From NCBI GenBank assembly GCA_913047375.1, contig CAJWTV010000001.1, positions 62,001-126,000 on the forward strand: a stretch of 64,000 bases of DNA. Reading direction: 5' to 3'. The position numbers and the translations under genes are program-made. The stretch comes from an uncultured Polaribacter sp. Its GTDB lineage: Bacteria; Bacteroidota; Bacteroidia; Flavobacteriales; Flavobacteriaceae. How positions within the stretch are numbered: position 1 is the stretch's first letter; the number at the start of each line of letters is the position of its first letter. Below the pieces are notes generated by a model. It saw only the letters and a program-made list of their open reading frames with translations. It searched no databases and had not been told where the DNA came from. Shown here piece by piece: positions 1 through 64,000 of the stretch.

Positions 1-550
1 CATGATCATATTTCTCAACATCTATAAAATTATATATTACTTGAATATCTTTTTTTATATTAAATAATCTATTGGTGGTGTTTTTTAAATTTGTTGACAC
101 TGAAGTTACAATATCAGAATTATTGATACTAAATTCAACAGCTGTTTTGTAGGTGGGATGACTACCAACTAGTGTAATATCTGTTCCATGAAGAGTTGTT
201 ACTACTTTTATATGAATGCCCTTTTCCTTTAACATTAACTTTGCCATATAAGCTGCATAAGCATGTGGAATAGCATAGTGAACATGCAAAACATCTAAAT
301 TATATTTCTCTACAACATCAACCATTTTAGTAGAAAGAGCTAATTCATAGGGTTGATAGTGAAACAAGGGATATTCTTCTAATAGTACTTCATGAAAATG
401 CAAATTATCTGAAATGAAATCTAAACGGACAGGTTGGTTGTATGTAATAAAGTGTACCTGATGTCCTTTGTCCGCCAATGCCATTCCTAATTCAGTTGCT
501 AATACTCCACTCCCTCCAAATGTTGGGTAGCAAACAATGCCTATTTTCAT
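1..550 (-). CDS. bshA: N-acetyl-alpha-D-glucosaminyl L-malate synthase BshA (5' part, cut by window edge)
   Basis: This is the first 183 codons of a GT-B (GT4 family) glycosyltransferase; the C-terminal half lies beyond base 1. The protein starts MKIGIVCYPTFGGSGVLATE, the typical BshA N-terminus with its glycine-rich loop. HVHYAIPHAYAAY and TLHGTDITLVG follow, also typical of BshA. In the family, BshA transfers GlcNAc from UDP-GlcNAc to L-malate, the first step of bacillithiol synthesis, in the cytoplasm. The start ATG is the reverse complement of bases 548-550. It is separated from the upstream transketolase gene by an intrinsic terminator, so it probably has its own promoter. The family call is firm; only the truncated part was seen. 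Confidence 0.9.
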   Translation of the reverse strand, partial: MKIGIVCYPTFGGSGVLATELGMALADKGHQVHFITYNQPVRLDFISDNLHFHEVLLEEYPLFHYQPYELALSTKMVDVVEKYNLDVLHVHYAIPHAYAAYMAKLMLKEKGIHIKVVTTLHGTDITLVGSHPTYKTAVEFSINNSDIVTSVSTNLKNTTNRLFNIKKDIQVIYNFIDVEKYDH

Positions 551-617
551 ATAAATTTTTAATATAATTACAATGTAAAGATAATGGTATTCCCACGTTT
601 TTATTCTAAATAAAAAC

Positions 618-650
618 ATAAAAAAAACCTACAAATTGAATTGTAGGTTA
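618..650 (-). terminator. Intrinsic terminator after the transketolase subunit gene
   Basis: A 9-bp perfect stem (AACCTACAA at 626-634 with TTGTAGGTT at 641-649) is followed, on the minus strand, by a run of seven T (621-627 on the plus strand are A). It lies 28 bases past the tkt stop codon and ahead of bshA, so it ends the tkt transcript. Confidence 0.8.
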
Positions 651-677
651 TTATAAGAACTATAAATTTACTTATTA

Positions 678-1523
678 TTAGTAGTCTCCTAGTGTTACTG
701 GATTTTGAGACAATGCATTCTCTAATTGTTCGTCACTAGGTGCTTTTCCATGCCAAGCATGTGTATGCATCATGAAGTCTACTCCATTACCCATTTCTGT
801 GTGTAATAAAATACAAACAGGCTTTCCTTTTCCTGTTTTTTGCTTAGCTGCTGATAAGGCGAATAGAATAGCTTCAATATCATTTCCTTTTTCTACAACT
901 ATAACATCCCAATCAAAGGCTTCAAATTTAGCTTTAATACTACCCATAGCCAATACATCATCAGTAGCTCCGTCAATTTGTTTTCCGTTTAAATCAATAG
1001 TACAAATTATATTATCTACTTTTTTTGCAGAAGCATACATAATTGCTTCCCAATTTTGTCCTTCTTGTAATTCACCATCTCCGTGTAATGTATAAATTAT
1101 TTTATCATCTTCATTTAATTTCTTTGCTTCGGCAGCACCTAAAGCAACTGACATTCCTTGACCTAAAGAACCTGAGGCTATTCTTATACCTGGTAATCCT
1201 TCATGAGTAGTAGGGTGTCCTTGCAAACGAGTATTTAATAGTCTAAAAGTAGCAAGTTCTGACACTGGAAAAAAACCACTATGTGCTAAAACACTATAAA
1301 ATACTGGAGAGATATGCCCATTTGATAAAAAGAATAAATCCTCGTCTTTACCGTCCATATCAAAGGCTGTGGAATATTCCATAACTTCTTGATAAAGACA
1401 TGTAATGAACTCTGCACAACCTAAAGAACCTCCAGGATGTCCTGAATTTACTTTGTGAACCATGCGTAAAATATCTCTACGAACTTGTTGAGTAAAATCT
1501 TGTAATTGTTGTGTATTTGACAT
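678..1523 (-). CDS. Transketolase, N-terminal (TPP-binding) subunit
   Basis: The 281-residue protein matches only the N-terminal, thiamine-diphosphate-binding half of transketolase. GHPGGSLG near the start and the TPP/metal motif GDGELQEGQNWEA with the following N are visible. Many Bacteroidota and archaea encode transketolase as two half-size subunits. The partner (pyrimidine-binding/C-terminal half) is not adjacent: dnaB lies upstream, and a terminator then bshA downstream. Role: non-oxidative pentose phosphate pathway. An in-frame TTG at 1554-1556 would add 11 residues, but ATG at 1521-1523 fits the family start MSNTQQLQ, and a -7-like box (1546-1553) overlaps the longer start. Confidence 0.9.
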   Translation of the reverse strand: MSNTQQLQDFTQQVRRDILRMVHKVNSGHPGGSLGCAEFITCLYQEVMEYSTAFDMDGKDEDLFFLSNGHISPVFYSVLAHSGFFPVSELATFRLLNTRLQGHPTTHEGLPGIRIASGSLGQGMSVALGAAEAKKLNEDDKIIYTLHGDGELQEGQNWEAIMYASAKKVDNIICTIDLNGKQIDGATDDVLAMGSIKAKFEAFDWDVIVVEKGNDIEAILFALSAAKQKTGKGKPVCILLHTEMGNGVDFMMHTHAWHGKAPSDEQLENALSQNPVTLGDY

Positions 1524-1545
1524 TTTAAAATGATATTTGTTGAGG

Positions 1546-1553
1546 CAAAAATA
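1546..1553 (-). promoter_or_regulatory. Bacteroidota -7 promoter box for the transketolase gene
   Basis: TATTTTTG on the minus strand matches the TAnnTTTG consensus and lies 22 bases before the ATG at 1523. No clear TTTG -33 element was seen, so this is a moderate call. Confidence 0.4.
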
Positions 1554-1645
1554 CAAAAGTGGATGGATTTGAATCTACTTTAAAATTTATTTATCTAAGA
1601 TTTATTAACAGTTTTTTATTTATGCTTTTAAGTAGTTTTTTTGTC

Positions 1646-3157
1646 TTAAAAAGGAACATCGTCAGCTCCAAAAGCATCTTTTGGTTCAATTCTTTGATCT
1701 GGAAAAACATCATCTGAAAAGTCAGCATTCATAGAAGACTGAAATTCAGAACTAAATCCTTCTTCTAAATCTGAGAATTTTGCTAAATGTCCAGTAAACT
1801 TTAATCTTATATTATCCAAACCACCATTTCTGTGTTTTGCAATAATAAATTCTCCTTGCCCTTCACAAGGAGTATGTTCATCATCGTCCCATTCTGTCAT
1901 TCCATAATATTCTGGGCGGAAAATAAAGCTTACAATATCTGCATCTTGTTCTATAGCTCCCGATTCACGTAAATCAGACAATAAAGGTCTTTTACTACCA
2001 CCACGAGTCTCTACGGCACGAGATAATTGTGATAAAGCAATAACAGGAACTTCCAATTCTTTCGCTAAAGCTTTTAAGTTTCTTGAAATCATTGAAATTT
2101 CTTGTTCACGATTACCTCCAGCTTTACTTCCAGCTGTCATTAATTGTAAATAATCTATTACAATAATTTTTACACCATGTTGGGATACTAGTCTTCTAGC
2201 TTTTGCACGAAGATCAAAAATGGATAAAGATGGTGTATCATCAATAAATATTGGGGCATCAGAGAGCCTCTTAACTTTAACATTTAATTGCTCCCATTCA
2301 TGAGGTTCTAAATTACCTTTTCTTAATTTTTCTGATGTCAAACCAGTTTCTGATGAAATCATACGGGTTATCAACTGAACGGAAGACATTTCTAGTGAAA
2401 ATACAGCTACACCATGATTGAAATCGATTGCCATATTTTTTGCCATTGATATAACAAATGCAGTTTTACCCATACCAGGTCGCGCAGCAATAATTACTAA
2501 ATCAGATGGCTGCCAACCAGAGGTCAAGGCATCTAATTTAGTAAACCCTGTAGCTAAACCTGACATACCTCCTTCATTGCCAATTTCTTGTATTTTCTTT
2601 AAAGCTTGTTTTACTAGTGAGCCAGCTTCTTCTGAACTCTTTTTTAAATTTCCTTGTGTAACCTCAAACAACTTTCCCTCTGCATCATCCAATAAATCAA
2701 ATACATCTGTACTTTCATCATATGCATTTTCTATAATTTCACTTGAAATAGAAATTAATCTTCGTTGAATATATTTTTGTAAAATAATTCTTGCATGGAA
2801 TTCAATATGTGCCGAAGATGCTACTTTTTGAGTTAATCTGATTAAAAAAAAATCACCACCAACATATTCTAGTTTTCCGTTCTTTTTCAACAAATTAGAT
2901 ACTGTCAATAAATCAATCGGTTCGGAATTTTGAAACAACTCAAATATAACAGCATAAATTTCATGATGTTTGGAATCATAAAAAGCGTCTGGACTTAAGA
3001 TATCTATTACATCATCAATTCCTTTTTTATCAATCATCATCGCTCCCAATACAGCTTCTTCTAACTCAACAGCTTGAGGAGGGATCTTACCCTTCTCAAG
3101 ACTTATGATTCTTGATTTATCTACTTTTTTACCAGCAATTACATTCGTTTTTTCCAT
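1646..3157 (-). CDS. dnaB: Replicative DNA helicase DnaB
   Basis: This is a full-length 503-residue DnaB. An N-terminal domain begins around PPQAVELEEAVLGAMM. The RecA-like C-terminal domain carries Walker A (ARPGMGKTAF), Walker B (IIVIDYLQLM) and the DnaB motif RGGSKRPLLSDLRESGAIEQ. It unwinds DNA ahead of the fork as a hexamer and recruits primase. No intein was seen. The ATG at 3155-3157 was chosen over a GTG two codons upstream because MEKTNVIAG is a normal start and because a TATATTTG promoter box sits at 3163-3170. If that box is used, the mRNA would be nearly leaderless. The gene is divergent from the DUF3810 gene. Confidence 0.96.
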   Translation of the reverse strand: MEKTNVIAGKKVDKSRIISLEKGKIPPQAVELEEAVLGAMMIDKKGIDDVIDILSPDAFYDSKHHEIYAVIFELFQNSEPIDLLTVSNLLKKNGKLEYVGGDFFLIRLTQKVASSAHIEFHARIILQKYIQRRLISISSEIIENAYDESTDVFDLLDDAEGKLFEVTQGNLKKSSEEAGSLVKQALKKIQEIGNEGGMSGLATGFTKLDALTSGWQPSDLVIIAARPGMGKTAFVISMAKNMAIDFNHGVAVFSLEMSSVQLITRMISSETGLTSEKLRKGNLEPHEWEQLNVKVKRLSDAPIFIDDTPSLSIFDLRAKARRLVSQHGVKIIVIDYLQLMTAGSKAGGNREQEISMISRNLKALAKELEVPVIALSQLSRAVETRGGSKRPLLSDLRESGAIEQDADIVSFIFRPEYYGMTEWDDDEHTPCEGQGEFIIAKHRNGGLDNIRLKFTGHLAKFSDLEEGFSSEFQSSMNADFSDDVFPDQRIEPKDAFGADDVPF

Positions 3158-3162
3158 ACACA

Positions 3163-3170
3163 CAAATATA
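3163..3170 (-). promoter_or_regulatory. -7 promoter box directly in front of dnaB
   Basis: TATATTTG on the minus strand is a perfect TAnnTTTG match. Only five bases separate it from the dnaB ATG, so transcription would start at or within a few bases of the start codon. No convincing -33 TTTG was found. Confidence 0.45.
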
Positions 3171-3295
3171 ATTTTTTACATTGGTTATCATTTATGAATT
3201 ACTACTTTTATTTGTTGACAATTATTGTAAACTAAATTGTTATTATCATGTTAATAAACAGTCAACTTCTAATTTGATTTATTATTTTTACCTAA

Positions 3296-4375
3296 ATGAA
3301 AAATAATAAAATACATATTATTCTTACTATTTTACTTCCTATACAAGTGATACTTGTTCAATTAGCTGGTAATCATTCGAATATTATTGAAAAATATTAT
3401 TCAATGTGGTTATACCCATTAATTTCATCACTATTTAGAGTTTTGTTTGGTAGTATTCCTTTTTCTGTTGGTGATATTGTAATTGGATTTTTATTGTTGA
3501 TTTTATTTCGATTTTTATTTAAATTGATAATCACAAGATTTAAAAATTTTAGAAATATTTTTTTAAACTTAACTGCTTTTTTATCAGTGATTTACTTTTG
3601 CTTTTACCTCTTCTGGGGGTTAAATTATTATAGAGAACCCTTAGCTAAAAACTTAGGCTACACAAAAACTAGCCATACAAATAAAGAATTGTTAAAGACG
3701 ACTAACTATGTACTCAAAAAACTAAATTTTTATCAATTAGAAATTACGGATAATGATAGTTTAATGGTTGAAAATAAAGTTTCTAGAGAAAAAATTTATG
3801 AAATGGCTTTTGAGGGCCTCAGAAATTTAGAAAAAGATTACCCTCAACTAGAATATAAATATTCATCAGTTAAAAGTTCTCTAATAAGTACTTTTCAGTC
3901 TTATAATGGAACTTCCGGATATTTTAACCCGTTTACAGGAGAAGCACAAGTAAATAATCTTATTCCAAAAAATGGCTATCCTACAACAACTTATCATGAA
4001 ATTGCTCATCAAATTGGGTATGCAGCAGAAGATGAAGCAAATTTTATTGGGTTTTTAGCTTCTAATAACCATGATGATATTTATTTTAAATATGCAAGTT
4101 ATAGAATGGCTTTTATTTATTTAATTAAAGAGGTGAAAAAAAGAGATCAACATGCATTTAATAAAATTTGGGAAGACTTAAACATTGGTGTAATTAAAGA
4201 TTTCAACAAAAGTAATGCTTTCTGGAAATCATATAAAAATCCTTTTGAACCAATAATAAAAAAAGGTTATGATATTTATTTAAAAGCGAATAATCAACCT
4301 AGAGGAATTAAATCCTATAATTATGTTGTTAATTTATTGATTTCTTATTTTAATATTAAATTTTCATTAAATTAG
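3296..4375 (+). CDS. DUF3810 family membrane protein with zinc-metalloprotease motif
   Basis: The 359-residue protein has about three hydrophobic segments in the first 110 residues: roughly 7-25, 50-72 and 82-105. A soluble C-terminal domain follows, with HEIAH (H234-H238) and a downstream glutamate in AAEDEANFIGF. This is the HExxH...E layout of a gluzincin-like zinc site and is typical of DUF3810, a Bacteroidota family. Substrate and role are not established; envelope proteolysis is inference. It is a single gene, divergent from dnaB, and followed by 139 bases without a clear terminator before the amidohydrolase pair. Confidence 0.85.
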   Translation: MKNNKIHIILTILLPIQVILVQLAGNHSNIIEKYYSMWLYPLISSLFRVLFGSIPFSVGDIVIGFLLLILFRFLFKLIITRFKNFRNIFLNLTAFLSVIYFCFYLFWGLNYYREPLAKNLGYTKTSHTNKELLKTTNYVLKKLNFYQLEITDNDSLMVENKVSREKIYEMAFEGLRNLEKDYPQLEYKYSSVKSSLISTFQSYNGTSGYFNPFTGEAQVNNLIPKNGYPTTTYHEIAHQIGYAAEDEANFIGFLASNNHDDIYFKYASYRMAFIYLIKEVKKRDQHAFNKIWEDLNIGVIKDFNKSNAFWKSYKNPFEPIIKKGYDIYLKANNQPRGIKSYNYVVNLLISYFNIKFSLN

Positions 4376-4514
4376 ATGCTTTAAAAATTAACATCTGAAT
4401 CAGGTTTTCATTTCTTATAAGTGTTATAATTTCTAAAAATTAAAAATAACAGTATTAAAAACTAAATTTATATTAGTAATTGCTTTATTAACATCGATAA
4501 AAAAAAACTCCACA

Positions 4515-7463
4515 ATGAAAAAACTACTCTTATTATTATTATTATTCACAATTTCAACTACCAATTCACAAGATTATTTCCCAACTAATACGGGGGTGAA
4601 AACTGCAAAAAACACAACGATCGCTATAAAGAATGCTACTATATACGTAACTGCAAATAAGATTATTAAAAAAGGAGCTTTATTAATAAAAGATGGTAAA
4701 ATTCTTGCTATCGGAAAATCTATAAAAATTCCTCTAGGGACTAAAACGATCGATTTAAATGGAAAAACAATATATCCTTCATTTATTGATTTGTATTCGA
4801 GTTTTGGAATTACAAAACCAAAAAGAAGTCAATCTAATAGTAGAGTACCTCAATATGATGCTTCAAGAAAAGGTTTTTATTGGAATGATCATATTAGACC
4901 AGAAACTGAATCTAAAAAGAATTTTATATTTGATTCAAAAAAAGCCAAAGAATTTTTAAATGCTGGTTTTGGGGTTGTAAATACACATTTACAAGATGGC
5001 ATTATTAGAGGAAATGGAATGCTAGTTGCTCTAAATCTAGCTACATCTGATTCATATAGAATTTTAGATTATAAATCTGCTCAATATTTATCATTTGAAA
5101 AAAGCGTAAAGTCTCGTCAATCTTATCCAACATCTAGGATGGGTGCAATGGCTTTATTGCGACAAACTTATTTAGATGCAGATTGGTATGCTAGTGGAAA
5201 TATGAAAAACAAAGATGCCTCTTTGGAAGCTCTAAATAATAATAAAAAATTAACACAAATATTTGAGAGTGGAAATCATTTAGATGTTTTAAGAGCAGAC
5301 AAAGTAGGAGATGAATTTGGAATTCAATATACTATTGTTGGAGGTGGCGACGAATTTGAGCGTATTGAAGACATAAAGAAAACTAATGCTCGTTTTATAA
5401 TCCCAATCAATTTCAGAAAAGCATATGATTTAAGCAATCCATTGGTGTCTAAAAATATTGCATTAAGTGATTTACGTAAGTGGAATCAGGAGCCTTCAAA
5501 TTTATCTGTTTTGGATAAAAATGGAATTGAATTTGCATTAACTACACATAAATTAAAATCTATAGCTTTATTTCATAAAAATCTAAGAAAAGCAATAAAA
5601 TACGGTTTCGACAAAGAGAAAGCATTAGAAGCTTTAACCTCAATTCCAGCTAGAATTCTAGGGAAAACAAATATTGGGAATTTAAAAGTTGATAGTTATG
5701 CTAATTTTATAATCACATCTGGAGATATATTTGATGCAAAAACAATTATTTATGAAAATTGGGTTCAAGGAGATAAAAATATTATTATCAATATGGATAT
5801 AGAAGATATTAATGGTCAATATGACTTGACTGTAAATAATAATAATTATAAGCTAAATATTACAGGTAAAAAAACTAAACAAGTTGGTGTTTTAAAATTT
5901 AAAAATAAAATCGTTAAATCTAAATTTTCATTTAAAGACAGTTGGATTAATATTACTTTTAAAGATTCTATTGGATATAAACGATTAGTTGGTCAAGTTC
6001 AAAGTGATAAAAATTTAATTAGAGGTATTCTCTATGATGAGTCTAATAAAAAAACTTCATGGGAAGCTGTAAAGCAAAAAAACAAGGAAAAAGGAAAAAG
6101 GAAAAAGGAAAAAAAGAAGAAAGAATTAATACTCTTTCCTGTTAGTTTCCCTAATGTTGGATATGGTAATTATGACATCCCAAATAAAGAAACAATTTTA
6201 GTTAAAAACGCTACGGTATGGACTTCTGAAAAAGAAGGAGTATTAGAAAATACAGATGTTTTAATAAAAAATGGAAAAATTCATAAAATCGGAAAAAACT
6301 TAAATTACAGAGGAGCTAAAGTTATTAATGGATCTGGAAAATATTTAACAGCGGGAATTATTGATGAGCATTCACATATTGCTACATCTGCAGTAAATGA
6401 ATCTGGCCATAATTCAACAGCAGAAGTAACAATTGAAGATGTTGTGAACCCTAATGACATGAACATTTACAGGAATTTAGCTGGTGGTGTTACTACTATT
6501 CAAATTCTACATGGTTCTGCAAACCCAATAGGTGGTCGTTCCGCGATTATAAAATTAAAATGGGGAGAAAATGCAAAGGGGATGCTAATAAACAACTCAC
6601 CTAAGTATATAAAATTCGCTTTGGGAGAAAACGTAAAACAGTCTAATTGGGGAGAAAATAATAAAGTCCGTTTTCCACAAACTAGGATGGGTACTGAACA
6701 AGTTTTTATTGATTATTTCCAAAGAGCGAAAGAATATGATGCTTTAAAGAAAAGTGGAAAGCCTTTCAGAAAAGATATAGAATTAGAAACATTGGCAGAA
6801 ATAATTAACAAAGAGCGTTTTATTTCCTGTCATTCATATATTCAGTCAGAAATTAATATGTTAATGAAAGTTGCAGAAAAATTCAATTTTAACATTAATA
6901 CATTTACACATATTCTAGAAGGTTATAAAGTTGCAGATAAAATGAAAGCCCATGGCGTAGGAGCTTCAACCTTTTCAGATTGGTGGGCATATAAATATGA
7001 GGTTCTAGACGCTATTCCTTACAATGCTGCAATAATGGCAAACCAGGGTATTACAGTCGCTATCAATTCAGACGATAGAGAAATGTCCAGAAGATTGAAT
7101 CAGGAAGCTGCAAAAAGTATTAAATACGGGGGTATGTCTGAGAAAGAGGCCTGGAAAATGGTAACAATTAATCCTGCTAAATTATTACATTTAGACAACA
7201 GAACTGGAAGTATAAAAGAAGGAAAAGATGCAGATTTAGTTCTATGGAACAATAATCCTTTATCTATTTATGCAAAAGCAGAAACTACTATTATAGATGG
7301 TACTATTTACTTTGATATAAATAAAGATTTAGAAAAAAGAAAAGCTATTCAATCTGAAAAAAGTAAATTAATTAAAATGATGTTGGATGAAAAAATGGCT
7401 GGTAGTGAAACTCAATTACCAAAGAAAAAAAGAAATAGAAACTTTCACTGTGATTCAGAATAA
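4515..7463 (+). CDS. Secreted amidohydrolase-family protein with two amidohydrolase domains
   Basis: The 982-residue protein has a signal peptide (MKKLLLLLLLFTISTTNSQ) and two amidohydrolase-like domains, about residues 20-430 and 555-960. The second domain keeps the metal-site signature: H619-S-H621 in IIDEHSH, later His in CHSY and FTHILEG, and Asp in INSDD. The matching place in the first domain reads FIDLYSS, without HxH, so that domain is probably not catalytic. The lysine-rich linker between them is encoded by four tandem GGAAAAA units (6086-6113). The family hydrolyses C-N bonds (imidazolonepropionase/dipeptidase type); the substrate is unknown. It lies 18 bases ahead of the related gene at 7482 and is likely co-transcribed with it. 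Confidence 0.85.
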   Translation: MKKLLLLLLLFTISTTNSQDYFPTNTGVKTAKNTTIAIKNATIYVTANKIIKKGALLIKDGKILAIGKSIKIPLGTKTIDLNGKTIYPSFIDLYSSFGITKPKRSQSNSRVPQYDASRKGFYWNDHIRPETESKKNFIFDSKKAKEFLNAGFGVVNTHLQDGIIRGNGMLVALNLATSDSYRILDYKSAQYLSFEKSVKSRQSYPTSRMGAMALLRQTYLDADWYASGNMKNKDASLEALNNNKKLTQIFESGNHLDVLRADKVGDEFGIQYTIVGGGDEFERIEDIKKTNARFIIPINFRKAYDLSNPLVSKNIALSDLRKWNQEPSNLSVLDKNGIEFALTTHKLKSIALFHKNLRKAIKYGFDKEKALEALTSIPARILGKTNIGNLKVDSYANFIITSGDIFDAKTIIYENWVQGDKNIIINMDIEDINGQYDLTVNNNNYKLNITGKKTKQVGVLKFKNKIVKSKFSFKDSWINITFKDSIGYKRLVGQVQSDKNLIRGILYDESNKKTSWEAVKQKNKEKGKRKKEKKKKELILFPVSFPNVGYGNYDIPNKETILVKNATVWTSEKEGVLENTDVLIKNGKIHKIGKNLNYRGAKVINGSGKYLTAGIIDEHSHIATSAVNESGHNSTAEVTIEDVVNPNDMNIYRNLAGGVTTIQILHGSANPIGGRSAIIKLKWGENAKGMLINNSPKYIKFALGENVKQSNWGENNKVRFPQTRMGTEQVFIDYFQRAKEYDALKKSGKPFRKDIELETLAEIINKERFISCHSYIQSEINMLMKVAEKFNFNINTFTHILEGYKVADKMKAHGVGASTFSDWWAYKYEVLDAIPYNAAIMANQGITVAINSDDREMSRRLNQEAAKSIKYGGMSEKEAWKMVTINPAKLLHLDNRTGSIKEGKDADLVLWNNNPLSIYAKAETTIIDGTIYFDINKDLEKRKAIQSEKSKLIKMMLDEKMAGSETQLPKKKRNRNFHCDSE
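6086..6113 (+). repeat. Heptanucleotide tandem repeat (GGAAAAA x4) inside a coding region
   Basis: Four perfect GGAAAAA copies are followed by A- and GAA-rich sequence. The unit is 7 bases, not a multiple of three, so gain or loss of one copy would shift the frame of the amidohydrolase gene near codon 524-534, between its two domains. Confidence 0.9.
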
Positions 7464-7481
7464 CAACTAAAAAATAATAAA

Positions 7482-8786
7482 ATGAAAAATAAATATATTT
7501 ATAGCATAATTTGTTTCTTATTTATAGGGAATCTTTTAGCACAACAAACACCAGCACCAATACAAACTAAAGGTTATACTATAGAAGGTGCAACTGCTCA
7601 TCTAGGAAACGGGAAAATAATCGAAGACTGTTTGATTATGTTTAAAAACGGTAAACTTACTTTTGTAGGAAATGCAATGACAAAAATTGCTAGAGAAGGA
7701 ACAATTATTTATGCAAAAGGAAAGCATGTATACCCTGGATTTATTGCAGCAAATACTTCTTTAGGATTGGTTGAAATAGATGCTGTAAGAGCAACTAATG
7801 ACGAAGATGAAGTAGGTTCAATGTTACCCCATATAAGAAGTCTAATCGCTTACAATGCAGAAAGTAAAGTAATAGAGTCTATGCGTCCTAATGGAGTGTT
7901 TATGGCTCAAATAACACCAAGAGGTGGTGTTATTTCTGGTACGTCTTCTGTAATGCAATTTGATGCCTGGAACTGGGAAGACGCAGTGATCAATATTGAT
8001 GATGCTATTCATATGAACTGGCCAAAAAGTATAACTAGTGGTCGTTGGTGGTTAGGAGAAGATCCTGGTTTAAAACAAGATCCAAAATATATCGAAAATA
8101 TAAATAAAATAACAAATTATTTTTCTGACGCTAAAAGGTATTTAATAAATGAACAAGTTATCGAGAATATACCTTTTGCCGCTACAAAGAGACTATTCAA
8201 CGGCTCTCAAAAAATTTTTATACATGTAAATGGAGAAAAAGAAATAACAGATGCTATTAACAAAATGAAAACAGTAGGAATCAATAATATTGTTTTAGTT
8301 CACGCACAAGGAGCAGAAAATGTCTCAGATTTATTAATAAAAAATAATATACCTGTCATAATAGATCGTTCACACAGAATACCTAGTGGTGAAGATGACG
8401 ACTATGATCTATCCTATAGAAACGCTAAAATATTAATTGATAAAGGGATTACAGTAGGTTTGGGTATGGAAGGAGATATGGAACGTATGAATACAAGAAA
8501 TTTACCTTTTTATGCAGGAACATATGCTGCTTTTGGTATTGATAAAGAAGAAGCATTAAAAATGATTACTTCAAACAATGCAAAAATTTTAGGGATAGAT
8601 AGCTTTGTAGGAACAATAGAGGAAGGTAAGGATGCTACATTATTTATTTCTGAAGGTGATGCTTTAGAGATGAAGGGTAATATACTAACTGCAGGATTTA
8701 TTCAAGGTAGAAAAATTAGTTTAGAAACACACCAAACAAAACTTTGGAAACGCTACTCTAATAAGTATCAAAATAAAAATAATTAG
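7482..8786 (+). CDS. Secreted amidohydrolase-family protein, probably without metal site
   Basis: The 434-residue protein has a signal peptide ending near FIGNLLAQQ. Its overall fold signature is that of amidohydrolases: an N-terminal GKHVYPGFI segment and a C-terminal TSNNAKILGI...GTIEEGKDATLFI segment. The HxH metal motif after YPGFI is replaced by AANTS (about residues 89-93), and the usual late Asp region reads LGMEGDME. It therefore looks like a degenerate amidohydrolase, related to the first domain of the preceding protein. The two genes are 18 bases apart and probably act together in the periplasm, possibly as a complex in which only one domain is catalytic (inference). Confidence 0.8.
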   Translation: MKNKYIYSIICFLFIGNLLAQQTPAPIQTKGYTIEGATAHLGNGKIIEDCLIMFKNGKLTFVGNAMTKIAREGTIIYAKGKHVYPGFIAANTSLGLVEIDAVRATNDEDEVGSMLPHIRSLIAYNAESKVIESMRPNGVFMAQITPRGGVISGTSSVMQFDAWNWEDAVINIDDAIHMNWPKSITSGRWWLGEDPGLKQDPKYIENINKITNYFSDAKRYLINEQVIENIPFAATKRLFNGSQKIFIHVNGEKEITDAINKMKTVGINNIVLVHAQGAENVSDLLIKNNIPVIIDRSHRIPSGEDDDYDLSYRNAKILIDKGITVGLGMEGDMERMNTRNLPFYAGTYAAFGIDKEEALKMITSNNAKILGIDSFVGTIEEGKDATLFISEGDALEMKGNILTAGFIQGRKISLETHQTKLWKRYSNKYQNKNN

Positions 8787-8832
8787 TATCGACTTTAAGA
8801 CGACTAATAATTATTAAAGATCATTTAATTTT

Positions 8833-8840
8833 TATCTTTG
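8833..8840 (+). promoter_or_regulatory. Candidate -7 box upstream of the RNA methyltransferase gene
   Basis: TATCTTTG is a perfect TAnnTTTG match 65 bases before the ATG at 8906. It is an alternative to the better-placed promoter at 8871-8900. Confidence 0.3.
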
Positions 8841-8870
8841 TGAAAGATTTACATTAATAATAATAAGTTT

Positions 8871-8900
8871 TTTGGCAATACATACAAATAGTTATATTTG
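8871..8900 (+). promoter_or_regulatory. Promoter (TTTG-18-TATATTTG) abutting the RNA methyltransferase start
   Basis: TTTG at 8871-8874 and TATATTTG at 8893-8900 are spaced 18 bases apart, matching the Bacteroidota consensus at both elements. Only five bases follow before the ATG at 8906, so the transcript should start at or next to the start codon. Confidence 0.6.
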
Positions 8901-8905
8901 CTAAG

Positions 8906-9700
8906 ATGATAGCTATTTCAAGTACACAAAATCCTTATATAAAAAATATATTAAAACTTCAAGAAAAATCTCGTGAGCGTAAAAAACAAGGGTTATTTAT
9001 TATAGAAGGAAAACGAGAGATTTCATTAGCAATAAAAGGAAAATATAAATTTGAGGCTATTCTTTATAATAAAGATTTAATTACTGAAAATGAGATATCA
9101 CACCTTTTTGATGAAAATATAAAAAGAGTAGAAATCTCAAAGGAAGTATATCAAAAAATAGCTTACAGAGATTCTACTGAAGGTATTGTAGCTGTTGCAA
9201 AAACAAAAACATTCTCAATAGAGGATATCCATTTCAAAAATAATAAACCTGTAATACTAATAGCAGAAGCTCCAGAAAAACCAGGAAATATTGGCGCTAT
9301 GTTAAGAACAGCAGATGCAGCTAATATAGACGCAGTTTTTATAGCAGAACCTAAAACAGACTTATATAATTCAAATATTATTAGATCTAGTATTGGGTGT
9401 GTATTTACAAATCAAATAGCAACAGGAACTTCTAAAGAAATCATTTCATATTTAAAAAAGAATAAAATTAAAATTTATTCTACTACGCTGCAGAACTCTA
9501 ACGAATATCATAGAGAAGTTTATAAAGATGCAACAGCTATAGTTGTCGGAGCAGAAGCTAAAGGGTTGACAGAAATATGGAGAGAAAACTCTACACGAAA
9601 TATTAACATACCAATGCTAGGACAAATAGATTCCATGAATGTTTCTGTTGCTGCTGCTATTGTTATTTTTGAAGTAAAAAGACAACAAAAATTTATTTAA
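8906..9700 (+). CDS. TrmH/SpoU-family RNA 2'-O-methyltransferase
   Basis: The 264-residue protein has a short N-terminal substrate-binding domain (SRERKKQGLFIIEGKREI) and a C-terminal SPOUT knot domain. SPOUT motifs are visible: motif 1 EKPGNIGAMLRTADAA, motif 2 VVGAEAKGLT and motif 3 IPMLGQIDSMNVSVAAAI. The family methylates the 2'-OH of a ribose in rRNA or tRNA using SAM. The exact target nucleotide cannot be read from sequence. The stop codon is one base from the ATG of the following glucokinase gene, so the two are co-transcribed. A strong promoter abuts the start codon (leaderless mRNA likely). Confidence 0.9.
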   Translation: MIAISSTQNPYIKNILKLQEKSRERKKQGLFIIEGKREISLAIKGKYKFEAILYNKDLITENEISHLFDENIKRVEISKEVYQKIAYRDSTEGIVAVAKTKTFSIEDIHFKNNKPVILIAEAPEKPGNIGAMLRTADAANIDAVFIAEPKTDLYNSNIIRSSIGCVFTNQIATGTSKEIISYLKKNKIKIYSTTLQNSNEYHREVYKDATAIVVGAEAKGLTEIWRENSTRNINIPMLGQIDSMNVSVAAAIVIFEVKRQQKFI

Positions 9701-9701
9701 T

Positions 9702-10448
9702 ATGAAAGTTTTAGGAATAGATATAGGAGGAACAGGAATTAAAGCTGCTATTGTTAATACAAAAACAGGAGAATTACTTTCTAAACGATTAAGAATAAAT
9801 ACCCCTAGACCTCCTACACCAGATGCGATTTCTAAAGTTATAAAAGAGATGGTAACTCATTTTAATTGGAAAGGTATCGTTGGCTGTTGTTTCCCGACAA
9901 CTGTTGTCGAGGGTCAATGTAAACATAAAGGAAACCTTACCAAAGAATGGGTGGGTATAAAAATAGATGAGTTATTTAAAAAAAAATGTAATGATTTACC
10001 CTTCTATGTTAGTAACGATGCTGATTTAGCTGGTTTAGCTGAAGTTGTTTTAGGCAGTGGAAAAAAGGTTTCAGGAAAGATTTTAGTAATAACAATAGGG
10101 ACAGGTATCGGTTCTGGTATGTATTATAATGGTAAATTAATTCCTAATGTAGAATTGGGTAGAATTTATCATACAAATGGTCAAATTATAGAAAAATTCA
10201 TATCAGATTCTACTAGAAAAAGAGAGGAATTATCTATTCAAGAATGGGCAGAAAGGTTTGATGTTTTTTTAAATCATTTAAAGATAATTCATAGTCCAAA
10301 ACTTATAATTATTGGAGGAGGTATTAGTAAGAAATTTGAGGAATTTAAAAAATATTTCACTGTAGAAACTTCAGTTAAAGTAGCAAAATTTAAAAATAAT
10401 GCAGGTATAATTGGAGCTGCACTTTATGCTAAAAAAAAATATAAATGA
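9702..10448 (+). CDS. ppgK: Polyphosphate glucokinase (ROK family)
   Basis: The 248-residue ROK-fold kinase has the phosphate-1 motif GIDIGGTGIKAA at the N-terminus, the catalytic-Asp region VSNDADLAGLAE, the phosphate-2 motif ITIGTGIGSG, and LIIIGGGISKKF near the C-terminus. The size and the HTNGQIIEKF segment resemble polyphosphate-dependent glucokinases, which phosphorylate glucose using polyphosphate or ATP. The usual ROK zinc-binding CxCGxxGC motif is absent, as expected for this subgroup. It is co-transcribed with the upstream methyltransferase gene. The kinase call is firm; polyphosphate preference rests on family resemblance. Confidence 0.85.
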   Translation: MKVLGIDIGGTGIKAAIVNTKTGELLSKRLRINTPRPPTPDAISKVIKEMVTHFNWKGIVGCCFPTTVVEGQCKHKGNLTKEWVGIKIDELFKKKCNDLPFYVSNDADLAGLAEVVLGSGKKVSGKILVITIGTGIGSGMYYNGKLIPNVELGRIYHTNGQIIEKFISDSTRKREELSIQEWAERFDVFLNHLKIIHSPKLIIIGGGISKKFEEFKKYFTVETSVKVAKFKNNAGIIGAALYAKKKYK

Positions 10449-10589
10449 AATCTAAAATATTTAAAATACTCCTACCCTATTCTTAAGGTAATAAATTTTT
10501 TAATTTACCCTAAAATTTAAAAAAGGAATTGTTGTTTATTTAATTTCTTTATTATAAATTCACTAAGGATTGATATATGTCCAAATATA

Positions 10590-12806
10590 ATGAACTACAA
10601 CGTTTCTATAGAAGAGGAAAATAAGGAAATTACTAATCGTTACAAAGATTTGTTAAAGGGAACTTATGAGGTATTGTCAAAAGATGACAAGGAATTAATC
10701 CGTCATGCATTTGACGTTGCAGTTGAGGCTCATTCTGGCCAAAGAAGAAAAACAGGTGAACCATATATTTATCACCCAATTGCAGTGGCAAAAATTGTTG
10801 CTTATGAAATTGGCTTAGGTGCAACATCTATAGCAGCAGCATTATTACATGATGTCATTGAAGACACACATTATAATATTGAAGATATAGAACAATTATT
10901 TGGAGAAACAATTGCTAGAATTGTAAATGGGCTAACAAAAATTTCTCGATTAAATAAAGAACAAGACGCTTCTATTCAAGCTGAGAATTTTAGAAAGATG
11001 CTTTTAACATTAAATGATGATGTTAGAGTTATTTTGATAAAAATTGCTGACAGGCTCCATAATATGCAAACGATGGATGCGATGCCCACAAATAAACAAA
11101 TAAAGATTTCATCAGAAACATTATACATTTACGCTCCTTTAGCACATAGATTAGGTTTATACAATATTAAAACAGAATTAGAAGATTTAGGTTTAAAATA
11201 TACTGAGCCAAATGTTTATAATGATATCAGAAATAAAATATTGGAGAGTAAAGAAGAACAACAAAATTATATTAACACTTTTTCAGATACAATTGGAAAA
11301 GGATTAGATAAAGAGAATTTTAAATATAATATTAGAGGACGTTTTAAATCTATTTTCTCCATTCGTATGAAAATGAGAAAACAAAATGTGACTTTTGAAG
11401 AAGTGTACGATAAATTTGCTATTAGAATTATATTTGAACCTAATACAAAAGATGAGAAATTTGAAGCTTGGAAAATTTATTCTATTGTAACAGATTACTT
11501 TAAACCTAATCCGTCACGGCTAAGAGATTGGATCTCACAACCTAAATCTACTGGTTACGAAGCTCTTCATATTACTGTTATTGGTCCAGACGCAAAATGG
11601 GTAGAAGTTCAAGTTCGTTCCAAAAGAATGGATGAAATTGCAGAAAAAGGATATGCGGCACATTTTAAATACAAACAAGAAAAAATTAATGAAAACGGTT
11701 TAGAAGGTTGGCTAAATAAATTAAAAGAAACATTAGAAAATCAAAGCTTAAATGCCGTTGATTTTGTGGAAGACTTTAAATTAAACCTGTATGCTAAAGA
11801 AATTTATGTTTTCACACCAAAGGGTGATATAAAATCTTTACCAAAAGGTGCTTGTGCATTAGATTTTGCTTTTTCCATTCATACAGATGTTGGGTTAAAA
11901 TGTAGAGGAGCTAAAGTTAATGGAAAGTTAGTTCCTTTAAGTTATGAATTAAATAGTGGAGATCAGATAGAAATAATTACAACAGCTAATAATAAACCGA
12001 ATTCTAGATGGTTGGATTTTGTGATAACAGCAAGAGCTCGAACAAAAATAAAAATTGCTCTTAAAGAAGAAGAGAAAAAAATTGCAGAGGAAGGTAAAAC
12101 TATATTAAATAGAAAGTTACGTCATTTAAAAATCACAATTAATGACAAAATAATAAATGAATTGGTATCCTATTTTAAACTAAGAACAAGTCTAGATCTT
12201 TTCTTCAGAATTGGAAGTGGAGCTATAGATAATAGCCAGCTAAAAAGTTTTGTTTTACAAAGGAATACATCAATTATCAACTTTTTGAAAAATAAACTTA
12301 GAAGACTACCCTCAAAAGAATTTATAGAGAAAGAAGAAGTTACTTATAAATATGATGCATTAGTATTCGGTTCAGATGAAGAAAAGTTAGAATATAAAAT
12401 TTCTAAATGTTGTAATCCTATTCCTGGGGACAGTGTTTTTGGATTTATTACGATAAATGAAGGTATAAAAGTTCACAAGAATAATTGCCCAAATTCTATT
12501 TCTTTACAATCAAATTATGCTTACAGGATTATTAAATCTAAATGGATAGATTCTACTAAACAGGATTTTAAAGTAATTTTACAAATAAATGGTATTGATA
12601 ATTCTGGAATAGTAAATAATTTAACTAGAATAATATCAAACAACATAGGTGTTTTTATTCATAGCATTAATATTGCTGGAAATGAAGGAGTTTTTGAAGG
12701 AAAAATATCTATTAGTGTTAACAATGTAGCACAACTTAAAAAGCTCATTATCAGCATTAAAAAGATAGAAGGTGTCAAAAAAGTAGATCGTGTTAATACT
12801 TTGTAG
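10590..12806 (+). CDS. Bifunctional (p)ppGpp synthetase/hydrolase (RelA/SpoT, Rel)
   Basis: The 738-residue long RSH protein has, in order: an HD hydrolase domain (HPIAVAKIV about residue 62 and LLHDVIEDT about 86, both His/Asp sites intact); a synthetase domain (GRFKSIFSIRMKMRKQ about 250, then EVQVRSKRMDEIAEKGYAAH); a TGS domain (EIYVFTPKGDIKSLPKGA about 404); a zinc-finger/RIS segment with KCCNPIPGD; and a C-terminal ACT domain. Both catalytic halves look functional. It makes and degrades the stringent-response alarmone at the ribosome. In-frame ATG at 10590 gives a normal N-terminus; an ATG at 10577 is out of frame. It is followed by the Fur-family gene. Confidence 0.95.
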   Translation: MNYNVSIEEENKEITNRYKDLLKGTYEVLSKDDKELIRHAFDVAVEAHSGQRRKTGEPYIYHPIAVAKIVAYEIGLGATSIAAALLHDVIEDTHYNIEDIEQLFGETIARIVNGLTKISRLNKEQDASIQAENFRKMLLTLNDDVRVILIKIADRLHNMQTMDAMPTNKQIKISSETLYIYAPLAHRLGLYNIKTELEDLGLKYTEPNVYNDIRNKILESKEEQQNYINTFSDTIGKGLDKENFKYNIRGRFKSIFSIRMKMRKQNVTFEEVYDKFAIRIIFEPNTKDEKFEAWKIYSIVTDYFKPNPSRLRDWISQPKSTGYEALHITVIGPDAKWVEVQVRSKRMDEIAEKGYAAHFKYKQEKINENGLEGWLNKLKETLENQSLNAVDFVEDFKLNLYAKEIYVFTPKGDIKSLPKGACALDFAFSIHTDVGLKCRGAKVNGKLVPLSYELNSGDQIEIITTANNKPNSRWLDFVITARARTKIKIALKEEEKKIAEEGKTILNRKLRHLKITINDKIINELVSYFKLRTSLDLFFRIGSGAIDNSQLKSFVLQRNTSIINFLKNKLRRLPSKEFIEKEEVTYKYDALVFGSDEEKLEYKISKCCNPIPGDSVFGFITINEGIKVHKNNCPNSISLQSNYAYRIIKSKWIDSTKQDFKVILQINGIDNSGIVNNLTRIISNNIGVFIHSINIAGNEGVFEGKISISVNNVAQLKKLIISIKKIEGVKKVDRVNTL

Positions 12807-12848
12807 ATATCATTTATTTAAAAACATTAATTAATTCATAATTTACTG

Positions 12849-12856
12849 TAAATTTG
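12849..12856 (+). promoter_or_regulatory. -7 promoter box before the Fur-family gene
   Basis: TAAATTTG is a perfect TAnnTTTG match 19 bases ahead of the ATG at 12876. No -33 TTTG is evident. Confidence 0.4.
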
Positions 12857-12875
12857 TTTTAGAAAATTTTGATAG

Positions 12876-13319
12876 ATGAATAATTCTGAAAATAATCAGG
12901 AAGTAGTGAAAAAAGTGTTTACGTCTTTTTTAGAAGATAATAAGCATAGAAAAACTCCTGAACGTTTTGCTATTCTTCAAGAAATTTATGCTGTAGATGA
13001 TCATTTTGATATAGAATCTTTATACATCAAAATGAAAAATAAAAACTACCGTGTAAGTAGAGCTACTTTATACAATACAATAGATTTACTATTAGATTGT
13101 GGGTTGGTTAGAAAACACCAATTTGATGGACAATCTATGGCTAGATACGAGAAAAGCTATTTTGACAAGAATCATGACCACTTAATTTTTACAGATTCTG
13201 GTGAAGTAAAAGAATTTTGTGATCCAAGAATACAGGTTATAAAAAAAACTATAGAAGAGGTTTTTAATGTAGATATACATAATCACTCACTTTACTTCTA
13301 TGGAACAAAGAAAAAATAA
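12876..13319 (+). CDS. Fur-family transcriptional regulator lacking CxxC zinc motifs
   Basis: The 147-residue protein has a winged-helix DNA-binding domain ([14 protein letters not shown], then [22 protein letters not shown]) and a dimerisation domain with NHDHLIF. These are typical of Fur/PerR. Cysteines are few: the site that reads ICTxCG in most homologues is IFTDSG here, and the C-terminus ends [11 protein letters not shown] without a CxxC. The structural zinc site is therefore absent or different. The metal sensed cannot be deduced. It lies 33 bases upstream of purA and is probably co-transcribed with it. Confidence 0.88.
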
Positions 13320-13352
13320 AAAAACACTACAAACACATTAATTAAACTAAAA

Positions 13353-14624
13353 ATGGCAGTAGATTTATTACTCGGGTTACAATGGGGAGATGAAGGAAAA
13401 GGTAAAATTGTAGACGTTTTAACCTCAAAGTATGATATAATCGCACGTTTTCAAGGAGGTCCTAATGCTGGACATACACTGATTTTTGATGGTAGAAAAC
13501 ATGTGTTACATACAATACCTTCTGGTATATTCCATAAAACTGCATTGAATGTAGTAGGAAATGGTGTTGTAATAGATCCCGTTATTTTTAAAAAAGAATT
13601 AGAAAACTTAGATGAGCATGATATTGATTATACATCTAAGTTATTAATTTCTAGAAAAGCACATTTAATATTACCTACACATAGATTATTAGACGCTGCA
13701 TCTGAAACATCTAAAGGGAAAGCAAAAATTGGTTCAACTCTAAAAGGGATAGGCCCAACTTATATGGACAAAACCGGTAGAAACGGTATGCGAGTGGGAG
13801 ATTTAGAGTTAGATAATTGGAAAGAAAAGTATCATGCTTTGACTGCAAAGCACCTAGGATTGTTAGATTATTTTAATATTCAAATTGATTATGATTTAGA
13901 TGAATTAGAGGCTGAATTTGACAAAGGAATTGATAAATTAAAAACATTACAATTTATTGACAGTGAAGAATTTTTAAATCAAGCAATAAAGGATAAAAAA
14001 ACAATTTTAGCAGAAGGAGCACAAGGATCATTGTTGGATATCGATTTTGGAACATATCCTTTTGTAACTTCTTCAAATACAACTGCTGCTGGAGCTTGTA
14101 CTGGATTGGGTGTTGCTCCTAATAGAATTGGAGAAGTTTTTGGTATTTTTAAAGCATATACAACAAGAGTTGGTTCTGGACCATTTCCTACAGAGTTATT
14201 TGACAAAGATGGTGAAACTATGGCAAGAATAGGCCACGAATTTGGAGCAACAACAGGAAGGCCCAGAAGATGTGGGTGGTTAGATTTAGTTGCTTTAAAA
14301 TACGCTGTAGACGTTAATGGAGTAACTCAGTTAATGATGATGAAAGGAGATGTACTTTCTGGTTTTAAATCTTTAAAAATTTGTACATCCTATAATTACA
14401 AAGGAAAAAAAATATCTCATTTACCTTACAATATAGAACCAAAAAATGTATCTGTAAACTATTTAGAGTTTAAGGGTTGGGATGAGGATTTAACAAAAAT
14501 GACATCTGCTGATCTATTACCTAAAAATTTATTAGATTATGTTGCTTTTATTGAAAAAGAAACAGGTGTTCCAGTTAAAATAGTTTCTGTCGGACCAGAT
14601 AGAAAACAAACTATTGTAAGATAG
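13353..14624 (+). CDS. purA: Adenylosuccinate synthetase PurA
   Basis: The 423-residue protein begins with the P-loop-like GLQWGDEGKGKIVD and has GGPNAGHT, STLKGIGPTYMDK, GAQGSLLDIDFGTYPFVTSS and GRPRRCGWLD. All are conserved and catalytic or substrate-binding in the family. It joins IMP and aspartate with GTP to give adenylosuccinate, in AMP synthesis. Length is normal. It sits between the Fur-family regulator and the OstA-like gene, a grouping I associate with Flavobacteriaceae. Confidence 0.96.
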   Translation: MAVDLLLGLQWGDEGKGKIVDVLTSKYDIIARFQGGPNAGHTLIFDGRKHVLHTIPSGIFHKTALNVVGNGVVIDPVIFKKELENLDEHDIDYTSKLLISRKAHLILPTHRLLDAASETSKGKAKIGSTLKGIGPTYMDKTGRNGMRVGDLELDNWKEKYHALTAKHLGLLDYFNIQIDYDLDELEAEFDKGIDKLKTLQFIDSEEFLNQAIKDKKTILAEGAQGSLLDIDFGTYPFVTSSNTTAAGACTGLGVAPNRIGEVFGIFKAYTTRVGSGPFPTELFDKDGETMARIGHEFGATTGRPRRCGWLDLVALKYAVDVNGVTQLMMMKGDVLSGFKSLKICTSYNYKGKKISHLPYNIEPKNVSVNYLEFKGWDEDLTKMTSADLLPKNLLDYVAFIEKETGVPVKIVSVGPDRKQTIVR

Positions 14625-14688
14625 ATTTATCTAAATATTAAGACAATTGAGATATTCTTTTCTTTATTTTTGTGTAAAACATAAAATT

Positions 14689-16326
14689 TTGAAAAGGATA
14701 TTTTTTTTATTTTTAATTCTAATACCTCTATTTGCAAATACGCAAATAAAAAAAATTATTTATAGTGCCAAAATTCAAGACACAAATGAAGAAAAATATC
14801 CTGGCGCAACCCTTTTAATTGGTAATGTTATAATGAATCATGAGGGTGCTATTCTAACATGTCAGCAAGCTCTTTATTATAAAAAAGAAAATTTCTTTAA
14901 AGCTATTGGAAATGTGCTTTTAAAACAAGGTGATACAATTACACAAACTAGTGATTACGTTGATTATGATGGTAATCTAAAACAAGCTTTGTCATGGGGT
15001 AATGTTGTTTTAAAAGATCCGACAATGATTTTAACTTCTGACACGCTACAATTTGATCGTTTAAACCAAAAATTATATTACAAAAGTTATGCAACAATTA
15101 AAGATCAAACTAATACACTAAGAAGTAAATACGGAAACTATTATTTAGAGAATAAAAAGTTTACGGCAACTACGCAAGTAAATGTATTAAATCCGGAACA
15201 TAATTTACAATCAACTAATTTAGATTATTATACAGATACAGGATTAACATATTTTTACGGTGCTACTACAATAACAAATTCAAAGAATAAAAATAGAATT
15301 TATAGTGAAAAAGGATTTTATAACACAAAAACTGATATCTCTCATTTCGTTAAAAATGCAAAACTATTTTTAAAAGAAAGAACTATTCAAGGCGATAGCT
15401 TATACTATGATAAGAATAGAGGTTTTGCATCTGCTACAAATAATATAATAGTAAAGGATACCGTAGAGAATTTTTTGACTAAAGGTAATTATGCCGAATT
15501 ATTTGAATTAAAAGATTCTCTATTTATAATAAAAAAAGCAGTAGCAATAACAATAATTGACAAAGACTCTATGTTTGTTCATGGTGATACATTGTTAGTT
15601 ACCGGAAAACCTGATAGAAGAATAATCCGGATATTTAATAATGTTAAAATATTTAAGTCTGATCTTCAGGGTAAATGTGATTCAATTCATACGAATCAAT
15701 CAACGGGACTTACTAGGATGTTTAAAACTCCTGTTTTATGGGCAGATGAGAATCAAATCACAGGGGATACAATTCATTTATTATCTAATATTGAAACTGA
15801 AAAATTAGATTCATTAAAGGTTTTAAATAATTCATTCATTAATTCTAAAGACTCTTTATCTGTTGATAACTTCAATCAGATAAAAGGAAGAAATATCTAC
15901 GGAAAATTTAAAGATAATAGTATTAAAACCCTATTAGTGAAAGGGAATGCGGAATCATTATATTATAATAGAAACGAGAAAAATGTTTTAGAATCTATAA
16001 CGAAAGAAATATCTAGTAATATAGAATTTACTCTTACTAAAGGAGCGATTGAGTCCATAAAATATTTAAAAACTACCGAGGGAAAAACCTATCCAGTATC
16101 TCAACTTCCAGAAGAGGTGAGAAAATTAAAGGGTTTTATTTGGCGTGAAAATGAACAGCCAAAGAGGATGATTGATATTTTTTCAAAAATGAATGTTAAA
16201 AAGAGTAATATAAAATCTAAAAAAATAATTGAACCAATAAAGTCTTTCAATACCAATAATTTACATCCAATTAAAGGAATGGTTAAGGTTAAGGAAAAAG
16301 TAAATTCTGGTTTAATAAAAAAATAA
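14689..16326 (+). CDS. OstA/LptA-like outer-membrane biogenesis protein
   Basis: The 545-residue protein contains repeated beta-jellyroll (OstA/LptA) units: repeats of the type SAKIQDTNEEKYPGATLLIG, NVVLKDPTMILTSDTLQFD and NTLRSKYGNYYLENKKFTAT. The fold forms a periplasmic bridge for lipopolysaccharide transport. No ATG exists at the start of the frame. An upstream TTG (14647) would add 14 residues. The TTG at 14689 gives MKRIFFLFLILIPLFANTQ, a good signal peptide, and was preferred. The stop codon overlaps the start of the next gene (TAATG), so the two are translationally coupled. A role in LPS export is inferred from family. Confidence 0.8.
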   Translation: MKRIFFLFLILIPLFANTQIKKIIYSAKIQDTNEEKYPGATLLIGNVIMNHEGAILTCQQALYYKKENFFKAIGNVLLKQGDTITQTSDYVDYDGNLKQALSWGNVVLKDPTMILTSDTLQFDRLNQKLYYKSYATIKDQTNTLRSKYGNYYLENKKFTATTQVNVLNPEHNLQSTNLDYYTDTGLTYFYGATTITNSKNKNRIYSEKGFYNTKTDISHFVKNAKLFLKERTIQGDSLYYDKNRGFASATNNIIVKDTVENFLTKGNYAELFELKDSLFIIKKAVAITIIDKDSMFVHGDTLLVTGKPDRRIIRIFNNVKIFKSDLQGKCDSIHTNQSTGLTRMFKTPVLWADENQITGDTIHLLSNIETEKLDSLKVLNNSFINSKDSLSVDNFNQIKGRNIYGKFKDNSIKTLLVKGNAESLYYNRNEKNVLESITKEISSNIEFTLTKGAIESIKYLKTTEGKTYPVSQLPEEVRKLKGFIWRENEQPKRMIDIFSKMNVKKSNIKSKKIIEPIKSFNTNNLHPIKGMVKVKEKVNSGLIKK

Positions 16327-17504
16327 TGAAAACTAATTTCTTTAAATATCAGGCACAAACTTCCCCTAACCCACTTGCTTTAGAAATATCTCATGCAAAG
16401 GGATCTTACATCTTTGACAGTAAAGGAAAAAAATATCTAGATTTTGTTGCTGGAGTTTCTGCAAATAGTTTGGGGCATAATCATCCAAAAGTATCACAAG
16501 CAATAAAAAATCAATTAGATAAGCATGCACATGTGATGGTTTATGGAGAGTTTATTCAAAAGGCACAAGTAGAATTATGTAAAGCTTTATCAGAATCATT
16601 TCCAAATAAAAAAATGGTAGTCTATCTAACAAATTCAGGAACAGAAGCTACTGAAGGCGCTTTAAAATTAGCTAAAAAAGTTACTGGAAGATCAGAAATT
16701 ATATCTGCAAAGAATTCATACCATGGAAATACTCAAGGTGCTATGAGTGTATCAGGTTCAGAACACCAGAATCAAGCTTTTAGACCACTGGTTCCCGGTG
16801 CAAAATTTATTCGGTTTAATGATGAATCAGATATAGATAAAATTACTCATAAAACTGCTGCAGTAATATTAGAAACTATACAGGGAGGTGCAGGATTTAT
16901 TATTCCAGAAAATGATTTTCTAAATAAAGTAAAACAAAAATGTGATTCTGTTTGTGCATTATTAATTTTAGATGAAATACAAACGGGTATTGGAAGAACG
17001 GGGAAGTTTTGGGGATTTGAAAATTATAATGTAATACCTGATATTGTAATTTCTGGAAAGGGTCTAGGTGGAGGAATGCCAATTGGTGCTTTTATCGCTC
17101 AAAAACATCTAATGGATTTATTAAAAGAACACCCCACCCTAGGACACATAACTACATTTGGTGGTCATCCAGTAATTGCTTCAGCCGCAGTAGCCACCGT
17201 AAATACAATTAAGAATTCATCATTAATTGAAGATACATTAGATAAAGAACAATTAATTCGTAAAATCCTAAAGCATCCGATGATTAAAGAGATTAGAGGA
17301 AAGGGATTGATGTTGGCAGCTATAGTAGAAACTCCAGAAATAGCTGCACAAATTATTCATCGATGTTTAGAAAAAGGATTGATTCTGTTTTTCTTACTTT
17401 TTGAAGGAAAGGCAATTAGAATTTCACCACCACTAACTATTTCAAAAAAAGAGATTATAAAAGGTTGTAAAATTTTAACTGATGTTATTGAAGAGCTTAC
17501 ATAA
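16326..17504 (+). CDS. Class III (acetylornithine/4-aminobutyrate-type) aminotransferase
   Basis: The 392-residue PLP-dependent aminotransferase has GSYIFDSKGKKYLDFVAGVS at the N-terminus, TNSGTEATEGALKLAKK, the PLP-binding LILDEIQTGIGRTG, and the Schiff-base lysine in DIVISGKGLGGGMP. The family includes acetylornithine, ornithine and GABA aminotransferases; the substrate cannot be decided from sequence. It overlaps the end of the OstA-like gene by one base and ends the plus-strand run before the convergent acnB. Confidence 0.88.
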   Translation: MKTNFFKYQAQTSPNPLALEISHAKGSYIFDSKGKKYLDFVAGVSANSLGHNHPKVSQAIKNQLDKHAHVMVYGEFIQKAQVELCKALSESFPNKKMVVYLTNSGTEATEGALKLAKKVTGRSEIISAKNSYHGNTQGAMSVSGSEHQNQAFRPLVPGAKFIRFNDESDIDKITHKTAAVILETIQGGAGFIIPENDFLNKVKQKCDSVCALLILDEIQTGIGRTGKFWGFENYNVIPDIVISGKGLGGGMPIGAFIAQKHLMDLLKEHPTLGHITTFGGHPVIASAAVATVNTIKNSSLIEDTLDKEQLIRKILKHPMIKEIRGKGLMLAAIVETPEIAAQIIHRCLEKGLILFFLLFEGKAIRISPPLTISKKEIIKGCKILTDVIEELT

Positions 17505-17548
17505 ATAGACAAGGTTAGATTGTGTAAAAAAATACTATATCTCTAGAA

Positions 17549-17584
17549 ACAAAAAAGCCCAAGTATAAAAACTTGAGCTTTTAA
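17549..17584 (-). terminator. Terminator after acnB
   Basis: A 10-bp stem pairs 17555-17564 with 17571-17580, with one G-U pair in the minus-strand RNA, and is followed by a T run on the minus strand. It lies 23 bases past the acnB stop and may also serve the convergent aminotransferase gene. Confidence 0.75.
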
Positions 17585-17607
17585 TTCAATAAAATAATTT
17601 GCTTTAT

Positions 17608-20385
17608 CTATATAACCATTTGCTTTTTAGATGGTTTAAATCTTGTTAATACTATACCGTCAACAGCTGCCTCATACTCTTTCATGGTAGGAGTTCTACC
17701 TAAAATAGTAGATAGTACTACCACTGGTGTTGATGATAATAAAGATTCTCCTTTTTTCTCGACAGAATCTTTAACAACTCTTCCTTGAAACAAACGTGTA
17801 GAAGTCGCTATTACTGTATCACCTGGTTCTGCTTTTTCTTGATTACCCATACATAAGTTACAACCTGGACGCTCCAGATATAACATGTTTTTATATTTTG
17901 TACGAGCTAAACCTTTTGGTGCATTATCGTCAAATTCAAATCCTGAATACTTCACTAAAACTTTCCAATCTCCTTCTTCTTTTAGTTCATCAACAATATT
18001 GTACGTAGGTGGAGCGACCACTAATGGTGCTTTAAACTCAACCTCACCAAATTGTGTCTCAATATTCTTCAACATTTGAGCTAGTATTTGCATATCACCT
18101 TTATGAACCATACAAGAACCTATAAAACCTAAATCTATTTTTTTTGTACCACCATAGTAAGATAATGGTCTAATTGTATCGTGAGTGTAACGTTTAGATA
18201 CATCATCATTATTTACATCAGGATCAGCGATCATTGGCTCAGCAATTTCATCTAAATCAATTACAACCTCTGCAAAATAGTTAGCATTTGCATCTGGCAC
18301 TAAAGCAGGTTTGGATCCAGTTTTAATCTCATTTATCCTCCTGTTTGCTATATGAATCAAACCTAGAAGAACCTTTTTATCATTATCCATCCCTTTGTCT
18401 ATCATAATCTGAATTCTACCTTTTGAAATTTCTAAAGACTCTATAAGAGTATCGTCTTGAGATATACAGATAGAAGCCTTTGCTTTCATTTCAGCAGTCC
18501 AGTCAGTAAAGGTAAATGCCTGATCGGCAGTAAGTGTTCCAATATGAACCTCTATGATTCTACCTTGGAATACATTATCTCCACCAAACTGGGAAAGCAT
18601 TTGAGATTGCGTAGCATGAACAACATCGCGGAAATCCATATAATTCTTCATTTCTCCTTTGAAGGTAACTTTAACTGATTCGGGAATTGGCATTGAAGCC
18701 TCACCTGTAGCAAGAGCCAAAGCAACTGTTCCTGAATCGGCACCAAAAGCAACACCTTTAGACATTCTAGTATGAGAATCTCCACCTATTATTATTGCCC
18801 AATCATCAATAGTAATATCATTTAAAACCTTATGAATTACATCAGTCATTGCATGATATTTACCCTTAGGGTCACGTGCAGTAATTAATCCAAAATCATT
18901 CATAAATTTCATAAGCCTAGGAATGTTTGCCTTTGACTTATCATCCCATACTGAAGCAGTATGACAACCCGATTGGTATGCACCGTCAACAATTGGAGAA
19001 ATGACTGTAGCAGCCATCATCTCTAATTCTTGAGAAGTCATCAATCCTGTTGTATCTTGTGACCCTATAATATTTACTTCAACACGCACATCAGAACCAG
19101 CATGTAATATTACACCTGGGGAAGAACCAACTGCATTTTTATTAAATATTTTTTCAACAGCAGTAAGACCTTGTCCTTCAATAGAAATTTCTTTTGATGC
19201 AGCAAATACTGGTATTACGTCAATATCTAATGCTTTTGAAGCAAATGTTTGAAGTTTTTTACCGAATACAATGGCATATGACCCTCCAGCTTTTATAAAT
19301 TCTGTCTTTTGAGGAGTTAATGATGCAGAAATATCCATCAGTTCTTGTTCACCATTATACAATATCTTTTTCTTTGTATTAACTGTTAGAACAGTCCCAG
19401 TAGCAACAGAATATTTTTCTTCTAAGATAGGGTCTCCTTTACTGTCTCTTAGAATGTTTCCTTCATTGTCTTTCTTTTTTACCCAATTTTTAAGATCTAT
19501 ACCAATACCTCCAGTAACACCAACTGTTGTTAAAAAAATAGGAGAAATACCATTTGTTCCTGCAATAACAGGAGCAATATTAATAAATGGAACATATGGG
19601 CTCGATTTTATACCAGTCCATAATGCTACATTGTTTACACCTGACATTCTAGATGAACCAACGCCCATTGTACCTTTTTCTGCAATTAACATAACCCTTT
19701 TATCAGGATGCTCTTTTTGCAGAGCTAATAATTCATTTTGTTGGTCCTTGTTATGCTCAAATAAACACTGGCCATGTAACTCTCTATCTGATCTTGAATG
19801 CGCATCACCTCCTGGAGAGAGTAGGTCTGTAGAAATATCTCCTACACCCGCAACAAAAGTAACTATCTCAATCTCTTCAGCGATTTCAGGAAGCTTTGTA
19901 AAAAATTCAGCCTTGGCATAGCTCTCTATAATTTCTTTTGCAATAGTATTTCCATTTTTTAATGCTTTTTCTAAACGGGCAGTATCACTTTCGTAAAGAA
20001 AGACTTGAGTTTTTAAAACAGTTGCAGCTTCTTCTGCGATTAAGGCATCAGCTCCTAAAGCTAAATCTAACAAAACTTTTACTGAAGGACCGCCCTTCAT
20101 ATGTGATAATTGCTCAAAGGCAAAAGAAGGTGATATTTCTTTTACTAATGACTTTTCTAAAATTATATCCTTTAAAAATTTAGCCTTTACGCCAGCGGCA
20201 CTTGTCGTTCCTGGTAGAACATTGTATATGAAAAAATTAAGAGAATCTAGTCTATGCTCGTTATTTAAATCTTTTATTTGCTCAATTATTTGACTTAATA
20301 ATTCGGCATTATCAATTGGTTGAGGATGAAGATCTTGACCTTTTCGTTCTCTTATTTGAAGAATGTAATCTTTATAAATGCTCAT
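17608..20385 (-). CDS. acnB: Aconitate hydratase B (aconitase B / 2-methylisocitrate dehydratase)
   Basis: The 925-residue protein has the AcnB domain order: HEAT-like N-terminal helical domain, swivel domain, then catalytic domains. Fe-S cluster cysteines are visible in FIGSCMVHKGD and in the C-terminal RPGCNLCMGNQ. SGCHTASVWDDK and GGDSHTRMSKGVAFGADSG are further conserved active-site segments. It converts citrate to isocitrate in the TCA cycle and may act on 2-methylisocitrate. Single gene with its own promoter (20471-20502) and terminator. It is a little longer than the E. coli enzyme, as in other Bacteroidota. Confidence 0.96.
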   Translation of the reverse strand: MSIYKDYILQIRERKGQDLHPQPIDNAELLSQIIEQIKDLNNEHRLDSLNFFIYNVLPGTTSAAGVKAKFLKDIILEKSLVKEISPSFAFEQLSHMKGGPSVKVLLDLALGADALIAEEAATVLKTQVFLYESDTARLEKALKNGNTIAKEIIESYAKAEFFTKLPEIAEEIEIVTFVAGVGDISTDLLSPGGDAHSRSDRELHGQCLFEHNKDQQNELLALQKEHPDKRVMLIAEKGTMGVGSSRMSGVNNVALWTGIKSSPYVPFINIAPVIAGTNGISPIFLTTVGVTGGIGIDLKNWVKKKDNEGNILRDSKGDPILEEKYSVATGTVLTVNTKKKILYNGEQELMDISASLTPQKTEFIKAGGSYAIVFGKKLQTFASKALDIDVIPVFAASKEISIEGQGLTAVEKIFNKNAVGSSPGVILHAGSDVRVEVNIIGSQDTTGLMTSQELEMMAATVISPIVDGAYQSGCHTASVWDDKSKANIPRLMKFMNDFGLITARDPKGKYHAMTDVIHKVLNDITIDDWAIIIGGDSHTRMSKGVAFGADSGTVALALATGEASMPIPESVKVTFKGEMKNYMDFRDVVHATQSQMLSQFGGDNVFQGRIIEVHIGTLTADQAFTFTDWTAEMKAKASICISQDDTLIESLEISKGRIQIMIDKGMDNDKKVLLGLIHIANRRINEIKTGSKPALVPDANANYFAEVVIDLDEIAEPMIADPDVNNDDVSKRYTHDTIRPLSYYGGTKKIDLGFIGSCMVHKGDMQILAQMLKNIETQFGEVEFKAPLVVAPPTYNIVDELKEEGDWKVLVKYSGFEFDDNAPKGLARTKYKNMLYLERPGCNLCMGNQEKAEPGDTVIATSTRLFQGRVVKDSVEKKGESLLSSTPVVVLSTILGRTPTMKEYEAAVDGIVLTRFKPSKKQMVI

Positions 20386-20470
20386 GAAAGAATCTTTAAT
20401 TAGGTAAACTTTGTTGATGATATAAATTTCAAATACTTTGTGTGTGTTTTATTTTAATAATTTAGTATCA

Positions 20471-20502
20471 CAAATTTACTATTTTTATAGTTATCTAAAC
20501 AA
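20471..20502 (-). promoter_or_regulatory. acnB promoter (TTG-21-TAAATTTG)
   Basis: On the minus strand, TTG (20502-20500) and TAAATTTG (20478-20471) are spaced 21 bases apart, in the Bacteroidota range. The predicted 5' UTR of acnB is about 80 bases. Confidence 0.55.
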
Positions 20503-20577
20503 TAAATAATAAAATCCTTGAATATATAAAAACAATTTAAAAAGAAGTATTTTATGATTATAATAAATATTAAATAT

Positions 20578-20871
20578 AGCAGATCAATAAGCCGAATTCT
20601 GTCCCTTTGAAGGTTCTTATCATTTATCTAGTTCTAAAATTACTCTTAGAATCTATCTGCCTACCCTTTAGAATTGAGCGAGTAGCTCTCGAGCTCTAAT
20701 TTACATGGCATTGCATCGTATAGAGTTTACCTGGTTTCACTACAGCCGAACTGTACTTTCTTTCTGTTGCACTTGTCCTCAACTCTCGCTGGACGGACGT
20801 TATCCGCTATACTACTCTTTGATGTCCGGACTTTCCTTCACATTTTCACATGACGATAAGATAGATCTGCT
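20578..20871 (-). ncRNA. rnpB: RNase P RNA (rnpB)
   Basis: Read on the minus strand, this roughly 294-base stretch has the universal RNase P RNA signatures. Near the 5' end is GGAAAGTCCGGAC. In the 3' half is GGGTAGGCAGATAGAT. Close to the end is ACAGAATTCGGCTTAT. The termini pair (AGCAGATC at one end, GATCTGCT at the other), giving helix P1 and setting the boundaries. It is the catalytic RNA that trims tRNA 5' leaders. A -7-like TACTTTTA lies at 20883-20890. Small open frames on the plus strand here are meaningless. Confidence 0.95.
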
Positions 20872-20882
20872 ATTTAATAATG

Positions 20883-20890
20883 TAAAAGTA
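20883..20890 (-). promoter_or_regulatory. Probable -7 box of rnpB
   Basis: TACTTTTA on the minus strand (seven of eight matches to TAnnTTTG) ends 12 bases before the predicted rnpB 5' end. It lies just downstream of the terminator at 20905-20931, so rnpB needs its own promoter. Confidence 0.4.
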
Positions 20891-20904
20891 TAAAAATTAT
20901 TTCA

Positions 20905-20931
20905 TAAAAAACCCACTCACGAATGAGTGGG
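20905..20931 (-). terminator. Strong intrinsic terminator upstream of rnpB
   Basis: An 8-bp GC-rich stem (CCCACTCA 20912-20919 with TGAGTGGG 20924-20931) has a 4-base loop and is followed on the minus strand by TTTTTT (20905-20910). It ends the grpE-dnaJ transcript and/or a short RNA started near 20970. Confidence 0.85.
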
Positions 20932-20972
20932 AAAATTGCTATGAAAAAGAAAAAGTGTAGATATAAATACCT
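20905..20972 (-). ncRNA. Possible small RNA between dnaJ and rnpB
   Basis: A perfect -7 box (TACCTTTG, minus strand, 20979-20986) is followed about 65 bases later by a strong terminator, with no open frame between. A small GTAG...CTAC hairpin could form at its 5' end. It may equally be the 3' UTR of dnaJ. No known family was recognised. Confidence 0.2.
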
Positions 20973-21072
20973 ACTTTACAAAGGTATCATTTTTTTCATA
21001 TTGTATTGATATTTAATCAATCATTTATTTAATAAATTCACCTATTTAGAATAGTTTTAAATAAATGAAGAA

Positions 21073-22200
21073 TTATGAAAACATATCTTTAACTTTTTCA
21101 AAAAAAGATTTGTCTGATGTATTTGGGTTAGGAATGAAATTCTCATCATTAGACATTTTTTCAAAAAACTGTCTTTGCTCTTTATTTAATTCTTGTGGTG
21201 TCCAAACATTAATATGAATAAGAAAATCTCCTTTTCCGTAACGTTCAATACTAGGTAAACCTTTTCCTTTTAACCTTAATATTTTACCTGAATGTGTGCC
21301 TCCTTCTATTTTTATTTTTACTTTTCCGTTTACAGTTTCAACCTCTTTACTAATACCTAGGACTGCATCAGAATAATTTATGTATAAATCGTAATGAATA
21401 TTAGTTCCTTCTCGTTTTAAAGTTTCATGAGGAATTTCTTCAATTAAAACTAATAGATCTCCTGAAATAGAATTCTTTCCCGGTGCATCATTTCCTTTCC
21501 CACCTACCTTTAATTGAACCCCCTCAGTAACTCCTTCTGGGATATTTATTGATACCGTTTCTTCTTCTACTATTAGTCCTTGTGTATCAGCACCACTTGG
21601 TTTACTATTAATCATTTCTCCAGCTCCAGAACAAGAAGAACAACTTACTGCAGTTTGCATTCTCCCCAAAATTGTATTGGTTACGCGCATTTGTTGTCCT
21701 GAACCATTACATGTAGAACATGTTTTGTATGAAACACCAACAGCTTGTATTTTTCTTCTAACTTTAACCTTCTTTTCAACTCCTTGTGAAATTTCCTCTA
21801 AAGTAAGTTTAACTCGAATACGTAAATTACTACCCTTTACACGAGCTTGACGCTGTCCACCACCTCCGAAACCTCCGAAGCCGCCGCCGCCGCCGCCAAA
21901 AATATCTCCAAATTGACTAAAAATGTCATCCATATTCATTCCACCACCACCAAAACCTCCACCACCTTGGGGACCGTCGAATGCTTGATGCCCGTATTGA
22001 TCATAACGCGATTTTTTGTTTTCGTCGCTTAAAACTTCATAAGCTTCTGCTGCTTTTTTGAAATTTTCTTCAGCGGGTTTATCATCCGGATTTTTATCAG
22101 GATGATATTTTATGGCCATTTTTCTATAACCTTTTTTTATCTCGGCCTGAGACGCGGATTTAGATATGCCTAGTACTTCGTAAAAATCTTGTTTTGCCAT
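21073..22200 (-). CDS. dnaJ: Chaperone protein DnaJ (two-motif zinc domain)
   Basis: The 375-residue DnaJ has a J domain with the HPD motif (KYHPDKNPDD), a Gly-rich linker (about residues 72-112), a cysteine domain and C-terminal substrate-binding domains. The cysteine domain shows only two CxxCxGxG-type motifs (CSTCNGSG and CSSCSGAG) instead of four, so one zinc site instead of two; I believe this is usual in Flavobacteriaceae. DnaJ delivers substrates to DnaK and triggers its ATPase. Start: ATG at 22198-22200; an upstream in-frame start would add three residues. It lies 46 bases after grpE and forms an operon with it; dnaK is not in the window. Confidence 0.95.
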   Translation of the reverse strand: MAKQDFYEVLGISKSASQAEIKKGYRKMAIKYHPDKNPDDKPAEENFKKAAEAYEVLSDENKKSRYDQYGHQAFDGPQGGGGFGGGGMNMDDIFSQFGDIFGGGGGGFGGFGGGGQRQARVKGSNLRIRVKLTLEEISQGVEKKVKVRRKIQAVGVSYKTCSTCNGSGQQMRVTNTILGRMQTAVSCSSCSGAGEMINSKPSGADTQGLIVEEETVSINIPEGVTEGVQLKVGGKGNDAPGKNSISGDLLVLIEEIPHETLKREGTNIHYDLYINYSDAVLGISKEVETVNGKVKIKIEGGTHSGKILRLKGKGLPSIERYGKGDFLIHINVWTPQELNKEQRQFFEKMSNDENFIPNPNTSDKSFFEKVKDMFS

Positions 22201-22246
22201 TATTTGCAATTAAAGAATTAAAAATTTTAATTCGTTATTTATATTT

Positions 22247-22804
22247 TTATTGTCCTATTACAACCTTTGGATATCTAATAATTTTATCTCCTAATTTGTA
22301 ACCTTTTTCAATACAATCAATTACTTTTCCTTTTAGGTCATCTGTTGGTGATGGTATTTGTGTAATTGCTTCATGAATTTCTGCATCAAAAACGTCACCA
22401 GCTTTAGTTTCAACTTTTGATAAGCCTTTATTTTCTAATGTATTATATAATTTTTGATAAATTAATTCTACACCTTTTCTTAATTCTTCAGCTTCTTTAT
22501 CTATTTTCTCTTCTTCTGTATGTGACATAGCTCGTTCAAAATCATCTATAACTGGCAGTAAAGATGTCATTACTTCCTGGCCTGCAGTCTTAAAAAGCTC
22601 TATCCTTTCTTTAGTTGTTCTTTTTTTATAGTTTTCAAATTCTGCAAAAAGACGTAAAAATTTATCTTTTTCAACTTGCAGTAACTCTTCTAAAGTTGGT
22701 TCTTCTTTTATAGTTTCTTCAGTAATCTCTTGATCTTCTTTAACTTGTTGAGATTCGTCAGTTTTAGTTATTTCTTCTTCTTTAATATCTTCTTTGTTAC
22801 TCAT
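22247..22804 (-). CDS. grpE: Nucleotide exchange factor GrpE
   Basis: The 185-residue protein has an acidic, Glu-rich N-terminal tail, a long coiled coil (KFLRLFAEFENYKKRTTKER) and the C-terminal beta domain with the signature PVIDDFERA and KGYKLGDKIIRYPKVVIG. GrpE releases ADP from DnaK. ATG at 22802-22804 (MSNKEDIKEE) was chosen; the longer frame adds 18 residues with no family match. It is the first gene of grpE-dnaJ. Confidence 0.95.
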   Translation of the reverse strand: MSNKEDIKEEEITKTDESQQVKEDQEITEETIKEEPTLEELLQVEKDKFLRLFAEFENYKKRTTKERIELFKTAGQEVMTSLLPVIDDFERAMSHTEEEKIDKEAEELRKGVELIYQKLYNTLENKGLSKVETKAGDVFDAEIHEAITQIPSPTDDLKGKVIDCIEKGYKLGDKIIRYPKVVIGQ

Positions 22805-22856
22805 TTTATTGTAATAATTAAATTGTATAATTGAATAAGGCAAAAACGTTGCCAAC

Positions 22857-22888
22857 AAAAAAATAGTGTCAGTTTGACACTATTTTTA
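22857..22888 (-). terminator. Terminator after murA
   Basis: A perfect 13-bp stem (22859-22871 with 22875-22887) with a 3-base loop and flanking A/T runs lies 21 bases past the murA stop. It is symmetrical enough to work in both directions. Confidence 0.8.
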
Positions 22889-22908
22889 AATTTAAAATTG
22901 AGGCTTTA

Positions 22909-24219
22909 TCAATCTTCAATACGTTCAATTTTCGCACCAATAGATTTCAATCTAGCTTCTATATTTTCATAACCTCTATCTATTTGTTCTATATTATTAA
23001 TTATAGATGTTCCTTTTGCTGATAGTGCAGCAATTAATAATGAAATTCCAGCCCTGATATCTGGAGAGGTCATCTTAGTCGCTTTTAATTGACTCTGAAA
23101 ATTATGACCAATAACAGTAGCTCTATGTGGGTCACAGAGTATAACTTTAGCCCCCATATCTATTAATTTATCTACAAAAAACAAGCGACTTTCAAACATT
23201 TTTTGATGTATTAGGACCGTTCCTTTTGCCTGTGTAGCAAGAACTAAAACGATACTTAACAAATCTGGAGTAAAACCTGGCCAAGGAGCATCTGCAACCG
23301 TCAAAACAGAGCCATCTATATAATTTTGTATCTCATAAGATTCTTGTTCTGGTATATAAATATCATCTCCTTTTTTTTCTAACTTTATACCTAATTTTCT
23401 GAAAACATTAGGAATTTGACCCAAATTTTCCCAACTAACATTTTTTATTGTTAATTCAGATTTTGTCATAACAGCTACACCTATCCAAGAACCTATTTCA
23501 ATCATATCTGGTAAAACAGTATGCTCACAGCCATTTAAAGAATCTACTCCACTAATAGTTAATAAATTAGAACCTATACCTGAGATATTAGCTCCCATAG
23601 AATTTAACATTTTACTGAGCTGTTGAATATAAGGCTCACAGGCAGCATTATAAATTTTTGTAGTTCCTTTAGCTAAAACTGATGCCATTAAAATATTAGC
23701 AGTTCCAGTCACAGACGCTTCATCTAGTAACATATCGGTTCCTAATAGATTATCTGCTTCTACTCCATAAAAATATTCTTCTTTGTTATAACGAAATTTA
23801 GCACCTAGTCTAATAAATCCCTCAAAGTGAGTATCTAACCTTCTTCTTCCAATTTTATCTCCTCCTGGTCTAGGTATGTAGCCTTTTCCAAAACGAGCTA
23901 ATAGTGGTCCAACTAGCATAATAGAACCTCTTAGAGAACTGCCGTCTCTTTTAAATTCTGCAGATTCTAGGTATGATAAATTAATTTCATTAGATTGAAA
24001 AACATAAGAATTCTTACTAGTCTTTTCTACTTTAACGCCTAGTTCTCCAAGTATAAAAATTAGTTTATTTACATCAATAATATCTGGCACATTATTTACT
24101 ACTACTTTCTCTGATGTTAGTAATACTGCACAAAGTATTTGTAAAACTTCATTTTTAGCTCCTTGTGGAGTAATAGTTCCACCTAATTTGTGTCCTCCTT
24201 CTATTCTAAATGACGCCAT
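22909..24219 (-). CDS. murA: UDP-N-acetylglucosamine 1-carboxyvinyltransferase MurA (Asp in place of catalytic Cys)
   Basis: The 436-residue EPSP-synthase-fold enzyme matches MurA along its length: PQGAKNEVLQILCAVLL with the catalytic Lys, RDGSSLRGSIMLVGPLLARFG, and the C-terminal RAGISLLIAALSAKGTS. It makes the first committed peptidoglycan precursor from UDP-GlcNAc and PEP. The loop that reads GGCxIGxR in E. coli reads GGDKIGRR here, so residue 121 is Asp instead of the Cys attacked by fosfomycin. Cys-to-Asp is known to allow activity and confer fosfomycin resistance in other bacteria. It is 6 bases downstream of the DUF4290 gene and is co-transcribed with it. Confidence 0.95.
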   Translation of the reverse strand: MASFRIEGGHKLGGTITPQGAKNEVLQILCAVLLTSEKVVVNNVPDIIDVNKLIFILGELGVKVEKTSKNSYVFQSNEINLSYLESAEFKRDGSSLRGSIMLVGPLLARFGKGYIPRPGGDKIGRRRLDTHFEGFIRLGAKFRYNKEEYFYGVEADNLLGTDMLLDEASVTGTANILMASVLAKGTTKIYNAACEPYIQQLSKMLNSMGANISGIGSNLLTISGVDSLNGCEHTVLPDMIEIGSWIGVAVMTKSELTIKNVSWENLGQIPNVFRKLGIKLEKKGDDIYIPEQESYEIQNYIDGSVLTVADAPWPGFTPDLLSIVLVLATQAKGTVLIHQKMFESRLFFVDKLIDMGAKVILCDPHRATVIGHNFQSQLKATKMTSPDIRAGISLLIAALSAKGTSIINNIEQIDRGYENIEARLKSIGAKIERIED

Positions 24220-24225
24220 TGAATA

Positions 24226-24879
24226 TTATCTTTTTCTATTTTTATTTTGATTATTATGATGGGGCTTCTTATAGGCAGTTTTAGAATTATTCTGCCCTTG
24301 AGAATTTCGTTTTCTTAATAAGTTTTTACTTTCAGAAAGTTTCTCTTGTGTTTCTCTTAAATCTAGTTTACTATCTGATAAATCATACAAATGCTTGAAT
24401 ATGACGGCATCATCTACAGTATCTTTATTCCAATTTAAATAACACTTTTTCATGTGATTAGCAATTGTAAATACTAGTGCTTCTTTTTTGTCTCCATCTT
24501 CCCAACTTAAAGCAATATCAATCATTGTTTGAATATTATTACCATAATAACGATATCTAGAAGCTGATTTCGGATATGCTAATGCTTCTGGTTTTTGCTG
24601 AAGCTCTTCTTTTGAAGGTTGTGGATACGGAGACTCTGAATCAAGATTAAAATCAGACATAATATAGAGTTGATCCCATAACTTATGTTTAAAATCTGGA
24701 ACATCACGTAAATGAGGTTGTAAGTTACCCATAACATCAACAATTGCTTTAGCCATTTTATCGCGTTCTTCTTTGGTCTTTAGGGCTACACAGTGATCTA
24801 CTAATTTCTGGATGTGTCTTCCATATTCTGGAATAATCATTAACGGTCTTTCTGAATTGTATTCTAAATCGAATGTCAT
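24226..24879 (-). CDS. DUF4290 domain-containing protein
   Basis: The 217-residue soluble protein matches the Bacteroidota family DUF4290 (LEYNSERPLMIIPEYGRHIQ at the N-terminus, then RDVPDFKHKLWDQLYIMSDF). The last 40 residues are basic and Asn/Lys/Arg-rich, suggesting nucleic-acid contact (inference). The function is unknown. It sits directly ahead of murA with 6 bases between them. Confidence 0.85.
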   Translation of the reverse strand: MTFDLEYNSERPLMIIPEYGRHIQKLVDHCVALKTKEERDKMAKAIVDVMGNLQPHLRDVPDFKHKLWDQLYIMSDFNLDSESPYPQPSKEELQQKPEALAYPKSASRYRYYGNNIQTMIDIALSWEDGDKKEALVFTIANHMKKCYLNWNKDTVDDAVIFKHLYDLSDSKLDLRETQEKLSESKNLLRKRNSQGQNNSKTAYKKPHHNNQNKNRKR

Positions 24880-25045
24880 TTATTTATTTTTGTGAAGTAT
24901 CTTATTTATAAAATATAATTAAGAAAATTATAATTATCGTCTTTTTAAGACCCAACAAACAAGTTTAATCTCTTTGTTTGTTATTCGTTGCAAAATAAGG
25001 TTTTATTTTTAAATTTTTTAATGATTTTAAAATAAACAAATTCTT

Positions 25046-27367
25046 TTAACCAATAATTTTTAAATTCACAAAACGTAATAAGAGATTTTTCTTTCCTGCA
25101 GTACCAAACTGAATCATAGCTTTTTTATCTGGACCATTTCCTTCCATTGAGATTACTTCTCCTCTACCAAAACGATCGTGCTCTATGATATTACCTATTA
25201 TTATATTATTATCAAATAAATTTCCTTTTGATAATGTTTGAGAAATTTTCTTTAAATTTTTTGGAACTATAATTTCTGTCTTATTTTCTAACTCTCTTTC
25301 TATTTTTTTACGTTTGATAGGTTTTTGAAAACGAATACCTTTTGGGATATCATCAAATAAACTTTTATCAACAAATCTATTTACTGAAGGCTCAATTGTT
25401 TTTGGTGTTATATAATGTAAAAAGTTATCATCTATTTCCTCTAAAAACCTACTCGGTTCTGCATCAATGAGTTTACCCCACCTGTAACGCGTTTGTGCAT
25501 AAGTTAAATAAGCTACTTTTTCTGCTCTAGTTAAGGCTACATAAAATAATCTACGTTCTTCTTCTAGCTCACTTCTTGTATTCATACTCATAGCTGATGG
25601 AAATAAATTCTCTTCCAAACCGACTACATAAACATGAGAATATTCTAGACCTTTAGACTGATGGATAGTCATTAACGATATACTAGGTTTATCATCATTC
25701 TTTTTTGAATCAAAATCTGTAGCTAAAGCAACATCTTCCAAAAAAGAGGTTAAAGAAGTGTCTTCACCTTGCTCAATTTTATCCGTAATAAAATCTTTAA
25801 TTCCGTTTAATAATTCTTGAATATTTTCGACTTTACTTACGGCTTCTGGGGTACCTTCTTTTTCAATATCCTTTATTAACTGTGTCTGCTTAACAACTAT
25901 TTCAGCAATTTCAAAAGCATTCTTTTTTTGTGATTCTATTTGTAAACTTAACATCATATTTAAAAAATTATGAAGTTTATTTTTAGTTCCAGAGTTTATT
26001 TTTAAATCAATTTTATCAATATATTTTAAAATATCAAATATTGATTTTTTATAATGATTTGCGGCTATTGTTAATTTGTCTATCGTTGTTGCCCCAATGC
26101 CACGCGCTGGATAGTTAATTATTCTTTTTAGGGCTTCTTCATCATTAGGATTAATAAGTATTCGCAGATAAGATAGAATATCTTTAATTTCTTTTCTTTG
26201 ATAAAAAGAAATTCCGCCATAAATTTTATATTCAATACCCTTTTTACGTAAAGCATCTTCTATAGCTCTCGATTGTGAATTAGTCCTATATAAAACAGCA
26301 AACTGATCATTTTTTAATTGAAGGTTCATTTTATTATCCCAAATCGATTGAGCTACAAAGCGTCCCTCCTCTCCGTCAGAAATTGTACGCATGACTTGAA
26401 TACATTCACCAGCATCATTTGAAGTCCAAACTTCTTTATCTAACTTTGTTTTATTTTTTGCTATTACAGAATTAGCTGCATTTACAATGTTACTTGTAGA
26501 TCTATAATTCTGTTCTAATTTAAAAGTTTTTACTTCTGGGTAGTCTTTCTGAAAACTTAAAATATTCTGAATATTTGCACCTCTAAAACTATAGATACTT
26601 TGAGAGTCGTCTCCAACTACACAAATATTTTGAAATCGATCTGCCAAAGCTTTTACTATTAAATATTGTGAGTGATTAGTATCTTGATACTCATCAACCA
26701 TAATATATCTAAATCGATTTTGATATTTAGCTAAAGACTCTGGAAAACGAGCCAATAACTCATTAGTTCTCAATAATAAATCATCAAAATCCATTGCACC
26801 GGCTTTAAAACACCTGTCAACATATTCTTTATAAATATCTCCAACCTTTGGCCTACTAGCATGTAAATCTGCTTCCTGTAGCTCTGAATTATTAAAATAT
26901 GCTCTAACTGTTATTAAACTATTTTTAAAAGAAGAAATCCTGTTTAGAATCTGTTTTGGTTTATATCTTTCCTTATCTAAGTTCATTTCTTTTATGATAG
27001 AACTTATCAAACGAACTGAATCTTGTGTGTCGTAAATTGTGAAGTTTGAAGGAAAACCTAATTTATCTGCTTCAGATCGTAAAATTCTTGCAAAAACAGA
27101 ATGAAATGTACCCATCCATAAATTTTTTGCTTCACTAACACCTACAACAGACGCTATCCTATCCTTCATTTCTCTCGCAGCTTTATTTGTAAACGTAAGC
27201 GACAAAATATTAAAAGCATCAACTCCTTGCTCCATTAGATGAGCAATTCGATAAGTTAACACACGTGTTTTACCAGAACCTGCTCCTGCAATGATTATCA
27301 TTGGACCATCTTTTTGAAGGACGGCTTGTTTTTGAGCTTCGTTTAATGAATCTAAATAATTATTCAA
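25046..27367 (-). CDS. ATP-dependent DNA helicase UvrD/PcrA
   Basis: The 773-residue superfamily 1A helicase has an N-terminal Q-motif region LNEAQKQAV, Walker A AGAGSGKTRVL, Walker B MVDEYQDTN, SLTFTNKAAREMKDR (motif Ia), VVGDDSQSIYSFRGA (motif III), LEQNYRS (motif IV), TIHQSKGLEY and VALTRAEK. The C-terminal Tudor-like region (GNIIEHDRFGRGEVISMEG) is also present. It translocates 3'-5' on DNA in nucleotide-excision and mismatch repair and removes proteins from DNA. Length is normal for UvrD/PcrA. It is divergent from the small membrane-protein gene at 27499. Confidence 0.95.
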   Translation of the reverse strand: MNNYLDSLNEAQKQAVLQKDGPMIIIAGAGSGKTRVLTYRIAHLMEQGVDAFNILSLTFTNKAAREMKDRIASVVGVSEAKNLWMGTFHSVFARILRSEADKLGFPSNFTIYDTQDSVRLISSIIKEMNLDKERYKPKQILNRISSFKNSLITVRAYFNNSELQEADLHASRPKVGDIYKEYVDRCFKAGAMDFDDLLLRTNELLARFPESLAKYQNRFRYIMVDEYQDTNHSQYLIVKALADRFQNICVVGDDSQSIYSFRGANIQNILSFQKDYPEVKTFKLEQNYRSTSNIVNAANSVIAKNKTKLDKEVWTSNDAGECIQVMRTISDGEEGRFVAQSIWDNKMNLQLKNDQFAVLYRTNSQSRAIEDALRKKGIEYKIYGGISFYQRKEIKDILSYLRILINPNDEEALKRIINYPARGIGATTIDKLTIAANHYKKSIFDILKYIDKIDLKINSGTKNKLHNFLNMMLSLQIESQKKNAFEIAEIVVKQTQLIKDIEKEGTPEAVSKVENIQELLNGIKDFITDKIEQGEDTSLTSFLEDVALATDFDSKKNDDKPSISLMTIHQSKGLEYSHVYVVGLEENLFPSAMSMNTRSELEEERRLFYVALTRAEKVAYLTYAQTRYRWGKLIDAEPSRFLEEIDDNFLHYITPKTIEPSVNRFVDKSLFDDIPKGIRFQKPIKRKKIERELENKTEIIVPKNLKKISQTLSKGNLFDNNIIIGNIIEHDRFGRGEVISMEGNGPDKKAMIQFGTAGKKNLLLRFVNLKIIG

Positions 27368-27470
27368 GAGTTATATTTTATAGGTTTTAAAACGTGAAAT
27401 TAAGTATTCTTTATTTCTAACAAGATATGTTTCATATTTTTTATTCACAATTTTTTACACTTAAAAAAAG

Positions 27471-27478
27471 TATATTTG
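27471..27478 (+). promoter_or_regulatory. -7 promoter box of the 27499 gene
   Basis: TATATTTG is a perfect TAnnTTTG match 20 bases upstream of the ATG at 27499. Confidence 0.45.
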
Positions 27479-27498
27479 TATCATGATAATAAAAAGAA

Positions 27499-28011
27499 AT
27501 GGAATATAAAATTTTAGATAGCATAGGCTATATATTACCTTCAATAGTAACTGGACTTGTTGCCTATTATATGTTTAAAGGATTTATTAAAAATAAAGAT
27601 TCTGAAAATAAATTAGAAATTTTATCACAAAAAATGAAAGAATCGTTACCTCTAAAGCTTAAAGCTTATGAGCGTATGTTATTATTCTCTGACAGAATTA
27701 ACCCCGTAAAAATGTTACTAAGAATTAACCCATTATCAGATAACAAACAAGACTATTTACAACTTTTAGTGGCAAATGTAGAACAAGAATTTGAACATAA
27801 TTTAGTTCAGCAAATCTATGTTTCTAATGAGGCATGGATAGCTGTATTAGGAGTGAAAAATACTGTCATAAATAAATTAATTCTAGAAGCGAAAAACTCT
27901 AGTGAGGCGAATGATTTAAGAGAAAACATTTTTAAATACTATTCTAATAAACTTCCACCCACAGATACAGCGATAGCTATAATTAAAAACGAAGTAAAAA
28001 AAATATTATAA
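27499..28011 (+). CDS. Uncharacterised membrane-anchored protein
   Basis: This 170-residue protein is one I cannot name. It has a single N-terminal hydrophobic segment (about residues 8-27, GYILPSIVTGLVAYYMFKGF). The rest is a helical soluble domain of about 130 residues, including RMLLFSDRINPVKMLLRINP. There is no signal-cleavage site or known catalytic motif. It is well supported as a gene by its -7 box and its shared bidirectional terminator. Because the anchor is N-terminal, the domain probably faces one side of the inner membrane; its role is unknown. Confidence 0.75.
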   Translation: MEYKILDSIGYILPSIVTGLVAYYMFKGFIKNKDSENKLEILSQKMKESLPLKLKAYERMLLFSDRINPVKMLLRINPLSDNKQDYLQLLVANVEQEFEHNLVQQIYVSNEAWIAVLGVKNTVINKLILEAKNSSEANDLRENIFKYYSNKLPPTDTAIAIIKNEVKKIL

Positions 28012-28041
28012 AAAAAGGCTCCAAATATGAAGCCTTTTTTT
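28011..28041. terminator. Bidirectional terminator between the 27499 gene and btuB
   Basis: AAAAAAGGCT (28011-28020) pairs with AGCCTTTTTT (28031-28040), giving U runs on both strands between two convergent genes. It starts at the last base of the stop codon of the plus-strand gene. Confidence 0.85.
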
Positions 28042-28061
28042 ATAATCTAAATTATTTATTT

Positions 28062-30005
28062 TTAAAATTGAAATCTTACTCCTACTTTGTAGTTTCTTCC
28101 TCTTGTAGAATAACCAAAAATGTCGTCATAATCTTCATTTAAAATATTAGTAACAGCTGCAAATAAGGTAACTGTTTCTCCTAATAATTTATAATTTGTC
28201 ATAAAGTCTAAAACTTGATAATTTTCTAAAATCACGTCTTCCCCTGCTGATCCAAAAGAACCATACCTATCAAAAATTGTTCTTTCGCCTACGTTTCTAT
28301 AGGTGAAATTTATAAAAGCATTATTATATAGTGTTATATCAATTCCTCCGACGAATTTATTAGCAGGTATGTAATCGTTAAAATCTTCTAATTTATTTCT
28401 GTTAATATGAGTATATGATGCATTCATAGATAAAAAAGATGTAATATCAACTTTAGTATTTACCTCTAAACCATTTGCATCAGAAGAACTATTACCATAA
28501 CTATAGGAAGTATTATCATAAATAATGGCGTTTACTTCATTTCTGTTGAAATAAACTACATCTAATGATAACCAGTCTTGATAACGTAAGTCAAAACCAG
28601 CTTCAAATGTCTCATTAGTTTCTGGTTTCAAATCAATATTTCCTGAATATCCATCATATAATTGATATAAACTTGGTGCAATAAATGCAGTACTATAAGA
28701 TGATAATATTTTTAAAGTAGTTGTATTATCTTTTAATACCGAATACGCTAAGTTTCCATCATAAACAAATTGATTGCCATATACATTGTGCATATTTAAA
28801 CGACCACCAAAATTTACACTTACTCCGTAATTAGAAATATAAACAAGACTTGCGTATGGATCTAGTGTATTAAAATTAGCTATTTCCCTATCAATAGTGG
28901 CAAACGGTGTCACACTATTATTACTGTGATTTTGATAATTTATTCCTGTAATTAATTGGAATTGTTTCGAAAACTCATATTTATTTACCAAATCTAAGAA
29001 GATACTTTTTCCATCAAATTGATAGGTATCTAGTGTATTGGAAAAAGTGTTAAATTGATTTAAACTTCTTTTTATAGAATTAACAGAAGCTAATAAGTAT
29101 AATTGACCCTTGCTGTAGGAAAGGTTTGGTTTTATACCTACTCTAAATTGTTTTTGATTTCCTGAATTTTGATTGCTATCGGAAAATGCTCCACCATCAA
29201 ACTCATAATCAAATTCGTCAAAGTTTAAAAAGGTCTCTACAGTTATATTTTTATTAAAATTATACCCTAATTTTAATAATCCATTTTTACCATAATACGC
29301 ATCATTTTCAAATTCTGAATTTGTACTACTTTTTGCAGATGACATTCCGTCTACACCAGTTAAACTAAAAGATCCTAAAAAGTTAAAAGATCCAAAAGAT
29401 CCATTAATATTTATATTTTGATTTCTATCAGATAGCATACTTTCAGAATAACTTGCAGTATTATTAGAGCCTACACTTGTTTCAAAAGAACCTGAAATTT
29501 TATTTTTCGATGCTTTATTTAATATAATATTAATAACAGCTGTTGCTGCACCAGAGCCATATAAAGTTGAAGATGCACCTTTTAAAATCTCAATACTTTC
29601 TATTTGATTTAATGCAATTAAACGCAAATCAAATTCTTGATTTATAGCAGATTGATCAGTAACTGCTACCCCATCAATCAATATTAAAACCTGTCTACTT
29701 CTTCCCCCTCTAATATTGATACTTCTAGGTTCAGTTGGATTAGAGTTAACACCCCTAATATCAATACCTGAGATAGTGTTCAATATCTCAATAACTGTTT
29801 TACCTGCATTTTGTTGGAGTTCTTTTTTAGTAATCTTATGGATAACCTTTCCTGTATTTTCCTTTTTAAGATTAAATTTTGTTGCGGTAACTACTACTTC
29901 TTGTAAAGTTTCTACTTTATCTTTTTGCGAAGTTTTTTTTTGTGCAAAAAAAGTTGTGCTGACAAGATTAAATGCCATGACACCAATAATAAATTGTTTT
30001 TTCAT
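28062..30005 (-). CDS. TonB-dependent outer-membrane receptor, BtuB-like (cobalamin uptake)
   Basis: The 647-residue protein has a signal peptide (MKKQFIIGVMAFNLVSTTFFAQ), a TonB box-like stretch (LQEVVVTAT), a plug domain (GIDIRG...RSRQVLILIDGVAVTDQ and IEILKGASSTLYGSGA) and a beta-barrel ending in a terminal aromatic (VGVRFQF). A cobalamin riboswitch lies in its 5' leader, so the substrate is most likely vitamin B12 or a related corrinoid. ATG at 30003-30005 was chosen because it begins the signal peptide; an upstream ORF extension of 17 residues does not fit. Energy comes through TonB-ExbBD, which are not in the window. Confidence 0.92.
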   Translation of the reverse strand: MKKQFIIGVMAFNLVSTTFFAQKKTSQKDKVETLQEVVVTATKFNLKKENTGKVIHKITKKELQQNAGKTVIEILNTISGIDIRGVNSNPTEPRSINIRGGRSRQVLILIDGVAVTDQSAINQEFDLRLIALNQIESIEILKGASSTLYGSGAATAVINIILNKASKNKISGSFETSVGSNNTASYSESMLSDRNQNININGSFGSFNFLGSFSLTGVDGMSSAKSSTNSEFENDAYYGKNGLLKLGYNFNKNITVETFLNFDEFDYEFDGGAFSDSNQNSGNQKQFRVGIKPNLSYSKGQLYLLASVNSIKRSLNQFNTFSNTLDTYQFDGKSIFLDLVNKYEFSKQFQLITGINYQNHSNNSVTPFATIDREIANFNTLDPYASLVYISNYGVSVNFGGRLNMHNVYGNQFVYDGNLAYSVLKDNTTTLKILSSYSTAFIAPSLYQLYDGYSGNIDLKPETNETFEAGFDLRYQDWLSLDVVYFNRNEVNAIIYDNTSYSYGNSSSDANGLEVNTKVDITSFLSMNASYTHINRNKLEDFNDYIPANKFVGGIDITLYNNAFINFTYRNVGERTIFDRYGSFGSAGEDVILENYQVLDFMTNYKLLGETVTLFAAVTNILNEDYDDIFGYSTRGRNYKVGVRFQF

Positions 30006-30106
30006 TTTAATTAAATTTGATTTACAATAAATCAGGTAAATTTTGTGTACAAACATGCTAAGATTAATACATAAACTTCTATCCCGAAAGTTTTTATCTC
30101 GTGATT

Positions 30107-30285
30107 AACGGCAGGTCTCCTGACTTGTTTTTATGTTACTTTGCCTTCCCAATGTAAAACACCAGTGGCAAAAGTTTAAGTAACATCCTCTATAGAGGCA
30201 CTGTTTAATTAAATTAATTAATACAGTATTAACTTACAGTTGCGGGAACAGCTCTGGAATTTAACCAGATTCCCTTTTAATTTGA
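30107..30285 (-). promoter_or_regulatory. Cobalamin (adenosylcobalamin) riboswitch
   Basis: On the minus strand the leader shows the cobalamin aptamer consensus in order: GGGAATCTGG near the 5' end, GCTGTTCCCGCAACTGTAA, GCCACTGG, GGGAAGGCAAAG, and AGTCAGGAGACCTGCC (B12 box, plus-strand 30110-30126). It ends about 100 bases before the btuB ATG. No U-run terminator is visible between the aptamer and the gene, so control is probably at translation (inference). B12 is expected to repress the receptor. Confidence 0.95.
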
Positions 30286-30323
30286 TAACAAAATGTTTTC
30301 TGTATCAAAACCAAAAATCTTGG

Positions 30324-30331
30324 CAAATCTA
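30324..30331 (-). promoter_or_regulatory. -7 box of the riboswitch-btuB transcript
   Basis: TAGATTTG on the minus strand is a perfect TAnnTTTG match about 40 bases upstream of the aptamer. It lies next to the divergent btuF-like promoter. Confidence 0.5.
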
Positions 30332-30340
30332 ATTAAAAAA

Positions 30341-30371
30341 TTGTGACTGAAGAAATTGTTTTGTAATCTTG
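30341..30371 (+). promoter_or_regulatory. Promoter of the btuF-like gene (TTG-20-TAATCTTG)
   Basis: TTG at 30341-30343 and TAATCTTG at 30364-30371 are 20 bases apart. The box has seven of eight consensus matches and lies 18 bases before the ATG at 30390. Its region overlaps the upstream part of the divergent riboswitch promoter. Confidence 0.5.
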
Positions 30372-30389
30372 TTCTTTAAAATAATTTAA

Positions 30390-31529
30390 ATGAATTTTAC
30401 TTTTTTTAAAACACTTGTTATTCTATTTTTAATCGTTTCTTTTTCATGTAAAGAAAAGCTAAATACAGAAGAATCATTAATTAGAACTTCTAATATTAAA
30501 TATGCAAAAGGATTTGATATTGTGAGTGAAAATGGAAATAAGAAATTAATTATAAAGAACCCTTACAAAAACTCTAAAAAAGTTTTCTCTTATATTTTAT
30601 ATAAAAAATCAGCTATAAAATCGATTAATAAATCTATCAATGTTAAAATAGAGGTTCCTATTCAAGAACTAGTAGTTACCTCTACAACTCACATTCCAAT
30701 GATTGAGTTATTAAATGAGGAATTATCTATTATTGGTTTTCCAAACACTAAATATATATCTTCTAAAAAGACAAGAAAATTAATTGATCAAGGTAAGATT
30801 ATAGATATAGGAAAAGAAAATTCTTTAAATACCGAAATATTATTAGACATAGAACCACAATTAGTTATAGGTTATGGTGTTTCTAATGCAGATAAAACTC
30901 TAGCTACTGTTCAAAAAGCAGGTATTCCTGTTATTTATAATGGAGACTGGCTGGAAGAAACTCCCCTTGGAAAAGCAGAATGGATAAAATTTTTTGGTGT
31001 TTTATTTGATAAGGAAAAACAAGCTGATAGTATTTTTAAAAAGATTGAGAGTAATTATTTAGAAGCTAAAAATATCGCTCTAAAATCAAATAAAAAACTC
31101 ACTGTATTATCTGGTGCTATTATGAGTAAAGATATTTGGAATTTACCTGCTGGTAATAGTTTTGTGTCAAAATTCTTGAAAGATGCAAATCTTGATTATC
31201 TATGGCGAAAAACTAAGGGAAATGGAAGCTTATCTCTAAGTTTTGAAAGTGTATTTGAAAAAGGTATAAATGCAGACTTTTGGATTGCACCAGGATATTT
31301 CACTTCTAAAAATCAACTTTTGAAAAGTAATAAGTTATATGCTAAATTTAAATCTTTTATAAATAATAATATATATACTTCATCTAATAGAAAAGGAGAA
31401 ACTGGTGGGGTTCTATATTATGAATTAGCTACAACAAGACCCGATCTTGTTTTAAAAGATATTATTAAAATTACAAATCCTAAACTTTTACCAGATTACA
31501 AAACTACCTTTTTTGAAAAGATGAAATAA
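30390..31529 (+). CDS. Lipoprotein ABC-transporter substrate-binding protein, BtuF/FepB-like (probable corrinoid binding)
   Basis: The 379-residue protein has a lipoprotein signal with the lipidated Cys at residue 20 (IVSFSC). The two-lobe periplasmic-binding fold of the cobalamin/Fe3+-siderophore class is shown by QELVVTSTTHIPMIELLNEE, IGFPNTKYI and LDIEPQLVIGYG. It faces divergently away from a riboswitch-controlled BtuB homologue, so B12 is the likely ligand. No permease or ATPase genes are adjacent: a racemase homologue follows on the other strand with its stop 4 bases away. The ligand is inferred from context only. Confidence 0.85.
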   Translation: MNFTFFKTLVILFLIVSFSCKEKLNTEESLIRTSNIKYAKGFDIVSENGNKKLIIKNPYKNSKKVFSYILYKKSAIKSINKSINVKIEVPIQELVVTSTTHIPMIELLNEELSIIGFPNTKYISSKKTRKLIDQGKIIDIGKENSLNTEILLDIEPQLVIGYGVSNADKTLATVQKAGIPVIYNGDWLEETPLGKAEWIKFFGVLFDKEKQADSIFKKIESNYLEAKNIALKSNKKLTVLSGAIMSKDIWNLPAGNSFVSKFLKDANLDYLWRKTKGNGSLSLSFESVFEKGINADFWIAPGYFTSKNQLLKSNKLYAKFKSFINNNIYTSSNRKGETGGVLYYELATTRPDLVLKDIIKITNPKLLPDYKTTFFEKMK

Positions 31530-31533
31530 GGTA

Positions 31534-32223
31534 CTATTGATTTGAAAATAAGAATGCTGCAGTAGCATGAATAGTTGTCGTATCGAAAACTGGTACAGTA
31601 ACCTCTTTCTGTTTAACTAATAAAGGTATTTCAGTACAACCTAATATAATACCTTCCGCCCCTTGGTCAACTAACTTACTTATAATCTCTAAGTACTTTT
31701 TCTTTGCTATTTTAGTTATTTTACCCTTTGCTAGCTCATTATAAATTATTTCATTTATTATATATCTATCATCATTATTAGGAATTATAGTTTCTATACC
31801 AAAAGATGTCAAAATATTTTTAAAAAAATCTTTTTCCATTGTATATTTAGTTCCTAATAGAGCTACTTTTTTCAATTCTTTTTTAGTAATTTCTATGGAG
31901 GTTACTTCTGCTATATGAATTACAGGAATACTAACAGCATTCCTGACCGCATCTATACATAAATGCATTGTATTTGCACTAATTACAATACAAGTAGCTC
32001 CAGCTTTTTCAAGTTTTTCACCTGCATCTGCCATGATTGTATCTAACAAATCCCACCTTTCTAATTTTGTTAATTTAGAAATTTGACCAAAATCTAGTGT
32101 ATGTATTACTAACTCAGCAGAATGAGATTCTCCTAATTTATTCGCATTTAATGAGTTTAAAATTTGGTAATATAATATTGTTGATTCTGGAGTGATCCCA
32201 CCAATTAAACCTATTTTTTTCAT
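31534..32223 (-). CDS. Aspartate/glutamate racemase family protein (first catalytic residue is Ala)
   Basis: The 229-residue protein matches the Asp/Glu racemase family: GLIGGITPESTILYY at the start, CIVISANTMHLC in the middle and GIILGCTEIPLL near the end. The second catalytic Cys (C196) is present. The first site is Ala83 (ISANTMH), where the family has Cys, or Thr in the E. coli YgeA type. Racemase activity is uncertain for that reason. Its stop is 4 bases from that of the convergent btuF-like gene. The upstream neighbour parC starts 44 bases away on the same strand. Confidence 0.82.
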   Translation of the reverse strand: MKKIGLIGGITPESTILYYQILNSLNANKLGESHSAELVIHTLDFGQISKLTKLERWDLLDTIMADAGEKLEKAGATCIVISANTMHLCIDAVRNAVSIPVIHIAEVTSIEITKKELKKVALLGTKYTMEKDFFKNILTSFGIETIIPNNDDRYIINEIIYNELAKGKITKIAKKKYLEIISKLVDQGAEGIILGCTEIPLLVKQKEVTVPVFDTTTIHATAAFLFSNQ

Positions 32224-32267
32224 ACTAATACAGTTTTTGTGATTTTCTACTCTATTAAGATTTATAT

Positions 32268-34988
32268 TTAAAAAAGAGAATGCTGAGTATCGTCTTCTTT
32301 ATTATCTTTCTTCTTTTGAATTGCTTTTTTCAAAAGTTCTATCTTTTTATCTTCTTTAGAAGAATTATCTAGTACAGAAGCTTTATTAATAGTTGTTAAA
32401 TCATCTAGTAATATATCCAAAACAACCTCTTCATCTACAACATCAATTTCTTCTGATGATGTTTCCTTTGGTATAGTATAGGGTAAAGGAGGTAATAAAT
32501 TAACTTGCTTGATTTTGTTTAAAGTCAATTGATTTCCTTGAGCTTTTATACCTTTTATTGAAATAAATTCTTGGAAATTTATCTTCTGATTTTCTATATT
32601 ACGTTTAGAAAAAAGAACTTCTGCCATGGGTCTATAATCTGTAGCTATAATTTCTAATTGAGATTTTGGGTTTTCTGTAATAAAAATCTCTTCTTTATCC
32701 GGTACCTCTACTAAAAAACGTTTTATATAATAACGCTCTTTTTCACCATCAAAATAAATTGCAGAAATTGGCTTTTTGGGATGCCATTTTTCTAAAATAA
32801 TCATATCACTTTCAAAGTGCATCGCTAAATCTGGTTTTACAGCTTTAACTTTTCCGCTTTGAGAAATAATTAATATTTTATCCTCTGCTTTAAACTCTCC
32901 TAAAAGATCTCCTCTATTATCAACATTTAAACGTTGGACTGCTTCATCAAACCAAATTTTACGTGGTTTTAAAGTTGAAACACCTGCTGACTTAAAATCT
33001 ACACTTTTTATTGAATATTTTGAAATTGTATTACCTCTAACCGCTCTTCCTTTTACTGCTAAATCAGCAAAATCTATATCCCATTTCAGTTTTTTTACGC
33101 TACCTACAGATCGTAAATTAATAGTAACTACTTCAGCTTCTCCGTTTGGGTTTGAAGAAAAGTAATGAACAATAGAACTTTTACTACCATTAGCTAAATC
33201 ATATTCTTTATCTCGAGTAACAGAAGTTACATTAAAACGTTTCATATAAGATGCTCCTCTTAAGCCATCTCTATACATGAAATTATAAACAGTTCGTTTA
33301 TCTTTCTTTTTAAAGACAGCTACATAGAGAATATCTTTACCTACAAATATTTTAGATTCAACTTTTGTAACCATCATTTTACTATCTTTCCTAAAGACGA
33401 TAATATCATCAATATCAGAACAATCTGTTACAAATTCATCTCTTTTGAGTGAAGTTCCTATGAAACCTTCTTCTCTATTTACATATAATTTCGTATTGTT
33501 CATTGCGACTTTTGATGCCACTATATCATCAAAAATTCTAATTTCAGTTTTACGTTCTTTTCCTTTAGCAAAGGTCTCTTTTAAGCGTTTAAAGTAATCG
33601 ATTGCAAATTCTATCAAATTTGCTAAATGTTTTTTAACAACTGAAATTTTATCTTCTAAGCCTTCAATAAATTGTTTAGCCTTATCTATATCAAATTTTG
33701 AGATTTTCTTAATTCTAATATCTGTTAAACGAACAATGTCTTCTTCTGTTATTTCTCGCTTTAAATCTTTAATAAAAGGTTTTAAACCTTTACCAATCGC
33801 TTTAATTACTCCTACCCAAGTATCTTCTTCTTCTATATCTCTATATATTCTATTCTCAATAAAAATTCTTTCTAAAGAAGAAAAATGCCATTGTTCCTCT
33901 AATTCATTTAATTGGATATGTAGCTCTTTCTTTAGTAAATTAACTGTTAAGTCAGTAGAGTGTTTTAGCATTTCTGAAACACCTATAAACACAGGTTTAT
34001 TGTTTTCAATAGTACAACACAAAGGTGAAATAGAATTTTCACAATTTGTAAAAGCATAGAGCGCATCTATAGTTTTATCAGGAGAAACATTCGGAGGTAA
34101 ATGCACCAATATTTCAACTTCTGCTGCTGTATTATCCTCAATTTTTTTTATTTTAATTTTCCCCTTTTCATTGGCTTTAATAATACTATCAATTAACGAT
34201 GTAGTTGTTGTACCAAAAGGAATTTCATTTATTACTAACGTTTTCTTGTCTAATTGTGCGATTTTTGCTCTAACTCTTACTCTACCACCTCTAATTCCGT
34301 CATTATAGTTAGTGAAATCAGCAATTCCTCCAGTTAGGAAATCGGGTAAAATTTTAAAACTTCTTCCTTTTAAATACTTTATAGAAGCATCTATCAATTC
34401 AATAAAGTTGTGTGGTAGTATTTTAGTAGATAAGCCAACAGCTATTCCCTCCGCTCCTTGAGCTAACAGTAGAGGGAATTTTACAGGTAAATCTATTGGT
34501 TCTTTTCTTCTACCATCATAAGACATTTTCCAGTCTGTTGTTTTTGAATTAAAAACAACTTCTAATGCAAATTTAGACAAGCGAGCTTCAATATAACGAG
34601 AAGCTGCAGCACGATCTCCTGTTAAAATATTTCCCCAATTTCCTTGCATATCAATCAGTAATTCTTTCTGACCAATTTGAACCATTGCATCTGCAATAGA
34701 GGCATCTCCATGTGGATGATATTGCATCGTATGACCAACAATGTTTGCTACTTTACTGTAGCGACCATCATCTAAGTCTTTCATTGAATGCATAATTCTT
34801 CGCTGTACGGGTTTTAAACCATCTTCTAGGGATGGAACAGCTCTTTCTAATATAACATAAGAAGCATAATCTAAAAACCATTCTTTATACATACCTGTGA
34901 CTTTGGTAATGGTTTCTTGTTGAGCTAAATCTGTTCGCTCATTTTGATTAGTTAATTCTTCCTCATGTTCATTTATTTCTTCGCTCAT
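32268..34988 (-). CDS. parC: DNA topoisomerase IV subunit A (ParC)
   Basis: The 906-residue type IIA topoisomerase subunit has the catalytic Tyr segment AAASRYIEARLSKFA, the DGLKPVQRRIMHSM motif and the tower/coiled-coil region, followed by a divergent C-terminal domain. It is paired with parE immediately upstream: the parE stop is 3 bases from the parC ATG. Together they unlink daughter chromosomes and relax supercoils with ATP. The pairing with a ParE-type B subunit, and the absence of a GyrA-box C-terminal domain that I can see, favour ParC over GyrA. Confidence 0.92.
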   Translation of the reverse strand: MSEEINEHEEELTNQNERTDLAQQETITKVTGMYKEWFLDYASYVILERAVPSLEDGLKPVQRRIMHSMKDLDDGRYSKVANIVGHTMQYHPHGDASIADAMVQIGQKELLIDMQGNWGNILTGDRAAASRYIEARLSKFALEVVFNSKTTDWKMSYDGRRKEPIDLPVKFPLLLAQGAEGIAVGLSTKILPHNFIELIDASIKYLKGRSFKILPDFLTGGIADFTNYNDGIRGGRVRVRAKIAQLDKKTLVINEIPFGTTTTSLIDSIIKANEKGKIKIKKIEDNTAAEVEILVHLPPNVSPDKTIDALYAFTNCENSISPLCCTIENNKPVFIGVSEMLKHSTDLTVNLLKKELHIQLNELEEQWHFSSLERIFIENRIYRDIEEEDTWVGVIKAIGKGLKPFIKDLKREITEEDIVRLTDIRIKKISKFDIDKAKQFIEGLEDKISVVKKHLANLIEFAIDYFKRLKETFAKGKERKTEIRIFDDIVASKVAMNNTKLYVNREEGFIGTSLKRDEFVTDCSDIDDIIVFRKDSKMMVTKVESKIFVGKDILYVAVFKKKDKRTVYNFMYRDGLRGASYMKRFNVTSVTRDKEYDLANGSKSSIVHYFSSNPNGEAEVVTINLRSVGSVKKLKWDIDFADLAVKGRAVRGNTISKYSIKSVDFKSAGVSTLKPRKIWFDEAVQRLNVDNRGDLLGEFKAEDKILIISQSGKVKAVKPDLAMHFESDMIILEKWHPKKPISAIYFDGEKERYYIKRFLVEVPDKEEIFITENPKSQLEIIATDYRPMAEVLFSKRNIENQKINFQEFISIKGIKAQGNQLTLNKIKQVNLLPPLPYTIPKETSSEEIDVVDEEVVLDILLDDLTTINKASVLDNSSKEDKKIELLKKAIQKKKDNKEDDTQHSLF

Positions 34989-34991
34989 ATG

Positions 34992-36851
34992 CTAAACTTC
35001 CTCTTCTATAGTGTCCAACTCAACTTTTAAATTTTCAATAATAAACTTCTGTCTATCTGGAGTATTTTTCCCCATATAAAACTGTAACATTTGTTCAATA
35101 GACATTTCTTTGTCCAACATTACAGGGTCTAATTTAATATCATCACCAATAAAATGGACAAACTCATTTGGTGATATTTCCCCCAAACCTTTAAATCGAG
35201 TTATTTCGGGTTTTCCTTTTAACTTTTCGATAGCAGTTCGTTTTTCATCATCCGAATAACAATAAAAAGTTTGTTTTTTGTTTCTGACTCTAAACAAAGG
35301 TGTTTCTAAAATATATAAATGCCCTTCTTTAATTAATTCAGGGAAAAACTGTAAAAAAAATGTAATTAATAATAAACGAATATGCATGCCATCCACATCT
35401 GCATCAGTTGCTATTACAATATTATTATAGCGTAAATCCTCTAAACCATCCTCTATATTTAATGCTGCTTGTAAAAGATTAAATTCTTCATTTTCATACA
35501 CTATTTTCTTGCTTAACCCATAAGAGTTTAGTGGCTTTCCTTTTAAGCTAAAAACAGCTTGAGTATTAACATTTCTTGATTTTGTTATTGACCCTGAAGC
35601 AGAATCTCCTTCAGTAATAAAGAGGGTAGTTTCTAAATAATTTTCTTTTTTAATATCACCTAAGTGAATCCTACAATCTCTTAATTTCTTATTATGCAAA
35701 CTTGATTTTTTTGCCCTATCTCTTGCTAGTTTCCGAATTCCAGAGAGTTCTTTACGCTCTTTTTCTGCTTGAACAATTTTTTTAAGAAGCTTATCCGCTA
35801 CTTCTGCGTTTTTATGTAAATAGTTATCTAATTGAGTTTTTACAAAATCATTGATATAAGCTCTAACTGAAGACAATCCTCCTCCCATTTCTGTAGAGCC
35901 CAATTTTGTTTTTGTCTGACTCTCGAAAATAGGCTCCATTACTTTTATAGCTATTGCTGATATAATAGATTTACGAACATCAGAAGCTTCAAAATTCTTA
36001 TTGTAAAATTCACGAATTGTTTTTACAACTGCTTCCCTAAATGCTGACTGGTGAGTTCCGCCTTGGGTAGTGTGTTGACCATTAACAAATGAATGGTATT
36101 CCTCTGAGTATTGTGTTTTGCTATGTGTAATTGCAACTTCTATATCATCTCCTTTTAAATGAATAATTGGATATAACATATCATCTTGATTATTGTTATC
36201 TTCCAATAAATCCTTTAATCCGTTTTCTGAAAAGAATTTCTCTCCATTAAATATAATTGTCAGTCCGGGGTTTAAATACACATAATATTTTAGCATTTTT
36301 GCTACATATTCATTCCTGTATTTGTATTTTTTGAAAATACTTTCATCTGGAATAAAAGAAACTTTAGTTCCTTTTCTGCGTGAAGTTTCCTCTAAGAACT
36401 CTTGATCTGTAAGATTACCTTGGCTAAACTCTGCTGAAGCAGATTTCCCATCTCTAGAAGACTCAACTCTGAAAAAAGACGAAAGTGCATTTACAGCTTT
36501 CGTTCCTACTCCATTTAAGCCAACAGATTTTTTAAATGCTTTAGAATCATATTTACCTCCAGTATTCATTTTAGAAACGACATCTACAACTTTTCCTAAA
36601 GGAATACCACGTCCATAATCCCGAACTGTAACTTTATTTACTTGTATTGAAATTTCTATAGTTTTACCTGCTCCCATTACATACTCATCTATAGAGTTGT
36701 CAAGAACTTCTTTTACCAATATGTAAATACCATCATCCGCAGAAGAGCCATCACCTAACTTACCAATGTACATTCCAGGTCGCATTCTAATATGCTCTTT
36801 CCAATCTAAAGACCTGATATTGTCTTCTGTATATTTAGTTTCTTGACTCAT
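34992..36851 (-). CDS. parE: DNA topoisomerase IV subunit B (ParE)
   Basis: The 619-residue protein has the GHKL ATPase ([10 protein letters not shown] with the catalytic Glu region, [11 protein letters not shown] and [14 protein letters not shown]) and the TOPRIM domain ([17 protein letters not shown], with [19 protein letters not shown] holding the acidic metal site). It is the ATP-binding partner of ParC and the first gene of parE-parC. An 18-bp palindromic element lies in its upstream region (36923-36940). Confidence 0.93.
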
Positions 36852-36922
36852 AAGATCTCTTACTACAATTAGGTTTGATGTTCATGCTAAATTAGGTTTT
36901 AACAAAGAAAAATAAAATGGCT

Positions 36923-36940
36923 TTGATAATTAGTTATCAA
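36923..36940. promoter_or_regulatory. 18-bp palindromic element upstream of parE
   Basis: TTGATAA (36923-36929) and TTATCAA (36934-36940) are a perfect 7-bp inverted repeat around a 4-base centre, with no T run. The gap between parE and the lysA remnant (36852-37072) holds no gene. It could be an operator; the sequence TTATCAACA (36934-36942) also resembles a DnaA box, but only once. Confidence 0.25.
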
Positions 36941-37072
36941 CAGGATTTCAACTATTTATTTTAATTATTTGAATGTAAAAATGACAAAATAAAAAATATT
37001 TTATATTTTTAAACAAATCATATTTTATTGAACAAATTAAGTGCTTTTGATGAAAAATAAAATAGAGCAATC

Positions 37073-37793
37073 GTGGAAATAACGCAACTTTTAGGACTAG
37101 CAAATACATACGGAAGTCCCTTATATATCTATGATACCGATAAAATCGAATCACAATACAACAGGCTAACAGACGCTTTTGGCACTGAGAAAAACTTAAA
37201 CTTAAACTATGTATTAAAAGCACTTTCGAATATTAATATTTTAAAGTTTTTTAAAAATATTGGTGTAGGTTTAGATACCGTTTCAATCCAAGAAGTGCAA
37301 TTGGGTTTAACTACGGGAATTGACTCTAAAAAATAATATTTACACCTAACGGAGTCTCTTTAATTGAAATTGAAAAAGTAGCAAAACTTGGAGTTCAAAT
37401 TAATATTGACAATCTTTCTATTTTAGAGTTATTTGTACAAAAGCATCCAGAAATTCCTTTTTGTATTCTTATAAATCCACATATTATGACCAGTGGAAAT
37501 TCTAAAATTTCTTTAGATCATGTTGATTCTAAATTCGGAATTTCAATTCACCTAACAGAAGAATTCCAGAAATTTCGGAAGAATATATGTTGTGTTTTCA
37601 CAATGCAGGTGCATATTGTTTTTCTATGGCTTCTAATTATAATTCTCATTGTTTACCTGCAGAAGTGATGGTTCATCAAGGAAAAGATTACTTAATTCGA
37701 AAAAAACAAACCATTCAAGACATTCTGGGCAATCAGGAAATTGTTGATTTTTCTGAAGTTACAAAAAACACCAAAGAAGCGATTCCTGCTTAA
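37073..37793 (+). pseudogene. lysA: Broken diaminopimelate decarboxylase (lysA): frameshift plus large internal deletion
   Basis: The start reads GTG GAA... (MEITQLLGLANTYGSPLYIYD), a good LysA N-terminus, and continues through NYVLKALSNINILK (the PLP-lysine region) and VGLDTVSIQEVQLGL. At about 37330 an A run is one base short: the frame ends in TAA at 37334-37336, while the other frame continues IIFTPNGVSLIEIEKVA and INPHIMTSGNSKISL up to KFGISIH near 37550. The sequence then jumps to the C-terminal PEISEEYMLCFHNAGAYCFS...PAEVMVHQGKDYL, ending at 37793. Family proteins are about 400 residues; only about 240 codons remain, so roughly 150 are gone from the middle. LysA makes lysine from meso-diaminopimelate. 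This copy cannot be active. Confidence 0.9.
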
Positions 37794-37811
37794 AAATAAA
37801 AAACTAAATTT

Positions 37812-37859
37812 AGCCACGAATTCACAAATCTTAATTTTGTGAGTTCGTGGCTTTTTTTA
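37812..37859 (+). terminator. Long terminator after the lysA remnant
   Basis: A 17-bp stem (37812-37828 with 37836-37852, one G-U pair) with a 7-base loop is followed by TTTTTTT. It is unusually long and strong for a gene that is dead, and ends only 15 bases before the acetyltransferase ATG. Confidence 0.9.
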
Positions 37860-37873
37860 TTTAAAATTTTACA

Positions 37874-38383
37874 ATGAAGATTAGACTTTCTACTTCGGAT
37901 GATATTTCGAATATTATGATAATTATTGAGGATGCAAAAGAATATTTAGCCTCTCAAAAGATTGATCAATGGCAAAAGGGATATCCAAATACTGAACAAG
38001 TTGAAAATGATATTAAAAATGGAGAAAGTTATGTAGTTGTTACTGATGAAAATCAGGTAATAGCAACTGCTATGTTTACCGTTAATAAGGAACCTACTTA
38101 TAAAATTATCGATGGAAATTGGCGAGTTGATGAAAGCGACGTTTACGGAGTAGTTCATAGAATGGCTATCAAAAAAGCATTTCGAAAATTTGGATTGGCA
38201 ACTTTTATGTTTCACGAATTTCATTTACAGTTATTGGAAAACAACATACAAAGCTTAAAGATTGATACGCACGAAAAAAATATCGGAATGCAATCTTTGA
38301 TAAAAAAACTAGGCTATCATTATTGTGGTGTTATCTTCACCAATTATGGTGACAAAAGATTGGCCTTTGAAAAAGTAATTTAA
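37874..38383 (+). CDS. GNAT-family N-acetyltransferase
   Basis: The 169-residue protein has a GNAT fold, starting MKIRLSTSDDISNIMIII. The acetyl-CoA-binding region is VHRMAIKKAFRKFGLATFMF, though the usual Q/RxxGxG/A loop is loosely conserved (RKFGLA). The C-terminal DTHEKNIGMQSLIKKLGYHYC is typical. The substrate is unknown. It begins 15 bases after the lysA terminator and is followed by topB, 63 bases on. Confidence 0.85.
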   Translation: MKIRLSTSDDISNIMIIIEDAKEYLASQKIDQWQKGYPNTEQVENDIKNGESYVVVTDENQVIATAMFTVNKEPTYKIIDGNWRVDESDVYGVVHRMAIKKAFRKFGLATFMFHEFHLQLLENNIQSLKIDTHEKNIGMQSLIKKLGYHYCGVIFTNYGDKRLAFEKVI

Positions 38384-38446
38384 CTTATTAACTTTACAGT
38401 AAAAATATTAAATATTTCCTTACTTTTCTACCATAAAAAATAACCA

Positions 38447-40759
38447 ATGAAAGTCTGTATTGCCGAAAAGCCAAGTGTCGCGAGAGAAATAGCATCTATT
38501 CTTGGAGCCAATACTAAACGTGATGGTTACTACGAAGGAAATGGTTATGCAGTAACCTATACTTTTGGCCATTTATGTACACTTTTAGAACCTAAGGATT
38601 ATAAGCCACATTGGAAAAGTTGGGATTTAAACAACTTACCGATGCTTCCTGAACGCTTCGACACTAAAGTTACTGGAGATACCGGAATTAAAAAACAATT
38701 TAATATTGTAAAGTCTTTATTCGAAAAAGCAGAAGTGGTTATCAATTGTGGAGATGCAGGAACTGAAGGAGAACTTATTCAACGTTGGGTAATTAATCAA
38801 TGCAATTACAAAGGAAAAGTATTACGCTTGTGGATTTCATCACTTACTGAAGAATCTATAAAAGAGGGGTTTAAGAATTTAAAGCCATCAGAACAGTATG
38901 ATAACCTTTATTATGCAGGATATTCAAGAGCAATTGGAGATTGGTTACTAGGATTAAATGCAACACGTTTATATACTGTGAAATTTGGAGGTTTTAAACA
39001 AGTCTTATCCGTAGGAAGAGTTCAAACTCCAACCCTAGCAATGTTAGTAAATCGTTTTAAAGAAATTAAAGAATTTATACCCAAACCATATTGGGAGCTT
39101 CAAACTAAATATAGAAATATTCTTTTTAATCATGAAGATGGTCGATTTTTAAGAAAAGAAGATGGACTAATTTTAGCTAACAATATTAAAGATTCAAATT
39201 TCGAGATTATTTCCGTAACTAAAAAAGAAGGAAAAGAATACGCACCAAAATTGTTTGATTTGACTGGATTACAGGTCTATTGTAATAATAAATTTGGTTT
39301 CTCAGCAGATGAAACACTAAAAATGGTTCAAAAGTTATATGAAATGAAAGTAGTCACATATCCTAGAGTTGATACTACTTTTTTACCCAATGATATATAC
39401 CCTAAAGTTAAAGGAATTTTATTGAAATTATCAAATTACAGTAAAATAATAAAACCGCTTTTGGAAAAAAAAATAAAAAAATCTAAGCGAGTTTTTGATG
39501 ATGATAAAGTAACAGACCACCATGCGATAATACCTACAGGAATTCAAGAGAATTTACAGTATAATCAACAACAAGTTTATGATATAATTACTAGAAGATT
39601 TATTGGAGTTTTTTATCCAGATTCAAATATCTCTAATACTTCAGTTATTGGTAAGGCTTCAAATGTAAATTTTAAAACAAATGGAAAAGAAATTATTACT
39701 AGAGGATGGCGTTTAGCATTTGAAACCGAAGAAACAAAAATAAAAGAAGAAAATAGTGAACAACACACTCTACCTACTTTTATCAATGGTGAAAAAGGTA
39801 AACATGAACCTTCTTTTTTAGAAAAGGAAACTAAACCCCCAAGAAATTTTACAGAAGCGAGTTTATTACGTTCTATGGAAACTGCTGGGAGACATGTTGA
39901 TGATGACGAAATGCGTGAGTTAATGAAAGAGAATGGAATTGGAAGACCTTCAACTCGTGCTAATATCATTGAGACTTTATTCCGAAGAAAATATATTGAA
40001 AGAAAAAAGAAATTGGTTGTCGCTACGCAAACTGGAATCGATTTAATTGATATAATTGATAATGATCTTTTAAAGTCTGCTGAACTAACTGGAAGATGGG
40101 AAAAACGCTTAAAAGAAATTGAAAGAGGAGAGTTTAATGCTGGAACTTTTATTGATAATATGAAAAAAATGGTTGATGAACTCGTATATGAAGTTCGTGC
40201 TAACAAAACTATAAGAAGAATTTCCTCTAATAATATTATTCCAATAAAGAAAAATGAAACGAAAAAAACAAATAATCCTGGAAAGAAAGATATAATTGGG
40301 AAAACTTGCCCAAAATGTAATAAAGGTAAATTAATCAAGGGCTCTTCTGCTTATGGCTGCTCTGAATACAAAAACAATTGTAATTTAAAAATTCCTTTTA
40401 AAATTATTGGAAAAAAAGTTTCTGTTAATCAAATGATTCGTTTAATAGAAAAAGGATGTACAACTAACCTAAAAGGTTTTAAAAGTGAATATGGATTTGT
40501 AGAAGGGTTAATTCGTTTTGATAAGGATTTCAGCATACAATTAGAGCCAAAAAAAAAGATTGAAAAAAAATATGATTCTTCAGAAAAATTAGTGTGCCCA
40601 AAATGTAAGAAAGGTGAAATTTTAAAAGGTAAAATAGCTTACGGTTGCTCGAATTATAAAATTGGTTGTGATTTTATTTTTAGTTTTGAAAACATAAAAA
40701 AAATCGCCAATGGAAAACCGTTGACGAAAGAATTTGTAATAAATATTTTACTTAAATAA
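38447..40759 (+). CDS. topB: DNA topoisomerase III (TopB) with C-terminal zinc ribbons
   Basis: The 770-residue type IA topoisomerase has an N-terminal TOPRIM domain (VCIAEKPSVAREIA and VINCGDAGTEGELIQRW) and the catalytic Tyr in EMKVVTYPRVDTTFLP. GRPSTRANIIETLFRRKYI lies in the later core. The C-terminus has two CxxC zinc-ribbon repeats (CPKCNKGKLIKG..YGCSEYKNNC and CPKCKKGEILKG..YGCSNYKIGC). It decatenates DNA and resolves recombination intermediates. It is convergent with gapN, with stops two bases apart. Confidence 0.95.
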   Translation: MKVCIAEKPSVAREIASILGANTKRDGYYEGNGYAVTYTFGHLCTLLEPKDYKPHWKSWDLNNLPMLPERFDTKVTGDTGIKKQFNIVKSLFEKAEVVINCGDAGTEGELIQRWVINQCNYKGKVLRLWISSLTEESIKEGFKNLKPSEQYDNLYYAGYSRAIGDWLLGLNATRLYTVKFGGFKQVLSVGRVQTPTLAMLVNRFKEIKEFIPKPYWELQTKYRNILFNHEDGRFLRKEDGLILANNIKDSNFEIISVTKKEGKEYAPKLFDLTGLQVYCNNKFGFSADETLKMVQKLYEMKVVTYPRVDTTFLPNDIYPKVKGILLKLSNYSKIIKPLLEKKIKKSKRVFDDDKVTDHHAIIPTGIQENLQYNQQQVYDIITRRFIGVFYPDSNISNTSVIGKASNVNFKTNGKEIITRGWRLAFETEETKIKEENSEQHTLPTFINGEKGKHEPSFLEKETKPPRNFTEASLLRSMETAGRHVDDDEMRELMKENGIGRPSTRANIIETLFRRKYIERKKKLVVATQTGIDLIDIIDNDLLKSAELTGRWEKRLKEIERGEFNAGTFIDNMKKMVDELVYEVRANKTIRRISSNNIIPIKKNETKKTNNPGKKDIIGKTCPKCNKGKLIKGSSAYGCSEYKNNCNLKIPFKIIGKKVSVNQMIRLIEKGCTTNLKGFKSEYGFVEGLIRFDKDFSIQLEPKKKIEKKYDSSEKLVCPKCKKGEILKGKIAYGCSNYKIGCDFIFSFENIKKIANGKPLTKEFVINILLK

Positions 40760-40761
40760 AT

Positions 40762-42339
40762 CTATAGAATATAGTCTGTACTTATGAAGTTAGATGTTTT
40801 CTTGTCTAATAAATCTTGTAAAATAGCATTATTGTAAGGCGTATCCTTCATTGCTAAGAAGGTTCTAATAGAAAAAGAACGTAAGGCGTCATGGACACTT
40901 AATGTTGCAACTGCAGAGTCTTTTCTTCCTGTAAACGGATACACATCAGGACCCCTTTGACAAGAACTATTTAAATTAACTCTACAAACTAGATTTACAA
41001 GAGTATCTATTAACGGAGATATTGTTTTTGCATCACTACCAAATACACTTACTTGTTGCCCATAATTAGATTCCGCCATATCGTTCAAAGGCTCATTAAT
41101 ATTAGAAAATGAAACAATTGGAGTTATAGGGCCAAATTGTTCTTCATGAAAAACACGCATCTGTTTATTAACTGGATAAATTACAGATGGAAAAATATAA
41201 TTTTCTGAACGCTCTCCTCCTTTTTTATTTATAATCTCTCCTCCTTTATTTAAAGCATCATCAATTAATTCTTGAATATAATCTGGTTTACCAACTTCAG
41301 GAAGTGGTGTTAACTTAACCCCTTCTTCCCATGGGTTTCCAAATTTTAATAAATCTACTTTTTCTGAAAAACGTTTATTAAACTCATCTACTATTGATTC
41401 ATGAACATATAAAACTTTTAAAGCTGTACATCGTTGACCATTGAAAGACATTGCTCCAGCAATACATTCATTAATAGCTAAGTCTAAATCAGCATCTGGT
41501 AAAACTATCGCTGGATTGTTAGCCTCTAGACCTAAAACTAAGCGTAATCTATTTCCCCTTGGGTGAAGACTTTGTAATGCTTTTGCAGATGTACTATGGC
41601 CAATCAAAGCCAAAACATCTATTTTCCCTGTTCTCATGATAGGTGAAGCTAATAATCTTCCTCTACCATATATAATATTTACTACACCCTTTGGAAAACA
41701 ATCTCTAAAGATCTCTACTAATGGAGATATTAATAAAACGCCATGTTTTGCAGGTTTAAAAACTACAGTATTTCCCATTATTAAAGCAGGAATTAACAAA
41801 GCAAAAGTTTCATTTAAGGGATAATTATAAGGACCTAAACACAAAACCACACCTAAAGGACCACGTCTAACATGTGCGTAAACTCCAGAATTTTTTTCAA
41901 ACTTTGCAGAATTTCTATCCATTTTCTTGTAGTCTTCAATAGTATCATAAATATAATCTACAGTTCTATCAAATTCTTTTTCTGAATCTGGTAAAGTTTT
42001 ACCTATTTCCCACATTAATAGTTTGACTATACCTTCTCTTTTAGTTTTCATTTTTGCAACGAAATTCTCCATCGCTGAAATTCTACCTTCTACTTTCATT
42101 GTTGGCCAAACTCCTTTACCCATATCATAGGCATTACAAGCAGAATCTAATGCTTCTAGTGCTTGTTTTTCACCTAATTGCGGTATAGTTCCTAAAACTG
42201 TTTGTTTGTATTCTTTAGTAGAAGAGATTGTTGATAAAACTGAAGAAGTATCTCCAGACCATTCTATTAATTCACCGTTAACTAAATAATGCTTTTGATG
42301 TAATAGAGAGTTTATTTTGTATTTTTCTGGTATTCCCAT
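40762..42339 (-). CDS. gapN: Non-phosphorylating glyceraldehyde-3-phosphate dehydrogenase (NADP-dependent, GapN-like)
   Basis: The 525-residue aldehyde dehydrogenase has the catalytic Cys in [15 protein letters not shown] and the general-base Glu in [27 protein letters not shown] is an ALDH cofactor/substrate segment typical of GapN. GapN oxidises glyceraldehyde 3-phosphate directly to 3-phosphoglycerate with NADPH production, bypassing ATP generation. A -7 box (42370-42377) lies over the ilvA stop, so it may be expressed on its own or by read-through from ilvA, 35 bases upstream. Confidence 0.85.
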
Positions 42340-42369
42340 AGATATATTTTGTTATTGTAATATAAAGTA

Positions 42370-42377
42370 CAAATTTA
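42370..42377 (-). promoter_or_regulatory. Candidate -7 box for gapN
   Basis: TAAATTTG on the minus strand is a perfect TAnnTTTG match about 30 bases before the gapN ATG. It overlaps the end of ilvA. Confidence 0.35.
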
Positions 42378-43637
42378 CACCAAAAACTGAAATAAATCAG
42401 GTTTGTTGTTTAAGTAATCACCAAAAAAGTTTTTTTCTTTCATTTTAAAAATTAAAGGAGCTAAGTCATCAGATGATTTAAGTTCTAAACCAACAACTGC
42501 AGCACCATTTTCTCTATTCGTTTTTTTAGTATATTCAAAATGAGTTATATCGTCGTTTGGTCCCAAAATATCTATTAAAAATTCTTTTAAAGCTCCAGCT
42601 CTTTGTGGAAATTTTATAATAAAATAATGTTTTAAATTGGCATATAATAAAGCTCTTTCTTTAATTTCTGCTGTTCTAGTAATATCATTATTACTTCCAC
42701 TTACAATACAAACTACATTTTTATTACGAATTTCACTAGAAAAGAAATCTAATGCAGAAACACTTAATGCACCTGCAGGCTCAACAACTATTGCATCTTT
42801 ATTATATAAATCTAAGATTGTCTGACAAATCTTTCCTTCAGGAACTGTTATCATATCTGATAGATTTTGTTGACAAATCTCAAAGTTTAAATCACCAACC
42901 CTTTTTACTGCGGCACCATCTACAAATGAATCTATTTTATGTAAAGAAGTGTTTATTTTATTATTAATTGATGTTTTCATTGAAGGTGCTCCTTCTGGTT
43001 CTACACCAATTATTTTTGTTTCTGGTGACAAATACTTAAAGACTGATGATAAACCAGATGACAAACCTCCTCCTCCAACAGCAACGAAAACATAATCAAT
43101 CTTTTGATCTGTTTGATTTAGTATTTCTAATCCAACTGTAGCCTGACCTTCAATTACCTTCTTATCATTAAATGGGTGAACAAATGTTTTAGATCTTGCT
43201 TTACATGCTATAGTTGCAGCATTATATGCATCATCAAAAGTATCTCCTTCTATAATAACTTCTATGAATTCTTCCCCAAACATTTTCACTTGTTCTATCT
43301 TCTGATTTGGGGTTGTCGAAGGCATATAAATAGTTCCTTTTATTTGCAATAACTTACAAGACAAGGCTACACCCTGAGCGTGGTTTCCTGCACTGGCACA
43401 AATAATACCTTTTTCTTTTTGTTCTTCTAATAATGAAAACATTTTATTGTATGCTCCTCTAATTTTATAAGATCTAACAACCTGAAGGTCTTCCCTTTTA
43501 AATAAAATATTTGCTCCAAATTTTTTAGAATATTGAAAATTCTTATTTAAAGGTGTAACAGAAGCTACTCCCTTTAAGTTTATAGAAGCAGCTTTAACGT
43601 CATCTAAACTTGGTATGTATATTTTTTTTAATTTCAT
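42375..43637 (-). CDS. ilvA: Threonine ammonia-lyase (threonine deaminase) IlvA
   Basis: The 420-residue PLP enzyme has the Schiff-base lysine in VRSYKIRGAYNKM, the glycine-rich PLP-phosphate loop VAVGGGGLSSGLSSV, and a C-terminal ACT domain (HYFIIKFPQRAGALKEFLID) suggesting allosteric control by isoleucine. It deaminates threonine to 2-oxobutanoate, the entry step to isoleucine. It is the last gene of the ilv cluster, with 3 bases after ilvC. The supply of threonine comes from thrBC on the other side of the cluster. Confidence 0.95.
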   Translation of the reverse strand: MKLKKIYIPSLDDVKAASINLKGVASVTPLNKNFQYSKKFGANILFKREDLQVVRSYKIRGAYNKMFSLLEEQKEKGIICASAGNHAQGVALSCKLLQIKGTIYMPSTTPNQKIEQVKMFGEEFIEVIIEGDTFDDAYNAATIACKARSKTFVHPFNDKKVIEGQATVGLEILNQTDQKIDYVFVAVGGGGLSSGLSSVFKYLSPETKIIGVEPEGAPSMKTSINNKINTSLHKIDSFVDGAAVKRVGDLNFEICQQNLSDMITVPEGKICQTILDLYNKDAIVVEPAGALSVSALDFFSSEIRNKNVVCIVSGSNNDITRTAEIKERALLYANLKHYFIIKFPQRAGALKEFLIDILGPNDDITHFEYTKKTNRENGAAVVGLELKSSDDLAPLIFKMKEKNFFGDYLNNKPDLFQFLV

Positions 43638-43640
43638 TAA

Positions 43641-45119
43641 TTAAACTTCTGATATAATTATTTTCATTGCAGTCATAGAAGCTCTTAATTTTGCACCTAT
43701 TTTTTCTACTGGATGGCTTCTAATGGAACTGTTAACGAAAATTAATTCTTGATTATCTACCCCATTTTTACTTATAAAGTTTCTTCCAATAACATTAGTT
43801 TTAACTGATTTCATAAAATCAGCTAATAAAGGTTTACATGCTTGATCAAATAAATAACAACCATATTCTGCTGTGTCGGAAATAACACGATTCATTTCAA
43901 ATAATTTTTTACGAGCTATAGTATTTGCTATTAATGGAGTTTCGTGTAAAGATTCGTAATAAGCAGATTCTTCAATAATTCCAGCAGCAGTCATCGATTC
44001 AAAGGATAATTCTACTCCTGCTCTAACGAAAGCAACTAAAAGTGTACCATGATCAAAATATTCTTGTTCTGAAATTTCTTGATCCGTAAGTTTTTGTTTC
44101 TCAAATGAAGTTTCCCCTGTATTAGCCCTCCAAGACAATAATTTTTCGTCATTATTAGACCAATCTATCATCATTTCTTTAGAAAAATCACCAGAGATGA
44201 TATCATCCATGTGTTTATTAAACAAAGGACGCATGATATCTTTTAATTCTTGTGAAATCTTAAAAGCTTCTATTTTTGCTGGATTAGACAATCTATCCAT
44301 CATATTAGTAATACCTCCATGTTTAAGAGCTTCTGTAGTAGTTTCCCATCCATATTGAATTAGTTTGGCTGCATAACCGGGATCAATTCCTTCTTCTACC
44401 ATTTTATCAAAAGATAAAATGGCACCTGTTTGTAACAAACCACATAAAATAGTCTGTTCTCCCATTAAATCTGATTTTACCTCTGCTACAAAGGAAGATT
44501 CCAAAACTCCTGCTTTATTTCCTCCAGTTGCTACTGCGTAAGCTTTTGCTTGAGACCACCCTTTACTTTCTGGATCATTTTCAGGGTGAACTGCAATTAA
44601 AGTTGGTACGCCAAAACCTCTCTTAAATTCCTCTCTAACTTCACTACCTGGTGATTTTGGAGCGACCATAATTACAGTTAAATCTTTACGTACTTGCATA
44701 CCCTCTTCTACAATATTAAAACCATGAGAGTAGCTTAATGTTGCTCCTTTTTTCATAAAAGGCATAATAGTATTTACTACATTAGTATGCTGTTTATCAG
44801 GAGTTAAGTTCAGTACTAAATCTGCAGAGGGAATTAATTCTTCATAGATTCCTACTTTAAATCCGTGTAAAGTTGCATTTTTAAAAGAATCACGTTTTTG
44901 ATCGATTGCAACTTGCCTTAGTGTATAAGAAATATCTAGCCCAGAATCTCTCATATTTAACCCTTGATTTAAGCCTTGTGCACCACATCCAATTATTACA
45001 ATTTTTTTATTCTTTAATGCATTTATTCCCTCTGAAAATTCTGAAGAATCCATAAATCTACATTTACCTAATTGCTCTAATTGATTTCTTAATGATAATG
45101 TGTTAAAGTAATTTGACAT
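43641..45119 (-). CDS. ilvC: Ketol-acid reductoisomerase IlvC (class II, long form)
   Basis: The 492-residue protein is the long class II KARI, with a duplicated helical C-terminal domain. The Rossmann glycine motif is [20 protein letters not shown]. It reduces and isomerises acetolactate or acetohydroxybutyrate with NADPH in valine/isoleucine synthesis. It is 14 bases downstream of ilvN and 3 bases upstream of ilvA, clearly in one operon. Confidence 0.96.
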
Positions 45120-45133
45120 GTTTTAATTTTTAT

Positions 45134-45661
45134 TTAGTTAAATGCTGATAACATTTGTGAAATTTCCATTGGCTTTTTAGATACAGATACTCTTCCAGAA
45201 CGTGTAAATTGTAAAATTTTAAAAGGTTTTAATTCTCTATAAATTAAATCTACTTCTTCTTTTTTACCTGATTTTTCAATAACAAAAAACTCTTTATTTA
45301 CAGTAACAATTCTTGCGTTACTATCCTTAATTATATTCTGAATCTGTCTTTCTTCAAATAATAAATCAGATTTCATTTTAAAAATACAAGATTCTTGATA
45401 AATTGTATCCTCATCTTTATGATGGTAGGCCTTTATTACCTCGACTTGCTTCTCAATCTGACCAATTATTCGTTTAATATTTTCTTCCGTCATATTTACT
45501 ACAATAGTAAATTTAGAAACACCTTCAATTTCTGATGGTGAAGTATTTAAACTTTCTATGTTGATATGTCTGCGTTGGAAAATTGCTGATATTCTATTTA
45601 ATAATCCAATATTGTTTTCAGTATAAATAGATACTGTAAATAGTTGCTTTTCTATATTCAT
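45134..45661 (-). CDS. ilvN: Acetolactate synthase small (regulatory) subunit
   Basis: The 175-residue protein has an N-terminal ACT domain (FTVSIYTENNIGLLNRISAIFQRRHINIESL) that binds branched-chain amino acids in the family, and a C-terminal ACT-like extension. It restores activity and gives valine feedback inhibition to the catalytic subunit encoded one base upstream. Confidence 0.94.
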   Translation of the reverse strand: MNIEKQLFTVSIYTENNIGLLNRISAIFQRRHINIESLNTSPSEIEGVSKFTIVVNMTEENIKRIIGQIEKQVEVIKAYHHKDEDTIYQESCIFKMKSDLLFEERQIQNIIKDSNARIVTVNKEFFVIEKSGKKEEVDLIYRELKPFKILQFTRSGRVSVSKKPMEISQMLSAFN

Positions 45662-45662
45662 A

Positions 45663-47396
45663 TTATTCTAATCTAATTTCTGAAACACTAGCACCTGAAG
45701 GAATCATTGGAAAAACATTACCTTCTTTTTCAACACAAACTTCTAAAAAATAAGCATCTTTACTTTCCATCATCTCTTTAACTGCTGATGAAAGTTCTTC
45801 TCTTTTAGTTACTTTTTTAGCTTTCAAATAATAACCTTCTGCTATTGCTACGAAATTTGGATTTACCATTTCTGTAGACGCATAGCGTTTATCAAAGAAT
45901 AACTGTTGCCACTGTCTTACCATTCCCAAAAAGTCATTGTTTAAAACAACAACTTTAACTGCTGCCTTTTGCTGGAAAATAGTTCCTAACTCTTGTATTG
46001 TCATTTGATATCCACCATCACCAGAAATAGATACAACTTCACGATCTGGGGCTGCCATTTTAGCACCAATAGCCGCAGGCAATCCAAAACCCATCGTTCC
46101 TAATCCACCAGAAGTTATATTACTTTTTGTTTTGTTAAACTGAGCGTATCTGCAAGCGATCATTTGATGTTGACCAACATCAGTTACTATAGCAGCTTCG
46201 CCTTTACTGTAAATATTTATTTCATTAATAACTTCACCCATTGTTAATCCCTCCTTTGTGGGATGAATATCATTTTTTATAACTTTTTCGTATTCAATGG
46301 CATATAAATCTTTGAATTTTTGATGCCATTCTTTGTGCTTATTTATTTCTAATAATGGTAACAATATTTCTAAACTTGCTTTTGCATCACCTAAAACTGC
46401 AACATTAGTCTTTACATTTTTATCAACTTCTGAAGGATCAATTTCAAAATGAATGATCTTAGCTTGTTTTGCATAGGTATTTAAACTACCTGTAACTCGA
46501 TCATCAAAGCGCATACCAATAGCTATTAATAGATCACATTCATTTGTTAACATATTGGGTGCATAATTACCATGCATTCCGAGCATACCGACATTTAATG
46601 GATGAGAGGTAGGTAACGCTGAAGCGCCTAGAATTGTCCAAGCTGCAGGTATTCCTGATTTTTCTACAACAGCTTTAAGTACTTGTTCAGCTCCACCTAA
46701 AATAACCCCTTGACCCCATACTATTAGAGGTTTTTTTGCATAATTAATTAACTTTGCAGCATCTGCTACAGCTGTTAAATTTATTTTTGGAGAGGGATTA
46801 TAACTTCTGACTTTCGTGCATATTTCGTAGGAAAAATCAAATTCCTCAAATTGTGCATCCTTAGTTATATCGATTAAAACAGGACCTGGTCTACCGCTTT
46901 TTGCGATATAAAAAGCTTTAGCTATTACTGAGGGTATTTCTGATGCTTTGGTTATTTGATGGTTCCACTTAGTAACAGGTGTAGAAATACCAACAATGTC
47001 AGTTTCCTGAAAAGCATCAGTTCCTAACAAGTGAGAAGCTACCTGTCCAGTAATACAAACCATAGGTGTAGAATCAATTTGTGCATCTGCAATACCAGTT
47101 ATTAAATTAGTTGCACCCGGACCAGAAGTTGCAATAGCTACACCAACTTTACCAGATATCCTTGCAAATCCCTGAGCTGCATGAGTGGCTCCTTGTTCGT
47201 GTCTTGCTAAAACATGATGAATTTTGTGCTGGAACTTATATAACTCGTCATATACGGGCATAATCGCTCCACCAGGATAACCATACAATATTTTAACTCC
47301 CTCTTCAATTAAACACCTAACAATGGCTTCACTACCAGAAATTCTTTCTTTAACCTTAGATTTATTTTTTATATTTTTTATGGTTTCTATTTCCAT
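45663..47396 (-). CDS. ilvB: Acetolactate synthase large (catalytic) subunit
   Basis: The 577-residue TPP enzyme has the catalytic Glu region YGYPGGAIMPVYDEL, the segment VLARHEQGATHAAQG, and the C-terminal TPP/Mg motif SISGDGGYQMTIQELGT with NNDFLGMVRQWQ. It condenses pyruvate, or pyruvate with 2-oxobutanoate, to start valine/leucine and isoleucine synthesis. Second gene of the operon, 38 bases after ilvD. Confidence 0.95.
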   Translation of the reverse strand: MEIETIKNIKNKSKVKERISGSEAIVRCLIEEGVKILYGYPGGAIMPVYDELYKFQHKIHHVLARHEQGATHAAQGFARISGKVGVAIATSGPGATNLITGIADAQIDSTPMVCITGQVASHLLGTDAFQETDIVGISTPVTKWNHQITKASEIPSVIAKAFYIAKSGRPGPVLIDITKDAQFEEFDFSYEICTKVRSYNPSPKINLTAVADAAKLINYAKKPLIVWGQGVILGGAEQVLKAVVEKSGIPAAWTILGASALPTSHPLNVGMLGMHGNYAPNMLTNECDLLIAIGMRFDDRVTGSLNTYAKQAKIIHFEIDPSEVDKNVKTNVAVLGDAKASLEILLPLLEINKHKEWHQKFKDLYAIEYEKVIKNDIHPTKEGLTMGEVINEINIYSKGEAAIVTDVGQHQMIACRYAQFNKTKSNITSGGLGTMGFGLPAAIGAKMAAPDREVVSISGDGGYQMTIQELGTIFQQKAAVKVVVLNNDFLGMVRQWQQLFFDKRYASTEMVNPNFVAIAEGYYLKAKKVTKREELSSAVKEMMESKDAYFLEVCVEKEGNVFPMIPSGASVSEIRLE

Positions 47397-47434
47397 GAAA
47401 TTATATTTTACTTTTATTTCCTAACATATTTTTA

Positions 47435-49117
47435 TTAAGCATCGGTAATACAACCTTTTGATGCTGAAGCAACTGTTTTTGCATATTTATATAATATTCC
47501 TTTTTTATGCTTTAGTTCTGGAGCAACCCAATTTATTTTTCTTTTGTTTAACTCTTCTTCAGTTAGTAATACATTAATTGAATTATCTTCTGCACTAATT
47601 CTAATAATATCTCCAGATTTTATTAGAGCTATAGTTCCTCCAGATTGAGCTTCTGGTGTAATATGACCAACAACAAAGCCGTGAGTACCTCCTGAAAATC
47701 GACCATCAGTAATTAAAGCTACTGACTTTCCTAAACCTGCTCCTGTTATTAGTGAGGTTGGTTTTAACATTTCTGGCATTCCTGGTCCTCCTTTAGGACC
47801 TACATATCTAATTACTACTACATCTCCTTTTTCAACATCTCCATTTGATATACCACTATTTGCAGATTGTTCACCGTCATACACAACAGCTTTACCTTCG
47901 AATAATAATCCTTCATTTCCTGAAATTTTTGCAACCGCTCCTTCGATTGCAAGATTTCCATACAAGATTTGAATATTACCAGATGATTTTAATGCTTTAT
48001 CTTTTGGATAAATTACATCTTGAGAATCTTTATCAAAAGTTAAAGGATCAATGTTTGCTAGATTTTCGGTCAATGTTTTTCCTGTTACTGTTAAACAATC
48101 GCCATGTAAATAACCGTTATCTAATAAATATTTCATAACAGCTGGGGTACCACCAACACGATGTACATCCTCCATTAAGTATCTACCTGACGGTTTTAAA
48201 TCAGCAATTAATGGAGTTCTATTACTTACTCTTTGAAAATCTTCTAATGAAAAATTTATATCTGCTGCATGGGCAATTGCTAAAAAATGTAGTACGGCAT
48301 TAGTAGATCCTCCTAAAGCGTTTACTATAGCAATAGCATTTTCTATTGATTTTTTAGAAATTATATCTAATGGTTTTAAATCTAATTCTAATAAGTTCTT
48401 GATTGCTAGAGCTGTCCTTTCTGCTTCTGATAATTTATTTGGGTTTTCCGCTGGAATTGATGAATTGTATGGCAATGAAAATCCCATACATTCTATTGCA
48501 GAAGCCATTGTGTTTGCAGTATACATACCTCCACAGGCACCTGCTCCAGGAATAGCTCTTTTTATAATTTCTTTATATTCTTTTTCTTCAATTTCACCTG
48601 CTACTTTTTGCCCTAATGCTTCAAAAGCTGAAACAATATTTAGTTTTTTTCCTTTGTAACTTCCAGATGCGGTTGTCCCACCATACATCATTATAGATGG
48701 TCGGTTTAAACGTAGCATAGCCATAACAGCACCAGGCATATTCTTATCACATCCAACAACAGAGATTAAGCCATCATAACTTTGAGCATTCATAACTGTT
48801 TCTATAGAATCCGCAATAATATCCCTTGACACTAATGAATAATTCATACCAGAAGTACCCATTGAAATTCCGTCAGAAACACCGATCGTATTAAATCCTA
48901 GACCAATTAAACCAGCAATTTTAGTTTCAATTTTAACTTCTGCAGCTAAATTGTTTAAGTGCATATTACAAGGGTTTCCATCGTAACCTGTACTTGCAAT
49001 TCCAATTTGTGCTTTTTGCATGTCGTCTTCAGATAACCCAACTGCATACAACATTGCCTGTGAAGCAGGTTGAGATTCATCTTGTGTTAACCTTTTACTA
49101 TGTTTATTTAATTTCAT
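47435..49117 (-). CDS. ilvD: Dihydroxy-acid dehydratase IlvD
   Basis: The 560-residue protein has conserved cysteines for an Fe-S cluster in [27 protein letters not shown] and [15 protein letters not shown]. Near the C-terminus [19 protein letters not shown] is the dehydratase signature. It dehydrates 2,3-dihydroxy acids in valine/isoleucine synthesis. Its ATG is 12 bases downstream of the stop of a leuA remnant and shares that remnant's promoter. Confidence 0.96.
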
Positions 49118-49129
49118 CTATTGAATTGA

Positions 49130-49270
49130 TCAGGCCTCAATTATATTGACACCTAATATGTCTAGACGTTCAGCTATCACTAACTTCTGTTTTGTATCTA
49201 ATTTGCATCCTGGCACTTGCTCACCATCTCTTAAAGTAGTATCAAAAATCTGAACTTTATTATCCTGCAT
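49130..49270 (-). pseudogene. leuA: 5' remnant of 2-isopropylmalate synthase (leuA), 46 codons
   Basis: An ATG at 49268-49270 opens a 46-codon frame that reads as a perfect LeuA N-terminus, with the catalytic signature [14 protein letters not shown] and a conserved [15 protein letters not shown]. It stops at TGA (49130-49132) right after NIIEA, where intact enzymes continue with GFP. Everything after this is ilvD. It is thus the head of a deleted leuA, kept in frame and uninterrupted, directly behind a -7 promoter box. It is too short for activity. It might still be translated as a leader peptide ahead of ilvD (inference). Confidence 0.88.
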
Positions 49271-49296
49271 CTTTATAATTTGTGTTTCATATAAAT

Positions 49297-49304
49297 CAAA
49301 TGTA
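49297..49304 (-). promoter_or_regulatory. -7 box for the leuA remnant and ilv operon
   Basis: TACATTTG on the minus strand is a perfect TAnnTTTG match 26 bases before the remnant ATG. The resulting transcript would carry the 46-codon frame in its leader, then ilvDBNCA. Confidence 0.5.
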
Positions 49305-49327
49305 TATCTTGGGCATTATTAATAGAG

Positions 49328-49335
49328 TATTTTTG
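49328..49335 (+). promoter_or_regulatory. Candidate -7 box of the 49399 gene
   Basis: TATTTTTG matches TAnnTTTG and has a TTG (49309-49311) 16 bases upstream. It is 63 bases before the ATG at 49399. Confidence 0.35.
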
Positions 49336-49398
49336 AAGTATCTAATACGACTTCTATTTCTTTTTAATAACAATTAAAAAACTAGTAATCAGTAATTT

Positions 49399-50964
49399 AT
49401 GACTAAAAGTATTACATCATTCAATCAACAAAAGGATTCTCTGTTTATTTTGGTAAAATCATTATCAAAATCAGAAAAGAGACAATTCAATCTTTATGTC
49501 AGTAGATTAGGTGGAAATATTGATGCTAAGTTCTTTTCACTATTTAAATTTTTAGAAAAAATAAAAATTTATAATGAAAAAGAAATTATCAAAAGTAATA
49601 TTGTTACTAAACAGCAATTGTCAAATTTAAAAGCTCATTTATATAAACAGATATTAATAAGCTTACGCCTTAACCCCTCTCACCAAAATATTCGTTTACA
49701 AATCAGAGAGCAACTTGATTTTGCAACAATTTTATATCAGAAAGGGCTTTATAAACAAAGTTTAAAATTATTAGAAAAAGCAAAAGGAATAGCCATCACT
49801 AATGAAGAAAATAATGTGGCTTATGAAATTGTAGAGTTAGAAAAAGTCATAGAAACACAATATATTACCCGCAGCATTAGTACAAGAGCAAACGTTCTTT
49901 CTTTACAGGCAAAGAATCTAAGTAAATTGAATGTGGTTACTAGTAAACTATCTAATTTATCATTACAGTTATACAGTCATTTATTACAAAATGGATATGT
50001 AAAAAATAATGAAGAGCTGGAATATATAACTTCTTATTTCAATAGAAAATTACCAAAATATGATTTTTCAAATTTTGGTTTTAGAGAAAAGCTTTGGCTA
50101 TATAAATCATATTTATGGTTTAGCCTTTTAACACAAGATTTCTTACAAAGTTACAAATATGCAAGTAAATGGGTAGACTTGTTTAAAGGTAATAAAGAAC
50201 TTATTTCTTTACATCCTGTCTTTTATTTAAAAGGGAAAAACTATTTTCTTGAAGCTTCTTTCTTAGTTAAGAATAAAAATAAATTTAAAGAAGAATTATC
50301 TTATTTTGAAAAAGAGATAAATGAAAAAAGTATTCCTCTGAATAGTAACACAGAAATACTAATATTTTTATATTACTATACAAATAAATTACACTTACAT
50401 TTCTTAGAATCAACTTTTAATGAGGGTGAGTACCTAGTTGACATAATTAATACTAAGATTGAAATTTACAAAAATAGATTAGATAATCATCATGTTGTTA
50501 TTCTGTATTATAAAATTGCATGTCTTTACTTTGGAATGAATAAGAATGAAGAATGTATTATTTACTTAAGTAAAATAATTAACACTAAAGATTTAAAAGT
50601 TGCTGAAGATCTTCAATGCTTTGCTAGAATTTTAAACTTAATTGCACACTATGAGTGTGGTTTAGATTATGATTTAGAGAGGCAATTTGTAGATACTTAT
50701 AAGTTCCTACTGAAAATGGAAAATCTACAAGAGGTTCAAAAAGAGTTTATAACCTCAATAAGAGATTTGAGTGATGTGTACCCTCATGAAATTAGAACTG
50801 AATTCAAAAAAATACATACAAGATTAAAGAAATATGAAAATCATAAATATGAAAAAAGAGCCTTCTTATATTTAGATATTTTGTCTTGGCTAGAAAGCAA
50901 AATCGAAAATAAACCTATCGCTGCGATCATTAAAAAAAAAGCAAGTAAACTATCTAAAAGATAG
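49399..50964 (+). CDS. Uncharacterised all-helical protein (TPR-like)
   Basis: This 521-residue protein is one I do not recognise by name. It has no signal peptide or membrane segment. It looks entirely helical, with repeated pairs such as QLDFATILYQKGLYKQSLKLLEKAKG that resemble tetratricopeptide units. The N-terminus has a conserved-looking LVKSLSKSEKRQFNLYVSRLGG. It is rich in Lys, Leu, Asn and Tyr. A scaffold or regulatory role in the cytoplasm is only a guess. It lies between the ilv operon (divergent) and thrBC, which has its own promoter. Confidence 0.7.
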   Translation: MTKSITSFNQQKDSLFILVKSLSKSEKRQFNLYVSRLGGNIDAKFFSLFKFLEKIKIYNEKEIIKSNIVTKQQLSNLKAHLYKQILISLRLNPSHQNIRLQIREQLDFATILYQKGLYKQSLKLLEKAKGIAITNEENNVAYEIVELEKVIETQYITRSISTRANVLSLQAKNLSKLNVVTSKLSNLSLQLYSHLLQNGYVKNNEELEYITSYFNRKLPKYDFSNFGFREKLWLYKSYLWFSLLTQDFLQSYKYASKWVDLFKGNKELISLHPVFYLKGKNYFLEASFLVKNKNKFKEELSYFEKEINEKSIPLNSNTEILIFLYYYTNKLHLHFLESTFNEGEYLVDIINTKIEIYKNRLDNHHVVILYYKIACLYFGMNKNEECIIYLSKIINTKDLKVAEDLQCFARILNLIAHYECGLDYDLERQFVDTYKFLLKMENLQEVQKEFITSIRDLSDVYPHEIRTEFKKIHTRLKKYENHKYEKRAFLYLDILSWLESKIENKPIAAIIKKKASKLSKR

Positions 50965-50996
50965 ATTATTAATATTTTCACAAACCTCTTTTATTA

Positions 50997-51029
50997 TTTG
51001 GTTGGATGTTATTGTTTCAACTATATTTG
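50997..51029 (+). promoter_or_regulatory. thrBC promoter (TTTG-21-TATATTTG)
   Basis: TTTG at 50997-51000 and TATATTTG at 51022-51029 are spaced 21 bases apart; a second TTG (51002-51004) gives 17. Both elements match the Bacteroidota consensus. Start of RNA is expected about 25 bases before the thrB ATG. Confidence 0.7.
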
Positions 51030-51061
51030 CCGATCTAATTAAATTTGGAAACATCTAAAAA

Positions 51062-51991
51062 ATGAATGAAATAAGAATTTTTGTACCTGCCACTATTGCC
51101 AATATTTCCTGTGGATTTGATGTATTAGGATTATGTTTGGATTCAGTTGGTGATGAAATGATTATTAAAAAAACTATAAAAAAAGGGATTACTATTAGTA
51201 AAGTCATCGGACAAGAATTGCCCTTAGATCCAAATAAAAATGTTGCTGGAGTAGCAGCGAATGCTTTATTAAAAAATCTTACAGTAGATTTTGGCTTTGA
51301 TATTGTTATAATTAAAAATATTAAACCTGGTAGTGGGATTGGTAGTAGTGCTGCAAGTTCTGCTGGAGCTGTCTTTGGAATTAATGAAATTCTTGGAAAA
51401 CCTTTTTCATTAAAAGAATTAATACCATTTGCAATGGAAGGTGAAAAACTAGCAAGTGGTTCAGCACACGCAGATAATGTAGCCCCTGCAATTTTAGGTG
51501 GTTTTACATTAATAAGAAGTTATGAGCCATTAGAGGTTATAAAAATCCACACTCCAAAAGAATTATATGCAACAATTATTCATCCTCAAATAGAGATAAA
51601 AACAATAGATTCTAGATCTGTAGTTAAAAAAGAAGTGCCTTTACAAACTGCAGTTAAACAATTAGGAAATTTAGGCGGATTAATTAGCGGTTTATATACA
51701 GAAGACTACAACTTAATAGGTAATTCTCTTCACGATGAAATCGCAGAGCCGTATCGTTCCATATTAATTCCAGAATTTGAAAACATTAAGAAAGAATGCA
51801 TTAAAAATGGTGCGTTGGGTAGTGGTATTTCAGGATCTGGTCCATCAATTTTTGCTTTGTGTAGAGGAAAGGAAAATGCAGAAAAGGTTAGTAGAGGTAT
51901 GAAACAGGTATATAATAAAACAGCAATCGCTTTTGATATACATGTATCAAAAATAAACGAGAGAGGAATTAAAATTTTAGAAACAAAATAA
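51062..51991 (+). CDS. thrB: Homoserine kinase ThrB
   Basis: The 309-residue GHMP-family kinase has PATIANISCGFDVLGL at the N-terminus, the ATP loop KPGSGIGSSAASSAGAVFG, and a C-terminal GSGISGSGPSIFALCRG. It phosphorylates homoserine for threonine synthesis. The stop is two bases from the thrC ATG. The usual upstream partner thrA (aspartokinase/homoserine dehydrogenase) is not next to it. Confidence 0.95.
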   Translation: MNEIRIFVPATIANISCGFDVLGLCLDSVGDEMIIKKTIKKGITISKVIGQELPLDPNKNVAGVAANALLKNLTVDFGFDIVIIKNIKPGSGIGSSAASSAGAVFGINEILGKPFSLKELIPFAMEGEKLASGSAHADNVAPAILGGFTLIRSYEPLEVIKIHTPKELYATIIHPQIEIKTIDSRSVVKKEVPLQTAVKQLGNLGGLISGLYTEDYNLIGNSLHDEIAEPYRSILIPEFENIKKECIKNGALGSGISGSGPSIFALCRGKENAEKVSRGMKQVYNKTAIAFDIHVSKINERGIKILETK

Positions 51992-51993
51992 TT

Positions 51994-53277
51994 ATGAACT
52001 ATTATAGTTTACACAGAAAATCACCTAACACCACATTTAAAACAGCTGTTAAGGAAGGACTTGCAAAAGATAGAGGTATTTATTTTCCTGAAGAAATCAA
52101 CCCACTTTCTGCTGATTTTTTTAAAAATATAGAAAAATATTCTAAAGAAGAAATCGCTTTTGAAGCAATTAAACAATTTGTTGGTGATGAAATTCCAAAA
52201 ACAATTTTAAAGAAAATAATTAAAGAAACTGTTTCTTTTGATTTTCCTGTTGTAGAAATTGAAAATAATATTGGTACTTTAGAGTTGTTTCATGGACCCA
52301 CAATGGCATTTAAAGATGTTGGTGCACGTTTTATGAGTTCTTGTTTAGAATACTTTAATCTAGAAAATAACGAAGAAATTACTGTTTTAGTAGCAACTTC
52401 TGGAGATACTGGCGGCGCTGTAGCTAATGGATTTTTAAACACAAAAGGTGTTAAAGTCGTTATCTTATACCCTAGCGGGAAAGTAAGTAATATTCAAGAA
52501 AAGCAACTGACAACTTTAGGTAATAATATTACAGCACTTGAAGTAGACGGGACTTTTGATGATTGTCAAGAGATGGTTAAAACTGCTTTTTTAGATGATA
52601 AAATTAAAAGAACCTTAACCTCTGCTAATTCTATAAATGTAGCACGCTGGTTACCACAAATGTTCTATTTTTTCTTTGCCTACAAACAATTAAAAAATCA
52701 AAACAAAGAATTAGTTTTTTCTGTTCCTAGTGGAAATTTTGGTAATATATGTGCAGCAGTAATAGCAAATAAATTAGGTTTACCTATAAAGCACTTCATT
52801 GCCTCAACGAACATAAATAATACAGTAGAAAATTATTTAGAAAACGGAGAATACGTCCCAAAACCTTCTAAAGCTACAATTTCAAATGCTATGGATGTTG
52901 GTAACCCAAGTAATTTCATTAGGATTCAAGAATTATTTAACAATGATTTGAATGCTATAAAAAATAAATTCTCTTCTTTTAGTTTTGATGATGAATCTAC
53001 CAAGAAAGCTATGGTTTCTATATTTAAAGAAACAAAATATGTCGCGGAGCCACATGGAGCTATCGGTTATTTAGGTTTAAAAAAATATCAATTAACTGAT
53101 AATGAATATGGTGTTTTCTTAGAAACAGCTCATCCTGTAAAATTTTTAGATATTGTGGAATCGACCTTGCCTGTAAAAATAGATATCCCTGAACAAATTA
53201 AAAAAGTAATAGATAAAAGAAAAGTAGCTATCAGAATCAGTACTTATACGGAGTTAAAAGAATATTTAAATTCTTAA
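51994..53277 (+). CDS. thrC: Threonine synthase ThrC
   Basis: The 427-residue PLP enzyme has the Schiff-base lysine in GPTMAFKDVGARFM and the PLP-phosphate region VATSGDTGGAVANGF. It converts O-phosphohomoserine to threonine. Co-transcribed with thrB. Its product feeds ilvA, encoded about 8 kb away on the other strand. Confidence 0.95.
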   Translation: MNYYSLHRKSPNTTFKTAVKEGLAKDRGIYFPEEINPLSADFFKNIEKYSKEEIAFEAIKQFVGDEIPKTILKKIIKETVSFDFPVVEIENNIGTLELFHGPTMAFKDVGARFMSSCLEYFNLENNEEITVLVATSGDTGGAVANGFLNTKGVKVVILYPSGKVSNIQEKQLTTLGNNITALEVDGTFDDCQEMVKTAFLDDKIKRTLTSANSINVARWLPQMFYFFFAYKQLKNQNKELVFSVPSGNFGNICAAVIANKLGLPIKHFIASTNINNTVENYLENGEYVPKPSKATISNAMDVGNPSNFIRIQELFNNDLNAIKNKFSSFSFDDESTKKAMVSIFKETKYVAEPHGAIGYLGLKKYQLTDNEYGVFLETAHPVKFLDIVESTLPVKIDIPEQIKKVIDKRKVAIRISTYTELKEYLNS

Positions 53278-53322
53278 AGCTATCAAAATTATATTGATCT
53301 TTTATGAAACTTAAGGAAACAA

Positions 53323-53544
53323 CTACTTAAGAATCGTTTTTTCATATAATTTTTCAACCTTTTCTCTAGCCCAAGGTGTTGTTCTTAAAAATTTTAAACT
53401 CGATTTATAGGTTGGGTTATTCTTAAAAGCATTCATATTTAAAATATCTCCCAATTCTTCCCAACCATATTCTAAAAATAATTGTTCTAATATAGTTGCT
53501 AATTTAATTCCGTGTAGCGGATTATTTGGTTGTTCTTTACTCAT
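53323..53544 (-). CDS. VF530 (DUF2132) family small protein
   Basis: The 73-residue protein matches VF530/DUF2132: [25 protein letters not shown] and [20 protein letters not shown]. The family adopts a small helical fold thought to bind DNA; the function is not established. The ATG overlaps the stop codon of the aminopeptidase gene (ATGA), so it is translationally coupled to it. Confidence 0.85.
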
Positions 53545-55172
53545 TTTTTATCTAAATCTGGTAAGACAAAATCATCTAAAATAGATTTTCTAGCCATCAT
53601 TTCTTCTATATCTTTTGTTGTTCTGGGTGCCTCTGATGATAAGTTTACAGGACCATTTTTAGTTACTAAAATGTCATCCTCAATACGAATTCCAATTGCC
53701 CACCATTTTTTATCACATGCACTTCCTTCAGGGATATAGATTCCCGGCTCCATAGTAACAACCATATTCTCTTCAAAATTACCATAATTTCCTGGATCAT
53801 GAACATCTAAACCAATATGATGAGAGGTTCCATGAGGAAAATAAGGGTGTGGTTGGTTTATTGAATCAATGATGCCTAAATTAAATAACCCTTGATTAAC
53901 AACTCTTCTTGCTATTTGATTTGGTTTAGCCATACTATTATTGATCACATAAGCAGCTATTCCTGCTTCTTGAGCATCATAAACTATATCATATATAGCT
54001 TTTTGTTCAGTTGTAAATTTTCCATTGGCAGGAATTGTTCGTGTAACATCAGCCGTATAACCTCTATATTCAGCTCCTAAATCCATTAAGACCAATTCAT
54101 TTCCAACTTTAGTTTGATTGTTTTCAATATAATGTAGAATACAACCATTATTTCCTGCTCCAACTATAGATGGGTAGCCTTCATATTCTGCACCATATTT
54201 TTTATAAACAAATTCATGAATACCCTGTAACTCTGTTTCTGACATATGAGGCTTCATGGCTTTCATTACTTCAACTTGTCCAATCGCAGAGATACGAATT
54301 GCTTTTATTAGTAGTTTTAATTCTTCAGGACTTTTAATTTCTCTTAATGATGCTAATGTTGATGTTAAAAAAGAGATATCAATATTTGTTTTAATATCTA
54401 ATTTTAGAGAAATTTTTTGTTTTAATTCAATCTTTAACTTTTGATCTGTGGCTTCTTTAAATTTCATTAAATCTTCATCATCCTTTAATGAAGAGTCATA
54501 GGATAACGCTCTTCCTATAATTTGGGCAACATTAGCACTGTTCTCAATTGGGGTTGCTTTAATTAATTCATAAACTTGTTTTTTTATCGGTGAAATAAAA
54601 TTATTAGAATTATAACCTGAATTTTGTTTAAATGAAACTACTAAATCATAAACTTCAGAGGTGTTTTTTAATGAATTTCTATAATCGTCATTAAATTTTT
54701 CGATAAAAACTCTATTAAACTTTTTAAAATTAATGCTCGAGTTTATAAAATCTTCTGCATTAAAAACTGTTGAAAAATCTAATTCACTTTTAGCACCTTC
54801 GATTCCCAAGCGTTTACCGTTCCATTGCTCTGCCCTTGCATCACGTTTTTGGACGTATAAAATCTCGTTATATATAATACCTTTCTTATCAGTTTGATCC
54901 TCAGAAAATATTATAAGAACAGCGTTTGGCTCTCTGTATCCTGTTAAATAATAAAAATTTGGATCCTGATGAAAAACATAATCTACATCATTTGCTCGGT
55001 TTCTAACTGGATTTGAAAAGACTACAGCTATAGAGTTAACAGGCATTTTGGATCGTAAAGCACCTCTACGATTTTTATGAAAATCTTTTGATAAAAAATC
55101 TTTTGGTGTTTGAGAAAAACTATTTATTGAAAAAAATAAAAAAGCAAGAAAAATAAATTTAAAAACCTTCAT
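53541..55172 (-). CDS. Secreted aminopeptidase P family metallopeptidase (Xaa-Pro)
   Basis: The 543-residue protein has a signal peptide ([20 protein letters not shown]), an N-terminal creatinase-type domain and a C-terminal pita-bread domain. Metal ligands are visible: [14 protein letters not shown] (two Asp), [13 protein letters not shown] (His), [11 protein letters not shown] (Glu) and GIRIEDDIL (Glu). It removes N-terminal residues next to proline, probably from peptides in the periplasm. It has its own -7 box, 5' to the coupled VF530 gene. Confidence 0.92.
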
Positions 55173-55197
55173 ATTTATTGAGTTTTGGGTTCATAAT

Positions 55198-55205
55198 CAA
55201 ATATA
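55198..55205 (-). promoter_or_regulatory. -7 box of the aminopeptidase P gene
   Basis: TATATTTG on the minus strand, a perfect TAnnTTTG match, ends 25 bases before the ATG at 55172. Confidence 0.45.
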
Positions 55206-55304
55206 AATGAAAATTATTTCTGAGTGAAAAAATTAACAAAAAATTAGTGATTGTTTATTGTACGTTTTTCAATAATTTAGCGCAATAATTTTAGATATTT
55301 ATAA

Positions 55305-56390
55305 ATGAAAAATTTAGCATTAAACGATATACATATTTCTTTAGGGGCGAAAATGGTGCCATTTACAGGATTTAATATGCCTGTTCAATACGAAGGTGTT
55401 ACCGCAGAACATATTACCGTAAGAGAATCTATTGGTGTTTTCGATGTAAGCCATATGGGGGAATTTTTAGTTTCAGGAAAAAATGCATTAGCTTTAATTC
55501 AGAAAGTAACATCCAATGACGCATCTAAGTTAGCGGTTGGAGACGCTCAATATAGTTGTTTACCAAATGAGAGTAACGGAATTGTAGATGATTTAATTTG
55601 TTATAAAATTGAAGAAAATAAATATTTACTAGTTGTAAATGCATCAAATATTGAAAAAGATTGGAATTGGATTTCTAAATATAATTTAATCTTTGGAGCA
55701 GAACTTAAAAATATTTCTGAAGAGTATTCATTATTAGCAATTCAAGGACCTAAAGCTATAGAAGCTATGCAAGAATTATCTTCTTTTGATTTAGCGGAAA
55801 TTCCATTTTATAAATTTAAAATAGGCGATTTTGCAGGAATTGATGAGGTAATAATCTCTGCAACTGGTTATACTGGTTCTGGTGGATTTGAAATTTATTG
55901 TAAAAATAGTGAAGTTGAGCAAATTTGGAATAAAGTTTTTGAAGCAGGAGCTGATTATGGAATCAAACCAATTGGTTTGGCCGCAAGAGATACGTTACGT
56001 TTAGAAATGGGCTACTGTTTATATGGTAATGATATTGATGACAATACTTCACCAATAGAGGCTGGTCTAGGCTGGATAACAAAATTTACTAAAGATTTTG
56101 TAAATGCAAATGCTTTAGCCAAGGAAAAAGAAGAAAAACTAGGACGGAAGCTAGTCGCTTTTCAACTAGATGAAAGAGGAATACCAAGAAATGGATATAA
56201 TATTGTAGATAATGGCGGCATCATCATCGGAAATGTAACATCAGGTACTATGAGTCCTTGTTTACAAAAAGGAATTGGTATGGGCTATGTTCCAATAGAA
56301 TTATCCAAGTCTGGTAAAAAGATTTATATACAAGTGCGAAAAAAAGCAATCCCCGCAACTATAGTTAAGCTGCCTTTTTATAAAGGATAA
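55305..56390 (+). CDS. gcvT: Aminomethyltransferase (glycine cleavage system T protein)
   Basis: The 361-residue protein has the conserved GcvT regions: [43 protein letters not shown], and [21 protein letters not shown] with the later [12 protein letters not shown]. It transfers the methylene of the aminomethyl group on H protein to tetrahydrofolate. Other gcv genes are not in the window. It ends in a bidirectional terminator. Confidence 0.95.
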
Positions 56391-56409
56391 AATATTTTAA
56401 TTTATACTA

Positions 56410-56444
56410 TAAACCCCTAATGAAAAATTCATTAGGGGTTTTAT
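56410..56444. terminator. Bidirectional terminator between gcvT and ychF
   Basis: A perfect 14-bp stem (56411-56424 with 56428-56441, 3-base loop) with A and T runs at either end separates two convergent genes. Confidence 0.9.
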
Positions 56445-56464
56445 TTTGTCTTTATTATATTTCT

Positions 56465-57556
56465 TTAAACGTTAAATCTAAAATGCATTACATCCCCATC
56501 TTTTACAATGTATTCTTTTCCTTCTACTCTCATCTTTCCGGCGTCTTTGACTTTCGCTTCACTACCAAAAGAGACGTAATCATCATAAGCGATTGTTTCT
56601 GCACGAATAAACCCTTTTTCAAAATCGGTATGAATTACTCCAGCTGCTTGAGGTGCTGTAGATCCAATCGGTATAGTCCAAGCTCTAACTTCTTTTACTC
56701 CAGCTGTAAAATAAGTTTGTAAATTTAGTAGTTTATATGCGGAACGTATTAATCGAGAAGCTCCAGCTTCTTCTAATCCAATATCAGCTAAAAACATTTG
56801 TCTTTCTTCATAATCATCTAACTCTGTAATATCAGCTTCAGTTCCTATAGCCAAAACAATTACTTCTGCATTCTCATCTTTTACTGATTGTTTTACCCTT
56901 TCTACATAATCATTTCCAGAGACTGCTGAATTTTCGTCAACATTACAAACATATAAGACCGGTTTTGATGTTATAAATTGTAATGATTGGACAATTTCGT
57001 TTTCTTTTTCTGAGAATTCTAAAGCTCTCACAGAAATACCTTTCAATAATGTTTCTTCAACTTTTAATAAAACAATTAGTTCCGCTTGTGCTTCTTTATT
57101 TCCAGTCTTAGCAGTTCTTTTTACACGTTCTAAACGCTTTTGAACCGTTTCTAAATCCTTTAATTGTAATTCAATATCTATTGTTTCTTTATCCCTAACT
57201 GGATCTACAGAATTATCTACGTGAATAATATTATCATTATCAAAACAACGAACAACGTGAAGGATAGCGTCTGTTTCTCTAATATTTGCTAAAAACTGAT
57301 TTCCTAAGCCTTCTCCCTTACTTGCTCCCTTAACCAATCCTGCTATGTCTACAATCTCAACAGTAGCTGTTAATACTCTTTCTGGATTTACTAATTCCTC
57401 TAATTTCTGTAAACGTGAATCTGGAACATTCACAACACCTATGTTTGGTTCTATTGTACAAAAGGGAAAGTTTGCACTTTGCGCTTTGGCATTAGATAAA
57501 CAATTAAATAAAGTTGATTTTCCTACATTTGGTAATCCTACAATTCCAGCTTTCAT
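56465..57556 (-). CDS. ychF: Redox-regulated ATPase YchF
   Basis: The 363-residue Obg-family P-loop protein has [34 protein letters not shown] and the C-terminal TGS domain ([21 protein letters not shown] with the YVSFG segment). YchF prefers ATP over GTP and is linked to ribosome and oxidative-stress responses. Promoter box TATATTTG at 57577-57584. Single gene. Confidence 0.95.
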
Positions 57557-57576
57557 TTCTATAAATTTTGCGTGAG

Positions 57577-57584
57577 CAAATATA
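57577..57584 (-). promoter_or_regulatory. -7 box of ychF
   Basis: TATATTTG on the minus strand ends 20 bases before the ychF ATG. Confidence 0.45.
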
Positions 57585-57699
57585 AACGATAGTTTAATAA
57601 AACTATTAATAAAATCAATAAAGAAAAATTAAGAAATTAAAAAAATAAAATGTGTATATCATAAAATACCATCTCCTTCAGAAGTAGTAAACGATAAAT

Positions 57700-58050
57700 T
57701 TAAGCGTTATGCATAAACTTTTGTTTCTCTAATAAGACTTCTTCAGTTTCTATGTGATCATCATCCAGGATACAACAGTCTACTGGACAAACAGCAGCAC
57801 ACTGAGGTTCTTCATGAAAACCTTTACACTCTGTACACTTATCTGCAACTATATAATATATCTCATCAGAGATAGCCTCTTGAGTTTCATCTGCGTTAGC
57901 TGATTTACCAGTTGGTAAAACAACATTACCTGATAAATTAGTACCATCTGAATGTTTCCAATCATCTGCCCCCTCATAAATTGCAGTATTTGGGCATTCT
58001 GGCTCACAAGCACCGCAGTTTATACATTCATCAGTAATTATAATTGCCAT
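57700..58050 (-). CDS. Two-cluster 4Fe-4S ferredoxin
   Basis: The 116-residue protein has two cluster motifs: [12 protein letters not shown] near the N-terminus and [21 protein letters not shown] in the second half, both with the spacing for [4Fe-4S] clusters. An insertion between the cluster motifs (about 45 residues) resembles ferredoxins of Bacteroidota. It is a soluble electron carrier; partner enzymes are unknown. ATG at 58048-58050 gives MAIIITDEC; an upstream frame extension of 21 residues was rejected. It is divergent from the acyl-CoA reductase gene, with overlapping promoters. Confidence 0.92.
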
Positions 58051-58072
58051 CGTTTTTTTCTTTGAGTTTGCG

Positions 58073-58080
58073 TAACTTTG
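58073..58080 (+). promoter_or_regulatory. -7 box of the acyl-CoA reductase/serC operon
   Basis: TAACTTTG is a perfect match to TAnnTTTG, 43 bases before the ATG at 58124. It overlaps the left end of a 14-bp palindrome (58077-58090). Confidence 0.5.
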
Positions 58081-58086
58081 CAATTG

Positions 58087-58118
58087 CAAAAATAAGTCCA
58101 AAAAAACAGACAACCAAA
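58087..58118 (-). promoter_or_regulatory. Ferredoxin promoter (TTTG-20-TATTTTTG)
   Basis: On the minus strand, TTTG (58118-58115) and TATTTTTG (58094-58087) are spaced 20 bases apart. The -7 box overlaps the right end of the same palindrome. It faces the promoter at 58073-58080, so both cannot be bound at once. Confidence 0.6.
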
Positions 58119-58123
58119 ATATA

Positions 58124-59185
58124 ATGAACAGTATTGAAAATAGAATCAGAGCTTTTGTAAACTTAGGAGAATTTTTAAGTCAGTTTTCGAATGATAAAAT
58201 TGAAAAAAAAGAGAAGATTCTTAATAATGATTTATTTTTTGATGGTTTTAAACATCAAATAAAATTAGCACAAGAAAATAATTCTTGGTTTACTAAGGAA
58301 GCTATTTTAAGTTCGATAAATAATTGGTCTAAATCACTTTCTTTTAGCAATTTAAGTAAATTTACTTCAAGCTTTGATTTAAGTTATTTAAATCAAAAAA
58401 AAGTAGCTATAGTTATGGCAGGGAATATTCCTATGGTGGGTTTTCATGATTTTTTATCTGTCTTAATTTCTGGACATAGTGTTCTAGTAAAACAATCTTC
58501 TAATGATAAACACTTACTACCTTTTTTAGGGAAATATTTAGAACATATTGATACCAGCTTTAAGAATAAAATAACATTTACTGAAGGTAAATTATCAAAT
58601 TTTGATGCCGTAATAGCTACAGGCAGCAATAATACTGCCCGTTATTTTGAATATTATTTTAAAAATAAACCAAGTATTATTAGAAAAAGCAGAAACTCTA
58701 CAGCTATTTTAACAGGTAAAGAATCTGACATAGATTTAAAAAATCTTTCAAATGATATTTTTATGTATTTTGGATTAGGTTGCAGAAGCGTTTCTAAAAT
58801 CTACATACCCAATGGATATAACTTTGATGCGTTTTTTAACGGTATGTTTAATCAAAGAGAAATTATTAATAATGCAAAGTATGCTAATAATTATGATTAC
58901 AACAAGGCTGTATATTTAATGAGTGAATTCGATTTATTAGAAAATGGCTTTTTAATGATTAAAGAAGATGAAAGCTACTCATCCCCTATTGCAACTGTTT
59001 TTTATGAGTATTATGATAATGAAAAAGAATTGAAAATTAAATTACAAAACGACAATCATAAAATTCAATGTATTGTTTCAAAAGGTTTTATTGATACTGA
59101 AATTGACTTTGGTGAAACTCAGAATCCTAACTTATGGGATTTTGCAGACGGAATAAATACTTTAGACTTCTTATCCAAAATATAA
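58124..59185 (+). CDS. Acyl-CoA reductase (LuxC family)
   Basis: The 353-residue protein matches the LuxC-type acyl-CoA reductase family: [43 protein letters not shown] and the probable catalytic Cys in [14 protein letters not shown]. The family reduces acyl-CoA or acyl-ACP to the aldehyde with NADPH. There are no other lux genes here, so light production is not implied. It lies just before serC, with six bases between genes, and shares a promoter region with a ferredoxin. The substrate is unknown. Confidence 0.88.
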
Positions 59186-59190
59186 TAAAA

Positions 59191-60252
59191 ATGAAAAAAC
59201 ATAACTTTAGTGCAGGGCCTTGTATATTACCACAAGAAGTTTTACAAAAGGCATCTGAAGCTATTATTAATTTTAATAATGACGACTTATCTTTAATAGA
59301 AATTTCTCATAGAAGTAAATCTTTTGTAAATGTAATGGAGACAGGTCGAGATTTAGCTTTAGAATTATTAGGACTTAATAATAAAGGCTACAAAGCTTTA
59401 TTTTTACAAGGTGGTGCAAGTTTAGAGTTTTTAATGGTAGCTTATAATTTACTAAATAAAAAAGCCGCATACTTAAATACAGGTACCTGGTCAGATAAGG
59501 CTATAAAAGAAGCTAAAGCTTTTGGAGAAGTAATCGAAGTTGGTTCTTCTAAGGATAAAGGTTACTCTTATATACCAAAAGAGTTCTCAATACCTGATGA
59601 TGTTGATTACTTCCATTGTACTAGCAACAATACAATTGTAGGAACTCAAATAAAAGAGTTTCCGAAAACAAAGGTCCCTGTAATTTGTGATATGAGTTCT
59701 GATATATTCTCAAGGCAATTGGATTTTGAAAAATTTGACTTAATCTATGCCGGTGCTCAAAAAAATATGGGCCCTGCTGGAGCTACATTAATAATTATTA
59801 AAGAAGATATTTTAGGGAAAGTAGAAAGACATATTCCTTCTATGTTAAATTATCAAACTCACATAGACAAGGACAGTATGTTTAATACCCCCTCTGTATT
59901 TGCTGTATATGTTTCTATGCTTACTCTTCAATGGCTTAAGGACCTGGGTGGAATTAAATTTATTGAAAGCGTAAATAATCAAAAAGCATCTCTATTGTAT
60001 GGTGAAATAGATAGAAACCCTCTATTCAAAGGAATCGTTGCCAAAGAAGATAGAAGTGTCATGAATGCGACTTTTGACTTAACAGATCCATCTTTAAAAG
60101 ATAAATTTGATGAAATGTGTATACATGCAGGCATAAACGGATTAAATGGACACAGGAGTGTTGGAGGATACAGAGCGAGCATGTATAATGCTCTGCCCTT
60201 ATATAGTGTGCAAGTATTAGTTGACACTATGCAGGAGTTAGAGAAAAGATAA
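59191..60252 (+). CDS. serC: Phosphoserine aminotransferase SerC
   Basis: The 353-residue PLP enzyme starts KHNFSAGPCILP, a clear SerC N-terminus, and has LFLQGGASLEFLM and the Schiff-base lysine in IYAGAQKNMGPAG. It makes phosphoserine in serine synthesis. A longer frame of 19 residues overlaps the preceding gene and was rejected in favour of ATG at 59191. It is followed by serA. Confidence 0.95.
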   Translation: MKKHNFSAGPCILPQEVLQKASEAIINFNNDDLSLIEISHRSKSFVNVMETGRDLALELLGLNNKGYKALFLQGGASLEFLMVAYNLLNKKAAYLNTGTWSDKAIKEAKAFGEVIEVGSSKDKGYSYIPKEFSIPDDVDYFHCTSNNTIVGTQIKEFPKTKVPVICDMSSDIFSRQLDFEKFDLIYAGAQKNMGPAGATLIIIKEDILGKVERHIPSMLNYQTHIDKDSMFNTPSVFAVYVSMLTLQWLKDLGGIKFIESVNNQKASLLYGEIDRNPLFKGIVAKEDRSVMNATFDLTDPSLKDKFDEMCIHAGINGLNGHRSVGGYRASMYNALPLYSVQVLVDTMQELEKR

Positions 60253-60313
60253 AAACGGAGCTAAGTGCCTGAATTAAGCACTATTGCTTTTTAATAATTT
60301 AATAATAGTAAGA

Positions 60314-61264
60314 ATGAAAATATTAGCAAATGATGGAATTTCACAAAATGGAGTTGAAATTCTAGAAAAAGCAGGATTTGAAACTTTAACAACGAAAGTA
60401 GCTCAAAATCAATTAGAAAATTTCATCAATGAAAATCAGATTGATGGAATTTTAGTTAGAAGTTCGACAGAGGTTCGTCAAGAATTAATTGAAGCGTGTC
60501 CGAGTATTAAACTAATTGGTCGCGGTGGTGTTGGTATGGATAATATAGACGTTCAATTTGCTGAAGACCAAGGAATCCACGTAATAAATACTCCAGAAGC
60601 ATCCTCAAACTCGGTAGCGGAATTAGTTTTTGCACATTTATTTGGAATGGCACGTTTTCTTCATCAATCTAACAGAGAAATGCCACTAGAGGGAGATTCT
60701 AGATTTAAAGAGTTGAAAAAAATGTATGGAAACGGAATAGAGTTAAGAGGAAAAACTTTAGGAATTATTGGATTTGGACGAATTGGAAAGGAAACTGCAA
60801 AAATTGCTCTTGGTATAGGGATGAATGTAATTGCATCAGATCCAGTTGTTCAAAGTTCAGTTATTACCTTAGATTTTTTTAACGGACAAAAAATCAGTAT
60901 TGCTATAGATACCATTTCAAAACAAGAGGTACTTAAAGAAGCTGATTTTATAACCATTCATACACCTAGTCAAAATAAATACCTCATTGATGAATCGGAT
61001 ATTGAGATGATGAAAAATAATGTTGGTATTATAAATACCTCAAGAGGAAGTGTTCTGAATGAAGTTGCTTTAGTTAATGCTATTGAACAAGGGAAGGTTA
61101 TTTTTGCTGGATTAGATGTATTTGAAAAAGAACCAACTCCTGAAATTCAATTATTAATGAATCCAGAATTATCACTAACACCACATATAGGTGCAGCAAC
61201 AAAAGAAGCTCAAGAAAGAATTGGCGCAGAATTAGCATTACAAATCGTTCAGCTTCTTAGTTAA
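60314..61264 (+). CDS. serA: D-3-phosphoglycerate dehydrogenase SerA (short form)
   Basis: The 316-residue D-2-hydroxyacid dehydrogenase has GRGGVGMDNIDV, the NAD loop GIIGFGRIGKETAKIA and NTSRGSVLNEVALV, with the His region PHIGAATKEAQ. The ACT domain seen in longer enzymes is absent. It oxidises 3-phosphoglycerate in the first step of serine synthesis. ATG at 60314 was chosen; an upstream frame start adds 10 non-conserved residues. A small hairpin (about 60263-60285) lies in the gap after serC. Confidence 0.9.
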   Translation: MKILANDGISQNGVEILEKAGFETLTTKVAQNQLENFINENQIDGILVRSSTEVRQELIEACPSIKLIGRGGVGMDNIDVQFAEDQGIHVINTPEASSNSVAELVFAHLFGMARFLHQSNREMPLEGDSRFKELKKMYGNGIELRGKTLGIIGFGRIGKETAKIALGIGMNVIASDPVVQSSVITLDFFNGQKISIAIDTISKQEVLKEADFITIHTPSQNKYLIDESDIEMMKNNVGIINTSRGSVLNEVALVNAIEQGKVIFAGLDVFEKEPTPEIQLLMNPELSLTPHIGAATKEAQERIGAELALQIVQLLS

Positions 61265-61277
61265 TATTTTAATAAAA

Positions 61278-61949
61278 ATGATTAAAGACAATTTACATAA
61301 AATTAAAAATTCTATTTCTAAAGAAATAACATTGGTCGCCGTTTCTAAAACAAAACCTATAATAGACTTACAAAATGCATATAATGCAGGTCAGAGAGTT
61401 TTTGGAGAAAATAAAATACAAGAGATGGTTGATAAATTTGATGCTTTACCAAAAGATATTGAATGGCATATGATTGGACATTTACAAAGCAATAAGGTGA
61501 AATATATGGCTCATTTTGTGAATTTAATTCATGGAGTTGATAAGTTTAAAACATTAAAAGAGATTAATAAACAAGCTAAAAAACATAATAGAATTATCAA
61601 TTGTTTGTTACAAGCTAAAATAGCTAAAGAAGATTCTAAATTTGGGTTATCCTTTAATGAGATTGAAACAATCATTAATTCTGAAGAAATACTAGAGTTA
61701 AAAAACATTAATATTGTTGGTTTTATGGGGATGGCTACATTTACCGATAATCAAGAACAATTAGAAGAAGAGTTTATATCATTAAAAAAATTCTTCGATA
61801 CTCAAAAAACGAAATCATTAAGTGATAATTGTCAACTAAATATTTTGTCAATGGGAATGAGTGGAGATTATCAATTAGCAATCAAAAATGGAAGTAATAT
61901 GATTCGTGTGGGAAGTTCCATCTTTGGAAGTCGAAATTACACAACTTAA
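61278..61949 (+). CDS. YggS-family pyridoxal-phosphate-binding protein
   Basis: The 223-residue protein has the PLP lysine in LVAVSKTKP, FGENKIQEMVDK, WHMIGHLQSNKVKYM, and a C-terminal SMGMSGDYQLAIKNGSNMIRVGSSIFG. YggS/PLPBP controls vitamin B6 homeostasis rather than catalysing a known reaction. It begins 13 bases after serA. Confidence 0.92.
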   Translation: MIKDNLHKIKNSISKEITLVAVSKTKPIIDLQNAYNAGQRVFGENKIQEMVDKFDALPKDIEWHMIGHLQSNKVKYMAHFVNLIHGVDKFKTLKEINKQAKKHNRIINCLLQAKIAKEDSKFGLSFNEIETIINSEEILELKNINIVGFMGMATFTDNQEQLEEEFISLKKFFDTQKTKSLSDNCQLNILSMGMSGDYQLAIKNGSNMIRVGSSIFGSRNYTT

Positions 61950-61973
61950 TAATACATTAAAAGAAAAATAAAT

Positions 61974-63053
61974 TTGTACGCAATTTTAGATATTGAAACC
62001 ACTGGAGGTAAATTTAATGAAGAAGGGATGACTGAAATTGCTATCTACAAATTCGACGGTCATACTGTTGTTGATCAGTTTATTAGCCTAATAAATCCCG
62101 AGCGAGAAATTCAAGAATTTGTTGTAAAACTTACCGGAATAAATAGTAAAATGTTAAGAAATGCTCCTAAGTTTTTTGAAGTAGCTAAACGAATCATAGA
62201 AATCACTAAAGATTGTATCATAGTTGCTCATAACTCTTTGTTTGATTATAGAATTTTACAAATTGAATTTTCAAGGTTAGGATTTAATTTTGACAGAAAT
62301 ACAATTTGTACTGTAGAATTAAGTAAGCAACTTATTTTAGATGAACCTTCATATAGTCTAGGTAAACTTGTGAAATCTTTAGGAATCCCAATTACTGATA
62401 GACATCGTGCAAATGGTGATGCATTAGCAACAGTTCAATTATTTAAGCTACTATTACAAAAAGATACAGAGAAAAAAATATTACAAAAGACAATAAAATA
62501 TTTTGACAAAAGAACTGAAAAAGAAAAAATTGAAAAAATATTAAATGAATTACCTACTTCTCAGGGTGTATTTTATATTCACAACCTAAAAGGATTAATA
62601 ATTTATATGGGTAGAGGAATTAATATAAAATCTGAAGTAAATAAATTATTCACAAAACAAACCAAAAGAACTTTAAAGATCCAAGAAAAGACGGAAGCTA
62701 TTAGTTTCAGTAAAACAGGTAACTATCTTTTTACTAAGTTAAAATATTATTCAGAATTAGATTCATTATCTCCCAAGTATAATTTTAAGAAAAACATAAA
62801 GTTATCGAAAGAAAATTTCAATAATGATGATTTTATAATTATTGAAAAAGGTCGAGAAATAGAAGAAAATGCTATTATTTTAATTGAGAATAACCAAGTT
62901 ACTGGTTATGGGTATACTAACTTAGCCTATCAAGAGAATAATCTAGAAATTCTAAAGAAAGTATTAACTCCTTTTGATAATTCAGCAATATCTAAAACTA
63001 TTATTAAAAACTATTTAAAGAAAAATAATGTTCAAAAAATTATTCGCTTATAA
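61974..63053 (+). CDS. DEDDh 3'-5' exonuclease fused to a GIY-YIG-like domain
   Basis: The 359-residue protein starts with TTG at 61974 (MYAILDIETTGG); no ATG is near. Residues 1-165 are a DnaQ-type exonuclease with intact acidic sites: DIETTG, VAHNSLFDYRIL and HRANGDALATV. After about residue 200 a UvrC/Slx1-like GIY-YIG segment follows, reading GVFYIHNLKGLIIYMGRG. Its usual catalytic glutamate position is not conserved (TGNYLFTKLK), so nuclease activity there is doubtful. Bacteroidota often carry this fusion; it is thought to act in DNA repair. Confidence 0.85.
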   Translation: MYAILDIETTGGKFNEEGMTEIAIYKFDGHTVVDQFISLINPEREIQEFVVKLTGINSKMLRNAPKFFEVAKRIIEITKDCIIVAHNSLFDYRILQIEFSRLGFNFDRNTICTVELSKQLILDEPSYSLGKLVKSLGIPITDRHRANGDALATVQLFKLLLQKDTEKKILQKTIKYFDKRTEKEKIEKILNELPTSQGVFYIHNLKGLIIYMGRGINIKSEVNKLFTKQTKRTLKIQEKTEAISFSKTGNYLFTKLKYYSELDSLSPKYNFKKNIKLSKENFNNDDFIIIEKGREIEENAIILIENNQVTGYGYTNLAYQENNLEILKKVLTPFDNSAISKTIIKNYLKKNNVQKIIRL

Positions 63054-63094
63054 AATAAAAAGTATAATTTAGTTACTGATATAAAAATAGAAAA

Positions 63095-63919
63095 TTGAGC
63101 AAGCAACCAAATAAAATCACATGGAAAGAACGTCTTCATGAAATTATCTATGAAGCAGATACAAAAGAAGGTAAACTTTTTGATGTAATCCTTTTAATTA
63201 CCATTATTGCTAGTATAATATTAGTTATGCTCGAGAGTGTTGAAAGTATAGATCTTAAATATCATACTTATCTAGACATATCGGAGTGGATTATTACAAT
63301 TCTTTTTTCTATTGAATATATTTTACGAACTATTTCAATAAAAAAGCCATTAAAATATATTTTTAGCTTGTATGGTTTAATAGATTTACTCTCTACAATC
63401 CCAAAATACTTATCTCTGATTTTTATTGGTTCTCATCATTTAGTTGCCTTAAGAGCATTGCGCTTATTAAGGGTCTTTAGGATACTAAAGCTCACTAGAT
63501 ATGTAGGTGCTTCAAATAATTTAATAATTGCGCTAAGAGCTAGCAAAGCCAAGATTGCTGTCTTTTTATTTTTTATGGTAATTGTCTGTATTATTTTAGG
63601 TACAGTGATGTATATGGTAGAAGGAGAAGAAAATGGCTTTACTAGTATTCCACGAAGTGTTTATTGGGCAATCGTAACGTTAACGACCGTTGGATTTGGA
63701 GATATTGCACCACAAACACCACTAGGACAATTAATTGCAAGTGTTATTATGATTCTAGGGTATGGAGTTATAGCTATTCCGACAGGAATTGTAAGTTCAG
63801 AAATCTCTAAAAGCTCAAAAAAAATAGATGATAACACACAATCGTGTCCAAATTGTTTAAAAGAAGAGCACAAAAATAATTCTGATTTTTGCTATAATTG
63901 TGGTCATCTTTTAAATTAA
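63095..63919 (+). CDS. Voltage-gated potassium channel with C-terminal zinc ribbon
   Basis: The 274-residue protein has six membrane segments. S4 carries regular basic residues (RALRLLRVFRILKLTRY), and the pore filter is TLTTVGFGDIAP, the K+ selectivity signature. The last 30 residues hold a zinc ribbon (CPNC, eleven residues, then CYNC). Start codon TTG at 63095. It conducts K+ across the inner membrane and may sense voltage; the role of the ribbon is unknown. Its stop overlaps the miaA ATG by one base (TAATG), so the two are co-transcribed. Confidence 0.88.
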   Translation: MSKQPNKITWKERLHEIIYEADTKEGKLFDVILLITIIASIILVMLESVESIDLKYHTYLDISEWIITILFSIEYILRTISIKKPLKYIFSLYGLIDLLSTIPKYLSLIFIGSHHLVALRALRLLRVFRILKLTRYVGASNNLIIALRASKAKIAVFLFFMVIVCIILGTVMYMVEGEENGFTSIPRSVYWAIVTLTTVGFGDIAPQTPLGQLIASVIMILGYGVIAIPTGIVSSEISKSSKKIDDNTQSCPNCLKEEHKNNSDFCYNCGHLLN

Positions 63920-64000
63920 TGGAAAACTCACAGAATATCCTAATCACTATAGTTGGACCAACAGCTATTGGTAAAACAAAGCTAAGTATTTTATTAGCAA
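63919..64000 (+). CDS. miaA: tRNA dimethylallyltransferase MiaA (5' part, cut by window edge)
   Basis: The first 27 codons read MENSQNILITIVGPTAIGKT and continue with KLSILLA. The P-loop GPTAIGKT is the MiaA signature (usually GPTAVGKT). The enzyme adds a dimethylallyl group to A37 of tRNAs reading UNN codons. The gene continues past base 64000. Confidence 0.82.
   Translation, partial: MENSQNILITIVGPTAIGKTKLSILLA

Follow-up and report, generated by a model that had tools for sequence, protein, structure and literature searches.

A leuA head precedes an intact ilvDBHCA operon

The window, by which we mean the whole 64 kb stretch of DNA analysed here, carries the genes ilvDBHCA on its minus strand, preceded on the same strand by the head of a leuA gene. 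The first gene of the operon, ilvD (47435..49117, minus strand), is intact, and its product of 560 aa shows 84–91% identity to the main group of genus orthologues. It is followed, again on the minus strand, by ilvB (acetolactate synthase large subunit, 45663..47396), ilvH/ilvN (acetolactate synthase small subunit, 45134..45661), ilvC (ketol-acid reductoisomerase, 43641..45119) and ilvA (threonine dehydratase, 42375..43637). Upstream of ilvD, a frame at 49270..49130 (minus strand) encodes a LeuA N-terminus of 46 codons and ends in TGA (49132..49130), with 12 nt between this stop and the ilvD ATG at 49117. The junction segment, TCAATTCAATAG (49118..49129, minus strand), itself ends in TAG, a second in-frame stop that directly precedes the ilvD ATG; as the remnant and ilvD frames are in the same phase, these two stops alone prevent a LeuA-IlvD fusion. 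Measured from stop to stop, the remnant frame spans 61 codons. A TACATTTG box (49304..49297, minus strand), which we assign as the −7 element of the former leuA promoter, lies 34 nt upstream of the remnant ATG (49270) and is the nearest such box upstream of ilvDBHCA. Beyond it, on the plus strand, is a divergent gene that we call DivX (49399..50964), which flanks leuA in relatives and fixes the left side of the deletion described below. Its product is weakly like a BT2802-family protein (86 bits, against a family cut-off of 550), and a Pfam profile search with it returned no match. A DivX homologue adjoins leuA also in three Lutibacter loci.

The remnant matches the HMGL-like profile PF00682 (E = 1.3e-11, residues 5–46, profile positions 1–42) and the NCBIfam models for 2-isopropylmalate synthase (best E = 1.5e-17). 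Among the matches listed, it shares 78–96% identity with the LeuA heads of other genomes, and for this reason is not a chance frame. Its N-terminal HMGL-like part contains a 10-residue motif that we take to be LeuA's. Codons 1–42 are clearly leuA-derived, and codons 43–46 are less certainly so because the two arms of the deletion resemble each other there. Where a PF00682 match ran on through both stops, we take its continuation into the ilvD frame to be fortuitous; the remnant alone accounts for the profile positions given above. With 46 codons, compared to 391 aa for the intact LeuA of the sister genome G023, the remnant is not a complete LeuA. The first-pass annotation had described a 46-codon LeuA head behind TACATTTG, with its stop 12 nt before ilvD, in a cluster lacking leuB, leuC and leuD; the coordinates and profile matches agree with this description, and none of the three genes lies in the cluster.

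The box alone is weak evidence, since TACATTTG occurs five times, and TAnnTTTG 98 times, in the 64 kb window (both strands). Across the genus, TAnnTTTG stands before leuA at −36..−39 in 57/57 loci with leuA upstream DNA, a count that leaves out the contig-edge locus L141, and the promoter consensus given for Flavobacterium johnsoniae in an excerpt of PMC6847099 is TANNTTTG/TAHHTTTG. A five-codon frame (ATGAAA..TAA, 49290..49273, minus strand) was noticed by eye between the leuA box and the leuA start, and, also by eye, at the same place in the sister loci L063, L065, L067 and L079. Elsewhere in the genus a palindrome, AAGATAATCTT, follows the leuA box: it is exact in 25/57 loci (e.g. L069 and L082), occurs with at most two mismatches in 38/57, and is missing from the clade of the window. 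This palindrome may serve leuA as an operator or as part of its leader.

Sister loci hold leuA-leuC-leuD-leuB between the same flanks

An IlvD search over 146 genus (Polaribacter) genomes gave matches in 136, and up to 6 kb upstream of ilvD was taken for 80 of the 91 main-group loci (at least 84% identity over most of the protein), leaving out the other 11 main-group loci, five fragments and a group of ~70% identity. By tblastn, 47 of these 80 loci contain DivX, leuA and leuB, seven contain DivX, leuA, leuC, leuD and leuB, and one more has the same set plus ilvE. Where DivX is not in view, four loci have leuACDB and two have leuA-leuB; in the remaining 19, no leu gene is seen within the stretch taken. 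Of the loci examined, the five closest (L063, L065, L066, L067 and L079) all read DivX< leuA> leuC> leuD> leuB> ilvD>, the full sister order being DivX, leuA-leuC-leuD-leuB, a terminator-like hairpin, an ilvD promoter-like box and ilvD. In a tree built from 54 DivX proteins, one of them from the window, the window groups with exactly these five loci (support 1.0).

The distance from the leuA ATG to the ilvD ATG is 153 nt in the window and 4574–4601 nt in the five sisters, which makes it 4421–4448 nt longer in the latter. The window aligns with the leuA UTR and head of the sisters as far as codon 46, the alignment being ungapped in the head and interrupted once, by 4 nt, in the UTR; past codon 46, only about the last 9 nt before ilvD resemble, by eye, the ilvD leader of the relatives. 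The comparison shows the missing segment, the order in relatives, an intact ilvDBHCA and an assembly in which no leuABCD was found. Our main reading, to which we give a probability of roughly 0.92, is that a deletion of ~4.42 kb took leuA from about codon 46, leuC, leuD, leuB, the hairpin and the ilvD box, and that the leuA promoter and head now stand directly upstream of ilvD. All of these parts would have been lost in one event. That ilvD had been joined by a deletion to the promoter and opening codons of leuA was already proposed from the window itself, and the five closest loci bear this out by holding leuA-leuC-leuD-leuB between the same flanks; aligning the locus with relatives, a check set beforehand, places leuA upstream of ilvD in the sisters.

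The precise ends of the deletion are blurred. Short direct repeats were considered as its cause and rejected: a GTCAA...GAAGC-like string is present in both arms, yet the best local arm-versus-arm score in the five sister loci is equalled by 22–73% of random pairs, and, the likeness being no better than chance, no repeat explains the deletion. Two further observations concern the sister genomes. In L065 (genome G111), leuB (~4550–5683) is split by a frameshift, which is either a fault of the assembly or a first sign that this pathway is decaying there too. G023 has a second, divergent ilvD-ilvB pair (C1:1647573-1649240 and C1:1649289-1650986; 66–68% identity) beside the usual one.

An identical junction would arise if the two ends of a normal leuACDB-ilv locus had been wrongly joined, and the junction is indeed seen in one fragmented assembly only (1.48 Mb, 62 contigs, 68% complete). 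We nevertheless judge such an artefact very improbable. The contig carrying the junction is 198 kb long, the junction contains no N, and leuB, leuC and leuD were not found on any other contig of the assembly. In addition, both sides belong to one lineage, with DivX 90% identical to that of G023 and IlvD 90–91% identical to those of the five sisters.

Predicted replacement of the ilvD promoter

In 70 of the 80 genus loci, the last 60 nt before the ilvD ATG contain a promoter-like box, which in 53 of those 70 lies at −33..−31. Over 200 rounds of a shuffle control, the corresponding means were 4.0 (last 60 nt) and 0.3 (−33..−31) of 80 loci, with maxima of 9 and 2. The box is present in 56/61 loci with leuB upstream. 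Its commonest form, TAATTTAG, deviates from the consensus by one base, and the forms TATTTTTG and TAATTTCG are also found. The native ilvD promoter is identified by conservation only. The window has no such ilvD box. A hairpin with a T-run follows leuB in 5/5 sisters, ~195 nt before ilvD (−11.4 to −14.9 kcal/mol), and this pattern is likewise absent from the window. In L066, this hairpin after leuB was passed over by a simple terminator scan, perhaps because the T-run was counted into the stem.

Judged by these sequence elements, ilvD looks like a separate unit in the relatives. An operon fusion presumes that other genes intervene in relatives, as they do in 5/5 sister loci, and that the upstream terminator and the downstream promoter are lost, which holds here for the putative leuB terminator and the predicted promoter of ilvD itself. 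With both the ilvD box and the leuB hairpin gone from the window, the event, as far as these predicted elements go, not only removed genes but also replaced a promoter, which extends the first-pass annotation. The ilvDBHCA genes would then be transcribed from the former leuA promoter. The spacing from box to transcript start in F. johnsoniae is 4–5 nt according to the available part of PMC6847099; with the start set 5 nt after the box, the predicted ilvD leader measures 174 nt in the window versus 19 nt in the five sisters.

Further from the ilvD start, at about −60 to −90, a CTGAATTTAAAG-like conserved stretch was seen by eye in genus loci such as L069, L099 and L108, and in many loci, again by eye, an inverted repeat resembling TTGAATTTTATTCAA precedes the promoter-like box of ilvD. 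We regard the CTGAATTTAAAG/TTGAATTTTATTCAA region as a candidate operator, lost in the window. A conserved leader ORF before ilvD, in the form of a 25-codon frame that overlaps the ilvD start in the sisters, was rejected on inspection by eye, since its start is not kept over the 80 loci; the conserved stretch behind it contains the TAATTTAG promoter-like box.

Leucine synthesis in the genome and in the genus

A genome-wide search for leuABCD, also set beforehand as a check, found nothing beyond the remnant in the 68%-complete assembly. There is no second leuA in the assembly, where the other PF00682 match is an HMG-CoA-lyase-like gene, and hence no full-length copy elsewhere in it of which the fragment might be a duplicate, as the first-pass annotation had considered. 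The sole PF00330 match is aconitase-2-like, and a sister LeuC query has no match in the assembly. PF00180 and PF00694 are also without a match in the 68%-complete assembly, while each matches in 14/14 control genomes. Leucine auxotrophy is the resulting prediction, and a prediction only, because the assembly is 68% complete and leu genes could lie elsewhere. The cell would make valine and isoleucine and need outside leucine, with peptide uptake being likely; two PTR2 transporter frames and two aminotransferase class IV genes are present in the genome.

Across the genus, 156 of 166 genomes match the 46-residue LeuA head at E ≤ 1e-12, and the window's is the only one of these in which leuA is cut to so short a frame. 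Six of the 156 were checked separately and have leuA frames of 391–396 codons. In none of the other 155 head-bearing genomes does the leuA head form a short leader-like frame; the short frame is therefore not a conserved leader in these relatives, as it might have been had it been of independent origin.

Several candidates for a second case were rejected. The next shortest leuA frame, of 104 codons, is that of G103 (L229, C68:26000-31500), where a frameshift lies near codon 93 and the rest of leuA and leuCDB follow. The frames of G153 and G167 (304 and 332 codons) are cut by contig ends. G107 has ilvD and ilvB with no leuA or leuC match, and no leu piece lies in the 12 kb around its ilvD. The DivX homologue adjoining ilvD in L174 (Saprospiraceae) is only 37% alike, and this locus has no leuA match. 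Lastly, five short leu matches in named loci (best 80 of 595) all lie at locus edges.

Ten genomes lack the head. Nine of them also lack a LeuC match, the exception being G177, which has a LeuC match and a contig-cut leuA; seven lack an IlvB match, whereas G039, G107 and G177 have one. The pattern suggests that the whole branched-chain pathway has been lost repeatedly in the genus, and in two genomes, G039 (73% complete) and G107 (93% complete), it may be just the leucine branch that has gone, with no visible scar. The genomes with no leuA head, LeuC or IlvB match are G106, G020, G152, G169 and G202, plus the incomplete G007 and G126. The genome of the window is the only one seen with a visible scar of leucine-branch loss.

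Fate of the leuA head

Compared to the five sisters, the remnant head has a pS of 0.66–0.85 and a pN of 0.023–0.032. Of the changes private to it, 13 are synonymous, or 0.45 per synonymous site, and 3 are nonsynonymous, altering 2 amino acids. In simulations, an intact frame with at most two amino-acid changes remained in 34% of runs at a neutral divergence of 0.03, in 9% at 0.05 and in 0.2% at 0.1. Either the deletion was followed by a neutral period no longer than ~1/8 of the branch, by our estimate, or the frame has been constrained. As there are too few amino-acid changes for long neutral drift, the deletion would be recent, and a recent deletion appears the simpler explanation of the undamaged frame: since the substitution pattern fits it, the frame needs no function to be intact.

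Ribosomes would still start at the leuA ATG and terminate 12 nt before ilvD, and ilvD would be translated by reinitiation, independent initiation, or both. With only 12 nt between a stop and the following start, reinitiation is possible in principle; according to an extract of PMC6728339, it seems not to depend on Shine-Dalgarno motifs in Bacteroidetes. A leader role for the remnant, with ribosomes loading at the leuA start, stopping and reinitiating at ilvD, is plausible. It would go further to say that selection keeps the 46-codon frame as a translated leader, termination-reinitiation setting IlvD output as ribosomes are brought from a strong leuA start to just ahead of ilvD, whose start is itself weak. 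Consistent with this, leuA has A at −3 and −6, which promotes initiation in F. johnsoniae (PMC6847099, in the part available), and ilvD has T and C there. The short spacing from the remnant TGA to the ilvD ATG fits as well, as does the absence of any indel in 138 nt, and remnant residues equal those of the sisters at 44/46 positions in three of the five and at 43/46 in the other two. However, T stands at −3 and −6 of the native ilvD start in 5/5 sisters and is more frequent at −3 than any other base (50/80 loci), so that the weak start context is ancestral. The predicted openness of the ilvD start is also similar, at 0.52 in the window versus 0.42–0.65 in the five sisters, and, if the deletion is recent, no selection is needed for the frame to be intact. 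We thus consider selection on the frame possible but on the unlikely side. We are doubtful that the deletion was itself retained for placing the valine/isoleucine operon under the leuA promoter, the head being now, in one step, a working 46-codon leader for ilvD. If this were true, the first codons of a dead enzyme would have turned into a regulatory frame in a single step.

The position of the frame, upstream of an ilv operon, together with its content of Leu, Ile and Val (14/46 residues, the longest run being the three of LVI), could also call to mind an attenuator that senses leucine, or a regulatory leader peptide that is conserved and arose independently. These residues, LVI included, nonetheless belong to intact LeuA and are kept in relatives; being LeuA's own, they reveal no control-codon design. 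In none of the other 155 genus genomes with a leuA head is that head a leader-like short frame. No terminator-like site was listed in 48900..49500, by a scan that also missed the relatives' hairpin in L066, and that hairpin is itself absent from the window. A cmscan search of Rfam over 40000..54000, up to E = 5, returned three hits (E 1.3–2.6), all below the gathering score and none to such a leader, and a riboswitch or attenuator was rejected for want of Rfam support in the window and, at gathering score, in three sister loci. The locus thus has neither a long Leu/Ile/Val codon run, nor an intrinsic terminator, nor a described leader RNA family, and we hold both an attenuator and an independent leader peptide to be extremely improbable. 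The reading that we keep is a leuA head left behind by a probably recent deletion.

Comparison with known systems

The portions of the open-access literature consulted hold no description of this locus or of a gene head turned leader. The leucine-rich attenuator peptide of S. aureus, as presented in an excerpt of PMC5794164, is similar in that it, too, links a short translated frame to genes for branched-chain amino acids; unlike it, the frame here is a gene fragment, with no terminator after it and no sign of control-codon design. Streamlined marine Flavobacteriaceae, e.g. Ca. Winogradskyella atlantica, offer another parallel as small pelagic genomes losing amino-acid synthesis, and the accessible text of the paper on this species names arginine, methionine, leucine and valine among its losses (PMC9723794). 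In contrast to what that text reports, ilvDBHCA is intact here, the leucine branch alone is missing and the scar is visible.

The locus would represent a snapshot of a small-genome bacterium losing one branch of a pathway, in which four genes, a terminator and a promoter were deleted and the shared upstream pathway was kept by borrowing the promoter of the lost operon. The expected phenotype is leucine auxotrophy with valine and isoleucine synthesis retained, and the locus could serve to test whether a leftover gene head becomes a translational leader in a phylum seemingly without Shine-Dalgarno use.

Promoter capture, or operon fusion, by deletion is known from classical bacterial genetics. 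As in those cases, a promoter has been removed, the downstream genes have been joined to an upstream promoter and the head of the first gene has been left; the difference is that the present case comes from a wild genome and that the two pathways concerned, leu and ilv, are metabolically linked. Capture of a promoter through a deletion is thus a familiar kind of event, of which the present case is an unusually clear one.
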